Positions 1-64,000 are shown, counted from the stretch's first letter. The stretch is 64,000 nucleotides of DNA from Deltaproteobacteria bacterium RBG_16_64_85 (GCA_001798885.1 MGQW01000007.1:1-64000), one strand, 5' to 3'. The notes: generated from the letters alone by a model not told the origin. Numbers and translations are program-made.

Positions 1-208
<208 letters not shown>

Positions 209-228
209 AATCTCCTTGCCGGAATCAC

Positions 229-304
229 TGGAGCGGGCGACGGGAATCGAACCCGCGACCAACAGCTTGGAAGGCTGTGACTCTGCCAACTGAGTTACGC
301 CCGC
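229..304 (-). tRNA. tRNA-Gly (anticodon TCC)
   Basis: A 76-nt cloverleaf on the minus strand with acceptor GCGGGCG/CGCCCGC and encoded CCA. The anticodon stem ACAGC/GCTGT encloses the loop CTTCCAA, giving anticodon TCC. The T-arm has GGTTCGATTCC. It lies 20 nt upstream of tRNA-Thr(GGT) in the same transcript. Confidence 0.97.
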
Positions 305-427
305 TCTTTCCGTAACCTTAAAAGTTTATATAGAAAATTCAAGCGCGTCAATCCCTTCGTGCGATCGACGCGCAACCCCTCCGACTCCCCTGCGCCCGCC
401 TGCCGGCTGCGGGGGGGGAAGGAAGCC

Positions 428-512
428 TGGTGGAGGGGGGAGGATTCGAACCTCCGTAGGCGCTGCCAGCAGATTTACAGTCTGCCCCCTTTGGCCACTC
501 GGGTACCCCTCC
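428..512 (-). tRNA. tRNA-Tyr (anticodon GTA)
   Basis: An 85-nt class II tRNA with a long variable arm on the minus strand. The acceptor is GGAGGGG/CCCCTCC and CCA is encoded. The anticodon arm CAGACTGTAAATCTG gives anticodon GTA. The variable arm and the T-loop GGTTCGAATCC are clear. It is the second tRNA of the tuf operon. Confidence 0.97.
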
Positions 513-524
513 ACGCCGTCATTC

Positions 525-599
525 TGGAGCCGACGAAGGGAATCGAACCCCCAACCCCCTGATTACAAATCAGGAGCTCTACCGTTGAGCTACGTCGGC
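525..599 (-). tRNA. tRNA-Thr (anticodon TGT)
   Basis: A 75-nt cloverleaf on the minus strand with acceptor GCCGACG/CGTCGGC and encoded CCA. The anticodon stem CCTGA/TCAGG holds the loop TTTGTAA, giving anticodon TGT. It is the first gene of the order tRNA-Thr(TGT), Tyr(GTA), Gly(TCC), Thr(GGT), tuf, the order known from E. coli thrU-tyrU-glyT-thrT-tufB. Confidence 0.97.
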
Positions 600-633
600 G
601 CATCCCCTTGCGGCGCAAATCCGGAAATCATTA

Positions 634-662
634 ATTTGACTCCGTTAACGGTAAGTTGTCAA
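634..662 (-). promoter_or_regulatory. Sigma-70-type promoter of the tRNA-tuf operon
   Basis: On the minus strand a perfect -35 TTGACA (662-657) is followed by a 17-nt spacer and the -10-like TCAAAT (639-634). Transcription would start about 25-30 nt before tRNA-Thr(TGT). The consensus -35 and ideal spacing fit a strong stable-RNA promoter. Confidence 0.75.
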
Positions 663-970
663 CGGGTTTCGACGCAATAACGAAACGTCGGCCGACTCCG
701 TTTCCTGATTCCGCTGGATTCCTCACGTGGGGGCTTCCTCTCTGCTGCGGCATCCCGCGAGGAAAGGGAACTTGCAGCCGCGTCGGTACGTGCACCTAAC
801 GGAAGGCGCATACTGCGGGAGGGTACGGCGGAGCCGCCGCAGGAGGGGGGCGAAGTGAGGTAAAGCGCAGACGTGCGGGTCCACCGCACGTCGAGCCACG
901 AACGGAGTCCCCCTCCGAGGCGGCGAAGCCGAAGGGGGTCCGGCGCAGCGAGTCGCCGCGGCGGAAGCGG
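663..970. other. Non-coding gap with GC-rich inverted repeats
   Basis: This 308-nt gap separates the tRNA promoter from the end of rlmB and no convincing gene is visible. An 8-bp perfect hairpin (ACGTGCGG, 5-nt loop, CCGCACGT) lies at 871-891. It has no T-run, so it is not a clear terminator. Positions 922-951 resemble a stretch at 14029-14056 (GGCGAAG.CGAAGGGGG..CGGCG.AGCG), suggesting a dispersed intergenic repeat. Confidence 0.5.
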
Positions 971-1702
971 CTATTTCGCCATGAGGTTGCGAAGATGGAA
1001 GGCCAGGATGCCGGCGGTGACCCCGACGTTCAGGGAGTCGACGCCGGGCTCCATCGGGATCCGGACGGATCCGTCGCATTTTTCCCGGACGAGCTTGCGG
1101 ATCCCGTGCTCCTCGCTCCCCAGGATGATCCCGGTCCGGGTCGCGGGCTTCATCGTGGAAATGTCGGTTTCCCCTTCCTCCTCCGCCGCGTACAGCCAAA
1201 AGCCGTCCTCCTGCAGCGTTTCGACCGTCCTCGCAAGGTTGGTCACCTGCGCGATGGGGACATGCGCCGCCGCCCCGGCCGAGGCGCGGAAGACGGCCGC
1301 CGTCACCGGGCAGGACCGGTCCTTCGGAACGATTACCCCGTCGACACCGAAGGCGCGGGCGCTGCGCAGGATGGCGCCCAGGTTGTGCGGGTCGGTGATC
1401 CCGTCCAGCAGGAAAACCGTTGCGCGCCCGGGAAGCGCCGCAACCCACTCGTGAAAATCCGCGTACCGGTATTCCCCCAGCTCGGCCGCGATCCCCGGTC
1501 CTCCGCGTTCCCCCGTGCGCCGCTCCCACTCCTCCTTTGGACACGCAAGGCACGGGATCCCCAGGACCGATGCCCTGCCCGCGAGACCCTTCTTGACTTC
1601 CGGAGAAACCGACCCGGAGAGCAGCAGCCGAAGGGGCTTCTGCCGCGTCGATGCGAGCAGCTCCTCCACCGGATGCCTGCCGGTGATCCACATCGGGCTC
1701 AC
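971..1702 (-). CDS. rlmB: 23S rRNA (guanosine-2'-O-)-methyltransferase RlmB (TrmH/SpoU family)
   Basis: This SpoU-family enzyme methylates a 23S rRNA guanosine 2'-OH using SAM. An N-terminal substrate-binding domain with the typical GRHPVEELL opening is followed by the knotted SPOUT domain. Motifs seen are DGITDPHNLGAILRSA (motif 1), IILGSEEHGI (motif 2) and MEPGVDSLNVGVTAGIL (motif 3). The length of 243 residues is normal. The start is either GTG at 1702 or ATG at 1693; the AGGTGAG just ahead of 1693 favours the latter. It is the last gene of the ispG-proS-pyrF-rlmB operon, about 16 nt after pyrF. Confidence 0.92.
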   Translation of the reverse strand: MSPMWITGRHPVEELLASTRQKPLRLLLSGSVSPEVKKGLAGRASVLGIPCLACPKEEWERRTGERGGPGIAAELGEYRYADFHEWVAALPGRATVFLLDGITDPHNLGAILRSARAFGVDGVIVPKDRSCPVTAAVFRASAGAAAHVPIAQVTNLARTVETLQEDGFWLYAAEEEGETDISTMKPATRTGIILGSEEHGIRKLVREKCDGSVRIPMEPGVDSLNVGVTAGILAFHLRNLMAK

Positions 1703-1718
1703 CTGGAGGCTTTCCGCA

Positions 1719-2411
1719 TCAGAGGGTCCGTCTCATCTCCGAGGCGAATTTCCGCGCCGCCGCCACGGGATCGGACGCTTTCGTTATGGGACGTCCGACG
1801 ACGATATAATTCGCACCGGCCCGGACCGCCTCGAATGGGGTCACCACCCGTTTCTGGTCCCCGACGGAATCCTCGGGAAGCCGGACGCCGGGGGTGACCA
1901 GAACGACCTCCTTCCCCACGCGAGCACGGACGGCGGCAACTTCCTTTGCCGAGCAGACGATGCCCCCGATCCCGGCATCCACCGCGAGTCCCGCCAGCCG
2001 ATCCACGGCTTCCGCCGCGCGCAGGGCAAATCCGACGGAGGAGAGGTCCGCGTCGTCAAGGCTGGTAAGGACCGTGACCGCGAGGAGCGTCGTCCCGCTG
2101 CCCTCCGCGGCGGCCGCGGCCGCGGCGAGCATCGCCTTCCCGCCGGATGCGTGGACGGTCGCGAATTTCACGCCCAGTGCCACGGCGGACCTCACCGCGC
2201 CGGCAACCGTGTTGGGAATGTCGTGGAACTTCAGGTCGAGGAAGACCTCGGCGCCTGTTGCACGGATCCTCTCGACCAACTCCGGCCCCCCTCGCGGGAA
2301 CAGCTCCATCCCCACCTTGAAGAGACCGACCTCCCCCGCCAGGGCGGAAACGGCCGCCAGGGCGGCCTCCGGTGAGTCGGTGTCCAGCGCCACGATGATC
2401 CGCTCTTTCAT
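1719..2411 (-). CDS. pyrF: Orotidine 5'-phosphate decarboxylase
   Basis: The enzyme converts OMP to UMP, the last step of de novo pyrimidine synthesis. The ~230-residue TIM barrel opens KERIIVALD, the strand that carries the first substrate aspartate. It holds the catalytic DLKFHDIPNT motif (Asp-Lys-Asp network) and ends with the phosphate-binding VVGRPIT. The ATG at 2411 is chosen because it overlaps the proS TGA as ATGA and has AAGGAG 8 nt ahead. An in-frame GTG at 2420 overlaps that ribosome site and is unlikely. It is cotranscribed with proS and rlmB. Confidence 0.95.
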   Translation of the reverse strand: MKERIIVALDTDSPEAALAAVSALAGEVGLFKVGMELFPRGGPELVERIRATGAEVFLDLKFHDIPNTVAGAVRSAVALGVKFATVHASGGKAMLAAAAAAAEGSGTTLLAVTVLTSLDDADLSSVGFALRAAEAVDRLAGLAVDAGIGGIVCSAKEVAAVRARVGKEVVLVTPGVRLPEDSVGDQKRVVTPFEAVRAGANYIVVGRPITKASDPVAAARKFASEMRRTL

Positions 2412-4141
2412 GGAGAGCACTCCTTTTTCTTCGCTTCCACCGCCGCCGCCACGGTTTCCACGATCCGGGAAATCTCCACCCGGTCGGTCTCCCCCGTCTT
2501 CCGGTCCCGGACTTCCGCGTAGCCCGCCGCAAAGTTCTTCTCCCCGAAGGTCACCCGCAGGGGAATCCCGCAGAGGTCGGCGTCCTTGAACTTGATCCCC
2601 GGGCGTTCGTCCCGATCGTCCAGGAGGACCTCGATTCCCCGTGAAGAAAGTTCCTCCGCCGCCAGCGAAGCTTCCCGAGCCAGCCTCTCGTGCTTCCTGT
2701 TCACCGGGACGACGATCACCTCGAACGGCGCGATGGAGATGGGCCAGAGGATGCCGTCGGCGTCATTGTGCTGTTCGATTGCGGCGGCGGCCGTGCGCCC
2801 GACACCGATCCCGTAGCACCCCATCACGATCACCTGCTCTTTTCCCGCCGCGTCCAGGTACGTTGCGGAAAGCGCCTTGCTGTACTTCGTGCCGAGCCGG
2901 AAGACGTGGCCCACCTCGATCCCCCGGGAGAAGCGCAAGCCTCCTCCGCATCTCGGGCAGGGATCTCCCTCCGTTACCAGCCGCAGGTCCGCATACGCCT
3001 CCGGCGAGAAGTCTCTCCCGGGGACCACGTCCACCCAATGGGCGTCCTTCTCGTTGGCGCCGGTCGCGCCTGCCGCGATCCGCCGGACGGAGTGATCGGC
3101 CAGAAGCCGCATCGAGAGACCCACCGGACCTGCATACCCCGACGGCGCGCCGGTCAGCGCCCGAACGCGCTCCTCCGCCGCAAGGCGGACCCAGTCGGCG
3201 CCAAGAAGGTTTTTGACCTTGACCTCGTTAATCTCGTACCGGCCGGAGACCAGTACGGCAACGTCTCCCTTGTCCGTTTCGAGCACCAGCGTCTTGATCA
3301 AGGCACCGCGTTCGATTCCGAGGAACCCGGCAACCTCCTCGATGGTCCGCTTCCCGGGGGTGGAAACCTTTCGGGCCGTGCGGAGAGCGCCGCCGCAGGC
3401 AGAGGGACGGTCTCCTGGGGTCGCGCACTCCGCCTTTTCGACGTTCGCACCGTATTCGCAGGCCTCGCAGGAGACGATGGCGTCCTCCCCGGAATCCGCG
3501 ATCACCATGAACTCGTGGGAGCTGCTCCCCCCGATCGACCCCGTGTCCGCCTCCACCGCTCGGAATTCCAGGCCCATTCTCCTGAAGCTCCGGCGGTACG
3601 CCTCGTACATCTTCCGGTAGGATTCCGCCGCCCCCTCTTCGTCCGCGTCGAAGGAATAGGCGTCCTTCATGAAGAACTCCCTCCCACGCATCAGCCCGAA
3701 CCTAGGTCGGATCTCGTCCCGGAACTTGTCCTGGATCTGGTAGAGATTCATCGGCAGCTGGCGGTACGACCGGATCTCCCTGCGCACCAGGTCCGTGATG
3801 ACCTCTTCATGCGTGGGCCCCAGGCAGAACTCGCGGTCGGCCCGGTCCTTGACCCGGAGCAGCTCCTTGCCGTATGCCTCCCAGCGGCCGCTCTCCTTCC
3901 ACAGCTCCGACGGGATCAGGGCAGGCATCAGCACCTCGTGCGCCCCCGCCCGGTCCATCTCCTCCCGGAGAATGCGCTCCACCTTGCGCAGGACGCGAAG
4001 ACCGGCGGGCAGGTAGTTGTAGATGCCGGACGCCACCTTCCGGATCATCCCGGCGCGCAGCATCAGCCGGTGGCTGGCCACTTCCGCGTCGGACGGCGTC
4101 TCCTTCGAAGTCGGCATGAGGTAGTTCGAGTACCGGATCAA
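2408..4141 (-). CDS. proS: Prolyl-tRNA synthetase (bacterial type with editing domain)
   Basis: It charges tRNA-Pro. The 577-residue protein has the normal length of bacterial-type ProS. Class II motif 2 shows FRDEIRPRFGLMRGREF, and the GPTHEE substrate loop and late GCYGIGVGRT motif are present. The INS editing domain lies at about residues 225-400. The start is set at TTG 4141: the conserved opening IRYSNYLMPT follows directly, GGAG lies 8 nt ahead, and the TTG overlaps the ispG stop as TTGA. A longer reading frame upstream is antisense-like and lacks homology. It is the second gene of the ispG operon. Confidence 0.95.
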   Translation of the reverse strand: MIRYSNYLMPTSKETPSDAEVASHRLMLRAGMIRKVASGIYNYLPAGLRVLRKVERILREEMDRAGAHEVLMPALIPSELWKESGRWEAYGKELLRVKDRADREFCLGPTHEEVITDLVRREIRSYRQLPMNLYQIQDKFRDEIRPRFGLMRGREFFMKDAYSFDADEEGAAESYRKMYEAYRRSFRRMGLEFRAVEADTGSIGGSSSHEFMVIADSGEDAIVSCEACEYGANVEKAECATPGDRPSACGGALRTARKVSTPGKRTIEEVAGFLGIERGALIKTLVLETDKGDVAVLVSGRYEINEVKVKNLLGADWVRLAAEERVRALTGAPSGYAGPVGLSMRLLADHSVRRIAAGATGANEKDAHWVDVVPGRDFSPEAYADLRLVTEGDPCPRCGGGLRFSRGIEVGHVFRLGTKYSKALSATYLDAAGKEQVIVMGCYGIGVGRTAAAAIEQHNDADGILWPISIAPFEVIVVPVNRKHERLAREASLAAEELSSRGIEVLLDDRDERPGIKFKDADLCGIPLRVTFGEKNFAAGYAEVRDRKTGETDRVEISRIVETVAAAVEAKKKECSP

Positions 4142-5214
4142 CGGGCTCTCCTTCCCGAAGCGGCCAGGCGACGCGCAAGCCGGACCACCTCGGCCACGAT
4201 CTCTTTTTCCTTCACCTTCTTCATGATCTTCCCCTTCACGAAGATCAACCCCTCCCCCTTGCCGCCCGCAACCCCGACGTCGGCCTCTCTTGCCTCTCCC
4301 GGCCCGTTGACCGCGCACCCCATGACGGCCACCTTGAGAGGGACCTCAAGTCGCGAGAGACGGCGCTCCACCTCCAGCGCGATTCCCGTGACGTCGATCG
4401 AAGCCCTTCCGCACGTCGGACAGGAGATGAAGTCCGGCCCCCTCTCCCGCAGCCCGAGGCTTTTGAGGATCTGCCACCCCGCCCTCACCTCTTCCTCGGG
4501 GGGGCCGGTGAGCGAAACCCGCAGGGTGTCGCCGATCCCTTCCGAGAGGAGGATCCCCAGGCCGACGGCCGATTTCACGGTGCCGGAGAACGTCGTCCCC
4601 GCCTCGGTTACCCCGATGTGGAGGGGGTAATCGAATCGGCGGGAGAACAGGCGGTTCGCCTCGACGGTGGCAACGACGTCGGAGGCTTTCAGGGAGAATT
4701 TCAGCCGCGTGAAGCGGGCCTTTTCGCAGAACCGGACCCAGCGCGCGGCGCTCTCCGCCAGCGCCCTCGGGGTCGGCCCTCCGTATTTGCGCAGGAGATC
4801 CTTCTCCAGAGAGCCGGCGTTCACGCCGATCCGCACGGGGATGCCATTCGCCCGCGCGGCGGAAAGGACTTCCCGGGTCCGTTCCTCTCCCCCGATGTTC
4901 CCGGGGTTGATCCGTAAGCCGTTCGCCCCCGCGTCCGCGCAGGCAATGGCAAACCGGTGATGGAAGTGGATGTCGGCGATCACGGGGATCGGCGAAGCCG
5001 CCCGAATCCTCCGGAACGCCCGCACGGCGGCCTCGTCCGGGACCGCGACGCGGACGATCTCGCACCCCTCCCGGGCGAGCGACCGGATCTGGCCGATCGT
5101 CGCCCGCACGTCCCGGGTGTCCGTGTTGGTCATGCTCTGCACGGATATCGGCGCGCCGCCGCCCACGCGAACGTCGCCCACGCGAATGAGGCGGGTCTTC
5201 CTTCGTTCCTTCAT
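4138..5214 (-). CDS. ispG: 4-hydroxy-3-methylbut-2-enyl diphosphate synthase (IspG/GcpE)
   Basis: The [4Fe-4S] enzyme makes HMBPP from MEcPP, the penultimate step of the MEP isoprenoid pathway. The TIM-barrel part begins RRKTR...VGGGAPISVQSMTNT and the C-terminal iron-sulfur part has SCPTCGR and MGCAVNGPGE, giving the three cluster Cys and the Glu. The 358-residue size is typical. It leads the operon ispG-proS-pyrF-rlmB. No Shine-Dalgarno is visible before the ATG, and the predicted transcript start is only a few bases upstream (see promoter). Confidence 0.95.
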   Translation of the reverse strand: MKERRKTRLIRVGDVRVGGGAPISVQSMTNTDTRDVRATIGQIRSLAREGCEIVRVAVPDEAAVRAFRRIRAASPIPVIADIHFHHRFAIACADAGANGLRINPGNIGGEERTREVLSAARANGIPVRIGVNAGSLEKDLLRKYGGPTPRALAESAARWVRFCEKARFTRLKFSLKASDVVATVEANRLFSRRFDYPLHIGVTEAGTTFSGTVKSAVGLGILLSEGIGDTLRVSLTGPPEEEVRAGWQILKSLGLRERGPDFISCPTCGRASIDVTGIALEVERRLSRLEVPLKVAVMGCAVNGPGEAREADVGVAGGKGEGLIFVKGKIMKKVKEKEIVAEVVRLARRLAASGRRAR

Positions 5215-5225
5215 CGTGAAGGATT

Positions 5226-5255
5226 ACTATAAGCGAGAAGGGGCTTTACCGTCGA
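5226..5255 (-). promoter_or_regulatory. Candidate promoter of ispG operon (very short leader)
   Basis: On the minus strand TCGACG (5255-5250), an 18-nt spacer and TATAGT (5231-5226) form a sigma-70-like promoter. The -10 box ends 11 nt before the ispG ATG, so the leader would be about 5 nt. No Shine-Dalgarno lies in between. Confidence 0.5.
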
Positions 5256-5257
5256 CG

Positions 5258-6241
5258 CTATTTTTGACTGGCGATCAGCCGGAACGAGTATTCCACGTCT
5301 CCCCCGTCCCCGTCGGAGAGCAGGAGGACGACCGGTGCATCTTTCCCCGGCGGCAGGGCGGATTCCCTCCAGGAAAGAGCGGTCTCGGAAAGATCGATCC
5401 CATCGGGGAGCGACTTCGCGAGAATGGTGACCGGGTCGCCGTCGGCATCTCGGACACGGAGATTGGCCGTGAAATACCCCCCGGTTCCCCGCGTGATGGC
5501 GACCTGCTCCACCGTGGGGGGGGAATTGATCACGAGAACCTTCGGGGTGAACCGCTTCGAACCGGGGGAGATGCCGTCAAACGCCTGGACTTCGGCGTGC
5601 ACCCACGTCCCCTTCGGCACCTTCTCCAGGGAAAGGGCGTTCATGGACTGGCCTTCCACCTCTTTGTCGTTCAGGAACCACCGGTACCGGAAGGACACCG
5701 GATCCCCGTCTGCGTCCTTCCCGGACGCGAGGGCGCGCACCTCCTGCCCCGTCTTCGGCTCCATGTTGGACAACGCTGCGGAGAGCACCTCGGGCAGGCA
5801 GTTGCGAACCGTGATCTCATGGCTGGTCAGGATCTCCGTCTTCCCGCCCGCTTCGATCTCGGCAATGGCCTGCACGCGGTCGCCCCTCCGAATCATACCG
5901 GCCGGGAGCCGTTCCCTTTCGCCGGGAAATCCCGTCCCGTTGATGAACCAGCTCACCTTTTTCCACTGCACGGCGACCTCCGGAGGGATCCCTGCCAGTC
6001 TTGCCCGCACCCCGCTTTCCGCATCCGGGTTGTCGGGGGCGAGCACGAGACTCGCGTTGATCCGCGGCTCGGCCGTTCTTGCCGGAGTGCTCTCCGCGGG
6101 CGAGGGGAGAGCGGGCGTCGCCTGGGGAACCGGAGCCGGGGGATGGGGGGGCGGGGGCTGCTTCTCCCCTCCCCTCCCGCACCCGGAAAAAATGATCCAC
6201 AGGAAAGCCGCAAGAAACAGCGCCGGGCGAGCCGTTGTCAC
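5258..6241 (-). CDS. Putative lipoprotein with Ig/cadherin-like repeats, pilY1-linked
   Basis: I do not recognise a named family. The start is taken as GTG 6241, overlapping the pilY1 stop as GTGA. This gives a short lipoprotein signal: a hydrophobic stretch ALFLAAFLWIIFSGC whose Cys (about residue 20) fits a lipobox. A Pro-rich linker (PPPPHPPAPVP) and about three beta-rich repeats follow, with GKDADGDPVSFRYRW and VRDADGDPVTI signatures typical of Ig-like/cadherin-like folds that bind calcium. The mature protein, about 305 residues, is expected in the periplasm or outer membrane. As the last gene of the minor pilin operon it may assist PilY1 or pilus function; that is inference. Confidence 0.75.
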   Translation of the reverse strand: MTTARPALFLAAFLWIIFSGCGRGGEKQPPPPHPPAPVPQATPALPSPAESTPARTAEPRINASLVLAPDNPDAESGVRARLAGIPPEVAVQWKKVSWFINGTGFPGERERLPAGMIRRGDRVQAIAEIEAGGKTEILTSHEITVRNCLPEVLSAALSNMEPKTGQEVRALASGKDADGDPVSFRYRWFLNDKEVEGQSMNALSLEKVPKGTWVHAEVQAFDGISPGSKRFTPKVLVINSPPTVEQVAITRGTGGYFTANLRVRDADGDPVTILAKSLPDGIDLSETALSWRESALPPGKDAPVVLLLSDGDGGDVEYSFRLIASQK

Positions 6242-9200
6242 TGGGAAATGAACTCCTTCCATCTCCTGAGGCGCTTGAACGCCGCGGGAGAGTCGATCGC
6301 GAACGACTGCACCCTTGCGGCGTTCGTCGTTCCGATGTAGAGACTGGCGCCGCCGGAAGCGCTCATCGAGACGACGGGACTGCTCGGGATACCGCCGGAA
6401 TCGAGCAGGCGGCTGCGGACGCGTGTGGTTCCGCTCGCGGGGATTAACCCACCGGCCCCCGCCGACATGTCGGACGTCCCCGTGGAAGCGGACAGGGAGG
6501 CCCTGATGCCATAGAGCCTCGCTTCCCCTCCACCCATGCACAGGTTCGTCGTCTCGGATCGGAAGGCCGAGAAGAAGAGCACGTCGTTGAACAGGACCGG
6601 GTCGGAGAGCACCTTCTCGTTCGTGTTGGGCATCACCGCGTACCACCCTTTCTGCGTGGGGGTCACGGTTCCGGTAACCGTGCTGTCCACGTTGGCGATG
6701 ACCGAGGTGAAGTTGCTCAGGTTCGATTCGCTGTATGGCGTAGACGGCACGGTCCCGTCGTCACGGATGGCGTAGATCCGTCCCGTTCCCGTGTTCTCGG
6801 GCTTTTCGCGGTCGCCGGTGCCGAAGAAGATCCACCGGTTGAACCCCGCGTCGAAGGCGACCTCCACCCGGTGGAAGCTCCTCTGGACGGTGGGAGTCGT
6901 CGAGGGTGAGGCGGCAAAGTACCGGACGCCGCTCCATTCGGTTCCCGTGATGAGATTCGAAACGTTGTCGAACGTGGCGGGGGTCCCGACATTAAATCTC
7001 CACAATTGACCGCCCAGGTCCACGATGTAGACGAAGTTGAGGAACCCGTCGTTGTCGCTGTCGACCCCCACCGGTCCGGAGGTCATGGGATACGCCACGG
7101 CATTGTCGCTCGCGGACGAGGCCTCCAGGCTCCAGATGACCTTCCCCAGCTTGATGTCGACCACATAAAAACCCCTGGCGATGCCGGAGGACGAGACCAC
7201 CTCTCCCGCCGTGTGGGCTCTGGTGATGCGGCCGGTTCCGGAGGATGGAATCCCCGTGATGGACGTAGTGGACGACGATCCGAAGTTGATCCCCCCCTCG
7301 GTGCCGATGGAGAGAATCCCCGTGCCCGAGGAGGGAAACCCTGTCGAGTCGACCACGCTGATGGAGGTCGCTCCCGCCGCGGCGTTGGCGGAGAGCGTCG
7401 TGTTGTGCCAATACCCCCCGCCGACGAAGGCCACCCACCGGTCCTTGACGTCCGTTCCCTCCCGGATCTTGACCCGGCCGATAAACGGCTCCGACCAGGT
7501 CTGTCCGAAGTTCGGGACGGTGGCGTTCGTGATTTCCCACAGGGGGACCGGATACGGGTCGCTGACGGAGTCCAGGTTCTCGGGCGAGGTGATGTCCAGC
7601 GCGAACAGCCCCCTGCCGCCCTTCCGCTCCCCGGTGATGATGACGGTCTTCCACTCCAGGGTCTCCTGGAGGCCGTCGTTGTCGGCGTCGAGCCAGACAT
7701 CCGCTGCCTTCGGCGAGCTGTCCACCATGTACTGGTGGGTCGAGGTGGTGGTCACCGTCATGTTCTTGAGGCTGGGCAGGAGGTTGTTCGGGATGTACCC
7801 GAATAGTTCATTCCCCCCCCCAACCCCTCCGGCGTTGTAGGCAGGTGGACTTAAAGTTGTATCCCAGATCCCGGCGTTGAACGCATGGAGCATCCCGTCG
7901 TTGGACCCTGCGTAGATCACCCGCTGCCGGTGGATCTTATCCTGCAGGAAGCTGGTGCCCGAGCCCACGTTGGTGCTGAAACCGGGGGCGGTGAAGAAAA
8001 GGCTCGGTGCGCCCACGACCACCGGCGTCGAGTGGAAGATGTCCCCCAGGCGCTTCGTACTGGAGGCCCGAAGGACGACATTGTCGACCAGACTGGCCTT
8101 CACAGCCGACGGGACGGCGAGGATGTTGTTGTCGAGCCAGCCGTTCGAGTTCGAGAACTCCTGCCGCGACCACGTTGTCCCCGAAACGGAGGCGGTGTAG
8201 ACCTTCCGGGGATTCGTGGAGTAGTTCCGGTTCGTGCTGTTGAGCTTGCTTCCCGCATCCCAGTTCGTTGCGGCATCGAGATCCGCGGGGATGGAACCGT
8301 CCACGTTCAGGTTGATCGACTTGCACGCCCCCTCCCAGTACGTCTCCGGCGGGTTGTCCGGCCGGAAGGTGGAGAGATAGAGCCGGTTGGAGTCCGTCGT
8401 CCGCACCGCGGGGACGACGGGAGCGGTAAAGGAGTACGCCTGGATGATGATCGTGTCGAAGACCTGCTGCAGGGCGGCCAGCAGTTCGGTCGCGTCTTCC
8501 GCGAAGAAGGTCTTCCCCGCGCCGATGGCGGTGTTGTCCCCGTTCTGTGCCACGTATGTATACTCCGCGGCCGAGAGATCGATGTTTTTCTGTTCGGCCA
8601 TGCGCCGCACGACCTGCCGGAGGACCTTCAGATGCGGAACGTCGTTCCCCGCGCTATCCCGCTTCATTCCGATCCCGACGACTAGGAGGATTACGTTGTC
8701 GTCCGCCAGCAGCTTCGCCTGGGAGATGCTCTCGGTGTTGCGCGCCTTCTGTCCGGTATTGGTGGATCCGGGATACCCATTGGCATTGAAGTTGGCTAAT
8801 ATCCCGTAGTTCGTGTCGGTCGTCGCGTCGGGCTGGGAGCCGCCGGGGCCGTAATATTTCGGCACGTTCCCGGATCCGCTGGCGGCGATCGTGTCCTCCC
8901 CGTCCGTGATGAGGACGACGAACTTCATCCGGCACGCAGTGGAGTTGTCGCTGGCCGCCGCAATCGGGAAATAGCGTCTTCGGGCCGCTTCCAGGGAACG
9001 CGCCATCGGCGTCGGGTTGTTCCCCGGGGTCAGGTTGTTCTTGATCGCGCTCCAGAAGGAGGAGTAGCTGGTGTTGAACGGCGGGAGGTTGTTGTCCGTC
9101 CCGTTGATCTGGACGGGAACGCGGATGTACTGGAACGTCGGGGACCCGGAACTGGGCCAGGTGATGTTGGGGCCGTAGATCATCAGACCCAGCCGCAGCT

Positions 9201-9630
9201 TCACGGCATCCTCGTCGGCGCTTGTCAGGTTCTGGTTGTATTTCAGCCCGTCCGTTCCCGATCCGTCCGGGGAGACGTGGGATCGCTGGGTGGGAAAGGA
9301 CGATGTGAGACCGCTGGGTACCGAGCCGTTTCCATTGAGAAGCTGGTACAGGACGCGGTAGGCGACGTCGACCCGGCTGCTGGTCTGGGTCCCGGTCCCC
9401 CCGAAGGCTGCCCGGGTCTGGCCGTCGAGGTCTCCCACCTCGGTACCGCCGTACGTTCGGGCCATCGATCCGGAGTCGTCCACGATGACGAGCACGTTCG
9501 GAGTGGCCCGGAACCGGAAGATGTCGGAGTCGTCCGCGAAGGAAGGCGGCGGGACCCCCCCGAGAGAGACGGCGAACGCGAAGCCCGCGATCAAGAGGGG
9601 CCGTAAGGAACCGAATCGTGCGGTCGTCAT
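6238..9630 (-). CDS. pilY1: PilY1-type type IV pilus tip/biogenesis protein
   Basis: The 1130-residue exported protein has a signal peptide (cleavage after about FA-33) and an N-terminal von Willebrand A domain with MIDAS motif DDSGSM (Asp51, Ser53, Ser55). A second VWA strand (KFVVLITDGEDT) follows, then a C-terminal PilY1 beta-propeller (VIYAGSNDGMLHAFN ... LWRFNVG ... FFGTGDREKP). Two EF-hand-like calcium loops are visible: DADNDGLQE and DSDNDGFLN. In known systems PilY1 caps the minor pilin complex and mediates adhesion and surface sensing. GGAGGT precedes the ATG by 7 nt. An extra Ser/Gly/Thr-rich segment interrupts the propeller near nt 7186-7405. It overlaps the downstream lipoprotein by 4 nt. 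Confidence 0.93.
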   Translation of the reverse strand: MTTARFGSLRPLLIAGFAFAVSLGGVPPPSFADDSDIFRFRATPNVLVIVDDSGSMARTYGGTEVGDLDGQTRAAFGGTGTQTSSRVDVAYRVLYQLLNGNGSVPSGLTSSFPTQRSHVSPDGSGTDGLKYNQNLTSADEDAVKLRLGLMIYGPNITWPSSGSPTFQYIRVPVQINGTDNNLPPFNTSYSSFWSAIKNNLTPGNNPTPMARSLEAARRRYFPIAAASDNSTACRMKFVVLITDGEDTIAASGSGNVPKYYGPGGSQPDATTDTNYGILANFNANGYPGSTNTGQKARNTESISQAKLLADDNVILLVVGIGMKRDSAGNDVPHLKVLRQVVRRMAEQKNIDLSAAEYTYVAQNGDNTAIGAGKTFFAEDATELLAALQQVFDTIIIQAYSFTAPVVPAVRTTDSNRLYLSTFRPDNPPETYWEGACKSINLNVDGSIPADLDAATNWDAGSKLNSTNRNYSTNPRKVYTASVSGTTWSRQEFSNSNGWLDNNILAVPSAVKASLVDNVVLRASSTKRLGDIFHSTPVVVGAPSLFFTAPGFSTNVGSGTSFLQDKIHRQRVIYAGSNDGMLHAFNAGIWDTTLSPPAYNAGGVGGGNELFGYIPNNLLPSLKNMTVTTTSTHQYMVDSSPKAADVWLDADNDGLQETLEWKTVIITGERKGGRGLFALDITSPENLDSVSDPYPVPLWEITNATVPNFGQTWSEPFIGRVKIREGTDVKDRWVAFVGGGYWHNTTLSANAAAGATSISVVDSTGFPSSGTGILSIGTEGGINFGSSSTTSITGIPSSGTGRITRAHTAGEVVSSSGIARGFYVVDIKLGKVIWSLEASSASDNAVAYPMTSGPVGVDSDNDGFLNFVYIVDLGGQLWRFNVGTPATFDNVSNLITGTEWSGVRYFAASPSTTPTVQRSFHRVEVAFDAGFNRWIFFGTGDREKPENTGTGRIYAIRDDGTVPSTPYSESNLSNFTSVIANVDSTVTGTVTPTQKGWYAVMPNTNEKVLSDPVLFNDVLFFSAFRSETTNLCMGGGEARLYGIRASLSASTGTSDMSAGAGGLIPASGTTRVRSRLLDSGGIPSSPVVSMSASGGASLYIGTTNAARVQSFAIDSPAAFKRLRRWKEFISQ

Positions 9631-9657
9631 GGTGGGTACCTCCTTGGATTTCCGATA

Positions 9658-10107
9658 CTAGTAGGACGTTCCGGCCGGGATGGGGCCGTAATTGACGGTC
9701 GCATCCACCCGGCCACTGGCGGTGAACCCGGACGGCGGCGCGGATAGGGTCGACGTCACGTCGTAATTGGCGAAGCGGAAGTTCGCCCCGTACCCGGGCT
9801 GGATCACGAGGGCCCCCGAGATGCCCGATGTCACCCTGTAGGTGGCCGTCATGTTCTGGCCCACGGTGAGGGTCTGGAAGGCGGGGGCCGCGCTGTCGAA
9901 TGTGATCGGGACCGCATCGATCCCGAAATACACCCCTGCCTCGGCAACATTCCGCGAAATCGTCCCCACGCGCGAATGCAGGGTGATGTCCATCTCGGTG
10001 GTCGTGATGCTGACCGCGTAGACCCCTATCGCTGTGAGGATCACCAGCAGCATCATCGTGATGATCATTGCGTTGCCTCGCCGGTTCATCCGCGTCGTCT
10101 CCTTCAT
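9658..10107 (-). CDS. pilX: PilX-like minor pilin / pilus assembly protein
   Basis: The 149-residue protein starts at ATG 10107, which overlaps the pilW stop as ATGA. It opens MKETTRMNRRGNAMIITMML, a short basic leader followed by a ~22-residue hydrophobic helix as in PilX N-domains. The classical G/FTxxE cleavage motif is replaced by NAMIIT, with Glu at TTTEMD further in. Its position between pilW and pilY1 matches the PilX slot of the fimU-pilVWXY1E operon, where these proteins form the tip initiation complex. Confidence 0.8.
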   Translation of the reverse strand: MKETTRMNRRGNAMIITMMLLVILTAIGVYAVSITTTEMDITLHSRVGTISRNVAEAGVYFGIDAVPITFDSAAPAFQTLTVGQNMTATYRVTSGISGALVIQPGYGANFRFANYDVTSTLSAPPSGFTASGRVDATVNYGPIPAGTSY

Positions 10108-11093
10108 GGGAGTCCCGAGTTCCGGACGTGGACGACCTTGTCCAGGATCCTGCGCTTGTACCCGTCCGCCGTCGTCCCGGCGGCCCTGTTCCCAAGGGCG
10201 GGACGTATCTCGTTCCAACCCGTTTCCTGTGTGCGCGTCCTCGCGAGGAGGAAAATGCGGACCTGCCGGATCTGCGTGATCTGCGCGGTGGTGACGTTGT
10301 CGACCCAGGTATCCACGATGCCATCCGGTGTCCCCGTTGTGTCCAGGCCGTACCGGAACTGCATGTCCTCGATGTCGTCGGCCACGGGCTGCGGGGCCTG
10401 CCCCGCCATCATCCGGTCCACCATCAAGGTCGGGTGCACCGGGTCGGTCACGCTGTCGATGAAGTACCGGAGGAACCGCGCCTTGGCGACCGTGGAAGCG
10501 GGGGGGCCGACCCCATAACCCCCGGCGGGGAATTTCGGGTGTGCAGCGGTGTTGTAGTTCATTCCGCCCCCGAACGTCAGCACACCGCCTGCCGCAGCCG
10601 AAGTTTCGAACAGGTCCGCCGTGATGCCGTCGGTGATGAGGACCAGTTCTCCCCCCCCCGCCAGGAAGCCGGAAATGCTGGCCACACTGACTTGTCCGGA
10701 GCCACTCAGCATGATGTTGGTGTTCGTGGTGGGGGGCTGGTTGGTATCCATATCATAGAGATAGAGGATATACAGGGAGTCGGGTCCCGCCGTGCTGTCG
10801 ACGGGGAACAGGGTGCGGATCGCGGTCCCCGACGGAAGAAGGCCGACGGGAACCGTCACCCCTTCGGGCGCCCCGGCCGAGGGAATCCCGTACCCGGCCA
10901 TCCGGATGTCGCGATCGAGGTACGCCTCAGCCAGCCGCAGGTTCTGCTGCATCTCGGCGATCCTGCTCTGCGTGGTGTAGGATTTCTGCTGGAAATCGAA
11001 CGTGGAAAATACCGCGGCCATCGCGATCGTCAATATCGCCACGGCCGCCAGGACCTCGACGAGAGTGAATCCGCTCCTTCCTGCGAGTCGCAT
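10104..11093 (-). CDS. pilW: PilW-like minor pilin
   Basis: The start is ATG 11093, two nt after the pilV stop. The prepilin leader RLAGRSG is followed by FTLVEVLAAVAILTIAMAAVF, giving cleavage before Phe and the conserved Glu5. The 329-residue product has a large C-terminal periplasmic domain of the PilW type (TRTQETGWNEIRP...). It is expected to assemble in the inner-membrane minor pilin complex after PilD cleavage. It overlaps pilX by 4 nt. Confidence 0.88.
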   Translation of the reverse strand: MRLAGRSGFTLVEVLAAVAILTIAMAAVFSTFDFQQKSYTTQSRIAEMQQNLRLAEAYLDRDIRMAGYGIPSAGAPEGVTVPVGLLPSGTAIRTLFPVDSTAGPDSLYILYLYDMDTNQPPTTNTNIMLSGSGQVSVASISGFLAGGGELVLITDGITADLFETSAAAGGVLTFGGGMNYNTAAHPKFPAGGYGVGPPASTVAKARFLRYFIDSVTDPVHPTLMVDRMMAGQAPQPVADDIEDMQFRYGLDTTGTPDGIVDTWVDNVTTAQITQIRQVRIFLLARTRTQETGWNEIRPALGNRAAGTTADGYKRRILDKVVHVRNSGLP

Positions 11094-11095
11094 CG

Positions 11096-11548
11096 TCAGG
11101 TTCCCAAGGGGGTGCGCTGGGTGACCAGCATCACGTTGTGCCAGTTCCCGCGGTCGTCCCGCCAGCAGCACCATACGGTGATGGTCTTGAACGTGTTGGC
11201 GGGATTGCTGTTGACGAACCATACCCTGTAGAATGGCGTCCCCCGGACGGACCTGCTATCCCCTTCCGCCCCCGGAAAATTCGCGTACGCCGGGATCATC
11301 GGTACCGAGGAGTTGTCGAGTCCGGTGGAGGATAAGATATTATCCCATCCGCTATTGCGGAACCACTCCAGCTTGTCCTGGGCCAGCCCAGTGGCGACGG
11401 TCGACTTGGATGCGGTGGCGTTCCCCTTGATGGCCGTTACCTGAAGCAACGCCAGTCCCAGGAGTCCGACCGCCAGGATCGCAAGCGAGACGAGCACCTC
11501 GATCAGGGAAAACCCTTCCTCACCGGCACGGGAATTACGTCCAGCCAT
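11096..11548 (-). CDS. pilV: PilV-like minor pilin
   Basis: The 150-residue protein starts at ATG 11548 inside the last 14 nt of fimT. The leader MAGRNSRAGEEG precedes FSLIEVLVSLAILAVGLLGL, a perfect type IV prepilin cleavage site with Glu5. The remainder is short and PilV-like. Upstream in-frame sequence only antisenses or overlaps fimT and is not used. It is the second gene of the pilus operon. Confidence 0.88.
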   Translation of the reverse strand: MAGRNSRAGEEGFSLIEVLVSLAILAVGLLGLALLQVTAIKGNATASKSTVATGLAQDKLEWFRNSGWDNILSSTGLDNSSVPMIPAYANFPGAEGDSRSVRGTPFYRVWFVNSNPANTFKTITVWCCWRDDRGNWHNVMLVTQRTPLGT

Positions 11549-12041
11549 TCTCCAACCTCGTTTTCGCCGTCCAGCCGAAGATCCGGATCGTGTACTGGTC
11601 GCCGACCGAACTGCGGATGTAGATACGGGCAAGGTCCAGAGGGAAGGTGTCGCCCGCCGGATTGAACAGGATCGTTGCCGTCCCGACGGCATTCGTCGTC
11701 ACCGCGCCTTGTGTCGTCAGGACGTTGTCGATGAAGGAACCCGCGGGCACCGGGATCGTTGACCGGACGGCCGTCCAGGCGGTGGAACCCGTCCCTAGAT
11801 TGCCCCTTTCCAGTAAAACGCTCTGGGCCGTGAGATCGATCACGATGCGATGCTGGAATTGGGAGGACAGCGCACGGGTCCTCGCCTCCTGGCATTCCGA
11901 GTAGAATTGGCGCTGGAACCCGGAGAAATTCGATCGATACACCCAGCGCTGCATGTTCGGGATAGCGATGATCACTCCGATTCCGATGATCATGATCACG
12001 ATCGTGGTCTCGATAAGGGTGAATCCCTGTCGCCTCTTCAT
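11535..12041 (-). CDS. fimT: FimT/GspH-type minor pseudopilin
   Basis: The start is ATG 12041, with GAGAGG 7 nt ahead. The leader MKRRQG is followed by FTLIETTIVIMIIGIGVIIA, a class III signal with Glu5, then a GspH-like domain (FNPAGDTFPLDLARIYI). The length of 168 residues fits FimT/FimU. It is the first gene of the minor pilin operon and sits about 16 nt behind a predicted sigma-54 transcription start. Upstream in-frame codons lie in the promoter and are not coding. Confidence 0.88.
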   Translation of the reverse strand: MKRRQGFTLIETTIVIMIIGIGVIIAIPNMQRWVYRSNFSGFQRQFYSECQEARTRALSSQFQHRIVIDLTAQSVLLERGNLGTGSTAWTAVRSTIPVPAGSFIDNVLTTQGAVTTNAVGTATILFNPAGDTFPLDLARIYIRSSVGDQYTIRIFGWTAKTRLENGWT

Positions 12042-12067
12042 GCCGAAACCTCTCTGCAATGGGATTA

Positions 12068-12084
12068 CAGCAAGAGCGATGCCA
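12068..12084 (-). promoter_or_regulatory. Sigma-54 (-24/-12) promoter of the pilus operon
   Basis: The minus strand reads TGGCATC-GCTC-TTGCT, matching the RpoN consensus TGGCACG-N4-TTGCW with one difference and exact GG-to-GC spacing. Transcription would start near 12057, giving a leader of about 16 nt that holds the fimT ribosome site. This implies activation by an RpoN-dependent enhancer-binding protein such as a PilR-like regulator, which is not in the window. Confidence 0.8.
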
Positions 12085-12177
12085 ATCAAAATATACTTCC
12101 AAGTGGCTGATTTGATTAGAGGGCACTTACAAAGCGAGGCGGATTTTGCCAAAATTGTTTAATGGATATTAAAAGTT

Positions 12178-12978
12178 TTAATGTTTTTCTTTCCCTCCCT
12201 CCTTCCCGGCAATCCGACGGCGAACCTCCTCCAGCAAGCCGTTGATGGAGGAAGATGCGGTTCCGGAAATGTGCAGGTCGGTGACGGAGCGCGTCAGGGA
12301 GGTCTCCTCGGGATTGATCTCGATGATGAACGCCCCGTGCTCCTTGGAAATCCGCGGGATGTCGCATGCCGGCGTGACCTGCGCCGAGGTGCCGATCACG
12401 AGCAGTACCCCGCAGGTCCGGGCCTCTTCCTCGGCCTGCTCCTGCGCCATCCACGGGATCGACTCGCCGAAAAACACGATGTCGGGTTTGAGGATCGCCC
12501 CGCAGCCGCACCGCGGAGGGATCCCCTCCGCGATTTTCCGCAAGGAGGGATACCGCTTCCAGCAGTCCACGCAGACCAGTTCCCGCGGGTTGCCGTGGAA
12601 CTCGATCACCCTCCGGGACCCCCCTGCCTGGTGGAGCCCGTCCACGTTCTGGGTGATGACGGAGCGCAGGATTCCCATCCTCTCCAACTCCGCAAGGCCT
12701 TGGTGCGCGGGGTTCGGTGCGGCGCGCGTCAGGACCTCGATCATTTCCGCGAGCATCTCCCAGACTTTCCCGGGATCCCGGAGGAAGGCCCCTATGGTCG
12801 CATATTCCGCAGGGTCGAACCTCTCCCACATCCCCTGTGCGCCGCGGAAGGCGGGGATCCCGCTCTCCACGGAGATGCCGGCCCCGGTCAGCGCGACCGC
12901 GTTCCCCCGGGAGGCGAGGATCTCCGCCGCTTTTCGGTAGAGGTTTCCCGCGATGGGGGCAGGATCCTTCGTCGTCAC
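12178..12978 (-). CDS. cobB: NAD-dependent protein deacylase (Sir2 family)
   Basis: The sirtuin removes acyl groups from lysines using NAD. Signature motifs in order are GAGISVESGIPAFRG (NAD loop), TQNVDGLHQ, catalytic His in EFHGN, four zinc Cys (CVDC and CGCG), VVFFGE-like PDIVFFGE and VIGTSAQV. The 266-residue length is typical. The start is GTG 12978, overlapping the stop of the upstream SCP2 gene as GTGA, so the pair is translationally coupled. Coupling of a deacylase to a lipid-binding protein suggests acyl metabolism, by inference. Confidence 0.93.
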   Translation of the reverse strand: MTTKDPAPIAGNLYRKAAEILASRGNAVALTGAGISVESGIPAFRGAQGMWERFDPAEYATIGAFLRDPGKVWEMLAEMIEVLTRAAPNPAHQGLAELERMGILRSVITQNVDGLHQAGGSRRVIEFHGNPRELVCVDCWKRYPSLRKIAEGIPPRCGCGAILKPDIVFFGESIPWMAQEQAEEEARTCGVLLVIGTSAQVTPACDIPRISKEHGAFIIEINPEETSLTRSVTDLHISGTASSSINGLLEEVRRRIAGKEGGKEKH

Positions 12979-13298
12979 GCCTTGAGGAGGGATTCCAGCT
13001 TGAGCGCGAGCCCGAAATCGCCGGCGACCTTCAGCTTCCCCGTCATGAAGGCCATTTGGCCGTTGAGCTTTCCCGACAACAGGGCGAGGAAATCGTTTTC
13101 GGCCATCGTGACGGTACAGCTCGGGGCGGAGGCTTCTCCCTTGGCCACTACCGCTTTCCCGTCCACGAACGTCACGTTGTAGCTTGCATCTCCGACCCGG
13201 AACTGATAGACGCAGCTGAGGCCAGCGAGCTTCGCCGGGTCTTTCGCGAGCTTTTCCTGGAGCGACTCGAAAAATCCTGTCACCGTGGTCTCGGCCAT
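12975..13298 (-). CDS. SCP2 sterol/lipid-binding domain protein
   Basis: A 107-residue single-domain protein of the SCP2 fold. It contains the pattern YQFRVGDASYNVTFVDGKAVV ... CTVTMAENDFLALLSGKLNGQMAFMTGKLKVAGD typical of the family. Such proteins bind acyl-CoA or lipids in a hydrophobic tunnel and are probably cytosolic. The start is ATG 13298 with GGAG 5 nt ahead; upstream in-frame codons lie in the promoter. It is cotranscribed with the Sir2 gene. A palindrome AATGAAT-GACA-ATTCATT lies just upstream and may be its operator. Confidence 0.9.
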   Translation of the reverse strand: MAETTVTGFFESLQEKLAKDPAKLAGLSCVYQFRVGDASYNVTFVDGKAVVAKGEASAPSCTVTMAENDFLALLSGKLNGQMAFMTGKLKVAGDFGLALKLESLLKA

Positions 13299-13319
13299 CG
13301 TGTCTCCTCTCTCGAAAAT

Positions 13320-13337
13320 AATGAATGACAATTCATT
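13320..13337. promoter_or_regulatory. Palindromic operator candidate
   Basis: Perfect 7-bp inverted repeat AATGAAT-GACA-ATTCATT lies 22-39 nt before the SCP2 start. It is close to the predicted transcription start of that gene. Its form resembles operators of TetR-family fatty-acid regulators (for example the B. subtilis FadR box TGAATGA...TCATTCA). The regulator is not in the window. Confidence 0.5.
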
Positions 13338-13345
13338 CCGTTCTG

Positions 13346-13375
13346 AACGTACCACCCCGGCAGCCGCATTGTCAA
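13346..13375 (-). promoter_or_regulatory. Promoter of SCP2-Sir2 operon
   Basis: On the minus strand TTGACA (13375-13370) is separated by 18 nt from TACGTT (13351-13346). The -35 is perfect and the -10 weak. The -35 overlaps that of the divergent coaE promoter. Confidence 0.45.
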
Positions 13376-13396
13376 CGACCCTCCCGCTGATATAAT
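13369..13396 (+). promoter_or_regulatory. coaE promoter predicting a leaderless mRNA
   Basis: TTGTCA (13369-13374), a 16-nt spacer and a perfect TATAAT (13391-13396) form a strong promoter. The expected start, about 7 nt after the -10 box, falls on the coaE ATG at 13403. No Shine-Dalgarno precedes that ATG. Confidence 0.7.
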
Positions 13397-13402
13397 TCCG
13401 CC

Positions 13403-14005
13403 ATGCGGGTTTTCGGCCTGACAGGCGGCATCGGGACCGGGAAGAGCACGGTGTCGCGGATGTTCCGGGAGGAGGGGCTGGCGGTTGTCGACGCCGACCG
13501 GATCGCCAGGGAGGTCACGGCTCCCGGCCGACCCGCCTACGAGGCGATCGTCCGGAGGTTCGGGCGGGAGGTCCTCCTTCCCGACGGCCGGATCGACCGC
13601 AAGAAGCTCGGCGGCATCGTCTTCTCCGACGCCGCAAAACGTGCGGAGCTGGAGGAGATCACCCATCCCGAGATCGCGATCGGGATCGCCGCCGAGATCC
13701 ACCGCCTCGAATCGGAGGGACACAGGATCGCCATTGTCGATGCCGCGCTCATCCATGAAACGGGCCGCCGGGCACGCTTCGAAGCCGTCATTGCCGTGCA
13801 TTGCGGCAGGATGCAACAGGTGCGTCGACTGGTGGAGCGGGACGGCATCTCCGATCAGCAGGCCCTGCGAAGGATCGCCGCCCAGATGAACCCCGACGAG
13901 AAGGCGCGGGCCTCGGAACACGTCATCGACAACTCCGGGGACAGGGCGTCCACCCGCGCCCAGGTCCGCGCCCTCGTCGAGCGCATCAAAGCGGGCAACA
14001 CGTAA
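13403..14005 (+). CDS. coaE: Dephospho-CoA kinase
   Basis: It phosphorylates dephospho-CoA to coenzyme A, the last step of CoA synthesis. The 200-residue protein opens MRVFGLTGGIGTGKSTVSRMF (Walker A GGIGTGKST), followed by VDADRIAREV with the conserved Asp, THPEI and the lid region around QMNPDEKARASEHVIDNSG. Length and order are those of CoaE. The ATG lies directly at the predicted transcription start, so translation is probably leaderless. It stands alone on the plus strand. Confidence 0.95.
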   Translation: MRVFGLTGGIGTGKSTVSRMFREEGLAVVDADRIAREVTAPGRPAYEAIVRRFGREVLLPDGRIDRKKLGGIVFSDAAKRAELEEITHPEIAIGIAAEIHRLESEGHRIAIVDAALIHETGRRARFEAVIAVHCGRMQQVRRLVERDGISDQQALRRIAAQMNPDEKARASEHVIDNSGDRASTRAQVRALVERIKAGNT

Positions 14006-14028
14006 TTCCCATTATGGGCAGCGACAGG

Positions 14029-14056
14029 AGTGTCCGGCGAAGGCGAAGGGGGATTC
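14029..14056. repeat. Copy of a short intergenic repeat
   Basis: Between coaE and ald the text around GGCGAAGGCGAAGGGGG..TTCGGCGTAGCG resembles 922-951 near rlmB (GGCGAAGCCGAAGGGGG.TCCGGCGCAGCG). Two copies in intergenic DNA suggest a dispersed element. The similarity was judged by eye only. Confidence 0.35.
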
Positions 14057-14075
14057 GGCGTAGCGCCTTCAGTGA

Positions 14076-15182
14076 TTAAAGGAGCGATTCCGGGGGAGTA
14101 TAGTCCTTGCCAAGCGCCCGCGCGACCCCCTCGCAGGTCACCTTTCCCCGGAAGGTGTTGAGACCCGCCATCAAACCCGGGTCCTTCCGCAGCGCATCCT
14201 CGATCCCGTCGCGGGCCAGCGCCAGGACATATGGAAGCGTGGCGGAAGTCAGCGCCACCGTGGAGGTGCGGGGTACTGCCGCCGGCATGTTGGATACGCA
14301 GTAATGCACCACTCCCTCCTCGACATAGTAGGGAGCCGCGTGCGTCGTCGGCCGGGAAGTTTCCACCGATCCCCCCTGGTCGATGGAGATGTCGACGATC
14401 GCCGCCCCCCGCTTCATCCTTCGGAGCATCTCACGGGAAATGAGCACCGGCGCCTTCTCCCCAGCGATGAGCACGGTGGAGATCACCAGGTCGGCCTCCG
14501 CGACCTCCGAGGAGATCGCTTCCGGCGAGGACAAAACCGTCCGGACGCGGCCCGGGATCTCCCCGGCCGCTCGGACGAGCATCGACGGCGAGAGGTCGAG
14601 GATCGCCACGTCCGCCCCCACCCCCGCGGCGGTCCGCGCGGCACTCCTTCCCGCGTTGCCGGCGCCGATCACGACGACCCGTGCGGGTGCCGCCCCGCCG
14701 ACCCCCGACAGCAGCACTCCCCTGCCTCCGCACGATTTCTCCAGCGCCCTCGCGCCGACCTGCACCGCGAGGATCCCCGCAACCTCGCTCATCGGGCGAA
14801 GCAGCGGCAGTCTCCCTCCATCCGAAACCGTTTCGTAGGCGATTCCCGTCACCCGGCTTTCCAGGAGCACGTCGGTAAGTTCCGGCAAGGCAGCCAGGTG
14901 AAGATAGGTGAAAAGAGCGGATTTTACCGAAAGGAAGGGAAATTCCTGCCGGATCGGTTCCTTGACCTTTACGACCAGGTCGGTCTCCCACGCATCGGCA
15001 GCGGTTGGAACCACGCTCGCGCCCGCCGCCGCATATTCGGCGTCCGGAAAGCCGCTTTCCTCGCCGGCTCCGGCCTGGACCCGCACGTCGTCCCCCGCAC
15101 CCTTCAGCGCCTCCACGCCGTGCGGCGTCAATGCCACCCGGTTTTCCCCCGGTTTGACCTCCCGGGGCACCCCGACGCGCAT
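14076..15182 (-). CDS. ald: Alanine dehydrogenase
   Basis: It interconverts L-alanine and pyruvate + NH4+ with NAD. The 368-residue protein begins MRVGVPREVKPGENRVALTP, the family signature with the pyruvate-binding Arg, and has the substrate Lys in DLVVKVKEP and His in YLHLA. The NAD fold reads VVVIGAGNAGRSAA, followed by VDISIDQGGSVETSRPTTH near the C-terminus. It starts 6 nt after the stop of the acyl-CoA synthetase gene, so the two form an operon that could link pyruvate/alanine to acetyl-CoA energy metabolism. Confidence 0.93.
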   Translation of the reverse strand: MRVGVPREVKPGENRVALTPHGVEALKGAGDDVRVQAGAGEESGFPDAEYAAAGASVVPTAADAWETDLVVKVKEPIRQEFPFLSVKSALFTYLHLAALPELTDVLLESRVTGIAYETVSDGGRLPLLRPMSEVAGILAVQVGARALEKSCGGRGVLLSGVGGAAPARVVVIGAGNAGRSAARTAAGVGADVAILDLSPSMLVRAAGEIPGRVRTVLSSPEAISSEVAEADLVISTVLIAGEKAPVLISREMLRRMKRGAAIVDISIDQGGSVETSRPTTHAAPYYVEEGVVHYCVSNMPAAVPRTSTVALTSATLPYVLALARDGIEDALRKDPGLMAGLNTFRGKVTCEGVARALGKDYTPPESLL

Positions 15183-15188
15183 TCTTGT

Positions 15189-17213
15189 CTACGCCCCGCC
15201 GGCGGGAATCACCCTGGCATCCACGATCTGCAGCCCCTTTTCGTGCACGATGACGGGGTTCATGTCCAGTTCCTCGATCTCCGGGTGCCTCGCCACGAAA
15301 TCCGAAACCTGCACGAGAAGCCTGTGGATGGCGCCCACGTCGGAGGGCTTTCCGTCCCTGTACCCCAGCAGAAGCCGGCTTCCCCGGATTTCGTCGACCA
15401 TTTCCGCCGCATCCTTCTCCGCAATAGGCACGATTCGGAACGAGACATCCCTCAGGGCCTCCACCAGGACCCCCCCCATCCCGAACATGACGGCATGCCC
15501 GAACTGCAGGTCCCTGATCACACCGACGATCACCTCCCGCCCCGGCGAGGCCATGGCGCTTACCAGCACGCCTTCGTCCCGCGCGCCCGCCCGCTTCGCG
15601 GATTGGGAAATGTTCCGACAGGCCTGCCGGACGGCCGGCTCGTCGGCCGCGTCGAGGATCACCCCGCCGATGTCGCTTTTATGCGTGGCGTCCGGGGAGT
15701 TCATCTTGACCGCCACGGGATAACCGATCCCGCGGGCCGCAGCAACCGCCTCTTCCTCGTTTATCGCGTGCCGTGAGGGGATCACCGGGAATCCCGACTC
15801 CGCAAGAAGGCGCATCGATTCGACCGGCGTGAGCGCTTTGCGTCCGTCCGTTTCCCTCTTCGCGGCCTCCGGTGTTCCGGAGTCCAGTGGAAAAGTCTTC
15901 CTGCGGAAGCGGGCGTGGCAGGAAAGGGCGCGCACCGCCCGCTCCGGGGTCGGAAACACCGCGATCTTCTTCTCGTGCAGCAGAGCCCGCTCCTCCCGTT
16001 CGACATCCGCTCCGCCGAGGTAGGCGACGAGTTCGCAGCGGCCGGGGGTGATCACCTCGCTGGCCCCCGGGATCGGGTCGCCGAAGATGGGCATGACGAC
16101 GTCGTAATGGCTCTCCGACGCCTCCAGGACCTTCCTGTATCGCGCGGCGTCCGTGTCGCCGGTGAGATCCAGCGGGTTTCCGACAATGCAGTGCGCGGGA
16201 AGCATTTCCCTCAGGCGCGCGGCAAGCTCCGTCGGCAAGGGGGTGACCCGGAATCCCTCCTCTTCCGCAACGTCGGTGGCGATGATGGCGGACCCCCCCG
16301 AGCTCGTGACGATCAGCATCCTGGGTCCCGCCGGGGAAGGAAGGTAGGCGAGCGCCTTGGAGAAATCGTAGAGATCCTCCAGGGAGGACGCCCGGTGAAC
16401 GCCGAACTGCCGGAACACCGCGTCGTAGATCTCGTCCCTGCCGGCGAGCGACCGGGTGTGGGATTCCGCCGCCTTTCTCCCTCGCTCCGTTCGCCCGGCC
16501 TTGAAGATCACCAACGGTTTCTTGCACTTCCGGATCGCGGCGAGGAACTTTCCCGCGTCCTTGACTCCCTCGATGTAGAGGGAAACCACCTTCGTGTTCG
16601 GGTCTTCGGCGAAGAATTCGATCAGGTCCGCCTCGTCCACGTCGGCCCGGTTCCCCATGCTCACGAACGCGGAGAACCCGAGCCCGTCCTCCGATGCCCA
16701 GTCGATCATGGCAGCGCCCACCGTGCCGCTCTGGGACACGAATGCGATGTCGCCTCTCCGTGTGATGAGGGGCCACGACGCGCACAGGCCGTGGTAGGGG
16801 TAATTGACCCCCTGGCAGTTCGGACCCACCACGCGGATCCCGCATCGTGCGGCGTTCCGGGCGAGCTCCGCCTGGAGAACCGCGCCCTCCTCGCCCGATT
16901 CGGCGAAACCGCCGCTGATGACGATGGCCGCACGGATGTTCCGCTCCCCCAGTTGGAGAAGGGTCCCCGGCACGAGTTTCGCCGGGATGATGAGAACGGC
17001 CAGGTCGGTGCCCGCCGGTAGGTCCGCCGCCGATTTCAGGGAGGGTCTGCCAAGGATCGTTTCTCCTTTCGGGTTGACGGGAAGGATCTCCCCCCGGAAG
17101 CCGCCTTCCACGATGTTCCTGAAGATCTGGAAACCCATCTTTTCGGGGTTGGACGAAGCGCCGATGACGGCAAGGCGCTCCGGGCGGAAAAGTGGGGTTA
17201 GGGAGCCGGACAT
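15189..17213 (-). CDS. ADP-forming acyl-CoA synthetase (fused alpha-beta, Acd type)
   Basis: This NDP-forming synthetase interconverts acyl-CoA + ADP + Pi with acid + ATP + CoA. The 674-residue protein has a CoA-binding Rossmann domain (residues 1-120, LAVIGASSNPEKMG), succinyl-CoA-ligase-like domains (VVGPNCQGV, FVSQSGTVGAAM) with phospho-His252 in ESHTRSLAG, and a C-terminal ATP-grasp domain from about residue 450 (GYPVAVKMNSPDATHKSDIGGV ... ELDMNPVIV). The family usually has SHTGSLAG; here Gly is Arg. The ATG at 17213 fits the conserved start better than TTG 17228. The substrate is not evident. It is cotranscribed with ald. Confidence 0.9.
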   Translation of the reverse strand: MSGSLTPLFRPERLAVIGASSNPEKMGFQIFRNIVEGGFRGEILPVNPKGETILGRPSLKSAADLPAGTDLAVLIIPAKLVPGTLLQLGERNIRAAIVISGGFAESGEEGAVLQAELARNAARCGIRVVGPNCQGVNYPYHGLCASWPLITRRGDIAFVSQSGTVGAAMIDWASEDGLGFSAFVSMGNRADVDEADLIEFFAEDPNTKVVSLYIEGVKDAGKFLAAIRKCKKPLVIFKAGRTERGRKAAESHTRSLAGRDEIYDAVFRQFGVHRASSLEDLYDFSKALAYLPSPAGPRMLIVTSSGGSAIIATDVAEEEGFRVTPLPTELAARLREMLPAHCIVGNPLDLTGDTDAARYRKVLEASESHYDVVMPIFGDPIPGASEVITPGRCELVAYLGGADVEREERALLHEKKIAVFPTPERAVRALSCHARFRRKTFPLDSGTPEAAKRETDGRKALTPVESMRLLAESGFPVIPSRHAINEEEAVAAARGIGYPVAVKMNSPDATHKSDIGGVILDAADEPAVRQACRNISQSAKRAGARDEGVLVSAMASPGREVIVGVIRDLQFGHAVMFGMGGVLVEALRDVSFRIVPIAEKDAAEMVDEIRGSRLLLGYRDGKPSDVGAIHRLLVQVSDFVARHPEIEELDMNPVIVHEKGLQIVDARVIPAGGA

Positions 17214-17294
17214 GAGGCACCGCCGCAAAGATTTTATGACAATCTAACAAAGGGGGGACGACGTGTCATCCCCTTTCGGGGAGGAAAAAGAAAG

Positions 17295-17318
17295 GCGCCC
17301 CGGACGGGGCCGGGGCGC
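17295..17318 (-). terminator. Rho-independent terminator of the first cold-shock gene
   Basis: 8-bp stem GCGCCCCG/CGGGGCGC with 8-nt loop. On the minus strand it is followed by CTTTCTTTTTC and lies about 28 nt after the csp stop codon. A T-run on the other side could also stop plus-strand transcription. Confidence 0.8.
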
Positions 17319-17345
17319 TTTTTCATGCGGGATCGGGTGTTGCGG

Positions 17346-17549
17346 TCACACTACTTTGCGGACGTTTGCCGCCTTCTTCCCCTTGGGACCGGCGGTCACC
17401 TCGAACTCCACCTTCTGCCCTTCGGCGAGCGACCGGAAACCGTCCCCGGAGATCTCGCTGAAGTGCACGAAAATGTCCTCCCCTTCATCCTGCGTGATGA
17501 AGCCGTACCCTTTCGCGTCGTTGAACCACTTGACCGTTCCCGTTGCCAT
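17346..17549 (-). CDS. Cold-shock protein (CspA family)
   Basis: The 67-residue single CSD protein is an RNA chaperone. RNP1 KGYGFIT and RNP2 DIFVHF are both present, and the opening [17 protein letters not shown] is canonical. AAAGGAG precedes the ATG at 17549. An in-frame extension upstream is 5' UTR rather than coding. The predicted leader is about 150 nt long with a TCGACCC/GGGTCGA hairpin at 17568-17584, as expected for a cold-inducible csp transcript. A second copy is at 38865-39068. Confidence 0.95.
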
Positions 17550-17703
17550 GCTGCTCTCCTTTTGGTATCGACCCGTCGGGTCGATCGTTTGGGGCGATGC
17601 GCTGCCCCGATGCGTTCGGCCCGTCAGGATGAAACAAAACGCCGCGCGCCGACTCCTCGCGGAGAACCGTCCGGACTGGGGACCGAAAGAATGAACCGTC
17701 TTC

Positions 17704-17732
17704 TTCGTAATGGAATTGCTCTGGTTTGTCAA
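17704..17732 (-). promoter_or_regulatory. Promoter of the first cold-shock gene
   Basis: On the minus strand a perfect -35 TTGACA (17732-17727), a 17-nt spacer and a weak -10 TACGAA (17709-17704). It would give a leader of about 148 nt ahead of the csp ATG. Confidence 0.5.
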
Positions 17733-17743
17733 TGAAATTCTGG

Positions 17744-18061
17744 TCAGCCGGCGGAAAGGGCGATCTCGTACTCCCTGGAGATTTGCACGCGTTCCAGCGA
17801 GGAATCGGAGCCGACGACGATGATGTCGCCGGGCTCCCGGGCGAAAAGCTTCTGCGCAAGCTTGGCCAGGCCAAGCCGGTTCATGCTCCGACGGCTCCGG
17901 CGAAATTCCAGGATCGAACCGACGCGCACAACACCGTTCTCGAGAGCGTTCATCCGATAAACGGGATAGCCGCAAATCCCCATGAAGTGCCTGTCTTCCC
18001 TTGCGAATTCGTGAAATTCCCGCAATTTGAAATGTTGGATATCTGTAAAGATCTCAAGCAA
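17744..18061 (-). CDS. Hypothetical protein, 105 residues
   Basis: I do not recognise the family. The frame runs from a TTG at 18061 to a stop at 17744 and encodes a soluble, basic product without signal or membrane helix. It includes [37 protein letters not shown] and a terminal [28 protein letters not shown] that looks beta-rich. The ribosome site is unclear, and the start could be the internal Met at HFMGICG. Composition is less GC-rich than its neighbours. The complementary strand is also open, so coding is probable rather than certain. Confidence 0.5.
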
Positions 18062-18230
18062 TTATTGGGCCACTGGGATAAAAATTAAAAAACCAATTGA
18101 TTATCGATATGCTTCTGCGCGATTTCCTTGTGGACAACCCGCACGTGTGTAACAGATTACCCAATTTGGGAAAAAAACCGTCAACCTGATTCCCGATTGC
18201 CATCCTTTAGGAAGTCTTCGGCATTCTTCG

Positions 18231-18383
18231 TTATTTCTGGAGGAGCGACGATTTTCCGCTCAACCCTTTCCAGATCTCCCGCTCCTTCTTCCCCTCCCAG
18301 ATCGCCCGGAAAACCGAAACGATCATCACGGCCATCACCACGAACCCGACTCCGAAGAACACCCAGAACAGGAGATTCAGCAT
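18231..18383 (-). CDS. Small single-span membrane protein, 50 residues
   Basis: The frame starts at ATG 18383, with GGAAGGGGG 5 nt ahead, and ends at TAA 18231. It reads MLNLLFWVFFGVGFVVMAVM and continues IVSVFRAIWEGKKEREIWKG to a short polar tail. A ~23-residue hydrophobic helix is followed by a strongly charged cytosolic segment, so an N-out/C-in inner-membrane topology is likely. The strong ribosome site and amphipathic design support a real gene; the function is unknown. It lies upstream of and divergent from the large fusion-enzyme operon. Confidence 0.6.
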   Translation of the reverse strand: MLNLLFWVFFGVGFVVMAVMIVSVFRAIWEGKKEREIWKGLSGKSSLLQK

Positions 18384-18472
18384 CGCAACCCCCTTCCGCT
18401 GGAAGGTTGGTCCGCACGTTCCCGCCTATCCGCTCTTGCCGCTCCCTTACATTTTTATTTTACTTATTTTGA

Positions 18473-18500
18473 GGAATCGATTCCAATGGTTTGGAATCGA
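18473..18500. promoter_or_regulatory. Palindromic GGAATC repeats upstream of the fusion-enzyme operon
   Basis: A perfect 12-bp palindrome GGAATCGATTCC (18473-18484) is followed by another GGAATCGA half-site exactly 20 bp on (18493-18500). The arrangement also gives GATTCC-N8-GGAATC. It lies 63-90 nt before the start of the 920-residue fusion protein in AT-rich DNA, a likely regulator site. The protein that binds it is unknown. Confidence 0.5.
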
Positions 18501-18562
18501 AAGAAGGCGGCGAATTTCGGACGAATGCCAAGACGTTCATTCCACTCTCGGAGGAAACCCAC

Positions 18563-21325
18563 TTGACCGGATCGACTCCGCCCTCAGACGGCCTCTGGGC
18601 TCTTGGCACCCCGCCCCGATTGGGAACGCCCCTTCCCGGAAGAATGGTTGCGCTCACGATCCATCGCGACCGCTACGGTCCCCCCTCCGATGCGCTGCAG
18701 CAGGAAACGATCTCCGCACCCCGCCTGCGTCCTTCCGACGCGAAACGGGTCCTGGTGGCCATCCTGGCGACGGGGCCCAACTTCAACACCAACTTCGCGT
18801 CCCTCGGTCTTCCGGTCCCCGTGTTCGGGCGCGGGGATGCGGCGATGCTGCACGTGCCCGGCAGCGACGCTCTCGGTATCGTGGTGGATGCCGGCGCCGC
18901 CGTCACGCGGGTGAAGGCCGGACAGGCGGTCATCCTGGATTCCTGGACCGGGAGGAACATCCGCGGGTACGAGACCCACGACGGGTTCAACGCCCAGTTC
19001 GCAATCCTCGACGAGGAACGGGCGATCCCTCTCCCGGGGCCTTTGCGGCGCCATACCCCCGAGCGGCTCGCCGCCATGCTGCTCACTTTCGGGACGGCGT
19101 ATCGCGCTGTCGTGGAGCGGCTCCGGGTGTCTCCCGGCGAAGCGGTTCTGGTCATGGGGGGAGGAAAGGGAACCAGCTTCGCGGGTGCGCAGATCGCCAA
19201 GGCGCTGGGGGCCCGCGTGATTCTTGTGGGATCCAACCCCGATCTGGCCCGGTCGCTGATCGACCGCGGGATGGTCGACGCTTTCGTGGACCGCACGGGA
19301 ATTCCACGTGAGGTCTTCGGGCCCATTTCCATCGACGAGGATCATGAGGGATGGAAACGCCGGACCGAGCCGTTCCGGCGCGCGGTCTTTGAAGCGAACC
19401 TGGAGGGCCCGGTGGACGCGATCTTCGAACACACCGGCGGCGCCAACTTTCCTCTCCTGGTTTCCGTCCTGTCGGAAAAGGGGCGCCTCGCCTTCTTCGG
19501 CGCCACCGGGGCGGGGCTTCGGGGCGAGTACAAGGAAACATTCTTCTACCAGGGTCGTCGGTTCGTGATGGACGCCCGGTGGGTCTGGATGCGGCAGAAG
19601 CAGGTCCTCTTCCGCAAGGGAAGCCCGGAGTCGATCTTCGAGGAGATCGGGCTTCCGCCGGGGCGCCGGGGGTTGATCTGGGGAGCCGACGCCTACGCCC
19701 GGAAATTCGCCCGCGCCGCCCTGGCCCGGGGGACCGAAGTGGCGGTCATCGCCTCCCGGAAACAGGAAAAACGCGGGACCTCGGAACTTCAACGGATGGG
19801 GGTTCCTCCGAAGAACATCCTCGATCGCGACACCTTCACGCTGCCCGAGGACATGCCGGACCCGCTGACTGCGAACGGGCGCCTGAACCCGGAATACGCC
19901 GCCGGCTTCATGAAGCATGCGCAGGCTCTCGGGAAAGCGCTATGGGGGATTTTCGGGCCGAGGGTGAGCCCGGATTTCGTCGTCGAGCGCCCGGACCGGA
20001 GCACGATGCACTTCAGTTCCTTCGTCCTTCGCGACTATGACGAGGCGGACGCCATGCCGAGCGGTTATATCGTCGTCCGCGGGGCGTCGGACCTCTCCAT
20101 CCTGGGCTCTCACATGTACAACTCGTCGCAGGCGATGGAAGTCCTCCGGCTGCTCGCCGGAGGCAGGCTCACGATGGAGCAGGACGACCTGGAGGTGACC
20201 ACGCTTTCCAAACTCCCGGAGCTGCAACAGAGGATGCTCTCCGGCACGATGAGGAAGCCCAAGGGCGTCGCCCTCGTCCAGGCGGACCGCCCGGGACGGT
20301 CGATCTCGGAATACGAAGATTTCTTCCTCGGCGAAAAGCTGCGCGTCGCCGATCCCGCGCAGAACCGTTTCATCGGCATCCGCCTGATGGATGAGGTAGC
20401 CGTGCTCACCCTCACCCGGCCCGACGCCCTGAATGCGCTCAGCGAAGACCTGCTCTCCCAGCTCGCCTCGGTCGTGCGGGAAATCCGCGACCTCGGCACT
20501 TTGGAGGGGAAGCCGGTGCGCGCCCTGATCGTCACCGGCGCGGGAAGATCGTTCGTCGCCGGGGCGGACGTCAAGGAGTTCCTCGCGAAGCCGGGCGAAG
20601 CCATCGCTTCGCTTGCCGCAAGAAATATCGCCGTCTTCTCGGAGCTCGAAAACCTTACCGTGCCGGTCATCGCCGTGGTCGACGGGTTCGCTCTCGGCGG
20701 CGGGAACGAACTGGCGATGAGCGCCCATTACCGGATCGTGACGGAGAACGCGAGCCTCGGCCAGCCCGAGGTCAAGCTCGGCATCATCCCCGGCTACGGA
20801 GGGTTGCAGCGGCTCCCGCGCCTGGTGGGTCCCTGGAAGGCGGCGGGGATGTGCATCAACGGGGAGTCCGTCGACGGACACGAGGCGGTCGACATCGGGC
20901 TCGCGGACGAATTCTGTCCCTCCGCGACCGCGCTTCACCGCGCCGTCCGGCTGGCGCAGGAGGTTCTCTCGGAGAGGAAATCCCTGGCACGGAAGGAATG
21001 GGACGGCACAGGCGCAAGGCAGAAAGAAGCCCTCGCCCGGCTGTTCGCCAGGCCGGAGGTCCAGGACCTTCTTTCCGCACCCGAACCGGATGCCGCAGGC
21101 GCGGGGGATCTGCGCGCGGCGCGCAGGGCCGCGGGAAAAGCAGCCCTACGGGCGATGCGGTACGGATACGACAACGGCTTCGTCGCGGGCCTCGCCAACG
21201 ATGCCCGGGCATTCGGGGAAGTGGCCGCCTCCCCCGCAGGGCAGGAATGGGTGCACCGGTTCCTCGACAAGGATCCCCGCCAGTCTTCCTTCCTTACGCT
21301 CCTCTCGTTGCAGGAGGCTCCATGA
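18563..21325 (+). CDS. Crotonyl-CoA-reductase-like MDR fused to enoyl-CoA hydratase
   Basis: The 920-residue protein joins three parts. Residues 27-360 match the crotonyl/acrylyl-CoA reductase branch of MDRs: HRDRYGPPSDALQ, GSDALGIVVDAG, the IRGYETHDGFNAQF signature, nucleotide loop GGGKGTSFAG, IFEHTGGANFP and MDARWVWMRQKQ. Residues 366-576 repeat the cofactor domain in diverged form (LIWGADAYARKFA ... SHMYNSSQAMEVLRLL). Residues 600-800 form a crotonase with both catalytic Glu (716 in GGGNE, 736 in QPEVKLGIIPG). It probably reduces an enoyl-CoA and (de)hydrates a 3-hydroxyacyl-CoA in the cytosol. TTG 18563 has GGAGG 8 nt ahead and gives a CCR-like N-terminus; ATG 18644 is the alternative. 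Its TGA overlaps the next ATG. Confidence 0.85.
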   Translation: MTGSTPPSDGLWALGTPPRLGTPLPGRMVALTIHRDRYGPPSDALQQETISAPRLRPSDAKRVLVAILATGPNFNTNFASLGLPVPVFGRGDAAMLHVPGSDALGIVVDAGAAVTRVKAGQAVILDSWTGRNIRGYETHDGFNAQFAILDEERAIPLPGPLRRHTPERLAAMLLTFGTAYRAVVERLRVSPGEAVLVMGGGKGTSFAGAQIAKALGARVILVGSNPDLARSLIDRGMVDAFVDRTGIPREVFGPISIDEDHEGWKRRTEPFRRAVFEANLEGPVDAIFEHTGGANFPLLVSVLSEKGRLAFFGATGAGLRGEYKETFFYQGRRFVMDARWVWMRQKQVLFRKGSPESIFEEIGLPPGRRGLIWGADAYARKFARAALARGTEVAVIASRKQEKRGTSELQRMGVPPKNILDRDTFTLPEDMPDPLTANGRLNPEYAAGFMKHAQALGKALWGIFGPRVSPDFVVERPDRSTMHFSSFVLRDYDEADAMPSGYIVVRGASDLSILGSHMYNSSQAMEVLRLLAGGRLTMEQDDLEVTTLSKLPELQQRMLSGTMRKPKGVALVQADRPGRSISEYEDFFLGEKLRVADPAQNRFIGIRLMDEVAVLTLTRPDALNALSEDLLSQLASVVREIRDLGTLEGKPVRALIVTGAGRSFVAGADVKEFLAKPGEAIASLAARNIAVFSELENLTVPVIAVVDGFALGGGNELAMSAHYRIVTENASLGQPEVKLGIIPGYGGLQRLPRLVGPWKAAGMCINGESVDGHEAVDIGLADEFCPSATALHRAVRLAQEVLSERKSLARKEWDGTGARQKEALARLFARPEVQDLLSAPEPDAAGAGDLRAARRAAGKAALRAMRYGYDNGFVAGLANDARAFGEVAASPAGQEWVHRFLDKDPRQSSFLTLLSLQEAP

Positions 21326-24300
21326 CGGAAACGAAGCCGATCTCGAAAAAGGCTCCCGGAGACCGCCCGCTCACCTTCGAGGAAATCGGCCGGATCGCCG
21401 CCCTGATCCTGGAGAAGGAGGCGGAGGGAAAGGTTTCGGACCTTCCCGCAGGCCCCCTGAAGGAGATTCTCTCCCTCCTTCGCGAGCGCACCGTCCCCGA
21501 TTCCATCGGTTCGCTCGTCTCCGCAGCACGCGGCAAGATCGGTGAGCGGGTCGCCCGCCTCCTCCAGAAAGGGGAAATCCGCGTCGCGGTCGTCGACTTC
21601 GAGGAACAGACCGGCTTTCCGCGAGAGCACGCCCGACCGACCAACGAAGTCCTCCTCGTCCGGAAGGGGAAGGAACTTTTGTGGCTGGGGAAAAAGCGTC
21701 TCCTCGAGGGCGGGGATGCCGTGCCCTGCATCTTCCTCACCAAGGCGTTCCTTTCGAAAACGCGGACGCGCCCGCACCTGCTCCTCCAGGCGATCCTCCA
21801 CCCCATCGTGGAGTGGGTCTACGGGATGCCCCACATGGTGGCGGTGCTGTGCGAATCGGCATACAACGCTGCTCCTCCCGCCCCGGACGGCGGCGATGTC
21901 AGCGACCTCAATCGTTTCATCGCGGAGGAGGCCGGTCGGGATCGCGACTTCGCCTACTTCGACCGCATCCTGGGCACTTCCTACGAGCCGGACGAGTTCC
22001 GGATGGACGAACTGTCCACAGCGTTCGGCCCCGACGACCGCAGGATCGGCGAGGTGGTCTCCCGGGCCCGCGTCATGGGGGTGAACTACCGGAAACTCGT
22101 GGAGACGGTCCTTGCCGCGACGCGCGAGGAGATCGCCCGCGAACAGATCGCGCAGGGACGGAAGGCCCTGGACGAGGGGGATGCCGACCGGGCCCTGCAG
22201 ATTCTGCGCAAAGTCGCGCTCTCGCCCGACACTCCGGAGAGCGCACAGGAGGAATCGGACGCGCTGATCGGGCTGGCCGTCCGCTCCTGCGCCCTGGACG
22301 CCGATCCGGCGTACGAAGGTCTCCGGATGGAGAGCGGCGGCATCCGGGTCGAGCCTTGGGCGGGCCGCAAGGCGCGGGAATTTGCCGGCCTGCTCCATGC
22401 GGCAGCGGACGTCGTGCGGAAGCAGCGGGAAACCCTCTCCCCCGGCAACGGCGGCGATGCGGGTACGGACCCCTTGGGAGAAAGAGGCGCCCCGAGGAGC
22501 ATCCACGTCCTCGTCGACCTGGAACGCCCTTCGGCGAAGTTCATCGACGGCCACGACCGGGTTCACTGGGTTTTCGAGAAGTCGTTCGTTGAGGCGTTGC
22601 TTGCCGGGATGTCGGCCGGGATTACGTCAGACGGGATCCTCGCCCTGATGGCCTGCCGGTTCGTTCGGGATGGCGCTTTCCCGGATGAAAAACTCAAGAT
22701 TGACAAGCAGTTCGCCGTGGCGGTGAAAGGAGCACTTGAAGGCTACCGTTTTTTCCAGGCCCTCCCCCGGGAAACCCGGGACCAGATCGCGGCATTCTGC
22801 GAAGCCAGCGGCGTTGAAGACCGCCTCTACAGACTCTACATCTCGCTCGGAGAGGAAACGAACCCGGCCCGCGCGAGCCATCTCATACGCCGCGTCGTTT
22901 CCCGGACCCACTCTTACAACTATGTCCGATACCCGGACACCTTCCTCGCCGGGCAGGTGGTCGTCATCACGGGAGGAGGCACCGGGATGGGAAGGGCGAT
23001 CGCGCTCGAGGCCGCCCGGAGCGGAGCGAACGTCGTCATCACCGGGCGCCGGCCAGCCCCCCTGGAGGAGACCCGGGCGGACATGGACGACCTGATCCGT
23101 TTCCTCGGGCTCACCAACCAGACTCTGATCGTCCAGGGGGACGTGAGCGATCCCAAGTACGTCGGCGAAATGTTCGAGCGGATCGAGCGCGAGCTCGGCC
23201 GGATCGACGTCCTCTATAACAATGCCGGGGTTTCCGGCCCCGTGGAATTCGGTTCGGCGTACCGGGAAGAGCACTTCGATCCGTACCGGGATGCGGTGAA
23301 CATCCACCTCACGGGGGCCTGGCTTGCCAGCCTCGAGGCCGCGCGGCTGATGGAGGCGCAGCCCCGGGGCGGGGTGATCGTCATGGTGGGGACCTTCTAC
23401 AGCGAGAGCATCCATCGGCACGTGCTGCACGCCTACCCGGGCCGGCTCCCCTACACGTCCGCCCAATCCGCCAAGCTGGCCCTCGGCGACTACCTGGCCT
23501 GGATGCTTGCCGACCGGAACATCACGGTCCTGTCGCTGAACCCTGCAGCCGTGGCAACCGAACGCATCCAGAGGGGGGCCGGGGTCTTCGACAAGGGCTC
23601 CCGGGCGCGGGCCCGGATCGGCCGGAAGGTGTCCCCCGAGGCGCTGGAGCGGGACACTCTCGACCGGACGGTGAGGCACGAGTTCGTGCAACCCCGGGAT
23701 TTCGCGAGGGTGGCGCTCGAGGTTCAGAATATGGTATTCCGCCGCACGATCGGCGGGCAGCGGCTCCCCATGGGCGGGGTGACCTACGAGCAGCCTCCGG
23801 GCGTTCTCCCGTCACCCGCCGTCCTCGGCCGTTACCCGGACCTGGTGGGGAAGGTCGCCCTGGTCGCCCTTCACGGTTTCAAGGGCGACGACGCCCCGCT
23901 CATCGAAGCGTCCGCAAGGGCGCTTGCCCGTTCCGGTGCGAACGTCGTCCTCGCCGGAAGCCGGCCGGAGGACCTGGAGCAGCTCGCCCTTCAGATCAAC
24001 TCCTCGGGAGGCGAGGGGATGGCGACCGTTTCTCCCGTGAACCTTTCCCGGCCGGCGGAGGTGCAGGAGCTTTTCGACAGGCTTCCCCGCGTTGATCTCC
24101 TCCTCCACTTCACCGGCAACGTCGACTGGAAGCGCCCCCTCACCCACCTTCCCTTCGAGGAGTGGAGCGCGTACGTGGACCGGTTCGGATTCATCCCCCG
24201 TCTCCTCTGCTGGCAGGCGGAACGCCGGATGGACCGGGACGGGACCGACGGGACCATCGCCATCGTGGGACCGGACCTCTCCGGTGTCCCCTCCATCCGG

Positions 24301-26328
24301 GAACGGCACCTCGTCCAGGTGTTCCAGGCGATGCTCCGCCCCGCGGTGGCCACCGAATCCATGGAACGCGCCCTAATGCGAAAAGCCCAGGCCGAGGGTA
24401 CGGCGCCCGGGCACGTGAGCGACATCAACCTCGGACTGATCCTCCCCGGGAGGACGGATGGGAGGAACAAGAGCGCGAGTGCGGCGAAGACCGCGGCGAC
24501 GGTCCTTTGGCTCGTCGAGGAGGGGAAGATGGTTTCGGGAGCCTCCCTCCTCCCCGACGAGCAGAACAGCCTCGCCGGCCTTCCCGAAGAACCCCGCGAG
24601 GCCTCCGGTTCCATGGCCGGCAAGGTCGTCGTGGTGACCGGCGGTATCCGCAATCTCGGCAAGGAGATCTCCCTTCGATTCGCCGCGGAACGGGCGACCG
24701 TGGTGGCGGCGAGCCGGCACCCCCGCATCGCGGGCGTTCCCGCCGAGGATGCGGAGAAGGCGCGCGCGGAGATGGCGGCGGCGGACGCCGCGCTCGCGTC
24801 GATGCGCCGATCCGGGGGCCGGTCCCTGTGGATCGACGCGGATGTCTCCCGCCCCCAGAAAGTGCGGGCCCTGATCGAGGAAACGCGGAACCGCTTCGGG
24901 AAGATCGACGCGTACGTGAACAACGCGGGCGCCGGCGGCGATTTCTCCCTGATCGGCGACGTCCTGCGGGAACACCGGCAGAGCTGGGACGCCGTGCTGC
25001 GCGCCAACTTTCTCGGCCCCTGGACGGCCATCTCCCTCCTTCGTGAAATCATGAAGAACCAGCCGGGCGGGGGAACGATTGTCAACGTATCCACGCACTA
25101 CGCGGACCATCCCTATCTCTTCCGGACGATCTACACGGTTTCCAAGATCCTGCTCAAGGGGCTGACTCTTTCCCTCAGCGCCCGCCTTGCGGACGAAAAC
25201 GTCCGGATCGCCGACGTCGCCCCCAGTCTCATCGCGGGGCCGCGGATGGACTGGGTGATGCGCAATTACGCCGGCAAGTTCGCGGAGCAGCTCGGCTCCC
25301 TGCGGGATCTGCGGGGTGCCGAAGCCAAAACCTTGCAGGAGCTCTTCATCCGCTGCTTCGACCGGTCTCTTCCGGTCCCGGAGCGGGGGTCCTCGTCAAA
25401 AGCCTTCCTTTCGGCAGTCCGGGGAAGCAGTCTGTCGAAGGCCAGGCGCGCCGAGCTGGAATCGTGGTTCGCGAGCATCCGGGAATGGTTCGGGGCCACC
25501 GTCCCGGAAGACCCGCCCACGAACGAACAGGTGGCTGACGCCGTGCTGTTCGCCGCCAAGAACGCACGGTTCCTCGAGGACCGCTTCATCGGGGTTTCCC
25601 CGCTTCCTTCCTTTTCCTCCTTTCCGGGGGAAACTCCCTGGAAAAGAGAAACCCTGTCCGGCGAACCGTTTCTCTTCCTTTCCATCGGCATGAAAGCGGG
25701 AAATGCGGAGGGCCAGACCGAAGCGCTGCGGAGCGCCGGTGCCGTCGTCACCTCCCTGCTGGAACACCCTTCCAACCCCGGCCGGGTGGACATCTCGCGG
25801 CCGACGCCGGGTGCGGCAAGCGGTGCCAGGCGCCGTCCCGCCGAAAAGATCACCCGCGACCTGGACGTTTCGGACCCCCGTCTCCTCGAACCCTGGCTGG
25901 ACAATTCCCTCCTGGGGGGATCCCCTCCCGCCGGTGCGGTTCTCTTTCTGGGAACTTCGACGGCCGGCAGGCCGGTACCGGAATTCAGTACCGAAGAGAG
26001 GGAGGGATTTCTCGTTCATCTTGGCAAGGCGCTCAACTCCTTCACCGAGTCCGCCAGGGCGGTCCGCGAACACGGGCATGTGATCGTCATCGTTCCTCCC
26101 GGCAACTCCGAGGAAGGGCACCTCGTCCGCGTGGCGGCGCGGCAAATGATCCGTACCTGCATCGCTGAACAGCACTTCCTCCCCGTAGGGAAAAAGGTGC
26201 GGGTGAGCCTTCTGACCGCGCCCGGCGCTCAGGAAGAGCGGGCGTTTCATCAACGCCTGATCGACATCCTCTCCGGGCAGGTCCCTCCGGCGGTCGATGC
26301 GATCCCCGCCGGCCGTTTTCGTCCTTAG
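21322..26328 (+). CDS. Giant multi-SDR protein with malonyl-CoA-reductase-like architecture
   Basis: The 1668-residue protein starts at ATG 21322 (AGGAGG ahead, ATGA overlap). Residues 1-540 have no domain I recognise. Residues 541-830 form SDR unit 1 (TGGGTGMG, NNAG 633-636), but the active site reads Y711-TSA-Q715 instead of YxxxK, and Ser is Thr. Residues 840-1085 are a degenerate SDR without glycine motif. Residues 1098-1440 form a complete SDR (TGGIRNLG, NNAG, NVS, Y1271-TVS-K1275), and 1450-1660 are again degenerate. The alternation of catalytic and degenerate units and the linker GGVTYEQPPG...PSPAVLGRYPDLVGKV resemble Chloroflexus malonyl-CoA reductase. NAD(P)H reduction of an acyl-CoA or aldehyde is likely; the substrate is inferred. 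Confidence 0.8.
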   Translation: MTETKPISKKAPGDRPLTFEEIGRIAALILEKEAEGKVSDLPAGPLKEILSLLRERTVPDSIGSLVSAARGKIGERVARLLQKGEIRVAVVDFEEQTGFPREHARPTNEVLLVRKGKELLWLGKKRLLEGGDAVPCIFLTKAFLSKTRTRPHLLLQAILHPIVEWVYGMPHMVAVLCESAYNAAPPAPDGGDVSDLNRFIAEEAGRDRDFAYFDRILGTSYEPDEFRMDELSTAFGPDDRRIGEVVSRARVMGVNYRKLVETVLAATREEIAREQIAQGRKALDEGDADRALQILRKVALSPDTPESAQEESDALIGLAVRSCALDADPAYEGLRMESGGIRVEPWAGRKAREFAGLLHAAADVVRKQRETLSPGNGGDAGTDPLGERGAPRSIHVLVDLERPSAKFIDGHDRVHWVFEKSFVEALLAGMSAGITSDGILALMACRFVRDGAFPDEKLKIDKQFAVAVKGALEGYRFFQALPRETRDQIAAFCEASGVEDRLYRLYISLGEETNPARASHLIRRVVSRTHSYNYVRYPDTFLAGQVVVITGGGTGMGRAIALEAARSGANVVITGRRPAPLEETRADMDDLIRFLGLTNQTLIVQGDVSDPKYVGEMFERIERELGRIDVLYNNAGVSGPVEFGSAYREEHFDPYRDAVNIHLTGAWLASLEAARLMEAQPRGGVIVMVGTFYSESIHRHVLHAYPGRLPYTSAQSAKLALGDYLAWMLADRNITVLSLNPAAVATERIQRGAGVFDKGSRARARIGRKVSPEALERDTLDRTVRHEFVQPRDFARVALEVQNMVFRRTIGGQRLPMGGVTYEQPPGVLPSPAVLGRYPDLVGKVALVALHGFKGDDAPLIEASARALARSGANVVLAGSRPEDLEQLALQINSSGGEGMATVSPVNLSRPAEVQELFDRLPRVDLLLHFTGNVDWKRPLTHLPFEEWSAYVDRFGFIPRLLCWQAERRMDRDGTDGTIAIVGPDLSGVPSIRERHLVQVFQAMLRPAVATESMERALMRKAQAEGTAPGHVSDINLGLILPGRTDGRNKSASAAKTAATVLWLVEEGKMVSGASLLPDEQNSLAGLPEEPREASGSMAGKVVVVTGGIRNLGKEISLRFAAERATVVAASRHPRIAGVPAEDAEKARAEMAAADAALASMRRSGGRSLWIDADVSRPQKVRALIEETRNRFGKIDAYVNNAGAGGDFSLIGDVLREHRQSWDAVLRANFLGPWTAISLLREIMKNQPGGGTIVNVSTHYADHPYLFRTIYTVSKILLKGLTLSLSARLADENVRIADVAPSLIAGPRMDWVMRNYAGKFAEQLGSLRDLRGAEAKTLQELFIRCFDRSLPVPERGSSSKAFLSAVRGSSLSKARRAELESWFASIREWFGATVPEDPPTNEQVADAVLFAAKNARFLEDRFIGVSPLPSFSSFPGETPWKRETLSGEPFLFLSIGMKAGNAEGQTEALRSAGAVVTSLLEHPSNPGRVDISRPTPGAASGARRRPAEKITRDLDVSDPRLLEPWLDNSLLGGSPPAGAVLFLGTSTAGRPVPEFSTEEREGFLVHLGKALNSFTESARAVREHGHVIVIVPPGNSEEGHLVRVAARQMIRTCIAEQHFLPVGKKVRVSLLTAPGAQEERAFHQRLIDILSGQVPPAVDAIPAGRFRP

Positions 26329-26371
26329 TGCCTCGCCATCCGGTAAGGTAGAATAGCGGCCGGAGGCTCCG

Positions 26372-27706
26372 TTGACCGAACTGCTGCTCGCGCGCGCGCA
26401 GATGGCGATGCTCTTCGCCTTCCACATCCTCTTCGCCGTGGCGGGGATCGGGATGCCGCTCCTCATGGTGATCGCCGAGGCGGCGCACCTGCGGACCGGG
26501 AAACCGGTTTTCCTGGAGCTCGCGAGGCGCTGGGCCCGCGGAACCGCCGTCCTCTTTGCAGTGGGCGCGGTCTCCGGGACCGTCCTCTCCTTCGAGCTGG
26601 GACTCTTGTGGCCAGGGTTCATGTCGTTCTCCGGCGGGATCATCGGCCTCCCCTTCGCCCTGGAGGGATTCGCTTTTTTCACAGAGGCGATCTTTCTGGG
26701 TATTTACCTGTACGGCTGGGGCCGCGTCCCCCCCGTGGCGCATCTTCTTTCGGGGGTCGCAGTGGCGCTGGGGGGCGCCCTCTCCGGAATCCTCGTTGTC
26801 GCGGTGAACGCCTGGATGAACAGCCCGGCGGGGTTCCTGTTAAAGGACGGAAAACCGGCCGCGATCGACCCGCTTGCCGCTATGGCCAACCCTGCCTGGC
26901 CCACCGAAGCCGTCCACATGACGCTTGCCGCCTTCGCGGCGTCCGGATTCGCGGTCGCCGGTATCCACGCGTACAAGCTCCTTCGCGACCGGGAGAACCT
27001 CTTCCACCGGCACGCCCTTTCCATCGCGCTGGCAGTGGGCGGGACAGCCGCCGTTCTGCTCCCGGTCAGCGGGGATTTCAGCGCGCGGTTCATCGCGCGG
27101 GACCAGCCGGTCAAGCTGGCGGCGTTGGAGGGGCAGTTCCGGACCGAGCGTGGCGCTCCCCTGCGCATCGGCGGGATACCGGACAGGGAAAAAGAAACGA
27201 CGCGGTATGCGATCGAGATACCGAAGGGATTGAGTCTTCTTGCTTTCCACGACGCCGATGCGGAGGTCAAAGGGCTTGCCGCGTTTCCGCATGCGGACCG
27301 GCCCAACCCGTTGCCGGTCCATCTCGCCTTCCAACTCATGGTGGCCTGCGGATCCGCGCTAGCCGCGGTTTCGCTTTTTGCCGCGTGGTGTGCCCTGAGA
27401 AGCCGTAAGAAACTGTTCCATCCCCGGTTCCTGCTGGCCGTTGTGTTCTGCAGCCCGCTCGGCATCCTCGCCGTGGAGGCGGGATGGACGGTCACGGAGC
27501 TTGGACGGCAGCCGTGGGTGATCCGCGGGGTCATGCGCACCGCGGACGCGGTGACGCCCGTGAGCGGGCTCCTGGTTCCCTTCGCATTCTTCTCCGCGCT
27601 CTACCTGGCCCTCGGGATCTCCGCAGCCTGGCTGCTCCGCCGGGAAGTGTCTCAAAGCCCCTCCTTTCCGCGTGAAGAGAGCGACGCCGGAGCGGCGAAG
27701 GAGTGA
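26372..27706 (+). CDS. cydA: Cytochrome bd-type quinol oxidase subunit I (CioA-like)
   Basis: The 444-residue integral membrane protein oxidises quinol and reduces O2. It starts at TTG 26372, with GGAGG 5 nt ahead. Features are the N-terminal RAQMAMLFAFHILFAV with the heme His, LEGFAFFTEAIFLGIYLYGW, WMNSPAGF and EAVHMTLAAF (second heme His). The Q-loop is short, as in cyanide-insensitive-type (CIO) enzymes, about 60 residues shorter than E. coli CydA. About nine helices are visible. cydB follows at 2 nt. It gives high-affinity respiration or O2 defence. Confidence 0.93.
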   Translation: MTELLLARAQMAMLFAFHILFAVAGIGMPLLMVIAEAAHLRTGKPVFLELARRWARGTAVLFAVGAVSGTVLSFELGLLWPGFMSFSGGIIGLPFALEGFAFFTEAIFLGIYLYGWGRVPPVAHLLSGVAVALGGALSGILVVAVNAWMNSPAGFLLKDGKPAAIDPLAAMANPAWPTEAVHMTLAAFAASGFAVAGIHAYKLLRDRENLFHRHALSIALAVGGTAAVLLPVSGDFSARFIARDQPVKLAALEGQFRTERGAPLRIGGIPDREKETTRYAIEIPKGLSLLAFHDADAEVKGLAAFPHADRPNPLPVHLAFQLMVACGSALAAVSLFAAWCALRSRKKLFHPRFLLAVVFCSPLGILAVEAGWTVTELGRQPWVIRGVMRTADAVTPVSGLLVPFAFFSALYLALGISAAWLLRREVSQSPSFPREESDAGAAKE

Positions 27707-27708
27707 CC

Positions 27709-28740
27709 ATGCCCGATCTTCCGACCCTCGCCGCAGGAAGCATCCTGGCCGCCCTGATTCTTTATGCGCTCCTTGGAGGGGCCGATTTCGGCGGCGGAGT
27801 CTGGGACCTTTTCGGCCGGGGACCACGCGCGGCCGCCCGGAGGCTCCTCATCGCCCGCGCCATCGGTCCCGTCTGGGAAACGAACCACATCTGGGTCATC
27901 GTCGCGGTCGTGGTCCTGTTTACCGCATTTCCACAGGCGCTTGCCGTCATCTCCACTTCCCTTTTCGTCCCGGTCACCTTGATGATCGCAGGGATCGTGC
28001 TGAGGGGGGCGGCCTTTGCCTTCCACCACTATCACCTCCACGAGGAAGGGGGTAGGGGCCGGTGGGGGATGCTCTTCTCGGGGGCCAGTCTCCTCACGCC
28101 GGTACTCCTGGGCGTGATCATCGGGGCGGTTTCCTCCGGCGACATCCGGGCGCAAACCGCGATCCTGGCAGGAGCCTCCACGGCATGGATCGCACCCTTC
28201 CCCCTCTCGGTGGGGCTCCTCACTCTCGCGGTCTTTTCCTACCTGGCTGCGGTCTACCTGATTCTCGAGACGGACGACCCGGATCTGCGGGAAGACTTCC
28301 GTATCCGTGCCCTTTGGACGTCGGTGGCGGTAGCGGGTCTCCTGGTCGTCGTCCCCCTCCTCGCGCGGAACGGGGCACCCGATTTCTTCCACGCTCTCCT
28401 GGGGAGCGACTGGTCGGTGGGGGTCGTGTTCCTCGTCGCCTCGGTGGCGCTCGGCTCGCACGTGGCGTTGCTCTTGCGAGCTTACGGCCTCGCGCGGGCT
28501 TGTGTGGCCGCAGAGGCGACGCTCATCCTTGTCGGATGGGGGGCGGCGCAATACCCCTTCCTCGTCCGCCCGGATCTCTCCATCCCTTCGGCCGTCTCAC
28601 CGCCGGAAACGCTTCGCGTAATTCTGATCGCCCTCGCGGCGGGTGCGCTCTTCCTGTTTCCGTCCATCTTCGCGCTCTTCCGCCTCTTCAAGAAGGAGGC
28701 CTTCCTTGGTCATCCCCCGAAGCCGCCCTCTCATCGGTAG
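27709..28740 (+). CDS. cydB: Cytochrome bd-type quinol oxidase subunit II
   Basis: The 343-residue membrane protein begins MPDLPTLAAG and shows the family pattern YALLGGADFGGGVWDLF, GPVWETNHIW and VLRGAAFAFHHY. Eight or nine helices are visible. The ATG at 27709 is preferred over the overlapping GTG 27703 because AAGGAG lies 6 nt before it. It partners CydA; no small CydX-like frame follows, since the stop overlaps the convergent WYL gene by 10 nt. Confidence 0.93.
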   Translation: MPDLPTLAAGSILAALILYALLGGADFGGGVWDLFGRGPRAAARRLLIARAIGPVWETNHIWVIVAVVVLFTAFPQALAVISTSLFVPVTLMIAGIVLRGAAFAFHHYHLHEEGGRGRWGMLFSGASLLTPVLLGVIIGAVSSGDIRAQTAILAGASTAWIAPFPLSVGLLTLAVFSYLAAVYLILETDDPDLREDFRIRALWTSVAVAGLLVVVPLLARNGAPDFFHALLGSDWSVGVVFLVASVALGSHVALLLRAYGLARACVAAEATLILVGWGAAQYPFLVRPDLSIPSAVSPPETLRVILIALAAGALFLFPSIFALFRLFKKEAFLGHPPKPPSHR

Positions 28741-29669
28741 ACCGTACTGAGCCGGTCGATCTCCGCCTGGACGGCATCCCGCAATTCCCTGGGCGCCACC
28801 ACCTCGACCTCCCCGCCCTGCTGGAGGACCAGCCCGAGGACCTCGAGAACGAGGGCCTCCGGCAGCTCGAGCACGACCGACCCGTCCAGCTCAAGCTGCA
28901 GGCGCTGGTCCGGGTGCCATGCCTGCGCGGACGCCCACGCGGCCTTCCCCCGGGCGAACCGTATCCGTGCATTCCGGACCTTTCCGCCCCGGATCCCTCT
29001 GCGGACCAGGACGTCCGCGTCGAACGGTTTCTTCGACGGCAGGAAACGTCCCCCCGTCACCTCAACCCTCCGGATGCGCGACAAAGGATAAAAGTTCGCA
29101 CCTTTCCGCCGCCGGGAAATCCCGATGAGGTGCCAGGCTCCCAGGGAAAAGTGGAGCTTCAACGGCTCGACCTCCCGCTTGGCGGCTTCGCTTTCTTCGC
29201 GGGAAACAAGCCGCAGCAGGACCAGCCTGCGCTGGGTGATCGCTCGGAGAAGATCGAAGAATACCTTGCCGGATGTTTCGGTCCCACGGCCGAAGTCAAA
29301 GGATACCGCTTCCTCCACGTTCTTCAACGCCGTGGTCTTGAAGAGTCCGTCGAGCCGGCTGGAGATCGCCGCCGCTTCCTCCCTTAATGGAGGCTTGATC
29401 TCCCTGAAGAGGCGCCTGGCAAACAGGAGGGCGATCATCTCGTCTTTCCGGAAGAAGGCCTGGGGCAGGTAGAACCCGGGATCGCCGTAGGAGTACCCTT
29501 TCGCCGCCTTGTCGTATCGCAAGGGCGCCTGGAGGCGGTCCCGAAGGAACTCGATGTCCCGCTGGGCGGTCCGGAGAGAGACCGTGAAATACGCGGCAAG
29601 GGTCCCGGAACCCGGGCGATGCCCGGCACGGATACGCTCGTCGAACCATAAAATCCGCTCCATCGTCAT
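28731..29669 (-). CDS. WYL-domain transcriptional regulator
   Basis: The 312-residue protein has an N-terminal HTH of the DeoR/HTH_11 type (residues 1-60, TLAAYFTVSLRTAQRDIEFLRDRL) and a WYL ligand-binding domain (about 130-230: FSLGAWHLIGISRRRKGANFYPLSRIRRVEV) with a C-terminal extension. WYL regulators sense nucleic-acid or small ligands and control stress or transport genes. It starts at ATG 29669, one nt after the livF stop and with GGAGGG 8 nt ahead (ATG 29663 is also possible), so it belongs to the liv operon. That suggests control of branched-chain amino-acid transport. Confidence 0.88.
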   Translation of the reverse strand: MTMERILWFDERIRAGHRPGSGTLAAYFTVSLRTAQRDIEFLRDRLQAPLRYDKAAKGYSYGDPGFYLPQAFFRKDEMIALLFARRLFREIKPPLREEAAAISSRLDGLFKTTALKNVEEAVSFDFGRGTETSGKVFFDLLRAITQRRLVLLRLVSREESEAAKREVEPLKLHFSLGAWHLIGISRRRKGANFYPLSRIRRVEVTGGRFLPSKKPFDADVLVRRGIRGGKVRNARIRFARGKAAWASAQAWHPDQRLQLELDGSVVLELPEALVLEVLGLVLQQGGEVEVVAPRELRDAVQAEIDRLSTVYR

Positions 29670-29670
29670 G

Positions 29671-30393
29671 TCACCTGCCCTCCGACAAGTCCCCAAGGTA
29701 TGCCGCCTGCACCCTGGGATCATTTTTAAGATCGGCAGAGTCCCCATGCAAGACAATACTTCCGGCTTCCAGCACATAGGCACGGCGGGCGATGGAAAGC
29801 GCCATGTAGGCGTTCTGCTCCACCAGCAGGATGGTGGCGCCGCTCCGGTTCACTTCCGTTATCATGTCGAAGATCTCCCCGACCAGCAGCGGAGAAAGCC
29901 CCATGGAGGGCTCGTCCAGCAGCATCAGGGCGGGCCTTGCCACCATGGCCCGCCCGATCGCCAGCATCTGCTGCTCCCCGCCCGAGAGGGTTCCCGCCAT
30001 CTGGCCGGACCGTTCCGAGAGCCTGGGGAACAGCGCGAAGACCTTTTCGAGGCTTTCCGTCACTTCTCGCCCCGACCGGCGGGTATAAGCCCCCATGTCC
30101 AGGTTCTCCCTGACGGTCAGGTTCGCGAAGACCCCGCGTCCTTCCGGAACGTGGGATATCCCCATCCGGGCGATTCTGTGCTGAGGGATGCCCGTCAGGC
30201 TCCTTCCGCCGAATTCGATTCTTCCGGAACGCGGCGCGATGATGCCCGAAACGACCTTCAAGGTCGTGGTCTTCCCGGCTCCGTTGGCCCCGATCAGCGA
30301 CACGATCTCCCCGGCATCCACGCGCAGGGAAACGTCTCTCAGGGCATGAAGATTCCCGTAATATACGTTTATATTATCGATAGTTAAAACCAA
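29671..30393 (-). CDS. livF: Branched-chain amino-acid ABC transporter ATPase LivF
   Basis: The 240-residue ATPase has Walker A GANGAGKTT, Q-loop, ABC signature LSGGEQQMLAIGRAM and Walker B LMLLDEPSMGL. The C-terminal EQNAYMALSIARRAYVLE is typical of LivF. It starts at TTG 30393 with AAGGA ahead, 21 nt after livG. It works with LivG on the cytosolic face of LivHM to import Leu/Ile/Val or related acids. Confidence 0.95.
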   Translation of the reverse strand: MVLTIDNINVYYGNLHALRDVSLRVDAGEIVSLIGANGAGKTTTLKVVSGIIAPRSGRIEFGGRSLTGIPQHRIARMGISHVPEGRGVFANLTVRENLDMGAYTRRSGREVTESLEKVFALFPRLSERSGQMAGTLSGGEQQMLAIGRAMVARPALMLLDEPSMGLSPLLVGEIFDMITEVNRSGATILLVEQNAYMALSIARRAYVLEAGSIVLHGDSADLKNDPRVQAAYLGDLSEGR

Positions 30394-30414
30394 TATCCAA
30401 TCCTTAGCTTCATA

Positions 30415-31191
30415 TTATTTTCCCCCTGAAGCATTCCGGCCGAGATACGCCTCGATCACCCGCGGGTCGTTGCGGACCTCCAGGGGGGTTCCCCGTGCGA
30501 TCACTTCGCCGAAATCCATCACGATCACGCGCTCGCAGATCCCCATCACCAGGCGCATCTGGTGCTCGATGAGAAGGACCGTCAGCCGGTACCGTTCCCG
30601 GATCTCCTGGATGAACTCCATCAGTTTCCCGACTTCGGACGGGTTCATCCCGGCGGCGGGCTCGTCGAGGAGGAGGAGCTTCGGCTCCGAGGCGAGCGCA
30701 CGGGCGATCTCCAGCCTCCGCTGGTCGCCGTAAGGAAGATGTTTCGCAAGCTCCCCTCTCCGTTCCTGCAGGGAGAAGATGGCAAGGAGGCCCATGACCT
30801 TTTCCCGGATCTCCCTCTCCCCTTCGAAAAACCGGCGCGCGCGGCACAGTGCGGAAACCGGGCCGTACCGCACATGGGGGTGGTAGGCGGTCCTCACGTT
30901 GTCCATCACCGAAAGATTCCTGAACAGCCGGATGTTCTGGAACGTGCGGGCGATCCCCAGCCTGCTGATCCGATGGGGGGGGAGCCCCGTGATCGACTTC
31001 CCCTCGACCGCGACCGATCCATGGTCCGGCCGGTAGATCCCCGTGATCACGTTGAATACGGTGGTCTTCCCCGAACCGTTCGGTCCGATCAGGCCCACCA
31101 GCTCCCCTTCGCGGAGATGAAGGTCAACGCCGTTAAGCGCTGTGATCCCGCCGAAATACTTGGCCAGTCCGAGCGCTTCCAGAAGGATCAT
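30415..31191 (-). CDS. livG: Branched-chain amino-acid ABC transporter ATPase LivG
   Basis: The 258-residue ATPase has Walker A GPNGSGKTT, LPYGDQRRLEIARAL (LivG form of the signature) and LLLLDEPAAGMNP, and ends in VIEAYLG. The ATG at 31191 overlaps the livM stop as ATGA. Upstream in-frame sequence is antisense-like and belongs to livM. It is paired with LivF. Confidence 0.95.
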   Translation of the reverse strand: MILLEALGLAKYFGGITALNGVDLHLREGELVGLIGPNGSGKTTVFNVITGIYRPDHGSVAVEGKSITGLPPHRISRLGIARTFQNIRLFRNLSVMDNVRTAYHPHVRYGPVSALCRARRFFEGEREIREKVMGLLAIFSLQERRGELAKHLPYGDQRRLEIARALASEPKLLLLDEPAAGMNPSEVGKLMEFIQEIRERYRLTVLLIEHQMRLVMGICERVIVMDFGEVIARGTPLEVRNDPRVIEAYLGRNASGGK

Positions 31192-32150
31192 TCGGTATCG
31201 CCCCGGAGAAGCGGGAATTCCCGGATGCCGAAAAGTCCCTGGGGACGCAGCAGCATCGTGACGATCAGGAGGACGGGGATCAGCACCCAGCGAAGCTCGA
31301 TGTAGCCGGGAGGAAGGATTACGCGCAATCCCTCCAGGAGGAAGATCCACCCGAAGGAGGCGACCAGGGTCCCGCTCATGTTCCCCAGCCCCCCCAGGAC
31401 GACAATCATGAGGACGTCCACCGATTTGAAGAAATCGAAGTTGCTGGGGTGCAGGAAGGCATAGAGGTGGGCGTAAAGCCCCCCGGCGAGCCCTGCGAAG
31501 GAGCAGCCGACGACAAAACCGGCCATCTTGTACCGGAACGTGTTGATCCCCACGATTCCGGCCGCGATCTCGTCCTCGCGGATCGAGACGAGCGCGCGCC
31601 CGTGGCTGGAATGGATCAGGTTCCGGGCAAGATACAGGGAGACCCCCAGGAACATGACCGCCCATGCAACCGTGGTCATTTTCGCGATCCCCGTCATGCC
31701 TCTCGCGCCGCCCAGCTGGGGGAGGAAGCTGTCGGCGTTGTCGAAGAAAACCTTCATGATGACGCCGAATCCCAGCGTGGCGATGCCGAGGTAGTCCGAG
31801 GTCAGCCGAAGGGTGGGAAGCCCCACCAGCCAGGCGATCAACGCGGCGCATCCCCCGCCGGCCAGTAGCGAGGCGAGAAAGAACAGCTGCGATTCCCCTC
31901 CGTACGATTTCATGAGGAAGGCCGCGGTGTAGGCGCCGATGCCGTAGAAAGCGGCGTGCCCCAGGGAAAACAGGCCGGTGAATCCGTAGATGACGTTCAG
32001 CCCCAGTGCGGAAACGGCCATGATGCAGGCCAGCTGGAAAATCTGGACCCAGTAAGGATTTACGACCCCGCCTGTCGAAAGCCCCCACCCTGCCGCGGTC
32101 GCCGCGGCGAAGGGCGTGAGGAACCTGGCAAGGTGGAGCAACGCTCTCAT
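31188..32150 (-). CDS. livM: Branched-chain amino-acid ABC transporter permease LivM
   Basis: The 320-residue permease has about nine hydrophobic helices. The family motif ALGLNVIYGFTGLFSLGHAAFYGIGAYTAA sits near the N-terminus, and the transporter EAA-like loop REDEIAAGIVGINTFRYKMAGFVVG near the middle. It partners LivH. It is cotranscribed with livH, 7 nt apart, and coupled to livG. Confidence 0.95.
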   Translation of the reverse strand: MRALLHLARFLTPFAAATAAGWGLSTGGVVNPYWVQIFQLACIMAVSALGLNVIYGFTGLFSLGHAAFYGIGAYTAAFLMKSYGGESQLFFLASLLAGGGCAALIAWLVGLPTLRLTSDYLGIATLGFGVIMKVFFDNADSFLPQLGGARGMTGIAKMTTVAWAVMFLGVSLYLARNLIHSSHGRALVSIREDEIAAGIVGINTFRYKMAGFVVGCSFAGLAGGLYAHLYAFLHPSNFDFFKSVDVLMIVVLGGLGNMSGTLVASFGWIFLLEGLRVILPPGYIELRWVLIPVLLIVTMLLRPQGLFGIREFPLLRGDTE

Positions 32151-32157
32151 GGCACCT

Positions 32158-33042
32158 TCAGACTTTCTCCGTCCGCGCGGTTCCGAGGATCCCCGAGGGC
32201 CGCAGGAGGAGGACCAGGATCAGGATGAGGAAGGCGATCCCGTCCCGGTACGTCGAGGAGAGATACGCCGAGGTCAGGGTTTCGGACTGCCCCATGATCA
32301 GGGCCCCGAGCGCTGCCCCGGGGATGCTCCCGATCCCTCCCAACACCGCGGCGGTGAAGGCCTTCAGTCCCGGCATGACTCCCATGAAGGTGTTGACCTG
32401 CGGATAGGCGAAGCCGTAAAGCACCCCTCCGATGCCGGCCAGGGCCGCCCCCAGCCCGAAGGTGATGGAGATCACAAGGTCGACGTTGACCCCCATGAGT
32501 CCCGCCGTCACGTGGTCGTAGGAAACCGCACGCATCGCCCTGCCCAGGCGGGTACGGTAGACGATGAATTGGAGCAGGCCGAGACAGGCAAGCGTAACGA
32601 AGAAGATGATCGCCTGGATATTGGTCAGCACGATGCCGCGCACTTCCCAGGAGGTCACGGCGAACGGCCGAGGGAAGGAGTAGAAATTCGGGCCGAAGAC
32701 CTGTCGCAGCGCGGTAAAGTATTCGAGAAACAGGGAAACCCCGATGGCGGTGATCAGAGACGCGATTTTCGGCGCCATCCGCAACGGACGGTAGGCGACC
32801 CGCTCCATCGCGATCCCGAGGAGGGAGCACCCGAGGACAGCAAGAAGGAATACGGCGGCAAGGGGCAAGTGGAATCTCTCGATGGCGTACAGGCCGATAA
32901 AGGCCCCCACCATGAAGACATCGCCGTGGGCGAAGTTGATCAGCCGGACGATGCCGTACACCATCGTGTAGCCGAGGGCGATCAGGGCATAGACGAACCC
33001 GATTTGCAGCCCGTTAATGACCTGCTGAAGGAAAACTTCCAC
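32158..33042 (-). CDS. livH: Branched-chain amino-acid ABC transporter permease LivH
   Basis: The 294-residue inner-membrane permease shows LQQVINGLQIGFVYALIALGYTMVYGIVRLINFAHGD, the LivH hallmark, and the cytosolic coupling segment SYDHVTAGLMGVNVD. It has about eight helices. It lies 12 nt downstream of livK and upstream of livM, the standard livKHMGF order. Confidence 0.95.
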   Translation of the reverse strand: MEVFLQQVINGLQIGFVYALIALGYTMVYGIVRLINFAHGDVFMVGAFIGLYAIERFHLPLAAVFLLAVLGCSLLGIAMERVAYRPLRMAPKIASLITAIGVSLFLEYFTALRQVFGPNFYSFPRPFAVTSWEVRGIVLTNIQAIIFFVTLACLGLLQFIVYRTRLGRAMRAVSYDHVTAGLMGVNVDLVISITFGLGAALAGIGGVLYGFAYPQVNTFMGVMPGLKAFTAAVLGGIGSIPGAALGALIMGQSETLTSAYLSSTYRDGIAFLILILVLLLRPSGILGTARTEKV

Positions 33043-33054
33043 CCGGCCCCGCCG

Positions 33055-34188
33055 TCAGGGGTTCACCACCTTGACGAATTTCTGCTTGCCGTTCACAATC
33101 TGCAAGATTACGGCACTCTTGATGGCGTTCCCGTTGTCGTCCATGGCGGACTCCCCCGTCACGCCTTTGAATCCCTTGATCGAGGCCAGCGTCTCCCGGA
33201 TCTTGACGGGGTCGTCGCTGTTCGCCTTCCGGATCGCCTCCAACATCAGGTTGGTGCCGTCGTAGGCGAGCGTCCCCAGAGCGTCCGGGGTCTGCCCGAA
33301 CTTTTCCTTGTACTTCTTCACCCAGGCGACCACTTCGGGGCGGGTGTCATCCGGTGAATAATGGTTGGAGAAGTATCCCCCTTCGATTGCGTCCCCGGCG
33401 ACCTTCACGAGATCCGGTGAATCCCAGCCGTCCGGTCCAATCATGGTTGCCCGGATCCCCTTCTCCATGGACTGCTTCGCGATGAGCCCCACCTTGTTGT
33501 AGTAATCCGGAAGGAAGAGAACGTCGGCCCCGGAAGCCCTCACTTTCGTGAGCAGCGCGGAGAAATCCACGTCGTCCTTCCCGTACGATTCGTAGGCGAC
33601 CACCTTGCCTCCCATGAGCTTGAAGGCATCGCTGAAATACTCTGCGATCCCCTTGGAGTAGTCGTTGGAGGCGTCGTACAGGACGGCCGCCTTCTCCTTG
33701 GAAAGCGTCTCCCGGGCGAACTTCGCCATCACCTTCCCCTGGAACGGGTCGATGAAGCAGGACCGGAACACGAAATCCTTCCGTTTCCCGTCGGCGACGG
33801 TCACTTTGGGATTGGTTGCCGTAGGTGAGATCGTGGGGATTCTGCTGCTCTGCGCGAGGTCGGACACCGGGATGCTGGCCTTGGAGGTGACGGACCCGAT
33901 GATGACCTTGACCTTCTCCTGGTGGATCAGAAGGTTCGCCGCGTTGCTCGCCTCCGTCGGGTCGTTCCTGTCGTCCACCACGACGGTGACGATCTTCATC
34001 CCCGCGACCCCCCCTGCCTTGTTGGCCTCTTCGACCGCTATCTCGAAGGAGTTTTTCACCGACTCCCCGTAGGTCTTGACGTCCCCCGTGAGCGGAGTGA
34101 TGAGGCCGATCTTGATTTCCTTGGCGGGAGGCGCCTTGCACCCTGCGAGAAGCAGTGCCATCACCGCAACGATCGCCGTTTTTTTCAT
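33055..34188 (-). CDS. livK: Branched-chain amino-acid ABC transporter substrate-binding lipoprotein
   Basis: The 377-residue protein begins MKKTAIVAVMALLLAGC, a lipoprotein signal with lipobox LAGC, so it is anchored outside the inner membrane. The periplasmic type I binding fold follows (IKIGLITPLTGDVKTYGESVKNS ... SSRIPTISPTATNP ... YDASNDYSKG). The ligand is probably a branched-chain amino acid or similar; such families also take amides or aromatic acids. GGGAGGG precedes the ATG at 34188. It is the first gene of the operon. Confidence 0.92.
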   Translation of the reverse strand: MKKTAIVAVMALLLAGCKAPPAKEIKIGLITPLTGDVKTYGESVKNSFEIAVEEANKAGGVAGMKIVTVVVDDRNDPTEASNAANLLIHQEKVKVIIGSVTSKASIPVSDLAQSSRIPTISPTATNPKVTVADGKRKDFVFRSCFIDPFQGKVMAKFARETLSKEKAAVLYDASNDYSKGIAEYFSDAFKLMGGKVVAYESYGKDDVDFSALLTKVRASGADVLFLPDYYNKVGLIAKQSMEKGIRATMIGPDGWDSPDLVKVAGDAIEGGYFSNHYSPDDTRPEVVAWVKKYKEKFGQTPDALGTLAYDGTNLMLEAIRKANSDDPVKIRETLASIKGFKGVTGESAMDDNGNAIKSAVILQIVNGKQKFVKVVNP

Positions 34189-34307
34189 GTTTCCCTCCCG
34201 TCGGCTCCCGGAATTTTCCCCCCTCAACCCCCCCATCCTATTTTGAGTTTCCTTTTTCGTGTAGCCCTTTTTTTTATTTGCTTCGCATCCATGTCTCCAG
34301 GGTCGAT

Positions 34308-35456
34308 TCACTTCTTCCCTTCCGGTCTCCGGTAGCTGATCCGGTAGATCGCCCCCGCCTTGTCATCGGAAACGAGGAGCGCGCCGTCCGGCATGACCAG
34401 CACGTCCACCGGACGGCCCCAGGCGTTGCGTCTCTGGAGCCACCCCTCCGCGAAGACCTCGTAGCTTACCGCCCTGCCGTCTTTCAGCCGGACGAGCGTC
34501 ACGCGATAGCCGATGGGCGTGGTGCGGTTCCAGGACCCGTGTTCCGCGATGAAGATCTGGTTTTTGTATTCGACGGGAAACATCGTACCCGTGTAGAAGC
34601 GCATGCCGAGGGAGGCCACGTGCGGCCCCAGCTCCTTTTCGGGAGGCGTAAACACGCGTCCACCTGCCTTTCTGCCGTACTCGGGGTCGGGGATGTCCTT
34701 CCCGTGCAGATAGGGATAACCGAAGTGCATCCCCTTTCTCGGGGCGCGGTTCAATTCGTCCGGCGGCCGGTCGTCGCCCAGCCAGTCCCGTCCGTTGTCG
34801 GTGAACCAGAGCTCCTTCGACTCCGGATGCCAGTCGAACCCGATCGAGTTCCGGACGCCACTTGCGAAGACCTCCATCCCGGTCCCGTCGGGCTTTATGC
34901 GCAGGATCGCGGCGTATCGCGGGTCCTTCTCCTCGCAGATGTTGCACGGCGCACCCACGGACACGTAAAGATAGCCGTCCGGGCCGAACCGGGCGACTTT
35001 CCATCCATGGTGGGGACTTCGGGGGAAGGCGTCGCCAACGACGGCAGGCCTCGGCGGAGCCTTCAGGCGGCCTTCGATGCCGTCGTATCGCAGCACACGG
35101 TTCGCCTCGGCCACGTAGAGCGCCCCGTCCCGGAACGCGACGCCGTTGGGCAGGTCCATCCCGCTCGCGATGGTGATGACCTCGTCCGCCCGGCCCTTCT
35201 TTCCGTGGTCGAGAACGGCATAGACGCTTCCAATGTCGCGCGTCCCGACAAACAGGGTACCGCCGGGGGAGAGCGTCATCGACCGCGCGCCGGGCACGCC
35301 GGCGGCATATACATCGATCCGGAATCCCGGCGGGAGCTTGATCTTTTCCAACGGCAGCTCCGCGCCGAGGCCCCGCGCGGCAACCAGCAGGACGACGAAG
35401 ACAAGGGCGGACCCCAGGCTCGCCCTTCGGCACAATCCCGGTTGGATACGGGTCAT
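34308..35456 (-). CDS. PQQ-dependent aldose sugar dehydrogenase-like / sorbosone dehydrogenase family
   Basis: The 382-residue exported protein has a signal peptide (Arg/Lys start, hydrophobic SALVFVVLLVAARGLGA). It forms a six-bladed beta-propeller of the soluble glucose/sorbosone dehydrogenase family: LPPGFRIDVYAAGVPGARSM, LYVAEANRVLRY, SIGFDWHPESKELWFTDNGRDWLGDDRPPDELN, HFGYPYLHG and AEHGSWNRT. Such enzymes oxidise sugars in the periplasm with PQQ; substrate and cofactor use here are inferred. A CNIC pair is present. It starts 7 nt after mutY, the same transcript. Confidence 0.88.
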   Translation of the reverse strand: MTRIQPGLCRRASLGSALVFVVLLVAARGLGAELPLEKIKLPPGFRIDVYAAGVPGARSMTLSPGGTLFVGTRDIGSVYAVLDHGKKGRADEVITIASGMDLPNGVAFRDGALYVAEANRVLRYDGIEGRLKAPPRPAVVGDAFPRSPHHGWKVARFGPDGYLYVSVGAPCNICEEKDPRYAAILRIKPDGTGMEVFASGVRNSIGFDWHPESKELWFTDNGRDWLGDDRPPDELNRAPRKGMHFGYPYLHGKDIPDPEYGRKAGGRVFTPPEKELGPHVASLGMRFYTGTMFPVEYKNQIFIAEHGSWNRTTPIGYRVTLVRLKDGRAVSYEVFAEGWLQRRNAWGRPVDVLVMPDGALLVSDDKAGAIYRISYRRPEGKK

Positions 35457-35463
35457 GGGCTCC

Positions 35464-36558
35464 TCACTTCCTCCTTTCCCGCACTTCCGCGCCGTGCGGC
35501 TGCCGGTTCGCGATGAGCTCCAGGAGTTTCCGGTGGGCGCGCGGGAACGCGAAGCTCTCCAGCTCCCCCGGCGTCACCCATCTCCGCTCGCGGCTCGACC
35601 GGACCCTTCCCCCCGCCTTCGTGCACCGGTAGGCGTGGAGGGTCACCCGGAAGTGCGAATACCCGTGCCGGATCGTGCCGATCTTGTCGAGGACCTCGAT
35701 GTCGAATCCCAGTTCCTCCCGGATCTCCCGCGCAAGCGCTCCCGCAAGGGTTTCGCCGGCCTTCCGCTTCCCTCCCGGAAGCTCCCAAAGACCACCCAGA
35801 AGACCATCGTCCGGACGCCGGTCGATCAGGAGCTTTCCCTCCCGGTCACCGATCACGCCAACGACAACGTCGTGATGGGGAAGAAATCTTTTCGCCGACT
35901 TGCGCGGGATGCTTTCCTGAAGGCCCTGGCGGCGGGCCTTGCACCAGTGCGCAAGGGGGCAGACAGGGCATTGGGGATTCCTGGGAGTGCAGACGATCGA
36001 CCCGAGGTCCATCATGGCGAGCGCAGTTTCCCTCCCTCTGCCCGGAAGGATCATCCGGCGGGAATATCCCCAGAGCGACTTTTCCACGGCGGGCCGCCGT
36101 AACTCTTCCCGCACTGCATGGAGCCGGGCCACCACCCGTTTTACATTGGAATCGAGAATGGGAACATCCTGCCGGAACGCGATGGCCGCGATCGCACCCG
36201 CCGTCGATTTCCCCACGCCCGGAAGGGCCGTGAGCGCGTCCACCGATTCGGGCAGCCGTCCGCGGTGTCCGTCGAGGAGGATTCTTGCCGCTTTGTGGAG
36301 GTTCCGGGCGCGGGAGTAGTACCCCATTCCCTCCCAGATCTTCAGGACCCGGTCACGGGGCGCTTCGGCCAACGCTTTCAAGGTGGGGAAGGCCGAAAGA
36401 AACCGCTTGTAGTAAGGGGCGACGGTGTCTACCCGGGTCTGCTGGAGCATGACTTCCGAAACCCAGATCCGGTAGGGATCCTTTGTCTCCCTCCAGTCCA
36501 TCCGCCGGGCGGAGCTGCGGAACCACTCCATGAGGGCAAGGGAGGCTTCCCGCATCAT
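35464..36558 (-). CDS. mutY: A/G-specific adenine DNA glycosylase
   Basis: It removes adenine mispaired with 8-oxoG. The 364-residue protein has the HhH-GPD fold (DPYRIWVSEVMLQQTRVDTV with catalytic Glu; LPGVGKSTAGAIAAIAF hairpin; DSNVKRVVAR) and a [4Fe-4S] loop with four Cys spaced C-X6-C-X2-C-X5-C (CTPRNPQCPVCPLAHWC). A C-terminal NUDIX-like 8-oxoG recognition domain (ELPGGKRKAGETLAGALAREIREELG) follows. It starts at the ATG-ATG pair at 36558/36555, just behind AGGGGAGG. Longer upstream frames are antisense to the bacterioferritin gene. Confidence 0.93.
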   Translation of the reverse strand: MMREASLALMEWFRSSARRMDWRETKDPYRIWVSEVMLQQTRVDTVAPYYKRFLSAFPTLKALAEAPRDRVLKIWEGMGYYSRARNLHKAARILLDGHRGRLPESVDALTALPGVGKSTAGAIAAIAFRQDVPILDSNVKRVVARLHAVREELRRPAVEKSLWGYSRRMILPGRGRETALAMMDLGSIVCTPRNPQCPVCPLAHWCKARRQGLQESIPRKSAKRFLPHHDVVVGVIGDREGKLLIDRRPDDGLLGGLWELPGGKRKAGETLAGALAREIREELGFDIEVLDKIGTIRHGYSHFRVTLHAYRCTKAGGRVRSSRERRWVTPGELESFAFPRAHRKLLELIANRQPHGAEVRERRK

Positions 36559-36641
36559 CCTCCCCTGGATCTCTCGTTCCACTTCGTGATCTCTCCCGCC
36601 AGGACGGGGTCTTTGGTCTTTCTGGATGCTTGGCGACGCCT

Positions 36642-37073
36642 CTAAATTTCTTCCAGAAGGGACGTGAAGATGTCGTGATGGTCCTCTTCGTCGGACAGGA
36701 TTTCCCGGAACAGGTGATTCGTCACTTCGTCCCCTTCCCTCCTCGAAACCTCGATGATTCTCTTGTAGAGGACGATCGCCCCCTCCTCGTCCTTCTTGTC
36801 CTGCTCGATCATCTCCTTGAGGGTATCCCCCAGGAAGATCGGTGTCGGCTTCGTGGTGGGGATTCCACCCAGGTAGTTCAACCTCTCCGCGATGGCCTCC
36901 GCGTGCTTCATCTCTTCGATCGCGATCTTTTTGAGCGCATCCTTCACTGCGAAGCCTTTCACCCCCTTCCACAGCACATGCTGCCACATGTACTGGACCG
37001 AAACCTGAATTTCCCTCGCAACGGCCTGATTGAGCAGGTCCATGAGTTCCTTGGGCGCTTTCCGTGCGGTCAT
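36642..37073 (-). CDS. Bacterioferritin-like ferritin
   Basis: The 143-residue four-helix protein has the diiron ligand pattern of the family: QAVAREIQVSVQYMWQH, EEMKHAEAIAERLNYLGG (Glu and His), DEEGAIVLYKRIIE and EILSDEEDHHDIF. Bacterioferritins store and oxidise iron. The protein is shorter than E. coli Bfr (158), and its heme Met cannot be assigned with confidence. GGAGG lies before the ATG at 37073. It is separate from mutY (84 nt). Confidence 0.9.
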   Translation of the reverse strand: MTARKAPKELMDLLNQAVAREIQVSVQYMWQHVLWKGVKGFAVKDALKKIAIEEMKHAEAIAERLNYLGGIPTTKPTPIFLGDTLKEMIEQDKKDEEGAIVLYKRIIEVSRREGDEVTNHLFREILSDEEDHHDIFTSLLEEI

Positions 37074-37246
37074 GACGAATACCTCCAGTCAGGGATTTGG
37101 GATACCGACTCAACCTACCACAAAAAAATGGATGTCCGCGACCCTTGCCGGGATTCGCTGTATTTCCATCTCCGCATCCTCCTTGACAATCCTCGCATCC
37201 CGCGGTCACACTTCAACGGTACGAAAACGCTCACGGAGGAAGCCGA

Positions 37247-38173
37247 ATGGTTCGCAACGTGATCATCCTGGGCTCGGGATGCGCCGGGTCCACCGCCGCC
37301 ATCTATGCCGCCCGGGCCAACCTGAACCCCCTGGTCCTGGAGGGGCGCGAGCCCGGCGGCCAACTCACCCTGACCACCGACGTGGAAAACTTCCCGGGGT
37401 TTGTCGACGGCATCCAGGGACCCGAACTCGTGGACATCATGAAGCGACAGGCGCAGCGGTTCGGAGCCGAATACCGGTCGGAGTCGGCTACGGAAGTCGA
37501 TCTCCGGCGGCGGCCTTTCATGGTCAAAACCGATGAAGGGACGTACCATGCGAAGGCGCTGATCATCGCCACCGGAGCTTCCGCCAAGATGCTCGGTCTC
37601 GAGTCGGAGAAAAAGCTCCTGGGCCGGGGAGTGTCCACCTGCGCCACCTGCGACGGCGCGTTCTTCCGCAACCGGGAGGTGATGGTGGTGGGGGGCGGCG
37701 ATACCGCCGTGGAGGAGGCCATCTTCCTGACTCGGTTCGCCTCCAAGGTGATCCTTGTCCATCGCCGCGACCAGTTCCGGGCCTCCAAGATCATGATCGA
37801 CCGGGCGAGGAAAAATCCGAAGATCGAGTTCCTGTGGAACTCGGTGATCACGGAGATTCTCGACACGGAGAAGAACGAAGTGTCGGCGGTGCGGTTGAAG
37901 AACACCAGGAATGGAATCGAAGAAACGCGGAAGATCGACGGCGTCTTCGTAGCCATCGGCCACGAACCCAACACGAAGATCTTCGAAGGCCAGCTCGAGC
38001 TGGAGAAGGGATACATCCTCCTCCGCGGAGACTCAAGAACCAGCGTGGAGGGGGTCTTCGCCGCCGGCGACGTCCATGATTTCGTCTATCGCCAGGCGGT
38101 GACGGCCGCCGGCTGCGGGTGCCGCGCCGCCATCGACGCGGAACGGTTCCTGGAGGCCGAGGAAGCGGTGTAG
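37247..38173 (+). CDS. trxB: Thioredoxin reductase
   Basis: The 308-residue flavoprotein transfers electrons from NADPH to thioredoxin. FAD fold [20 protein letters not shown], redox [13 protein letters not shown] fold [17 protein letters not shown] and the terminal [29 protein letters not shown] are all present. GGAGG precedes the ATG. A TTGACA at 37183-37188 with 17-nt spacing to TCACAC is a weak promoter candidate. It converges on the DUF4282-like gene. Confidence 0.95.
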
Positions 38174-38180
38174 GACCTCG

Positions 38181-38531
38181 TCACCCCGCAGGGGGATCCT
38201 CGGGAGGCGTCCCCCCCTGGCGGGCGATCTCCGCCGTATTCCTTGCGATGTCGGCGGTATGGTCGGAGATGCGGAAGACGACGATGGCGAGCTCGTAGAC
38301 GATCCGGGTGGAGATCACCAGGATCAGAAAAACCAGGGGGGCCACGAAAAAGAGCGACAGGATCCCCTTGCCCACGGACTCGGAAAATCCCTCGATGATC
38401 AGGACGATCGAGATGAACCCCGCCGCAACGATGGACAGCGCATACAGGACCTTGATGACGCGCGGGGTGACCAGGGTCCTGAACGAAATGTCGAAAAGCG
38501 ACTCGAAAAGCCCCCTCTCCTTTTCCTTCAT
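38181..38531 (-). CDS. DUF4282-like membrane protein
   Basis: The 116-residue protein has two hydrophobic helices (about 28-47 and 57-78) and the pattern FLFDISFRTLVTPRVIKVLYALSIV-like ... FFVAPLVFLILVISTRIVYELAIVVFRIS. This matches the DUF4282 family as I know it. The C-terminal tail DHTADIARNTAEIARQ is soluble. The function is unknown; it is probably an inner-membrane protein. It converges with trxB with 7 nt between stops. Confidence 0.75.
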   Translation of the reverse strand: MKEKERGLFESLFDISFRTLVTPRVIKVLYALSIVAAGFISIVLIIEGFSESVGKGILSLFFVAPLVFLILVISTRIVYELAIVVFRISDHTADIARNTAEIARQGGTPPEDPPAG

Positions 38532-38610
38532 CTCTTCTCCCTAAAAACCGAACGGTCCCGGCATCCCCGGTTGGCCCAGCAACCTCGGTTGTGTGACTGC
38601 GCCCGCTCTC

Positions 38611-38674
38611 GCCCGGACATCCTGTCCGGGCTGCGCTTTGCCGCCTCGGCAGCTTCCTCGGCCGTCCCTGGCCG
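38611..38674. repeat. Cluster of short palindromes
   Basis: Three hairpins follow in 64 nt: GCCCGGACA-TCC-TGTCCGGGC (38611-38631, 9-bp stem), TGCCG-CCT-CGGCA (38639-38651) and CGGCC-GTCCCT-GGCCG (38659-38674). All have pyrimidine-rich loops. They lie in the 333-nt non-coding gap 38532-38864, which otherwise holds only the csp terminator. They look like REP-type intergenic palindromes. Confidence 0.5.
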
Positions 38675-38801
38675 CTCATCCTCCTGCTCGTCGACGCTGC
38701 CTCGGAGCTCGCATCCGCCTTCGTTCGGCCCATTCCGGTTGGATGCTCGCTCCCCTTGTGGTCCTGCCAAGTCCCTCTCCGGGACCGTCCTTAAAAAAAA
38801 A

Positions 38802-38823
38802 CCCCGGCGAGCCATCGCCGGGG
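38802..38823 (-). terminator. Rho-independent terminator of the second cold-shock gene
   Basis: 9-bp stem CCCCGGCGA/TCGCCGGGG with 4-nt loop, followed on the minus strand by nine T. It lies 42 nt after the csp stop codon. Confidence 0.9.
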
Positions 38824-38864
38824 TTTTCATCGTCAAGGGGTTGCACCCCTTGGGCGGTTCCCGC

Positions 38865-39068
38865 TTACTTCACTTTGGTGACGTTGGAAGCCTGCGGTCC
38901 CTTGGGGCCTTGGGTAATTTCGAACTCGACGCGGTCACCCTCGTTCAGCGACTTGAACCCTTCGGCCTTGATCGCGCTGAAGTGCACGAACACATCCGGG
39001 CCGCCTTCCTGGGAGATGAAGCCGAACCCCTTCGCGTCATTGAACCACTTCACTGTGCCTTGTGCCAC
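38865..39068 (-). CDS. Cold-shock protein (CspA family), second copy
   Basis: The 67-residue protein starts at GTG 39068 with AAGGAGG ahead. RNP1 KGFGFIS and RNP2 DVFVHF are present in the frame [16 protein letters not shown]. It shares most positions with the copy at 17346 but differs in the C-terminal half ([11 protein letters not shown]). The leader is about 65 nt, shorter than that of the first copy. The two may serve different conditions, by inference. Confidence 0.95.
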
Positions 39069-39139
39069 TTGCCGTTCCTCCTTAAATTTTTACTGCTGTA
39101 AAACCTGAGCGAAAAGCTCAAATTTAACAACATTTGGGA

Positions 39140-39167
39140 ATTTAACAGGTATTCTCCCACGCGTCAA
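39140..39167 (-). promoter_or_regulatory. Promoter of the second cold-shock gene
   Basis: Minus strand TTGACG (39167-39162), 16-nt spacer and TTAAAT (39145-39140). It predicts a transcript start near 39133 and an AT-rich leader. Confidence 0.5.
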
Positions 39168-39214
39168 GGAAAGATCTTCCGCGCAACCGCAATCTCCCTT
39201 GAACCGGGCGGAGT

Positions 39215-40333
39215 TCACGGATGCAGTTCAAGGAATCTGTCGAACAGCCGCGGCTCGAACTCCGTGCCCCTGCCTTCCTTCATGATGGAGAGGGTCGTGT
39301 TCAGGTCCAGGCTTTTCCTGTATGGGCGATAGGTCCGCAGGGCGTCGTAAACGTCTGCTATCTGCGTCATGTACGAAGCGGGCTGCATGGCCCCTTCGAA
39401 CCGGAGTGCGGGATATCCCGACCGGTTGTATTTGACATGATGCTCGAAGGCGACGACCATCGGCAGGTCCGAGCCGCAATCGATCTTCCGGAGGATTTTC
39501 GCGCCGGTTGCAGGGTGCTCCGCCATCCTTTCGAACTCCCTGGCATCCAGTCTTCCCGGCTTGTTCAGGATTTCCGACGGGATCGTCTCCTTCCCGACGT
39601 CGTGCAGGAGGGCCGCCATGCCGATCTCCTGGACCTGGGATTCGGAAAAGCCGAGGTGGATGGCCTGCGCCACGACGATGATGCAGACGTTCAGGGAATG
39701 GGTCACCGTGTAGTCGTCGTGCGCCTGGAGGCGCATCAGCTGGTCGATGAGCATCCCCTCCTGGCGCAGCCCCCTCATCACGGCGTCGACAAGATCGCGT
39801 CCCTCGGAAACCCTTACCCCCGCCCCCGCGACACTCCCCCCGGCAAGCGACACCAGAAGGCCCTTGAGGACGTCCGCGGCACCCAGGAGGACGTGCGACC
39901 GCACGACCGTCGACAGTCCGGAAGGAAGATTCTCCCCTTCCGTGACCTCGTGGATCCTTCCGTAGCTGATGTGCTCCCAGCGCAACTCCGCGGCGCTTTC
40001 CCCGCCGCCGCCGACCAGGTAGACGAAACGCTTCAGCTCGCCGAACGTGATCCCCTTGCGGAAAGAGACCTTCTCGATTCCCTTTTCCTGCATCTTTCTA
40101 ATCAGCTTGTGCAGGGTGGGGGAAAGCCCAAGGAAAGGGAACTCGTCCACTATCGCGTGATCGCCCATGAAGCCGATGTGCAGGGTCGAAAGCCTCCCCG
40201 CCTCTTCGTGGATCCGCTGGTGGAGACGCACAAGGAGATCCTGCACGCGTTGATGGCTTTCCGGATAGACGGACACGGCCTGGACCGCCAGGGCAAGGTC
40301 GGATACGACCGCGAAGAGATCCTGGTTTTTCAC
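39215..40333 (-). CDS. HD-GYP domain protein (probable c-di-GMP phosphodiesterase)
   Basis: The 372-residue protein starts at GTG 40333, overlapping the HEAT-repeat gene stop as GTGA. Residues 1-190 have no named domain. Residues 205-372 form an HD-GYP: HSLNVCI, HDVGK (244-248), HPATGAKIL, HH (298-299) and NRSGYP (303-308), then YDALRTYRPYRK. These are the metal ligands of the class, so hydrolysis of c-di-GMP or a related dinucleotide is likely. No transmembrane segment or REC domain is seen. Function together with the HEAT protein is implied. Confidence 0.88.
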   Translation of the reverse strand: MKNQDLFAVVSDLALAVQAVSVYPESHQRVQDLLVRLHQRIHEEAGRLSTLHIGFMGDHAIVDEFPFLGLSPTLHKLIRKMQEKGIEKVSFRKGITFGELKRFVYLVGGGGESAAELRWEHISYGRIHEVTEGENLPSGLSTVVRSHVLLGAADVLKGLLVSLAGGSVAGAGVRVSEGRDLVDAVMRGLRQEGMLIDQLMRLQAHDDYTVTHSLNVCIIVVAQAIHLGFSESQVQEIGMAALLHDVGKETIPSEILNKPGRLDAREFERMAEHPATGAKILRKIDCGSDLPMVVAFEHHVKYNRSGYPALRFEGAMQPASYMTQIADVYDALRTYRPYRKSLDLNTTLSIMKEGRGTEFEPRLFDRFLELHP

Positions 40334-42363
40334 CGGCCCTCCGTCGATTTCAGAAGGGCGGCGCAATGGCTGCGAACCGCCGCCCGGCGCGACTCCTTGC
40401 CCCGGTGCAGGTAGCCCAGCGCCTCCGCCCCCCCGATGCGGAAAAGCGCGGTTGCGGCGTCCAGTCTCAGGGAAACCTCCTTCGTGGACGAGAAAAACGC
40501 CTCCTCCAGGAGGATCCTTCCGAGGGAAGGCATCGTCTCCGGGACCTTGAGTTTTCCGAGCGCGAGGATCACCTCGCGCTTCACGCGGATGTCGGGGTAG
40601 TCGAGGACGCGAACCAGCCCTTGCGCTGCACCGCGGGCCCCGATCTCGCCGAGAAGGAAGCACATGTTCCGGACGAAATACCAGCGGGGATGGGAGAGCT
40701 TTTCCAGGATCGCCGGGACGGCCGTTCCCCCCATGCGGACGGCCAGGGACAGCAGAAGCTTTCGCCTGCTCGCGTCCGACTCCACGAGGAGGCGGTTAAG
40801 CACTGCATGGATCGCGTCCTCGCTGAACGCGGCGAGAAAGACGGGAATCCTCCCCGAGTCCTCGGTGGAAATATCGCGGGAGAGGTAGAGGTCGATGAGA
40901 TGGCCGAAATCGACCCCTTCGATGACCCTGCGCACCTCCTCCCGCCCCTCTTCCGGGGCATTCTCGCGGATCGAGGAAAGGGCGCCCAGCACGGTTTCGA
41001 GAAGAGCGAACTCCTTCCGTGAGATGATGTTCGGGAGGTATTTCCTTATGTCCTCGAGCAGCTGGAGGAACTCCGCCGCGTTTTTCTCGCGCGCGAGAAG
41101 CTCCAGCATCACCAGGACCGCTTTCCTGTACCTGGCCTCCTCGCGGAAATGGTCGAGCACCGCCGGGTCCGGAGGCGAGGCGCTTCGCGCCTGCAATTGC
41201 ATGCCGGCATCGCCTGCCAACGCATCCATGAAGCGGGAATGTCCCTCATCCAGATACGCCTTCTCGGACCTGGCGAGCAGGAGCTTCTCGACGGCCTCCC
41301 AGGTCTTGACGGCGTAATATTCCTTGGCACGCAGGCTTTCCCGGGCACGCTCCTTGAGCCGCGGGAGAAGGGAGCCGTGCACATCGCGTTCGGCCGCGAT
41401 GATCTCGAATATCTTTCGAAGCCGCTTGCCCCCTTTAACTTCGGTGGACAGCAGGCTTGCGGTCAGGTCGATAAAATCGTCGTCCGTGTAATCCGCCGCC
41501 AGGGCCCGGGTGAAGGAAACCGGAAGGGAAAGAGCCGCTTCGTCCAGGTCTTCCCCGCGGTCTTCTCCCGGCCCGGCGAACCCGTCATCAAGGAAATGCA
41601 GGAGTTCTTTCTTCCTGTCCTCGGGAAGGGTCCGGATCGTTTCCCCCAGGTGCCGGAACATGCGGCGCAGCACTTCGGGCGAAACCGCATCCTCCTGAGC
41701 CGGGGGGCCGGATGCACCCGTCTCCCTTTCCGCGAAGGCGCGGGCTCGTCGAAGGATCACGGGAATCAGCTCCGGCGATCCGGAGAGCTCTTCCACGACC
41801 TTTCTTTCCCCTCCCTCATCCGCGGTGTTCGCGGTCAGGAGCATTTTCCACAGCATATCTTCGCGCCCCGGAAGCTCGGGGCCGTCTGCCGGGTTCACGA
41901 TCCGCCGGGATAGAACCTCTTTGTAGTTGTAGGGATAAATGAAGATTCCCGGCAGCCGCTCCCGCTGCAGGAACGCCTCGGGGGATTCGTTCGATTTGCC
42001 CGACCTTGAATCATGAAGGCAGCGGAAAAACATGAGCAGCCCTTCCGGCGTGGCATCCCCCCCGAAACCGAGCGTGGCAACCTGGTTGAGATATAGCGTC
42101 TCCGCGAAAGGTGAAATAAGCGCATGTCCCGCCCCAATAAAGGTGTCCCGGTAAAGGACCCTGTCCCGCGCGATCCCGAATAGAACGCGGTGTCCCGGCT
42201 CCTGCGCAATCCGGGAAACCAACGCGGCGTGGACCGGTTTCACGCGCTCCGCCAGGAAAGGATGACCGGCCTGGTACAGGCCCGTCCAATGGCAGACGCG
42301 GGCAAGGTCGAGGAGGAGCCGTTCGATCTCGGGGAATACGATCTCGGGTTGCCCTACAACCAT
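40330..42363 (-). CDS. HEAT-repeat scaffold protein coupled to HD-GYP
   Basis: A 677-residue, soluble, helix-rich protein. The C-terminal 150 residues contain HEAT-like repeats (AILEKLSHPRWYFVRNMCFLLGEIG; GLVRVLDYPDIRVKREVILALGKLK; SLRLDAATALFRIGG). The N-terminal part is unassigned. HEAT arrays serve as protein-binding scaffolds. Its stop overlaps the HD-GYP start, so both are made together; I infer it delivers a partner or signal to the phosphodiesterase. GGAGG lies 10 nt before the ATG. Confidence 0.8.
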   Translation of the reverse strand: MVVGQPEIVFPEIERLLLDLARVCHWTGLYQAGHPFLAERVKPVHAALVSRIAQEPGHRVLFGIARDRVLYRDTFIGAGHALISPFAETLYLNQVATLGFGGDATPEGLLMFFRCLHDSRSGKSNESPEAFLQRERLPGIFIYPYNYKEVLSRRIVNPADGPELPGREDMLWKMLLTANTADEGGERKVVEELSGSPELIPVILRRARAFAERETGASGPPAQEDAVSPEVLRRMFRHLGETIRTLPEDRKKELLHFLDDGFAGPGEDRGEDLDEAALSLPVSFTRALAADYTDDDFIDLTASLLSTEVKGGKRLRKIFEIIAAERDVHGSLLPRLKERARESLRAKEYYAVKTWEAVEKLLLARSEKAYLDEGHSRFMDALAGDAGMQLQARSASPPDPAVLDHFREEARYRKAVLVMLELLAREKNAAEFLQLLEDIRKYLPNIISRKEFALLETVLGALSSIRENAPEEGREEVRRVIEGVDFGHLIDLYLSRDISTEDSGRIPVFLAAFSEDAIHAVLNRLLVESDASRRKLLLSLAVRMGGTAVPAILEKLSHPRWYFVRNMCFLLGEIGARGAAQGLVRVLDYPDIRVKREVILALGKLKVPETMPSLGRILLEEAFFSSTKEVSLRLDAATALFRIGGAEALGYLHRGKESRRAAVRSHCAALLKSTEGR

Positions 42364-42885
42364 ATGGGGGAATCCTCCGATTGCGGGTTGTTTCCCGATC
42401 GTTTCTACTCCCGGAGATCCTTATCGTCCTAACGCCCGGAGATCTTTACGGGAAAATCGGTCCGGCCGCCCTCCCATCTCCCCGTCCTTCCTTCGTTCGA
42501 TGCCACACAACTTCCGCTCCGTCGAAATCCATCCGCCTCTTCCGTGCAAGCCCCCCGAACGGAGCTCGAATGCCACGTTAATTGCGAGATGCTGCACCAG
42601 ATTCGCGATTTCGCTTGCTTTCAGGATTTCCGGATGGTATGGTGGTGACAGCTTGAAAAAACACGAAACGCAATCCTCTCCCCAACGGTCCTTTCGCGGA
42701 AGCGGGTTCGGCGTCTCCCCCGGGCGCCTCTTACGCTTCCCCCAAAGGCTTCCCCTTCGGAAGATCGGATAAGGCTTCCACGTCTTCTCCATGGGTTGTG
42801 CTTGGTGAATCTTCAGCGACCGCGTCATCTTTCCGTGCCATGCGGAAGCTCTCGCGGACAACTTCCTTCAAGGAGAAGAGAAAAA
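42364..42885. other. 522-nt gap without a convincing gene
   Basis: The stretch separates divergent HEAT/HD-GYP and rhlE genes. Frames on both strands are open here, but their products are Arg/Pro-rich and look non-coding. Several GC-rich inverted segments lie at about 42680-42760. No known RNA motif could be assigned. It should hold the divergent promoters and possibly a small RNA. Confidence 0.4.
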
Positions 42886-44160
42886 ATGTCTTTCGAAACA
42901 TTCGGGCTCTGCCCCGAAATCCTTCGCGCCGTAAACGCGAAAAACTACAAAACGCCGACTCCCATCCAGGAGAAGACCATCCCTCACGTGCTGGAGGGAA
43001 AGGACCTCCTCGGGTGTGCCCAGACCGGGACGGGCAAGACGGCGGCGTTCGCCCTCCCGATCCTTCAACGCCTTTTTGCGACGCACGACAAGGGCCGCAG
43101 GCGGCGCGCGATCCGCGTCCTCGTGCTGACCCCGACGCGCGAACTGGCCAACCAGATCGCCGACAGCTTCGGCGCCTACGGCAGGTATACGGGGTTGCGG
43201 CATACCGTGGTCTACGGTGGCGTCAGCCAGAAACCCCAGGATCAGGCCCTCCGGCAGGGGATCGACATCCTTGTGGCAACCCCGGGACGGCTGCTCGACC
43301 TGTGCTCGCAGGGGCTTGTGAATCTTCGTGCCATTGAAACTTTCGTGCTGGACGAGGCCGACCGGATGCTCGACATGGGCTTCCTTCCGGACATCCGGCG
43401 GATCATCGACAAGCTGCCGGACAGCCGGCAGACCCTTTTCTTTTCGGCAACGATACCGGCCGATATCCGGAGACTTTCCGACACGATCCTGCGCAACCCG
43501 GTCCGTGTGGCGGCGACGCCGGTGTCCTCGCCGGCGGAGGCCGTCGAGCACTCGGTCTATTTCGTGGAAAGGCACGGCAAGGGGGAGCTGCTCCGGCACC
43601 TCCTTTCCGACGATTCCATCAAGAACGCGCTGGTCTTTACGCGTACGAAGCACGGGGCCGACCGGGTGGCCCGGCAGCTCTCCCGCGCTCACGTCAGCGT
43701 CGAGGCGATCCACGGCGACAAGTCCCAAAACACCCGCGAACGTGCCCTGGCCGACTTCAAGCGGGGCGCGACGCGGGTGCTGGTGGCCACCGACGTCGCC
43801 GCGCGGGGCCTGGACATCGTCGATCTCTCTCACGTCATCAATTTCGATCTGCCCAACGAGCCGGAGGCCTACGTCCACCGCATCGGCCGCACCGGGAGGG
43901 CCGGCGCGTCCGGCATCGCCCTGTCCTTTTGCGGCATCGAGGAGCGGCCTCTCCTCGTCAACATCGAAGGGCTGATCCGCAAGCACCTGAGCGTGGTGGA
44001 GGAGCATCCTTTCCGTTCCGAGCTTCGGCCTCCGCTCCGGACGAATCTCGACCCCCGGCGCTCGCAAAGCGCCACTCGTCCCTACATGATCCGCGCGGAT
44101 GAGCTTTTCTCTTCAGGGAAAGACGGCGGACTGCACCACCGGCCGGGCGTCAACGGTTGA
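42886..44160 (+). CDS. rhlE: DEAD-box RNA helicase (RhlE type)
   Basis: The 424-residue helicase has the Q motif ([23 protein letters not shown]), motif I AQTGTGKT, Ia [46 protein letters not shown] and [12 protein letters not shown]. It unwinds RNA, probably in ribosome assembly or mRNA decay. The start is ATG 42886 with AAGGAG 10 nt ahead; the longer in-frame N-terminus is not conserved. Its last 11 nt overlap the convergent aldo/keto reductase. Confidence 0.93.
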
Positions 44161-45136
44161 CGGCCCGCATCGCCTCTTCAGGGTAGCGCGGGCCCGATGC
44201 GGCTCCCGGCGGCAGCGCCTCGTCGATCCGGGCCAGGTCCCGCATCGTAAGGATCACCTTCAGCGCGCCGACGTTTTCCTCCAGCCGGTCCCGCCGCTTG
44301 GTACCGGGAATGGGCACCATGTCCTTCCCTTTCGCCAGGAGCCAGGCCAGCGCGAGTTGAGGCGGTGTGCATCCCTTTTCCGCCGCGATCTCCCCGACCA
44401 GGCGCACCAGGTCGAGGTTGCGCTGGAAGTTTTCCCCCTGGAAGCGCGGGGAATTTCTCCGGTAGTCCCCTTCCGGGAGATCCTCGGGCCGCATGATCTT
44501 CCCGGTCAGGAACCCCCTGCCCAAGGGACTGTAGGGGACGAACCCGATGCCGAGCTCCCGGCAGACGGAAAGGACTTCCCCCTCCGGGTCGCGCGTCCAA
44601 AGGGAATATTCGCTCTGCAAGGCTGCGATCGGGTGAACGGCATAAGCGCGGCGGATGGTTGCGGGGGCCGCCTCGGAGAGGCCCAGGAACCGGACCTTCC
44701 CCTCGCGCACGAGCGCCGTCATCGCCCCCACGGTCTCCTCCTCGGGAGTTTCCGGGTCGACGCGGTGCTGGAAATAGAGATCGATGACGTCCACCCCGAG
44801 ACGGCGAAGACTCGCCTCGCACGCCCCCCGGACGTACTCGGGCTTTCCATTGACCCCCTTCCAGCTCCCGTCGCTCCCCCGGACGATTCCGAACTTGGTG
44901 GCCAGGATCACTTCATTGCGGCGGTCCCGGATCGCCTTCCCGACGAGCTCTTCGTTGTGGCCCAGCCCGTAAATGTCGGCGGTGTCGAGGAAGTTGATCC
45001 CCAGGTCCAGCGCCCGGTGCAGGGTCGCGACCGATTCGTTGTTCTCGCGCGCGCCGTAAAATTCCGACATCCCCATGCAGCCCAGACCCAACGCCGAAAC
45101 GGTCAGACCGCTTTTCCCCAGCCGCCTGGATTCCAT
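44150..45136 (-). CDS. Aldo/keto reductase
   Basis: The 328-residue TIM-barrel NADPH enzyme opens [19 protein letters not shown]. It contains the catalytic tetrad: Asp in LDTADIYG, Tyr in the same loop, Lys in ILATKFG, and His in [22 protein letters not shown] lies near the end. It resembles the yeast-type AKR13/IolS group. The substrate is unknown. It follows an ACT-domain gene by 18 nt in the same transcript. A second AKR is at 62031. Confidence 0.9.
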
Positions 45137-45154
45137 CGGCGTCTCCTTCCTTGA

Positions 45155-45568
45155 TCAGGAAGCGCCGAGGGCCTTCACCGCCTTTGGGATGTCCTTCGAC
45201 TCAACCCAGAGGATCGCGCCGTACCGGCCGCCGCCGGCATCGATCCCGTCAAGGGCTCTGATGCCGATCCCCGCCTCCGCCAGCTTCGCCGCGACGGCCG
45301 CGATCGCGCCCGCCCGGTTTTCTCCCTGGATCAGGAAGCAGCTCTTTTTCCCGGCGATTTTCAACCCCGTGCGTTTCGCCGCCTTCCGGAAAACGTCCGC
45401 ATCCTCCGGCACGAAATCCAGCTGAACGCGCCGGCCGCGGGGAAAGCCGGTGAAGGCAAGCAGGTTTACTCCCTCGTCCCGCAGCGCTCCCAGCACTCGC
45501 GCCCCCTCGCCCGTCTTGTTGGAAATACCGACCTTGAAATAGTCCACTTTGCGAATCGAATCGGACAT
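45155..45568 (-). CDS. ACT-domain protein
   Basis: The 137-residue protein contains two ACT-like repeats: KVDYFKVGISNKTGEGARVLGALRDEGVNLL and KKSCFLIQGENRAGAIAAVAAKLAEAGIGIRALDG. ACT domains sense amino acids. No catalytic domain is attached, so it is a stand-alone sensor or a partner of an unlinked enzyme. It lies in an operon with the aldo/keto reductase and is divergent from the acyltransferase gene. Confidence 0.8.
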   Translation of the reverse strand: MSDSIRKVDYFKVGISNKTGEGARVLGALRDEGVNLLAFTGFPRGRRVQLDFVPEDADVFRKAAKRTGLKIAGKKSCFLIQGENRAGAIAAVAAKLAEAGIGIRALDGIDAGGGRYGAILWVESKDIPKAVKALGAS

Positions 45569-45674
45569 TTTTCCCCTCCTTCCCGCATGCTTTAGTTAAC
45601 CTTGATTTATTATAGATTACTTTTTCCCTGTAACGGTACTATGTCCTCAATCCGATTCATCCCAAGGGGCCCAG

Positions 45675-47096
45675 ATGGCAGGACACGTCACCCTTCCCTT
45701 CTGGCTCGCCGCCCTCCTGGTCCTGCTGGCGGTCTGGGCCGTGCTGGAACGCCTGTTGATTCCCAGCGTCCGCTGGATCCTCCGGCGGAGGGTCAATCTG
45801 TTCATCGAGGAGATCAGCAAACGCCTTCACCTTGAGATCCATCCCTTCGCGTTGACGAAACGGCAGGTCCTGATCGACCGGCTGATGTACGATCCCAAGG
45901 TCCTGGAAGCCGCCGCCACCCGCGCCCGCGAGAACAACCTCCCGCGGGACGTCGTGATGGCCGAGGTCGAGCGGTACGCCCGGGAGATCGTCCCCTCCTT
46001 CAACGCGTACGTCTATTTCCGGATCGGCTACTGGCTGGCGCGAAAAACCGCCCGCATCCTTTACCGGGTACGCGTGGGCTTCACCGACGAGGCGGGCCTC
46101 TCCCGCATAAGCCCGAAATCCAGCGTCGTTTTCGTGATGAACCACCGCAGCAACATGGATTACATCCTGGTCGCTTACCTGGCGGCAACCCGGACCGCGT
46201 TGAGCTACGCCGTGGGGGAATGGGCGCGGATCTGGCCGCTTCAGACCCTCATCCGGGCCCTGGGAGCCTATTTCATCCGGCGCAACTCGGGCAATCCTCT
46301 CTACCGCCTCGCATTGGAGCGGTACGTCAACATGGCCACCGAGAGCGGAGTCGTCCAGGCGGTCTATCCCGAAGGCGGGCTGACCCGGGACGGTGCGCTG
46401 CGGAGGCCGAAGCTCGGCCTGCTCGATTACATGGTGAGGTCGTTCAACCCGGACGGCGAGCGGAACCTCGTGTTTATCCCCGTTGGCATCAACTACGACC
46501 GCACCCTCGAAGACCGCAGCCTACTGGTCGAGCTGGACTCCCGGGTGCGCAGGAAAAGCATCCCGTTCGTGGTCGGCACCGCGCTCAGATTCTTCCTGCA
46601 CAACCTGTACATGATGCTTCGCGGTCGCTGGTACCGGTTCGGTTACGCCTGCGTCAACTTCGGCTCCCCGGTCTCCATGAGGGAATACTGCAAGGCGCGC
46701 GGAATCGACTTCCGGGCGATGGACAAAGAGGAGCGTTTCCGCAAGGTGGAGGCCCTGGCAGAAGAACTGATGGTCGAGGTGGGGAAGGTGATTCCCGTTC
46801 CACCGGTCTCCCTGGTGGCAACCGTGTTTCTCCGGAACGAGGAGAAACGGTTCAGCGGGCTGGAATTGAAAGCCGAGGTCCACCGGCTGATCAACGCCCT
46901 TGCTGCCGCGGGAGCCCACGTCTATATCCCCCGCCAGGACCAGGAATACGCCGTCGACGTGGGGCTGCGCATGCTGACGCTGCGTCGCCTGGTCCTCGAG
47001 GAGGAGGGGCTCTACCAGGCGAGGCAGGAGGAGCTCCCGCTCCTGCGATACTACGCCAACTCGATTGCGCACCTGCTCCCGGCGTCGAGCTCCTAG
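45675..47096 (+). CDS. PlsB-like glycerol-3-phosphate acyltransferase
   Basis: The 473-residue protein has an N-terminal membrane helix (residues 8-30) and the PlsC/PlsB acyltransferase domain: block I MNHRSNMDYIL (HX4D at 157-162), block II with FIRR, block III VYPEGGLTRDG and block IV FIPVGINYDRTLED. It probably acylates glycerol-3-phosphate or a lyso-phospholipid at the inner membrane. It is longer than PlsC (about 250) and shorter than E. coli PlsB (807). AAGGGG precedes the ATG at 45675. Confidence 0.85.
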   Translation: MAGHVTLPFWLAALLVLLAVWAVLERLLIPSVRWILRRRVNLFIEEISKRLHLEIHPFALTKRQVLIDRLMYDPKVLEAAATRARENNLPRDVVMAEVERYAREIVPSFNAYVYFRIGYWLARKTARILYRVRVGFTDEAGLSRISPKSSVVFVMNHRSNMDYILVAYLAATRTALSYAVGEWARIWPLQTLIRALGAYFIRRNSGNPLYRLALERYVNMATESGVVQAVYPEGGLTRDGALRRPKLGLLDYMVRSFNPDGERNLVFIPVGINYDRTLEDRSLLVELDSRVRRKSIPFVVGTALRFFLHNLYMMLRGRWYRFGYACVNFGSPVSMREYCKARGIDFRAMDKEERFRKVEALAEELMVEVGKVIPVPPVSLVATVFLRNEEKRFSGLELKAEVHRLINALAAAGAHVYIPRQDQEYAVDVGLRMLTLRRLVLEEEGLYQARQEELPLLRYYANSIAHLLPASSS

Positions 47097-47100
47097 GACT

Positions 47101-47325
47101 TCAGGACCTGTCGCGCTTGAGAACGGGAACCCACCTGGCGTTCCGCCAGATGTAAGCCTGATCTTCGGTGATCTTCAGGGATAGGACGCCGTGAACCCTC
47201 GCCAGGCTCACGAGCGTGTCCTTCGAAACCCACAGTTCCTCGAAGGACGGAAACTGTCTGGGCGCTTCTTCGATGCGCATGCTGCACATTATGACGAGGA
47301 GCAATAAAGCCAAGTAGGTTCGCAC
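47101..47325 (-). CDS. Small exported hypothetical protein
   Basis: The 74-residue frame starts at GTG 47325 with AAGGAGGG 5 nt ahead. It has a short hydrophobic N-terminus (RTYLALLLLVIMCSM), probably a signal peptide or membrane anchor; the Cys14 context (VIMC) fits a lipobox only poorly. The remainder is small and soluble (LKITEDQAYIWRNARWVPVLK). The family is not recognised. It converges with the acyltransferase, with 4 nt between stops. Confidence 0.6.
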   Translation of the reverse strand: MRTYLALLLLVIMCSMRIEEAPRQFPSFEELWVSKDTLVSLARVHGVLSLKITEDQAYIWRNARWVPVLKRDRS

Positions 47326-47410
47326 GAACCCTCCTTCACGCCAGGCGGGCGATCGGATCCTCTGGGTTCTCAGGTATTCAATCTTGGATTACGGCTGTTT
47401 CAGGCAGGAT

Positions 47411-49858
47411 TCAGGATCCGGGTGTTTTTCCGACCCGGGGAAATAGCCCTCCAGCGGCAAGGTAAAGGATCCCGCCGATGGCGACGGTCCCGCGAAATCC
47501 GATCCACATCGCTCCGACAGAGGCCAGGGAGGCCCCCGCCACCGAGAAAAAGCCGTTGATCCCCCACGCATAGGGGATCGCAGGCGCAGCCGCTCCCGCC
47601 AGCCGCGAAAGCCCCGACGGGAACGGCATCCCCATGAAAAACGCCGCCGGACCCAGTGAGGCGATGAAAACGGCAATCCGCGTCGTCTCTCCCATGGGCA
47701 GGAGGAACCTTGCGGACAGGGAAAGGAAGAGGAATCCGGCAAGCGCCAGGAACGCAATTCCGGGAAAGACGCGGCCCTTCATCGTCGCCTCCGACTCCCA
47801 CCTCCCGGAAACCGCGCTTCCAAGTCCCGAGAAAAAGGCAAACCCTCCGATGGCGACCGTGGCGGCGCGGATGGCGTCGCCCAGGAGGAGGATCCCGATT
47901 TTCAGAAATGTCAGCTCGATCAGCATGTACGCCATGCCCAGGGCGGAAAAATAGGCCGCCAGGTAAATCCCGCCCGCCTTCCCCGGCAGGCGCGCGACGG
48001 CAAGCGGAACCAGGAGGCAGACCGAGGCGAGCACCAGCGAGACGGCGAGGGACGCAAGCAGGAAAACCACTCCCCATTCCACGAATGGAACCCACTGGCT
48101 TCCCAGGAGCCTGCGGAACTCGGGCAGGGAGCGCAACCGCAGGAAGCGGTGGAAATAGGGGGAATCGTCGGTCGCGGGGGAAAGGTCGAAGAGTTCGCCT
48201 TCCCGCCCGCCGGAAGGCCCGGCGAGGACCCTCCGCACGGCGGTCCGCAGTCCCTTTTCCCCGGCTCCCTCTTCGGCCGCGGGGCCGTCCGGCGGCCACA
48301 CGATCGAAAACCCCGTCTGCCCGCAGAAACGCTCCACCCGCACCCTTTCCTCGCCGGTAAAGGGAAGCCGCCTTGCGAGAATGGCGAACGAACCCCAGCC
48401 CCGCACCATTATGATTCTCTGCGATGCGGGGACCGGATCGTCCTTTTCCAGTTCCAGTCGGAGCGTTGCAAGGATCTTGACGCTTTCCCTGGGGGGAGTC
48501 TTCAGCCAGCCGGAGAACGCGATCACGCCTTTTTCCGTCAGGCGCGACAGCGCCGACCGGATGCCTTCCCGCGTGAGGAGGTACGTCTCGCCCGTGGCAT
48601 GAATCCCCAGCGAGGAATACGTCGCCGACGATATCTCCGACACTTCGATCAGGTCGAACCTGCTTCCCTCGCGCGCCAGGAAATTACGCGGGCCCTCCGT
48701 CCGGATCTCCGTCGGCATCGCCGCCGGCAATCCCGCGGAGAACCCGGAAAGGTCCGACCGCACAAGCGCCACGAATTCCGCCGCGGGCTCCACGACGGTG
48801 ACCGAGGCTGCTCCGTTTCTCGCCGCGGTAAGGATCCCCTCGGTCCCCCTGAGGCCGAACTGGAGGACCGCGGGACGGTCGACCATCCGGTACGCCGCCA
48901 CGAATGGAAAACCGTCGAGGTAGGCGGGAGGGCTCTTTCCCCCGTTCTCCGGGACGACCCCGCGGGCCTCGCCGTCGAAGAACAGCGCAGCCTGCGGGGG
49001 GATGTCTCCGGCGAACCGGAAGCTCAGGCCCGGGGCGCTGTGGATTCCGCCGGCGAACAGCGCGCGGTAATCCCCGGACGGGCCTGAGCGCGAAGCGAGG
49101 GTTTTCGCGCCGGGAAGCCGCCGGGCGACCGCCAGATCCTTGTAAGGGGAAAGGCGCAACTCGGCCGGAGAAAGGAACAACAGCAGCATCGAGGCCCCGC
49201 AGACCGCCATCCGCCCCCTGTAAAGCCGCCCGGCGGGAACCCCAAGCACGAAAAGAGCCGCCGCAATAGCAAGGGCCAGCGGAACGCGCAGGAGGGATTC
49301 CGTTCCCACCAAGAAGAAGACGGGAAGAGCCAGGACCGCGCCTGCGGCTGAACCGGCGAACGCGGCCGCGTAGACCGGACCCGGCTCTCCGAAGCGAAAG
49401 GCGAACGGGACCGCGATCGCCCCTCCCGCCAGGAAAAACGGGACGGCGAGCAGGAGAAAGAACCCTCCGAACCCGATCCATGCGGAAGGCTCCCAAAGGA
49501 GAAGGAACGGGTCGAAGGTGACCGCCTGGGAAGCCCGGAAAGCGAGGTCGAACGACGGGGCCGCCAGGAGAACCAGCCAGGCGAAGAACGTCACGGGGGC
49601 TTTTTCGATTCTCCGGCGGAGCAGGTGCATCGCGAGCCCGGCTCCGCCGAAGCCCAGCATCGCCTGCGAAACGATCAGCGGGACGAAGTGGGGCCAGAAG
49701 CGGAAAGACAGGAGCCGGATGAGGAAGATCTCGTCCGCCAGCGCGGCCGCCGACAGGAGGAAGACGACGGGAAGAACCACCCCGTGCCCGGGGCGGTCAG
49801 TGGCCAAGGAGCCGGACGAAGGCGACGGGGAGGACGTTTCGCTGGGAGACGGAGCCAT
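47411..49858 (-). CDS. Spermidine-synthase-like membrane protein
   Basis: The protein of up to 815 residues has an N-terminal block of about six helices, a central SAM-dependent aminopropyltransferase-like Rossmann region (SVTVVEPAAEFVALVRSDL, FDLIEVSEISSATYSSLGIHATGETYLLTREG) and a C-terminal block of about seven helices. This is the layout of membrane-bound spermidine-synthase homologues seen in many bacteria, whose substrate is uncertain. ATG 49858 lies 62 nt inside pcm, and a later start such as TTG 49807 is possible. Third gene of the Lon-pcm operon. Confidence 0.8.
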   Translation of the reverse strand: MAPSPSETSSPSPSSGSLATDRPGHGVVLPVVFLLSAAALADEIFLIRLLSFRFWPHFVPLIVSQAMLGFGGAGLAMHLLRRRIEKAPVTFFAWLVLLAAPSFDLAFRASQAVTFDPFLLLWEPSAWIGFGGFFLLLAVPFFLAGGAIAVPFAFRFGEPGPVYAAAFAGSAAGAVLALPVFFLVGTESLLRVPLALAIAAALFVLGVPAGRLYRGRMAVCGASMLLLFLSPAELRLSPYKDLAVARRLPGAKTLASRSGPSGDYRALFAGGIHSAPGLSFRFAGDIPPQAALFFDGEARGVVPENGGKSPPAYLDGFPFVAAYRMVDRPAVLQFGLRGTEGILTAARNGAASVTVVEPAAEFVALVRSDLSGFSAGLPAAMPTEIRTEGPRNFLAREGSRFDLIEVSEISSATYSSLGIHATGETYLLTREGIRSALSRLTEKGVIAFSGWLKTPPRESVKILATLRLELEKDDPVPASQRIIMVRGWGSFAILARRLPFTGEERVRVERFCGQTGFSIVWPPDGPAAEEGAGEKGLRTAVRRVLAGPSGGREGELFDLSPATDDSPYFHRFLRLRSLPEFRRLLGSQWVPFVEWGVVFLLASLAVSLVLASVCLLVPLAVARLPGKAGGIYLAAYFSALGMAYMLIELTFLKIGILLLGDAIRAATVAIGGFAFFSGLGSAVSGRWESEATMKGRVFPGIAFLALAGFLFLSLSARFLLPMGETTRIAVFIASLGPAAFFMGMPFPSGLSRLAGAAAPAIPYAWGINGFFSVAGASLASVGAMWIGFRGTVAIGGILYLAAGGLFPRVGKTPGS

Positions 49859-50507
49859 CGGCGCTTTTCTCGATGAATACCAGGTTCTGGGTCAGGAAAG
49901 GGCCTCCGACCGGCAGGATCATCCGTCCGCCGTTTTTCAGCTGCCGGAGGAGCGGCGGCGGGATGTGGCCGCCCGCGCAGGTAACGATGATGGCGTCGAA
50001 GGGAGCCTTCTCCTCCCAGCCGTAATACCCGTCCCCCTGGCGGACATGTACATTTCGTAACCCGAGGTCGGAGAGCGTCCGGCGGCTCCTCGCCGCAAGG
50101 GACTCGAAGATCTCCACCGTGTACACCTCTTGTGCGATCTTCGATGCGATCGCCGCCTGGTACCCGGAACCCGTGCCTACCTCCAGGACGCGGTCGGACG
50201 GCTTCAGTCGGAGGATCTCGGTCATGAAACCGACAATATAGGGCTGGGAGATCGTCTGCCCCTCCCCGATGGGCAGCGGGCGTGGATCGTACGCACGGGA
50301 GCGCACCCCGGAAGGGACGAAGAGATGGCGGGGAACCTCGAGCATCGCCTGCAGGACCCGGGGATCGGAGATCCCCTCCCGCCGGATCTGATCCCCGACC
50401 ATCGCCTGCCGGGCCGCGAGGTAGGGATCCTCCTGCGCTGCGCACAGGCTGTGGCCCGCCGACAGTGCAAGGACCAGGAAGATCGCGGGCCAACGGAGGA
50501 ACATCAT
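49797..50507 (-). CDS. pcm: Protein-L-isoaspartate O-methyltransferase, exported form
   Basis: The 236-residue enzyme methylates isoaspartyl residues to repair damaged proteins. The family motifs AMLEVPRHLFVP, YDPRPLPIGEGQTISQPYIVGFMTE, VLEVGTGSGYQAAIAS, VHVRQGDGYYG and FDAIIVTCAG are present. Before them lies a clear signal peptide (MMFLRWPAIFLVLALSAGHSLCAA), so the product should act in the periplasm. The ATG at 50507 overlaps the stop of the Lon-like gene. Most PIMTs lack such a signal. Confidence 0.92.
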   Translation of the reverse strand: MMFLRWPAIFLVLALSAGHSLCAAQEDPYLAARQAMVGDQIRREGISDPRVLQAMLEVPRHLFVPSGVRSRAYDPRPLPIGEGQTISQPYIVGFMTEILRLKPSDRVLEVGTGSGYQAAIASKIAQEVYTVEIFESLAARSRRTLSDLGLRNVHVRQGDGYYGWEEKAPFDAIIVTCAGGHIPPPLLRQLKNGGRMILPVGGPFLTQNLVFIEKSADGSVSQRNVLPVAFVRLLGH

Positions 50508-52918
50508 TTCCCGCCCTTGCCCTTCTCCTCTTCCTCCTTCTTCACCGCCTCGCGCAGCTCCGTCAGACGGTCCTCGACGAGCCGGTTCAGCGTTAATTCG
50601 GGATACTTCCCGTCCGGGCCGGGCTCCCCCGCGGGGATTCCCATCAGGATCTCGATCCCCTCCTCCACGTGATCGATGGCGTGGATGTGGAATTTCCCCT
50701 CCCCGACGGCCTCGACGACCTCTTTCTTCAACATCAGGTTTCTGGCGTTCCTCTGCGGGATGATCACCCCCTGCGCCCCGGTCAGCCCGCGCAGCCGGCA
50801 CAGATCGAAGAACCCCTCGATCTTCTCGTTCACACCGCCGATCGGCTGGACGTTTCCGTTCTGATCCATGGAGCCGGTGACCGCCACGCTCTGCCGGATC
50901 GGGACCCCCGAGATGGCGCTCAGCAGCGAGTAGAGCTCCGCGCAGGTGGCGCTGTCTCCCTCGATCATCCCGTAGAGCTGTTCGAAAGTGATCGACGCCG
51001 AGAGGCTGATCGGCTTCTTGGCGGCGTATTTCCGGCCCAGGTAGTTCGAGAGGATGAGGACGGCCTTCTCATGGATCTTCCCCGAGAGCTTGGTCTCTCT
51101 CTCGATGTTGACCACGCCGCCCTTCCCCGTGTAGGCGGCCGTAGTGATCCTCGAGGGTTTCCCGAAGCTGTAGTCCCCCATGTCCAGCACGGCCAGGCCG
51201 TTCACCTGGCCCGCCGTCTCTCCGGAGGTGTCCACGATCAGCGTCCCTTCCGCCATCACTTCCCGCATCCGGTCCTCGATCCTGCTGTGGCGGTAGATTT
51301 TCTCGTCCAGCGCCTTTTCCACGTGCGTCCCGGACACGACGACGGCGTCCGTCTTCTTCGCCCAGTAATGGGATTCGCGGATCAGATTGGAGACGTCGCT
51401 GAACTTCGAGGAGAGCTTCTCCTGGTGCTCCGCCATCCGGGACCCGTACTCCACCACTCTTGCCACGCCGGAAGCGTCGAAGGGGAGCAGGCGCTCCTCC
51501 CTGGCCTTCGTCGAGACGAACCCGGCATATTTCAGGACGTTCTCGTCCGTTCTTTCCATGCGGTTGTCGAAGTCCGCCTTGACCTTGAAGAGCTCCCGGT
51601 ATTCCTCGTCCAGGCCGAACAGCAGGTAATAGATTTCCGGGCTCCCGATCAGGATCACCTTCACGTCCAGGGGGATCGGCTCCGGTTTCATCGTCGTCGT
51701 GGTGATCAGCCGGTACTGCTCCCATACGTCCTCGATCTTCACCTCGGCGTTCTTGATCGCCCGCTTCAGGGCATCGTAGGAGAAGATGTTCCGGAGAAGA
51801 TCGAGTGCGTTCACGACGAGGTATCCGCCGTTCGCCAGGTGAAGCGAGCCGGCCTTGATCATCGTGAAATCGGTCACCGCGGCTCCGAACTGGAGCTTGT
51901 GCTCGACCCTGCCGAAAAGGTTGTAGTACGTGGGATTGCTCTCGAAGACGCAGGGGCTGCCCTTTTGCTTCCCGTTGTTCACCAGGGCGTTCACCGAGAA
52001 GCGGGTGAAATCCGGTTCCTGCCTCTGCATCTTCAGGAACGGAAGCTGCGGCGCGGGGGTCTCCTCCGTCGAGGCCTTGAAGTCCTCGACGTTCGCCAGG
52101 ATGTCCTCCTGCACCGCATCCAGGTAGGCGAGCAGCTTTTCATTGTTCAGGTATTTGTTCTTGAGGTCCTCGACCAAATGCCCCAGGACGAAGAGCGCCG
52201 CGGATCGTTCCAGCTCGTTCAGCCTCTCCCCGTTCGCCTTTTCCTCCCTCTTCAGCGTCCGCATCACCTCATCCAGTCTCTCCTGGATGTACTTTCCGTT
52301 CTCCCTGAGCGCCTCCTTTTCCTTCGGATCGAACGAGTTGAACTCCTCCTCCGTCAAGGGCTCCCCGGACTTCCCGATGGCCAGGAGGGAGAACCCTCCC
52401 ATCGCGGCCTTGATCTTGAACCCCTTCGACTCCGCCTCCCGCTCGAGCACCTCGAAAAGCTCCTTTTGCTTCTTCTGGATTTCTTCGGTAACGACGTTTC
52501 TCTGCTTCTTGTACTCCTTCGATTCGAAGATCTTCGGGATCTCGACCTTCAGGTGGTCGATGAGCTCCTGCATGTCCTTCTGGAACTCGATCCCCCGCCC
52601 GGGCTCAAGCCAGATCGCGATGGGATCGGCCGAATCCCTGAAGTTGTAGACGTAGCACCAGTCCGGGGGGACGATTTCCGTCTCGGCCTTCATCGAGATG
52701 AAGGAGCGAATGGCCGAGGTCTTGCCGGTCCCGCTGTCGCCGAGAACATAGATGTTGAACCCGGAGCTCTGCAGTTTCAGGCCGAAATCGATCGAGTCCA
52801 GGGCCCTCTGCTGGCCGATAATCCCGTCCAGCGGGGGAAGATCCTCGGTCGTCCGGAAGGAAAAAAACTTCGGGTCACAGCGTTTATAGAGGTCGTCCGG
52901 GGTCAGGGTCCTTGCCAT
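50504..52918 (-). CDS. LonB-like ATP-dependent protease (AAA+ and Lon protease domains)
   Basis: The 804-residue protein has a Walker A GDSGTGKT near residue 60 with a long helical insertion (about 130-330), a second AAA-like region and a C-terminal Lon protease domain. The dyad is Ser in EGDSATCAE and Lys in GGVNEKIEG. It lacks the Lon N-domain, as in the AAA_32/LonB-like group found in Deltaproteobacteria. It should be cytosolic and degrade misfolded proteins. First gene of the operon Lon-pcm-spermidine-synthase-like. Confidence 0.9.
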   Translation of the reverse strand: MARTLTPDDLYKRCDPKFFSFRTTEDLPPLDGIIGQQRALDSIDFGLKLQSSGFNIYVLGDSGTGKTSAIRSFISMKAETEIVPPDWCYVYNFRDSADPIAIWLEPGRGIEFQKDMQELIDHLKVEIPKIFESKEYKKQRNVVTEEIQKKQKELFEVLEREAESKGFKIKAAMGGFSLLAIGKSGEPLTEEEFNSFDPKEKEALRENGKYIQERLDEVMRTLKREEKANGERLNELERSAALFVLGHLVEDLKNKYLNNEKLLAYLDAVQEDILANVEDFKASTEETPAPQLPFLKMQRQEPDFTRFSVNALVNNGKQKGSPCVFESNPTYYNLFGRVEHKLQFGAAVTDFTMIKAGSLHLANGGYLVVNALDLLRNIFSYDALKRAIKNAEVKIEDVWEQYRLITTTTMKPEPIPLDVKVILIGSPEIYYLLFGLDEEYRELFKVKADFDNRMERTDENVLKYAGFVSTKAREERLLPFDASGVARVVEYGSRMAEHQEKLSSKFSDVSNLIRESHYWAKKTDAVVVSGTHVEKALDEKIYRHSRIEDRMREVMAEGTLIVDTSGETAGQVNGLAVLDMGDYSFGKPSRITTAAYTGKGGVVNIERETKLSGKIHEKAVLILSNYLGRKYAAKKPISLSASITFEQLYGMIEGDSATCAELYSLLSAISGVPIRQSVAVTGSMDQNGNVQPIGGVNEKIEGFFDLCRLRGLTGAQGVIIPQRNARNLMLKKEVVEAVGEGKFHIHAIDHVEEGIEILMGIPAGEPGPDGKYPELTLNRLVEDRLTELREAVKKEEEEKGKGGK

Positions 52919-52994
52919 GCTCCCTCCCGCTTTCCGAAGGCTATGACTGACCCTATCCTATCGCCAACGCGCGGGAGGGGGTAGGAGAAAAGTT

Positions 52995-53029
52995 CCGCGG
53001 GGCCGGCCTGGCCGGCGCCGGCCCCGCGG
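52995..53029 (-). terminator. Terminator of the Cache-domain gene
   Basis: 13-bp stem CCGCGGGGCCGGC/GCCGGCCCCGCGG with 9-nt loop, followed on the minus strand by AACTTTTCTCC. It lies about 15 nt after the gene end at 53045. Confidence 0.7.
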
Positions 53030-53044
53030 ACGTTCGGTGATCGG

Positions 53045-53515
53045 TTACTCGTAGATCCCCGCTCCGACGTACATGTCCTTTCCCGGCACCCGGTAAACGT
53101 AGGTGATCTTCTTCCTGGGCTTCGGATCTCCGGGGTTGATCCACATGTAGTCGACCCAGCCTTCCCCCTTTCCCTTGGCGAGCTCCCCAAATTCCTTGAA
53201 GAGGAGCTTTCCCGGGTCCCCCTTGTCCTTCATGGCGAGCACGTTCGTCCCGACCAGGGCGGGGCTCATGGGATGGGCAAGCATCTTCCCTTCCAGATCG
53301 GTCAGGAACACGTACGTGTCTTTCCAGACGAATTTTCCCTGCTTGTTGTTGATCTCCTTGATCGCCTCGTCCAGGCCCTTCGCGTTGATCATCTGGGCCG
53401 CCTCCTTGGCCTTGGCCACGCACTCCTCCTTCGTGGCTTTCTCCGCCGCAATGGCATTCGCAGCAAGGAAAAGGCCGACCAGCATCGCCAGCGTCAAAAC
53501 CGCAGCTTTCTTCAT
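53045..53515 (-). CDS. Secreted single-Cache-domain protein
   Basis: The 156-residue protein has a signal peptide (MKKAAVLTLAMLVGLFLAAN-AIAA). It forms a single Cache domain of the sCache_2 type: KFVWKDTYVFLTDLEGKMLAHP, LVGTNVLAMKDKGD, GEGWVDYMWINPGDPKPRKKITYVYRVPGKDMYVGAGIY. Such domains bind small ligands; here it is free, in the periplasm, with no kinase attached. The gene is single, with its own terminator. Confidence 0.85.
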   Translation of the reverse strand: MKKAAVLTLAMLVGLFLAANAIAAEKATKEECVAKAKEAAQMINAKGLDEAIKEINNKQGKFVWKDTYVFLTDLEGKMLAHPMSPALVGTNVLAMKDKGDPGKLLFKEFGELAKGKGEGWVDYMWINPGDPKPRKKITYVYRVPGKDMYVGAGIYE

Positions 53516-53623
53516 GTCTCCTCCACTCGTTGGGGTTCACTGTCCGTTGGTTTCCTGCTCCCTTTGTTCCTTACGATCGATGAAGAATCGAACCGCTCAC
53601 CTCCTTTCTTCCCAACCTTCGGC

Positions 53624-54976
53624 CTATTTGGGGTAGGGATAAAAAATATAGAAGGAAATCGAAAGGGCCGCAAGTACCCACATCCCACGTGGAACTTCCA
53701 TGTGCCTGCCGCTCAGGGTTTTCAACAGGGGATAGGCGATGATCCCCGCCGTCATACCTACGCCGATATTGTAGGTGAAGCTCATCAGCACGATGGTGAG
53801 GAAAGCCGGGATCAGTTCCGTGTAATCCTCGAAATCGATCCGGGTGACGGGGCGGATCATGAAAACCCCGATGATGATCAGCACCGCCCCGTACGCATGG
53901 GGTGGGACGGAGGTCAAGAGGGGGGCCAAGAAAAGCGAAAGCAAAAACAAGAACGCCACGACAAGGGAGGTGAACCCTGTCCTCCCCCCTTCCTCGATCC
54001 CGGCGGCGGATTCGATGTAGGCGCCGGTGGTCGTCGTCCCCAGCAAGGGCGCCACCGTGGTGGACAGAGCGTCGGCCAGCATCGGCTTTTCGATTTCCGG
54101 CAGGTTCCCTTGATCATCCAGCAGCCCGGCGCGGGCGGAAAGGCCGATGAGAGTCCCCACGGTATCCACGAACGCCATTACGAACATCGTCAGGATAACC
54201 GGGAAAAAGCTCACGCTCAAGGTCCCCGCGAGATCCAGCTTCAGCAGGATCGGGCGAGGATCGGGGGGAAGGCTCACCCACCGGCCGGGGGCCGGCGTCA
54301 CCTTGAGCAGGAAGGACAGGAAGGTGGTGGCGAGGAGGCCGATGATGATGGCGCCGGGAACCCTCCGGATCATCAGCAGGACGATTGCGATGAACCCGAA
54401 GAGGGCCAGGAGGGCGGTGGGCTGGGAGATGTCGCCCAGGGAGACCGGGGCGCCGGGGACCCCCAGCCGAACGAGTCCCGTCTCGTTGAGCCCGATGAAG
54501 GTCAGGAAGAGCCCGATCCCCACGGCGAAGCTGTATTTCAGCGACTGCGGGAGGGATTCGGCCAGCCAGCTGCGGACCCTGAACACCGTCAGCAGGGTGA
54601 ACAGAACACCGGCGATGAAGACCGCGCCCAGTGCGACCTGCCAGGAATACCCGAGGATCCCGACGACGGTAAACGCGACAAAGGCGTTCTCCCCCATGTA
54701 GGGAGCGATGGCGAAGGGGCGCCTGGCGTACAATCCCATCACCACGGTGCCGAACGCAGCGGCGAGGATCGTGGCCACCATGGAGGGCCCCTTGGGGATC
54801 CCTGCGGTGGAAAGGATCGCGGGGTTGACGATGATGATGTAGGCCATCGTCAGGAAGGTCGTTATGCCGGCGAGGATCTCCTGGCGGTAGCCGGTGCCGT
54901 GCCCCGCGAAGTCGAAGTAGTTCCTCACCCGTATTTCTCTTTCATCGGCCGCCTTCCGGGAGGAAATCCTGTCCAA
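53624..54976 (-). CDS. AzgA-type purine permease (NCS2 family)
   Basis: The 450-residue transporter has about 12-14 helices and the AzgA hallmarks QEILAGITTFLTMAYIIIVNPAILS, YMGENAFVAFTVV, and TTTTGAYIESAAGIEEGGRTGFTSL. It imports adenine, guanine or hypoxanthine with H+. The start is uncertain: TTG 54976, or GTG 54928 giving the conserved MRNYFDF opening. It follows the PIG-L gene by about 15 nt, so they may be cotranscribed. Confidence 0.9.
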   Translation of the reverse strand: MDRISSRKAADEREIRVRNYFDFAGHGTGYRQEILAGITTFLTMAYIIIVNPAILSTAGIPKGPSMVATILAAAFGTVVMGLYARRPFAIAPYMGENAFVAFTVVGILGYSWQVALGAVFIAGVLFTLLTVFRVRSWLAESLPQSLKYSFAVGIGLFLTFIGLNETGLVRLGVPGAPVSLGDISQPTALLALFGFIAIVLLMIRRVPGAIIIGLLATTFLSFLLKVTPAPGRWVSLPPDPRPILLKLDLAGTLSVSFFPVILTMFVMAFVDTVGTLIGLSARAGLLDDQGNLPEIEKPMLADALSTTVAPLLGTTTTGAYIESAAGIEEGGRTGFTSLVVAFLFLLSLFLAPLLTSVPPHAYGAVLIIIGVFMIRPVTRIDFEDYTELIPAFLTIVLMSFTYNIGVGMTAGIIAYPLLKTLSGRHMEVPRGMWVLAALSISFYIFYPYPK

Positions 54977-54991
54977 ATCATCATACAGGAA

Positions 54992-55768
54992 TTACGATTC
55001 GGGGGGCCTCTCCCTCTCGCGAAGTTTGATCACGCGGAAGCCCTCGGCGTACTTCGGCGGGTCCGTGTGACCGGGGTTGTCGCTTTGGGCGGGCGCCCCT
55101 TTTTCACGGGCCTTCTCCGCTTCGCTTTTGCCCCATTCGAGGATTCTCCCCGACGGGTCCCATCCCCCGAGCTGGCTGGCGTGCGCCTTGAGCGCCTCGA
55201 TCTTCGTGTCGATCGTGCCGGTGATGTCGACCCAGGTGTTCGGCGAGTGGGTCGAGCTGACGTAAACCGCCTGGACCTTGTGCGGGGTCCCCTCCTCGGG
55301 CCACAACAGCTCCATCTCGGCGGCGGGGAACACGGCCTCGAGCGCGGCCACACCCGCCGCGCGGTGGTCCGGATGGTTGATGTAGTTGTCGTTGTAGAAC
55401 CACGCCTGGGGGTCGCCGCAGATCACGACTTCGGGCCGGAACCGGCGGATCTCGCGCACCAGCTCGCGGCGCAATTCCAGCGTGGGCTGCAGGGCGCAGT
55501 CGTCGTGTCGCAGGAAGACGACGTTCTTCACCCCGAGCACCCTTGCGGCAGCCCGCTCCTCCCTCTCTCGCGTCCGGGCCAGCGTCTCGCGCGTAAAGCT
55601 GCGGTCGTGGGTGCCGGCGTTTCCGCTCGTGATCACCACGAGCGTCACTTCGCACCCGGCCTTCGCCCATCCGGCGATCGTCCCGGCAACGGTGAATTCG
55701 GCGTCGTCGGGGTGGGCGAAGATCGCCATCGCGGATCCTGGAACATAGCCGGCATCGTATTTCAACAT
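54992..55768 (-). CDS. PIG-L family deacetylase
   Basis: The 258-residue protein has the metal motif AIFAHPDDAE and HPDHRAAG with the third His. LmbE-type hydrolases remove N-acetyl groups from GlcNAc-type sugars (for example in bacillithiol or lincomycin-type synthesis). The substrate here is not evident. The start is ATG 55768, with GGGAGGAG 4 nt ahead. The C-terminal charged tail (YAEGFRVIKLRERERPPES) is an unusual addition. Confidence 0.88.
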   Translation of the reverse strand: MLKYDAGYVPGSAMAIFAHPDDAEFTVAGTIAGWAKAGCEVTLVVITSGNAGTHDRSFTRETLARTREREERAAARVLGVKNVVFLRHDDCALQPTLELRRELVREIRRFRPEVVICGDPQAWFYNDNYINHPDHRAAGVAALEAVFPAAEMELLWPEEGTPHKVQAVYVSSTHSPNTWVDITGTIDTKIEALKAHASQLGGWDPSGRILEWGKSEAEKAREKGAPAQSDNPGHTDPPKYAEGFRVIKLRERERPPES

Positions 55769-55857
55769 GGCGCTCCTCCCGATTTCAGATGCCGGAACGG
55801 GTCCTGCGGATTTAACCCTACCCGAAACCAACCCCCGAGAACAGTACTCAAAAAGAT

Positions 55858-56493
55858 ATGAATCTTCGATTTATGCTCGGTATGGCCGTCGTCAACCTGC
55901 TGCTGCTTGCGGCTGTCGTTGAAGCAGCGGGGAAAAACGATGCGGCCGGAGAGGGGCGTCGGATGGAAAATGCGACGTTCGCGGGGGGCTGCTTCTGGTG
56001 CATGGAGCACCCCTTCGACCGGCTGGAAGGCGTGGTATCCGTCACGTCCGGATACACGGGGGGCTCGAAGAAAAGCCCTACGTATCAGGAGGTTTCGGCC
56101 GGCGGTACCGGGCATGCGGAATCCGTCCAGATCCTTTACGACCCGGCGAAGATCGGTTACGGAAGGCTGCTGGACGTCTTCTGGCACAACATCGACCCCA
56201 CCACGCCGGACCGGCAGTTCTGCGACGTGGGGAACCAATACCGTCCGGCCATCTTCTATCACAACGAAGAGCAGAAGCGGCTCGCCGAGGAATCGAGGCG
56301 GGAATTGGAAAAGACAAAGCCGTTCAAGGGAAGTGTCGTCACGGAGATCACTCCGGCGTCGGAGTTCTACCCCGCGGAGGATTACCATCAGAAGTATTAC
56401 GAGAAGAACCCGATCCGGTACAAGTTTTACCGATACAACTGCGGCCGCGACCAGCGCTTGAAGGAACTCTGGGGGGCAAAATCAGGCTCGTGA
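55858..56493 (+). CDS. msrA: Peptide methionine-S-sulfoxide reductase MsrA
   Basis: The 211-residue enzyme reduces Met-S-sulfoxide. The active site is FAGGCFWCMEHPF, followed by VSVTSGYTGG, YQEVSAGGTGHAE and YHQKYYEKNP. An N-terminal hydrophobic leader (residues 1-24) suggests export. An internal ATG at 55963, with GAGGGG ahead, would give a cytosolic form. The 5' ribosome site of the longer form is weak. Confidence 0.92.
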   Translation: MNLRFMLGMAVVNLLLLAAVVEAAGKNDAAGEGRRMENATFAGGCFWCMEHPFDRLEGVVSVTSGYTGGSKKSPTYQEVSAGGTGHAESVQILYDPAKIGYGRLLDVFWHNIDPTTPDRQFCDVGNQYRPAIFYHNEEQKRLAEESRRELEKTKPFKGSVVTEITPASEFYPAEDYHQKYYEKNPIRYKFYRYNCGRDQRLKELWGAKSGS

Positions 56494-56752
56494 TCCGGCA
56501 ACATAAACTAAATATTATTCAATACGATAAATAATACAATCTAAATATATACCTCATCAATTCCTTTGGCGATGCAAGCCCCTGGAATTCTATCCTAGCA
56601 GGTACTCCCGGCCCGTTTCCTTCGTCCGGCTCGATTTTAAAACCATTTAAGTTCCTTCCCGTTATTGCCGAAAAAGATTCAAAGACTCCGTTCCGTTCAG
56701 CCGGTCGCCGGGTTCGCCGGACAGCCGGAAGAAAGGTGCCGCCGGAAAGACC

Positions 56753-59311
56753 ATGGGCAGAACAAAGAACCTCTCCAGGAAGGTAAAAATCTCTCTGAAG
56801 CGCGCCAGGAACTACACGCGCAAGACGAACAGCCCGGAGAGGGACCAGGGATACATCCGCTTCATTCTTTGCCTGGCCTTCAATATCTATCTCTTCCGGC
56901 ACAAGTCCGTCCCGGCCGCCGTGCTTTGGGCCGCGGGAACCTACAATTTTTACTCCACCGTGATGCTGGTTTCCACCTTCATCCAGCCGGGAAAGAGTAC
57001 GCTCAGGCGCGTTTCGGGTCTCACGCTCGACACCCTCATCATATGCTACTGCATGTTCCTCTCCGGGAAAGCCGGGGCTCCGCTGGTCCTCGTTCTGTTC
57101 TGGAACATGTTCGGCTACTCGTTCCGGTACGGGAAGAACTACCTTTTCTATGGTATGGCGCTCTGTATCGTGTTCTTCGGATCGGTCGTCGCTTACACGC
57201 CTTACTGGGTTGCGAACAAGGAAATGGGATACGGACTCCTCGTCGGGGTCGTTATGATCCCCGCCGTCTTTGTGGGGTTCATGACCAGCAAGGTCACGAA
57301 AGCCATGGAGAAGGCGGAGGTGGCCAACCGGGCGAAGTCGAGGTTCGTGGCCAACATGTCACACGAGATGCGCACCCCGCTGAACGGGATCCTCGGCACG
57401 GTAGAGCTCCTCACGGGGACGCACATGGACCCGGAGCAGCAGGAATACATATCCACCATAAAGGCATCCGCGGCCGCGCTCTTGTCGCTCGTCAACGACG
57501 TCCTGGATATCTCCAAGATCGAGGAAGGAAAGGTGTCGATCCATCCGGAGGACATGGACCTTCACGCCTTCGTCAAGACCACCGCCTCGATCGTCGCCCG
57601 CCAGGTCAAGGCGAAAGGCCTCCTGTTTCGGGTAATGGTATCCCCTGCCCTGCCGTTCTTCGTAAAGGGAGACTTGATCCGGATCCGGCAGGTCGTGACC
57701 AACCTGCTCTCCAACGCCGCAAAGTTCACGGAAAAGGGCGAGGTCGCCCTACGGGTCCTCAAAGAAGCCGAGGACGAGGAAACCGTGACGGTTCGCTTCG
57801 AAGTCGCCGACACGGGGATCGGCATGACGAAAGAAGCCAAGGCAACGATTTTCGAGCGGTTCACGCAGGCGGACGACTCGATCACGAGGAAATTCGGCGG
57901 AACGGGCCTGGGAACGACCATCTCCAAGGAGCTTGTCGATCTCATGGGCGGGAAGATCGGCGTCGAAAGCGAACCGGGGAAGGGAAGCACATTCTGGTTC
58001 ACGGTCAAGTTGGAGAAGCAGCCGGATAGCGTGGCAGTGGCATCGATGAGCATGCCCATCTCCAGGACTCGGGTGCTGCTGGTCGCGGCGGACGACGCCG
58101 TCGCCGAAACGTTCAATGGATTCCTCATTTCCTGGGGTGTGAAGCACATCCGACGGGTGCACAACACGGGGCAGGCGTACGATTACGCCAGCCGCGTCAC
58201 TCGGGACCGGTCGACCTGCCACGTCATGATCGTGACCAAAAAAGGGCTGAACGAAGATCCGTTCCGGTTCTCGGAGTCTTTACGGAGTATGGGCGCCTTG
58301 CAGAACATGCGTCTGGTGCTGATCGGCGACGGTCCCACCGGCACATCCGGCGAGGAGGCCTCGAAGCACGGGTACAGGGCCGTGGTGGAGTCGCCCGAGG
58401 CGCTGCGGGATCTCATAGGTGCCATGCATTACGTTCTCCCGTACGACGAGGACTGGCACGCGCCCATCCCCGTGGCCGCAGGGTCCGGCGCAACGATATC
58501 CCGCCCCCTGAAGATCCTCGTCGCCGAGGACAACCCGATTAACCAGATGGTCATCGCGAAGCTTCTGGAGCGGGCGGGGCATGAGGTCAAGGTCGTCGGG
58601 GACGGGCAGAGGGCGCTGGACGCGCTCCGGAACGACCCGCTCGACGTCGCCCTGCTCGATCTGAACATGCCGGTCATGGGCGGGCTGGAGACGGCAAGGA
58701 GGTACATGGCGGAGATGAAGGACAAGAACCCTGTTCCCCTCGTGGCGCTCACGGCCGACGCCACCCCGGAGTCGAGGAAGGCGTGCGATGAGGCCGGGAT
58801 AAAGGCGTACATGACCAAGCCTTTCGAAACAAAGAAGGTTCTTTTCATTCTTCAAAACCTCACGTCGCAGGGCGACTTCCCGCAAGCAATAACCGTCGAA
58901 GAACCACCCCTGCCCGAACGTGTCAGGAAGGAGATCCGGCCGGGACTCGACGAGGCGACCATCGAGGAGATCGAAGCGATGGGCCCCACGAGGGATTTCG
59001 TGAAGAACCTCGTGTGGATATTTATCCGGGACAGCGAGAAGCGGATCCGGGAAATGGAGCTGGCCTCCGAGATGAAGAATATAAAGCGCTTATGCGACGC
59101 GGCTCACGCCCTGAAGGGAATGTCGGGCTCGATCGGCGCCCTCGCGGCCATGGACATCTGCGACCGGCTCCAGGGCATGCGGGGAATGGAAACGATGGCG
59201 GAACGGCTGGTCCTCGTGGAGGAGCTGAAGGAGGAGATCGCGAGGGTCAGGAAGGCGCTCGTTCGGAGGATCAGCACCGCCGACCCGGCATCCGGCGAAG
59301 GATTCGCTTGA
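56753..59311 (+). CDS. RpfC-like hybrid sensor histidine kinase
   Basis: The 852-residue kinase has about five N-terminal helices (35-180) similar to the DSF sensor RpfC ([21 protein letters not shown]). It continues with HisKA (His204 in [13 protein letters not shown]), HATPase_c ([23 protein letters not shown]), a diverged receiver without phospho-Asp (440-570), a true receiver (585-700, Asp636 in LLDLNMP, Lys in TKP) and a C-terminal HPT (His785 in AAHALKG). Phosphate should flow His-Asp-His to an unlinked regulator. It may sense diffusible fatty acids, by inference. Confidence 0.88.
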
Positions 59312-59317
59312 TACCGG

Positions 59318-60160
59318 CTAGCCTGCCCGATCGTGTCGAAGGCTTGACAGGTCGCCCGAAGCCTGCAGGACCGACCGTACAAGGTGCACGGCCGAGAAGT
59401 TCCCCGAAGTGACAAGGCGCACCGTCAGATCTCCGGGAAAAAGGCGCCTGGCGATCTCGGACGGTTCCATCCCCTCCCGGCGAAACTTCCCGATCTTGTG
59501 CGAAATCTCCTCATAGTAGGATAGTTTCCGCTCGATCTTCCTCGACGGCGAGCGGATGACGTTTCCCATTCCCGTAAACATGACTTCCGCTCCGAGCGCC
59601 GACAGTTTTCGAAGCGTCCTCGCCATCTCCAGGATATCGTAACCTTCCCTGAACACCCGGTCCCGCCCGCCGATAAAGGCATCTCCGGAGAAGAGCCATC
59701 CGCTGCTCTCCTCATAGAGCGCGACGTGATCCGGCGAGTGGCCCGGGGAGTGGATGACCTTGAACTTGTGCCGTTCCGTCCGGACCGCATTGCCGATCGG
59801 TTTTCCGACCGACGGCGACGGCTCGCCGAAAAAAAGTTTCTGGTAAGGAAGCAGGGAAAGCTTCCCGGGATTCGAGAGCACCGGCAGGGCTTTTTCGTGC
59901 GCCAGGATAGGGACGCTGCGTCTTTCCCCCAGGACAGCGTTGGCCCCCATATGGTCTTCGTGGGCATGAGTATTGACGATCGCCGAGAGGGGTTTTCCCG
60001 CAAGAGCTCCGGCGATCTTTCCGCAAAGGAGCGGAATCCCCGTATCGACGAGAAGTCCGTCCACGAGATAACAGGCAACGCGATAGAGGTCCTTCCCGAG
60101 AAACCGCCTCGCCATGACGAACTGGAGGACCCCCCCCTCGACAGTGCCGATCCTGAACAT
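59318..60160 (-). CDS. Metallo-beta-lactamase-fold hydrolase
   Basis: The 280-residue protein has the MBL motifs NTHAHEDHMG (HxHxDH), a metal His in HSPGHSPDHV and Asp in FSGDAFIGG. Hydrolase substrates of this group range from glutathione thioesters to quorum signals. The start is ATG 60160, two nt behind the radical SAM stop; the longer frame overlaps it by 82 nt. It converges on the RpfC-like gene (6 nt). The C-terminal tail is family-specific. Confidence 0.82.
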   Translation of the reverse strand: MFRIGTVEGGVLQFVMARRFLGKDLYRVACYLVDGLLVDTGIPLLCGKIAGALAGKPLSAIVNTHAHEDHMGANAVLGERRSVPILAHEKALPVLSNPGKLSLLPYQKLFFGEPSPSVGKPIGNAVRTERHKFKVIHSPGHSPDHVALYEESSGWLFSGDAFIGGRDRVFREGYDILEMARTLRKLSALGAEVMFTGMGNVIRSPSRKIERKLSYYEEISHKIGKFRREGMEPSEIARRLFPGDLTVRLVTSGNFSAVHLVRSVLQASGDLSSLRHDRAG

Positions 60161-60162
60161 CT

Positions 60163-61791
60163 TCAGGCGATCGCCGAAGCCGGGAGAGAACGGACGTCCT
60201 TTGCCGGGTCCACGCGCTCCGCTTCGCGGAAAATCGTACCGCATATCCCCGCAAACGATTGGTACCGTTCTTCATCCTCCGTCAACGCGTGCAGCGCTTT
60301 CTCGTTCAACAGGAACCCCCCGTCCGCCGGCGTGTAGATTCCCTCGGGGATCAGGATTTCCCTCTCCAGCCTCTGAAGGGCTTCGTAGTGCGGCCTGATC
60401 CCTCTCCAGATCGCACGGAATGTGCTCAGCGCGACCTTCCGCCCCTCACGCCTGTGAAACCGGAAGGCCGCCTCGAAAATAGCGCGCTGAAGATCGCTCG
60501 GCAGCATCAGGGCGGGGAAGATGTTCACCGTGTGGCCGTTGACGTACTTGTCGAGGCGCCCCGGGATGTTGCGGTGCGACATCAGGATCTCGTCCACCGT
60601 CCCCGGCATGATCCCTCTCCCGTACACCTGGATGGTGAAGAGACCGATCCGTTCCCCGAACTCGGAGATGTTCACGACGTCCTCGTAGCGGTCCCCGTCG
60701 AAACCGGCCACGAAGGTTGCGAGCATTCCGATCCCGTTCCGGCGCAGGCACTCGGAGGCCGCGTAAAAGGTTTGCAGATCGGCCTTCTTCCTCATCTGGA
60801 TGAGGCTCTGGCTGTTGATCGACTCCAGCCCCAGGCTGACGTTGGCGATCCCTCCCCTGGCCATCATCCGGATCGTCTTCTCCGGGAGCGACCCGGCGCC
60901 ATCTACGAACTGATCGGCCCTGCAGAGGGCCGTCAGAATGGGCTTGTCGCTGCGACCCTCGAAAGTCCCGAGGATCCGGTGCATCAGTTCCTCCGTGTAG
61001 GAGGCATCTCCGCCGAAGAGGTTGTCGCAGACGACGAAGTTCCTGACCCCCGTATATTCGATCGCATGCACGATATCGTGAAGGACGTCGTCGATCGGGC
61101 GTACGAAGTAGCCCGACTTCCCGTACAGGCCGATCCAGGAGCAGAAGGAGCAGCAGAACTTGCAGCCACGCGAGGTCTGAAGGGGGATGTGGGCCTGGCG
61201 GAACCGTCGCCCCGCGGACTCCGCGCCTGGGACAATCGAAAAGTCGTACCGGTAGTCGATCCGCTCCACCCTGGACGGTTCCCGGTTGAACCGCCACGCT
61301 CCCGAAAGGTCGCGGTAGTGCAAGCCGGGGATCTGCGACAGCATCGAGTCTCTTGAAACCGGATCCGCCTCCTCGAGCGACATAAGGAGCGGGATCGTCG
61401 TGTCGTCCCCCTCGTAGGCCAGGAGGTAGTCGGCGTAGCGCTTGGCGTCTTCCGGGAACGTCGTGACATGCTCCCCCCCGGCGATGACGGGAACCGCGCC
61501 GCCCAGCCGTTCCCGGAGGCGCGAAAGGAACCTCTCGTTGTTGTCCGCCGTTGTGGTGAGACCGTTTACCAGGATGTACCGCGGCTCTTCGCGGGCGATT
61601 TTTTCGATGTCGATCTTTCCCACGTACGGCTCGAAAAGAAGGGACACGTCGTAGTCCGTCCGATCGGCCAGGATGGACGCGATCGCAAGCATCCCGTACC
61701 TGGGCATGACGATAAATTTTCCCAGATTGGGAACGGAAGGACTTAACTCGATGAGAAATATTTTTCCCGGCAATACCCCGCCCCTGCACAC
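60163..61791 (-). CDS. B12-binding-type radical SAM protein
   Basis: The protein of 536-542 residues has an N-terminal cobalamin-binding-like domain (residues 1-150, ILVNGLTTTADNNERFL, AGGEHVTTFPEDA) and a radical SAM core with C-X3-C-X2-C in TSRGCKFCCSFCSW. The nearby VSLGLESINSQSLIQMRKK is the GLES-like radical SAM segment. Members methylate or modify diverse substrates. The start is TTG 61773 or GTG 61791. It is coupled to the metallo-beta-lactamase gene. Confidence 0.8.
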   Translation of the reverse strand: MCRGGVLPGKIFLIELSPSVPNLGKFIVMPRYGMLAIASILADRTDYDVSLLFEPYVGKIDIEKIAREEPRYILVNGLTTTADNNERFLSRLRERLGGAVPVIAGGEHVTTFPEDAKRYADYLLAYEGDDTTIPLLMSLEEADPVSRDSMLSQIPGLHYRDLSGAWRFNREPSRVERIDYRYDFSIVPGAESAGRRFRQAHIPLQTSRGCKFCCSFCSWIGLYGKSGYFVRPIDDVLHDIVHAIEYTGVRNFVVCDNLFGGDASYTEELMHRILGTFEGRSDKPILTALCRADQFVDGAGSLPEKTIRMMARGGIANVSLGLESINSQSLIQMRKKADLQTFYAASECLRRNGIGMLATFVAGFDGDRYEDVVNISEFGERIGLFTIQVYGRGIMPGTVDEILMSHRNIPGRLDKYVNGHTVNIFPALMLPSDLQRAIFEAAFRFHRREGRKVALSTFRAIWRGIRPHYEALQRLEREILIPEGIYTPADGGFLLNEKALHALTEDEERYQSFAGICGTIFREAERVDPAKDVRSLPASAIA

Positions 61792-62030
61792 ATCGGTGTA
61801 CTCTCGGAGTTGTTATAGATATAATCAGATACGCAAATCCAAATCAAATTTTCGGAACAATTTCAAAACAGGACCCTCCGGTCCTGTGAATAGAATCATA
61901 TAACCAGATTCTGAAAATGCAAATCTTATTTTATGAGGGGAAGTTGAGGTGGCGCATTCCAGGGAAAACTTCCCTTTTTGCGTTTTCTTCCGTAGTTGAT
62001 GATTTTCTCTGCATCTTGGGATTTTTGCGG

Positions 62031-63080
62031 TCAGCTGCGCCGTCGGTGGTTATCGATGAGAGGAAACGTCTTCCCGTAGACGATCTGTTGGACCCCCCCC
62101 AGGAAATCAAGAGGAAAGCCAAGATCGATCCGGCTTACATCGTCCAGGCGCATCATCTGCTCCGGTGTCAATCCGATCTCCAAAGCCCCTATATTGTCCC
62201 GAAGCTGGGAGACTTTCGTGGCGCCGATAATCGGTACCATTACCCCGCGCCGGTGCTGCCTCACCCAGGCGATCGCAACCTGGGAGGCGCTGCGGCCCGT
62301 TTCCCTCGCCACCGACTCCGCCTCTTCGGCGATCCGCAGGTTCCGGTCGGTCAGGAACGCGTCGCCCCACTGCGCCGCCGCGGAGAAGCGGGTCTCCTTG
62401 GGGCGGTCCTCCCCCGCCTTGTATTTCCCCGTGAGGACGCCGCCTCCGAGCGTCCCCCATGGGGTCACGGCGAGATCCAGCGCCTCCGCCATCGGCAGTA
62501 GATCCCGCTCGGGAGTGCGCTCGATGAGACTGTAGGGGATCTGCAACCCGACGAACGGGGTCCACCCCTTCCAATCGGCGAAGGTGTTCGCACGTGCAAC
62601 AACCCACGCCGGAGTGTCCGAGATCCCGACGTAGAGGACTTTGCCTGCGCGGACCGCGTCATCGAGGGCGCGCATCAGTTCGTCGGTGGGGGTCATGGGA
62701 TCCCACGCGTGGACCCAGTAGAGGTCGATGTAATCGGTGCGAAGCCGCGCAAGACTGGCTTCCAGGGACTGCACCAGGTTCTTGCGATGGTTCCCTCCGC
62801 CGTTTGGATCGTCCGGCCGCATGTTCAGCGTGTACTTCGTGGCGATCACGAATCGCTCCCGCTCCGAGGCAACGAACTCGCCCACGAACCTTTCGCTCGT
62901 GCCGTTCGTGTAGTAATTGGCGGTGTCGATGAAGTTTCCGCCGGCCTCGGCGAACACCTCGAACATCCTGCGGCTCTCCTCCTTCGAAGCGCCCCACCCC
63001 CACTCGTCCCCGAAGGTCATGGCGCCCAGGCAAAGATCGGACACCCTCAGGCCGCTCCTTCCCAGCAACTTGTACCGCAT
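62031..63080 (-). CDS. Aldo/keto reductase, second copy
   Basis: The 349-residue enzyme opens MRYKLLGRSGLRVSDLCLGAMTFGDEWGWG and has the AKR tetrad (DTANYYTNG, ATKYT, and His in YWVHAWDP), followed by VPIIGATKVSQLRDN. GGAGGGGAAC precedes the ATG at 63080. The preceding genes on the same strand (iron-sulfur-like protein, hemerythrin-like) end 76 nt before it; joint expression is possible. The substrate is unknown. Confidence 0.9.
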   Translation of the reverse strand: MRYKLLGRSGLRVSDLCLGAMTFGDEWGWGASKEESRRMFEVFAEAGGNFIDTANYYTNGTSERFVGEFVASERERFVIATKYTLNMRPDDPNGGGNHRKNLVQSLEASLARLRTDYIDLYWVHAWDPMTPTDELMRALDDAVRAGKVLYVGISDTPAWVVARANTFADWKGWTPFVGLQIPYSLIERTPERDLLPMAEALDLAVTPWGTLGGGVLTGKYKAGEDRPKETRFSAAAQWGDAFLTDRNLRIAEEAESVARETGRSASQVAIAWVRQHRRGVMVPIIGATKVSQLRDNIGALEIGLTPEQMMRLDDVSRIDLGFPLDFLGGVQQIVYGKTFPLIDNHRRRS

Positions 63081-63156
63081 GTTCCCCTCCTCATCTACGC
63101 GCAAGGAACTCGGACGGGTTACCGTATCCGGAGCGTTTAGATGTATTCCCCCTGGC

Positions 63157-63630
63157 TTACGTCTCGACCCACTCCTCCTGCAGGACCTCGCCCTGAATGC
63201 CGACGTTCACGTGCCGGATGGGGACCTTCCTCTTGCTCCCTTGCAGCGCCTGGACCGCCGTCGCCAGCAGTCCGTGACAGCACGGAACCTGCATGATCAT
63301 CACCGTCAAGGTGTTGATCTTCGCCTCCTCGTACCAGTCCCTGATCTTTTCCACGTACGTCTCCTGTCCCCCGTCCAGCTTCGGGCAGGCAATCGCCAGG
63401 GCCTTCCCCTTCAGGAAATCGTTGTGGAAGTTCCCCATGGCAAACGGGACGCAATCGGCCGCCAGGACCACATCCGCCCCCTGGTAATAGGGCGCCTCGG
63501 GAGACACGAGGTGAAGCTGGATCGGCCACTGACGAAGCTGGGATGGGACCTTCGCCGCACCCCCTTCCCGGGAATCCTCCTTCTTGAACTCAACCGTCCG
63601 TGAACCCGGGCATCCTGAAAATCCGCTCAT
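63157..63630 (-). CDS. C-terminal ferredoxin-family protein lacking its 4Fe-4S head
   Basis: The 157-residue protein opens MSGFSGCPGSRTVEF and continues LRQWPIQLHLVSPEAPYYQGADVVLAADCVPFAMGNFHNDFLKGKALAIACPKLDGGQ ... MIMQVPCCHGLLATA. I know this stretch as the C-terminal half of a family that normally has an N-terminal 2x[4Fe-4S] ferredoxin; here that half is absent and the gene has its own ribosome site (GGAGGGGAGTCG). Remaining Cys (CPGS, ADC, ACP, PCC) could hold a cluster. It overlaps the hemerythrin gene stop as ATGA. The function is unknown; redox/oxygen sensing is plausible. Confidence 0.7.
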   Translation of the reverse strand: MSGFSGCPGSRTVEFKKEDSREGGAAKVPSQLRQWPIQLHLVSPEAPYYQGADVVLAADCVPFAMGNFHNDFLKGKALAIACPKLDGGQETYVEKIRDWYEEAKINTLTVMIMQVPCCHGLLATAVQALQGSKRKVPIRHVNVGIQGEVLQEEWVET

Positions 63631-64000
63631 CGACTCCCCTCCGCGCTTTGAGCAAGAAACGTTTTTTCCAGTGTTCCGACAAACGACTCGTACTTCTCCT
63701 GTGCCTCATGGAACCGTTCGTCCACCTCGCGGAACCTCGCGAACATCTCCCCCACCTGGCGGGTCGAAAGGTTCCTGTCGATCCAGGGGTAGAGGATCTC
63801 GTCTTCCTTTTTGATGTGCTCCGTGAGGACCCCCGCATAGCCGTACAGGTTTTCGACGATTCCCCCGAAGTCTCTCCGCTCCAAGTCGTCGAGGATTTCC
63901 TTCACGTGGGCCCTGCCCCGTCGATGGTCTTCGAGCATCGCCTTGAGGATGTCGAGGCCAGGGTCGAAATATGCGAAAAGGATGTCCTCTTCCTTGGCGT
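63627..64000 (-). CDS. Hemerythrin-like HHE protein (cut by window end)
   Basis: At least 124 residues in frame: KEEDILFAYFDPGLDILKAMLEDHRRGRAHVKEI, LTEHIKKEDEILYPWIDRNLS, ending AQSAEGSR. The His/Glu pairs fit an HHE cation-binding domain that holds a diiron-oxo site and binds O2 or NO. The N-terminus lies beyond 64000. It is cotranscribed with the ferredoxin-family fragment. Confidence 0.82.
   Translation of the reverse strand, partial: AKEEDILFAYFDPGLDILKAMLEDHRRGRAHVKEILDDLERRDFGGIVENLYGYAGVLTEHIKKEDEILYPWIDRNLSTRQVGEMFARFREVDERFHEAQEKYESFVGTLEKTFLAQSAEGSR

Follow-up and report, generated by a model that had tools for sequence, protein, structure and literature searches.

Two translationally coupled genes, P1 and P2, probably form, together with a detached ligase, a rearranged malonyl-CoA reductase (MCR) and propionyl-CoA synthase (PCS) system that converts malonyl-CoA via 3-hydroxypropionate to propionyl-CoA. 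We give this reading a probability of roughly 0.6. The genes lie in a stretch of 64,000 nucleotides, which we call the window.

The defining segment of the 3-hydroxypropionate bicycle leads from malonyl-CoA to propionyl-CoA, and genome surveys recognise it by matches to Chloroflexus-type MCR and PCS. Neither the chemistry nor the fold families are new. What is new, as far as we found, is the arrangement: a PCS has its domain order reversed and its ligase detached, and it is joined by translational coupling or by fusion to a divergent MCR that bears a new domain. Among the papers that were searched, none deals with this gene pair or with a 3-hydroxypropionate route in the lineage, which is one of uncultured 'deltaproteobacteria'.

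The gene pair

The window is part of contig C7 of a 2.2-Mb assembly that is 99% complete. The pair consists of the following features.

18563-21325, plus strand: P1, a fusion of a PCS-type enoyl-CoA reductase and an enoyl-CoA hydratase, 920 aa (from sequence and homology)
21322-26328, plus strand: P2, an N-terminal region and four SDR units, MCR-like, 1668 aa (from sequence, homology and the fold model)
18550-18554, plus strand: GGAGG, Shine-Dalgarno-like, preceding the TTG start of P1 (from sequence)

The original prediction described two open reading frames of 920 and 1668 aa that overlap as ATGA, and this is what we find: the stop codon of P1 (TGA, 21323-21325) overlaps the ATG of P2 (21322), and AGGAGG lies directly upstream of this ATG. 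P1 starts with TTG at 18563. A later in-frame ATG is present at 18644. Since the residues N-terminal to this ATG are kept in relatives, 18563 is the better start.

The predicted domain content was recovered as well. P1 contains an MDR reductase and an enoyl-CoA hydratase. P2 contains an SDR array, in which three SDR stretches were found by sequence and all four were resolved in the fold model. As a layout, however, the prediction was incomplete. It overlooked a second Rossmann lobe in P1 (about residues 350-600), some 540 residues that precede the first SDR of P2, and the fact that two of the four SDR units are without the catalytic Tyr-Lys.

P1 resembles propionyl-CoA synthase

P1 can be divided into three parts.

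18563-19606, plus strand: reductase lobe 1 (residues 1-348), a GroES-like domain and the first Rossmann domain, with the CCR/PCS active-site NFN and GYE conserved
19610-20362, plus strand: reductase lobe 2 (residues 350-600), the second Rossmann domain and a C-terminal piece with an invariant GSH; common to PCS reductases, with no such extra lobe in CCR
20369-21277, plus strand: enoyl-CoA hydratase domain and PCS-like C-terminal tail (residues 603-905), with invariant catalytic Glu sites GGGNELAM and GQPEVKLG

The top PDB match of P1 is the Erythrobacter PCS (6eqo), in the hydratase and the reductase parts alike. The family profile of the P1 reductase is co-linear with this PCS (11-482 to 1245-1730). 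Residues 38-589 of P1 align end to end, second lobe included, with three haloarchaeal PCS reductases and one free-standing PCS-type reductase; on PCS this alignment covers residues 1233-1804. When lobe 2 is searched alone, the highest score goes to the lobe of a PCS-type reductase from Haladaptatus, and the tail of the hydratase matches the PCS tail. Lobe 1 searched alone scores slightly higher with CCR than with PCS. Across 11 orthologues both catalytic Glu of the hydratase and the GYE and GSH of the reductase are invariant, and NFN is kept as N-F/Y-N.

Like P1, PCS (Chloroflexus, Erythrobacter 6eqo, haloarchaeal P0003 and P0004) combines a tailed hydratase with a double-lobed reductase of about 600 aa. 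The homology runs end to end, and the active-site NFN, GYE and GSH are kept. The differences are nevertheless considerable. The domain order is reductase-hydratase in P1 but ligase-hydratase-reductase in PCS, and the reductases are only 25-27% identical. PCS has an AMP-forming ligase domain, whereas neither P1 nor P2 contains an AMP-binding (AMP-forming acyl-CoA synthetase) domain. Hence we file P1 only as PCS-like and not as PCS. The predicted set of modules for turning malonyl-CoA into propionyl-CoA is supported, except that the CoA-ligase step of PCS is missing from the pair.

The residue that follows NFN also differs: it is an invariant Thr in P1 and Asp in PCS, where the Asp excludes CO2. 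It is possible that P1, which is without this Asp, adds CO2 to acrylyl-CoA and gives methylmalonyl-CoA.

CCR (4gi2) is homologous to lobe 1, with the active-site Asn and Glu conserved, but it has a single Rossmann domain and no hydratase. We rejected the identification of P1 as a crotonyl-CoA carboxylase/reductase on account of the extra lobe and of the score with NCBIfam model TIGR01751 (180.8 bits against a cut-off of 378.6). The CCR-type enoyl-CoA reductase of the original prediction thus holds as a reductase, but one of the PCS type rather than simply CCR.

P2 resembles malonyl-CoA reductase

P2 consists of a long N-terminal region and the SDR array.

21322-22944, plus strand: conserved N-terminal region (residues 1-541), with no Pfam, PDB-sequence or fold match
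22945-23811, plus strand: SDR-A, with the malonate motif and with YTSAQSAK in place of YxxxK (from sequence)
23434-23454, plus strand: YPGRLPY, the YxxRxxY motif in SDR-A (from sequence; motif function from PMC10470521)
23812-24603, plus strand: SDR-B, a degenerate unit without the catalytic Tyr-Lys (from sequence)
24604-25521, plus strand: SDR-C, with an intact Thr-Tyr-Lys (NVST...YTVSK) and the malonate motif (from sequence)
25114-25134, plus strand: YLFRTIY, the YxxRxxY motif in SDR-C (from sequence; motif function from PMC10470521)
25522-26325, plus strand: SDR-D, a degenerate SDR unit (from sequence and the fold model)

The YxxRxxY motif is conserved in SDR1 and SDR3 of MCR, where it binds the malonate moiety or malonate semialdehyde (PMC10470521). 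All nine P2 orthologues (9/9) have it in both SDR-A and SDR-C. It is missing from each of 62 other SDRs, which include the 29 nearest to MCR in the phylum. The general plan is also shared: MCR (8hjw, 8hi4, 6k8v) has four SDR units that alternate between catalytic and degenerate, with YxxRxxY in both catalytic units. P2 differs from MCR by the extra 540 aa at its N-terminus, by the absence of the usual Lys in SDR-A and by a very divergent sequence.

Structure comparison and phylogeny point in the same direction. When the AlphaFold model of P2 residues 530-1668 was searched with Foldseek, MCR structures were the first six of 350,542 PDB chains, and the top match was full-length Chloroflexus MCR (8hjw; E 6.5e-26, 1,351 alignment columns). 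Because this model has low confidence over the SDR array (pLDDT 62.6, with SDR-A poor), the result is ranking evidence and not a structure. A tree that includes 49 other SDRs places SDR-A and SDR-C together with the SDR1 and SDR3 of MCR on the same side of a branch (99/92, or 93/86 with the motif masked), although all four groups sit on long branches and the clustering may thus be partly an artefact. Grouping with ketoreductases is what the original prediction had named as speaking against it; the units group with MCR SDR1 and SDR3 instead. Its reading of P2 as an MCR-like double SDR is supported by the malonate motif, the tree and the fold ranking.

Sequence searches are less clear. The two best PDB sequence matches of P2 are MCRs, yet this rank comes from adding up the hits of two SDRs; when one unit is taken alone, other SDRs score as well as MCR. 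A Chloroflexus MCR query (its sequence checked against 8hjw) returned only generic SDRs among the matches listed for 148 genomes. Since generic SDRs outscore P2 with this query, P2 is no close MCR orthologue; the proposed comparison with Chloroflexus MCR favours a relationship by tree and fold but not by sequence search, where generic SDRs come first. A tblastn search of P2 against plasmids likewise gave generic SDRs only.

In SDR-A the triad is Thr-Tyr-Gln. The Gln stands at the position of the catalytic Lys of MCR, and an invariant Lys follows three residues on (Tyr+7). SDR-A/B is the most conserved part of P2 (mean column identity 86%, against 71-72% elsewhere), which argues against decay.

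We also considered that the SDR halves of P2 are swapped relative to MCR. This idea was dropped: the profiles were equivocal and the tree did not resolve the four SDR groups. The unswapped order fits better, given the length of the fold alignment to full-length Chloroflexus MCR.

For the N-terminal 540 aa we obtained nothing significant from Pfam, PDB profiles or an AlphaFold2 model (pLDDT 72.6) searched with Foldseek; there were weak TPR-like matches. One could imagine that this region supplies the missing activation by transferring or re-loading CoA onto 3-hydroxypropionate. The fused protein of 2,600 aa would then be self-sufficient, spending no ATP for a separate ligase. We regard this as a long shot.

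A candidate detached ligase and the genomic context

A candidate for the missing ligase step of PCS is found next to the pair.

15189-17213, minus strand: NDP(ADP)-forming acid-CoA ligase, a divergent neighbour of the pair, candidate 3-hydroxypropionate activator and presumed partner (from synteny and homology)

The ligase belongs to a syntenic block of an alanine dehydrogenase gene, the NDP-forming acid-CoA ligase gene, a cold-shock gene, P1(-P2), a cytochrome bd oxidase and a branched-chain-type ABC transporter. It adjoins the pair in many genomes. Of the genomes with a fused gene, the three most divergent do not carry it at this site. Models for acetate-, 4-hydroxybutyrate- and 3-hydroxypropionate-CoA ligases all match the gene product, and all do so below their cut-offs. 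Like the ADP-forming 3-hydroxypropionate-CoA ligase of the Nitrosopumilus type, the product is a member of the NDP-forming acyl-CoA ligase superfamily, but it reaches only 433.9 bits with the model for that type (NF045492, cut-off 1300), and acetate- and 4-hydroxybutyrate-CoA ligases score higher.

A cluster on a Haladaptatus plasmid (L147) offers a comparison. As in the window, it holds an NDP-forming ligase (35% identity over 703 aa to ours), hydratases and a PCS-type reductase of 632 aa. In contrast to P1 these enzymes are unfused, and no MCR-like gene was seen within the L147 stretch. Being independent, the Haladaptatus grouping speaks for the ligase being the third part of PCS in detached form. 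The plasmid search also found full-length PCS genes in haloarchaea, and in Natribaculum the PCS gene adjoins genes for methylmalonyl-CoA mutase and an acyl-CoA carboxylase.

Elsewhere in the genome, contig C15 carries an operon of carboxyltransferase, biotin carboxylase, BCCP and methylmalonyl-CoA mutase. Judged by its sequence, it would encode a propionyl-CoA carboxylase and a methylmalonyl-CoA mutase, as expected for a 3-hydroxypropionate bicycle.

Conservation and natural fusion

Of the 24 genomes in the window's family, 16 have P1 and 12 have P2. The orthologues that we aligned share 49-88% identity with the proteins of the window, depending on the domain, and contain no internal stops. 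On these grounds the pair is not a product of chance. In four lineages (L004/G203, L008/G213, L009/G208 and L010/G154) P1 and P2 form one uninterrupted reading frame of 2,614-2,690 aa. The original prediction had proposed to look for the pair across genomes, and had counted its absence outside this strain as evidence against the pathway; the pair is conserved family-wide, in multiple genera, and naturally fused.

We looked for P2 in 395 genomes of the phylum; outside the window's family a single genome has it, from a different family of the class. This is the sole genome with P2 but without P1, and its P2 is frame-broken inside SDR-A. An intact P2 without P1 was not found in the 395 genomes. 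P1 without P2 is present in several genera and also in a second family, f10.

Proposed pathway and alternatives

The structure of the genes, their homologies and motifs, the natural fusion, the synteny and the downstream operon are observed; from them we infer the substrates, direction, cofactor, ligase specificity and channelling as follows. The two catalytic SDRs of P2 would reduce malonyl-CoA to malonate semialdehyde and then to 3-hydroxypropionate. For the next step, activation to 3-hydroxypropionyl-CoA, the ADP-forming ligase nearby is the most likely enzyme. The hydratase domain of P1 would then form acrylyl-CoA and hand it over directly to the PCS-type reductase, which would reduce it to propionyl-CoA with NADPH. 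Propionyl-CoA carboxylase and methylmalonyl-CoA mutase would finally carry propionyl-CoA to succinyl-CoA and into the TCA cycle. Translational coupling and natural fusion would hold the enzymes together, plausibly containing acrylyl-CoA and malonate semialdehyde. Two observations in relatives also favour this pathway: G099, which has no P2, carries a CoA-acylating (methyl)malonate-semialdehyde dehydrogenase gene beside P1, and where P2 is present and P1 absent, the reading frame of P2 is broken. The physiological role could be the assimilation of acetyl-CoA.

Reduction, dehydration and saturation are also the work of the KR-DH-ER modules of fatty-acid and polyketide synthases, and the pair could be a CoA-linked machine for beta-keto processing of that kind. 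P2 would reduce a 3-oxoacyl-CoA, the P1 hydratase would dehydrate it and the P1 reductase (or carboxylase/reductase) would saturate it, so that, for example, acetoacetyl-CoA would yield butyryl- or ethylmalonyl-CoA, in the synthesis of lipids or storage compounds. The three activities agree in kind, lobe 1 does score slightly higher with CCR, and generic SDRs do equal MCR for a single unit. We still consider this unlikely: both catalytic SDRs have the malonate motif, which none of the other SDRs examined shares, the alternating four-SDR plan is that of MCR, and P1 has the PCS-specific second lobe and hydratase tail. Moreover, the genome holds another operon whose genes, judged from the sequence start only, already read as thiolase, 3-hydroxybutyryl-CoA dehydrogenase, hydratase and acyl-CoA dehydrogenases.

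The same enzymes might instead run in the oxidative direction, starting from propionate or 3-hydroxypropionate and leading towards malonyl-CoA or acetyl-CoA, with acrylyl-CoA, 3-hydroxypropionyl-CoA and malonate semialdehyde as intermediates. The existence of genomes with P1 but no P2 would agree with this direction. In one relative that has P1 without P2 (G099), a CoA-acylating (methyl)malonate-semialdehyde dehydrogenase adjoins P1, and the conserved neighbourhood includes an amino-acid-type transporter and alanine dehydrogenase. With the threshold that we applied, no member of that dehydrogenase family turned up in the window's genome. Reductases of the CCR/PCS type are NADPH-dependent and strongly reductive, as established for the family; MCR chemistry proceeds to 3-hydroxypropionate, and the carboxylase-mutase operon already handles propionyl-CoA. 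This makes the oxidative direction quite improbable. The existence of P1 without P2, both in family f10 and at the same syntenic site in four genomes (G099, G200, G201 and G209), would also fit a different division of labour. P1 alone would then be the conserved function, assimilating external 3-hydroxypropionate or acrylate with the ligase, and P2 an SDR protein acquired in addition, which would act on another substrate, perhaps a dicarboxylic one, and whose coupling would be regulatory only. The fusion in four lineages, the malonate motif in P2 and the fact that the only clear P2 without P1 is frame-broken make this very improbable indeed.

Lineage and annotation

Going by the labels of its relatives and by GTDB, the window's genome probably belongs to MBNT15/Deferrimicrobiota. 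A published genome analysis describes this group as without the key enzymes of the 3-hydroxypropionate route (PMC9386147), and surveys that take the bicycle beyond Chloroflexota name other groups (PMC9802188). Searches with Chloroflexus-type MCR likely miss the version described here, because generic SDRs win with such a query. If the MCR/PCS reading is true, annotation understates both how widely the route is spread and how much evolution has reshuffled it. The natural fusions of MCR, hydratase and reductase would then be ready scaffolds for studies of acrylyl-CoA containment and for 3-hydroxypropionate or propionyl-CoA engineering.

The record of one relative, L006, bears the label Actinomycetota. 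The same locus is found in G206, a member of the window's family, and the label of L006 is probably wrong.

In P1, the reductase-hydratase fusion (window 18563-21325, + strand), the residue directly after the NFN motif of the reductase active site is an invariant Thr, whereas all propionyl-CoA synthase (PCS) reductases seen carry Asp at this place. The exchange may be a clue to CO2 handling.

P2, the four-SDR protein, is also present without P1 in one genome (G242) that belongs to a different family within the class. In this copy (L148, contig C57) the first SDR unit, SDR-A, is interrupted by a frame change at about 10242-10244, where about 17 residues are absent. Either decay or an assembly error would account for the broken gene.

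The locus also lies, with 79% identity and in the same syntenic setting, on a contig whose record labels it Actinomycetota (L006, CoA_1_bin.34); this label is probably wrong.

Full-length PCS genes, annotated solely as 'AMP-binding protein', lie on haloarchaeal plasmids (L068, L069 and L146), close to methylmalonyl-CoA mutase genes in the Natribaculum and Natrinema plasmids. A Haladaptatus plasmid (L147, 3242-10620) encodes an unfused PCS-type reductase of 632 aa, annotated 'zinc-binding dehydrogenase' and adjoined by an NDP-forming ligase and two hydratases.

Elsewhere in the window's genome, contig C86 (L082, 7033-18087) holds a run of genes reading as thiolase, 3-hydroxybutyryl-CoA dehydrogenase, hydratase, acyl-CoA dehydrogenases and a second B12 mutase. 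Relatives, too, show a hydratase-mutase pairing. The run possibly serves butyrate or isobutyrate metabolism.

The window itself also contains a cluster of minor pilin-like genes (6238-12041) including a 1118-aa PilY1 beta-propeller protein, a LonB/LonC-like AAA protease (50504-52918) and a B12-binding radical SAM protein (60163-61707).
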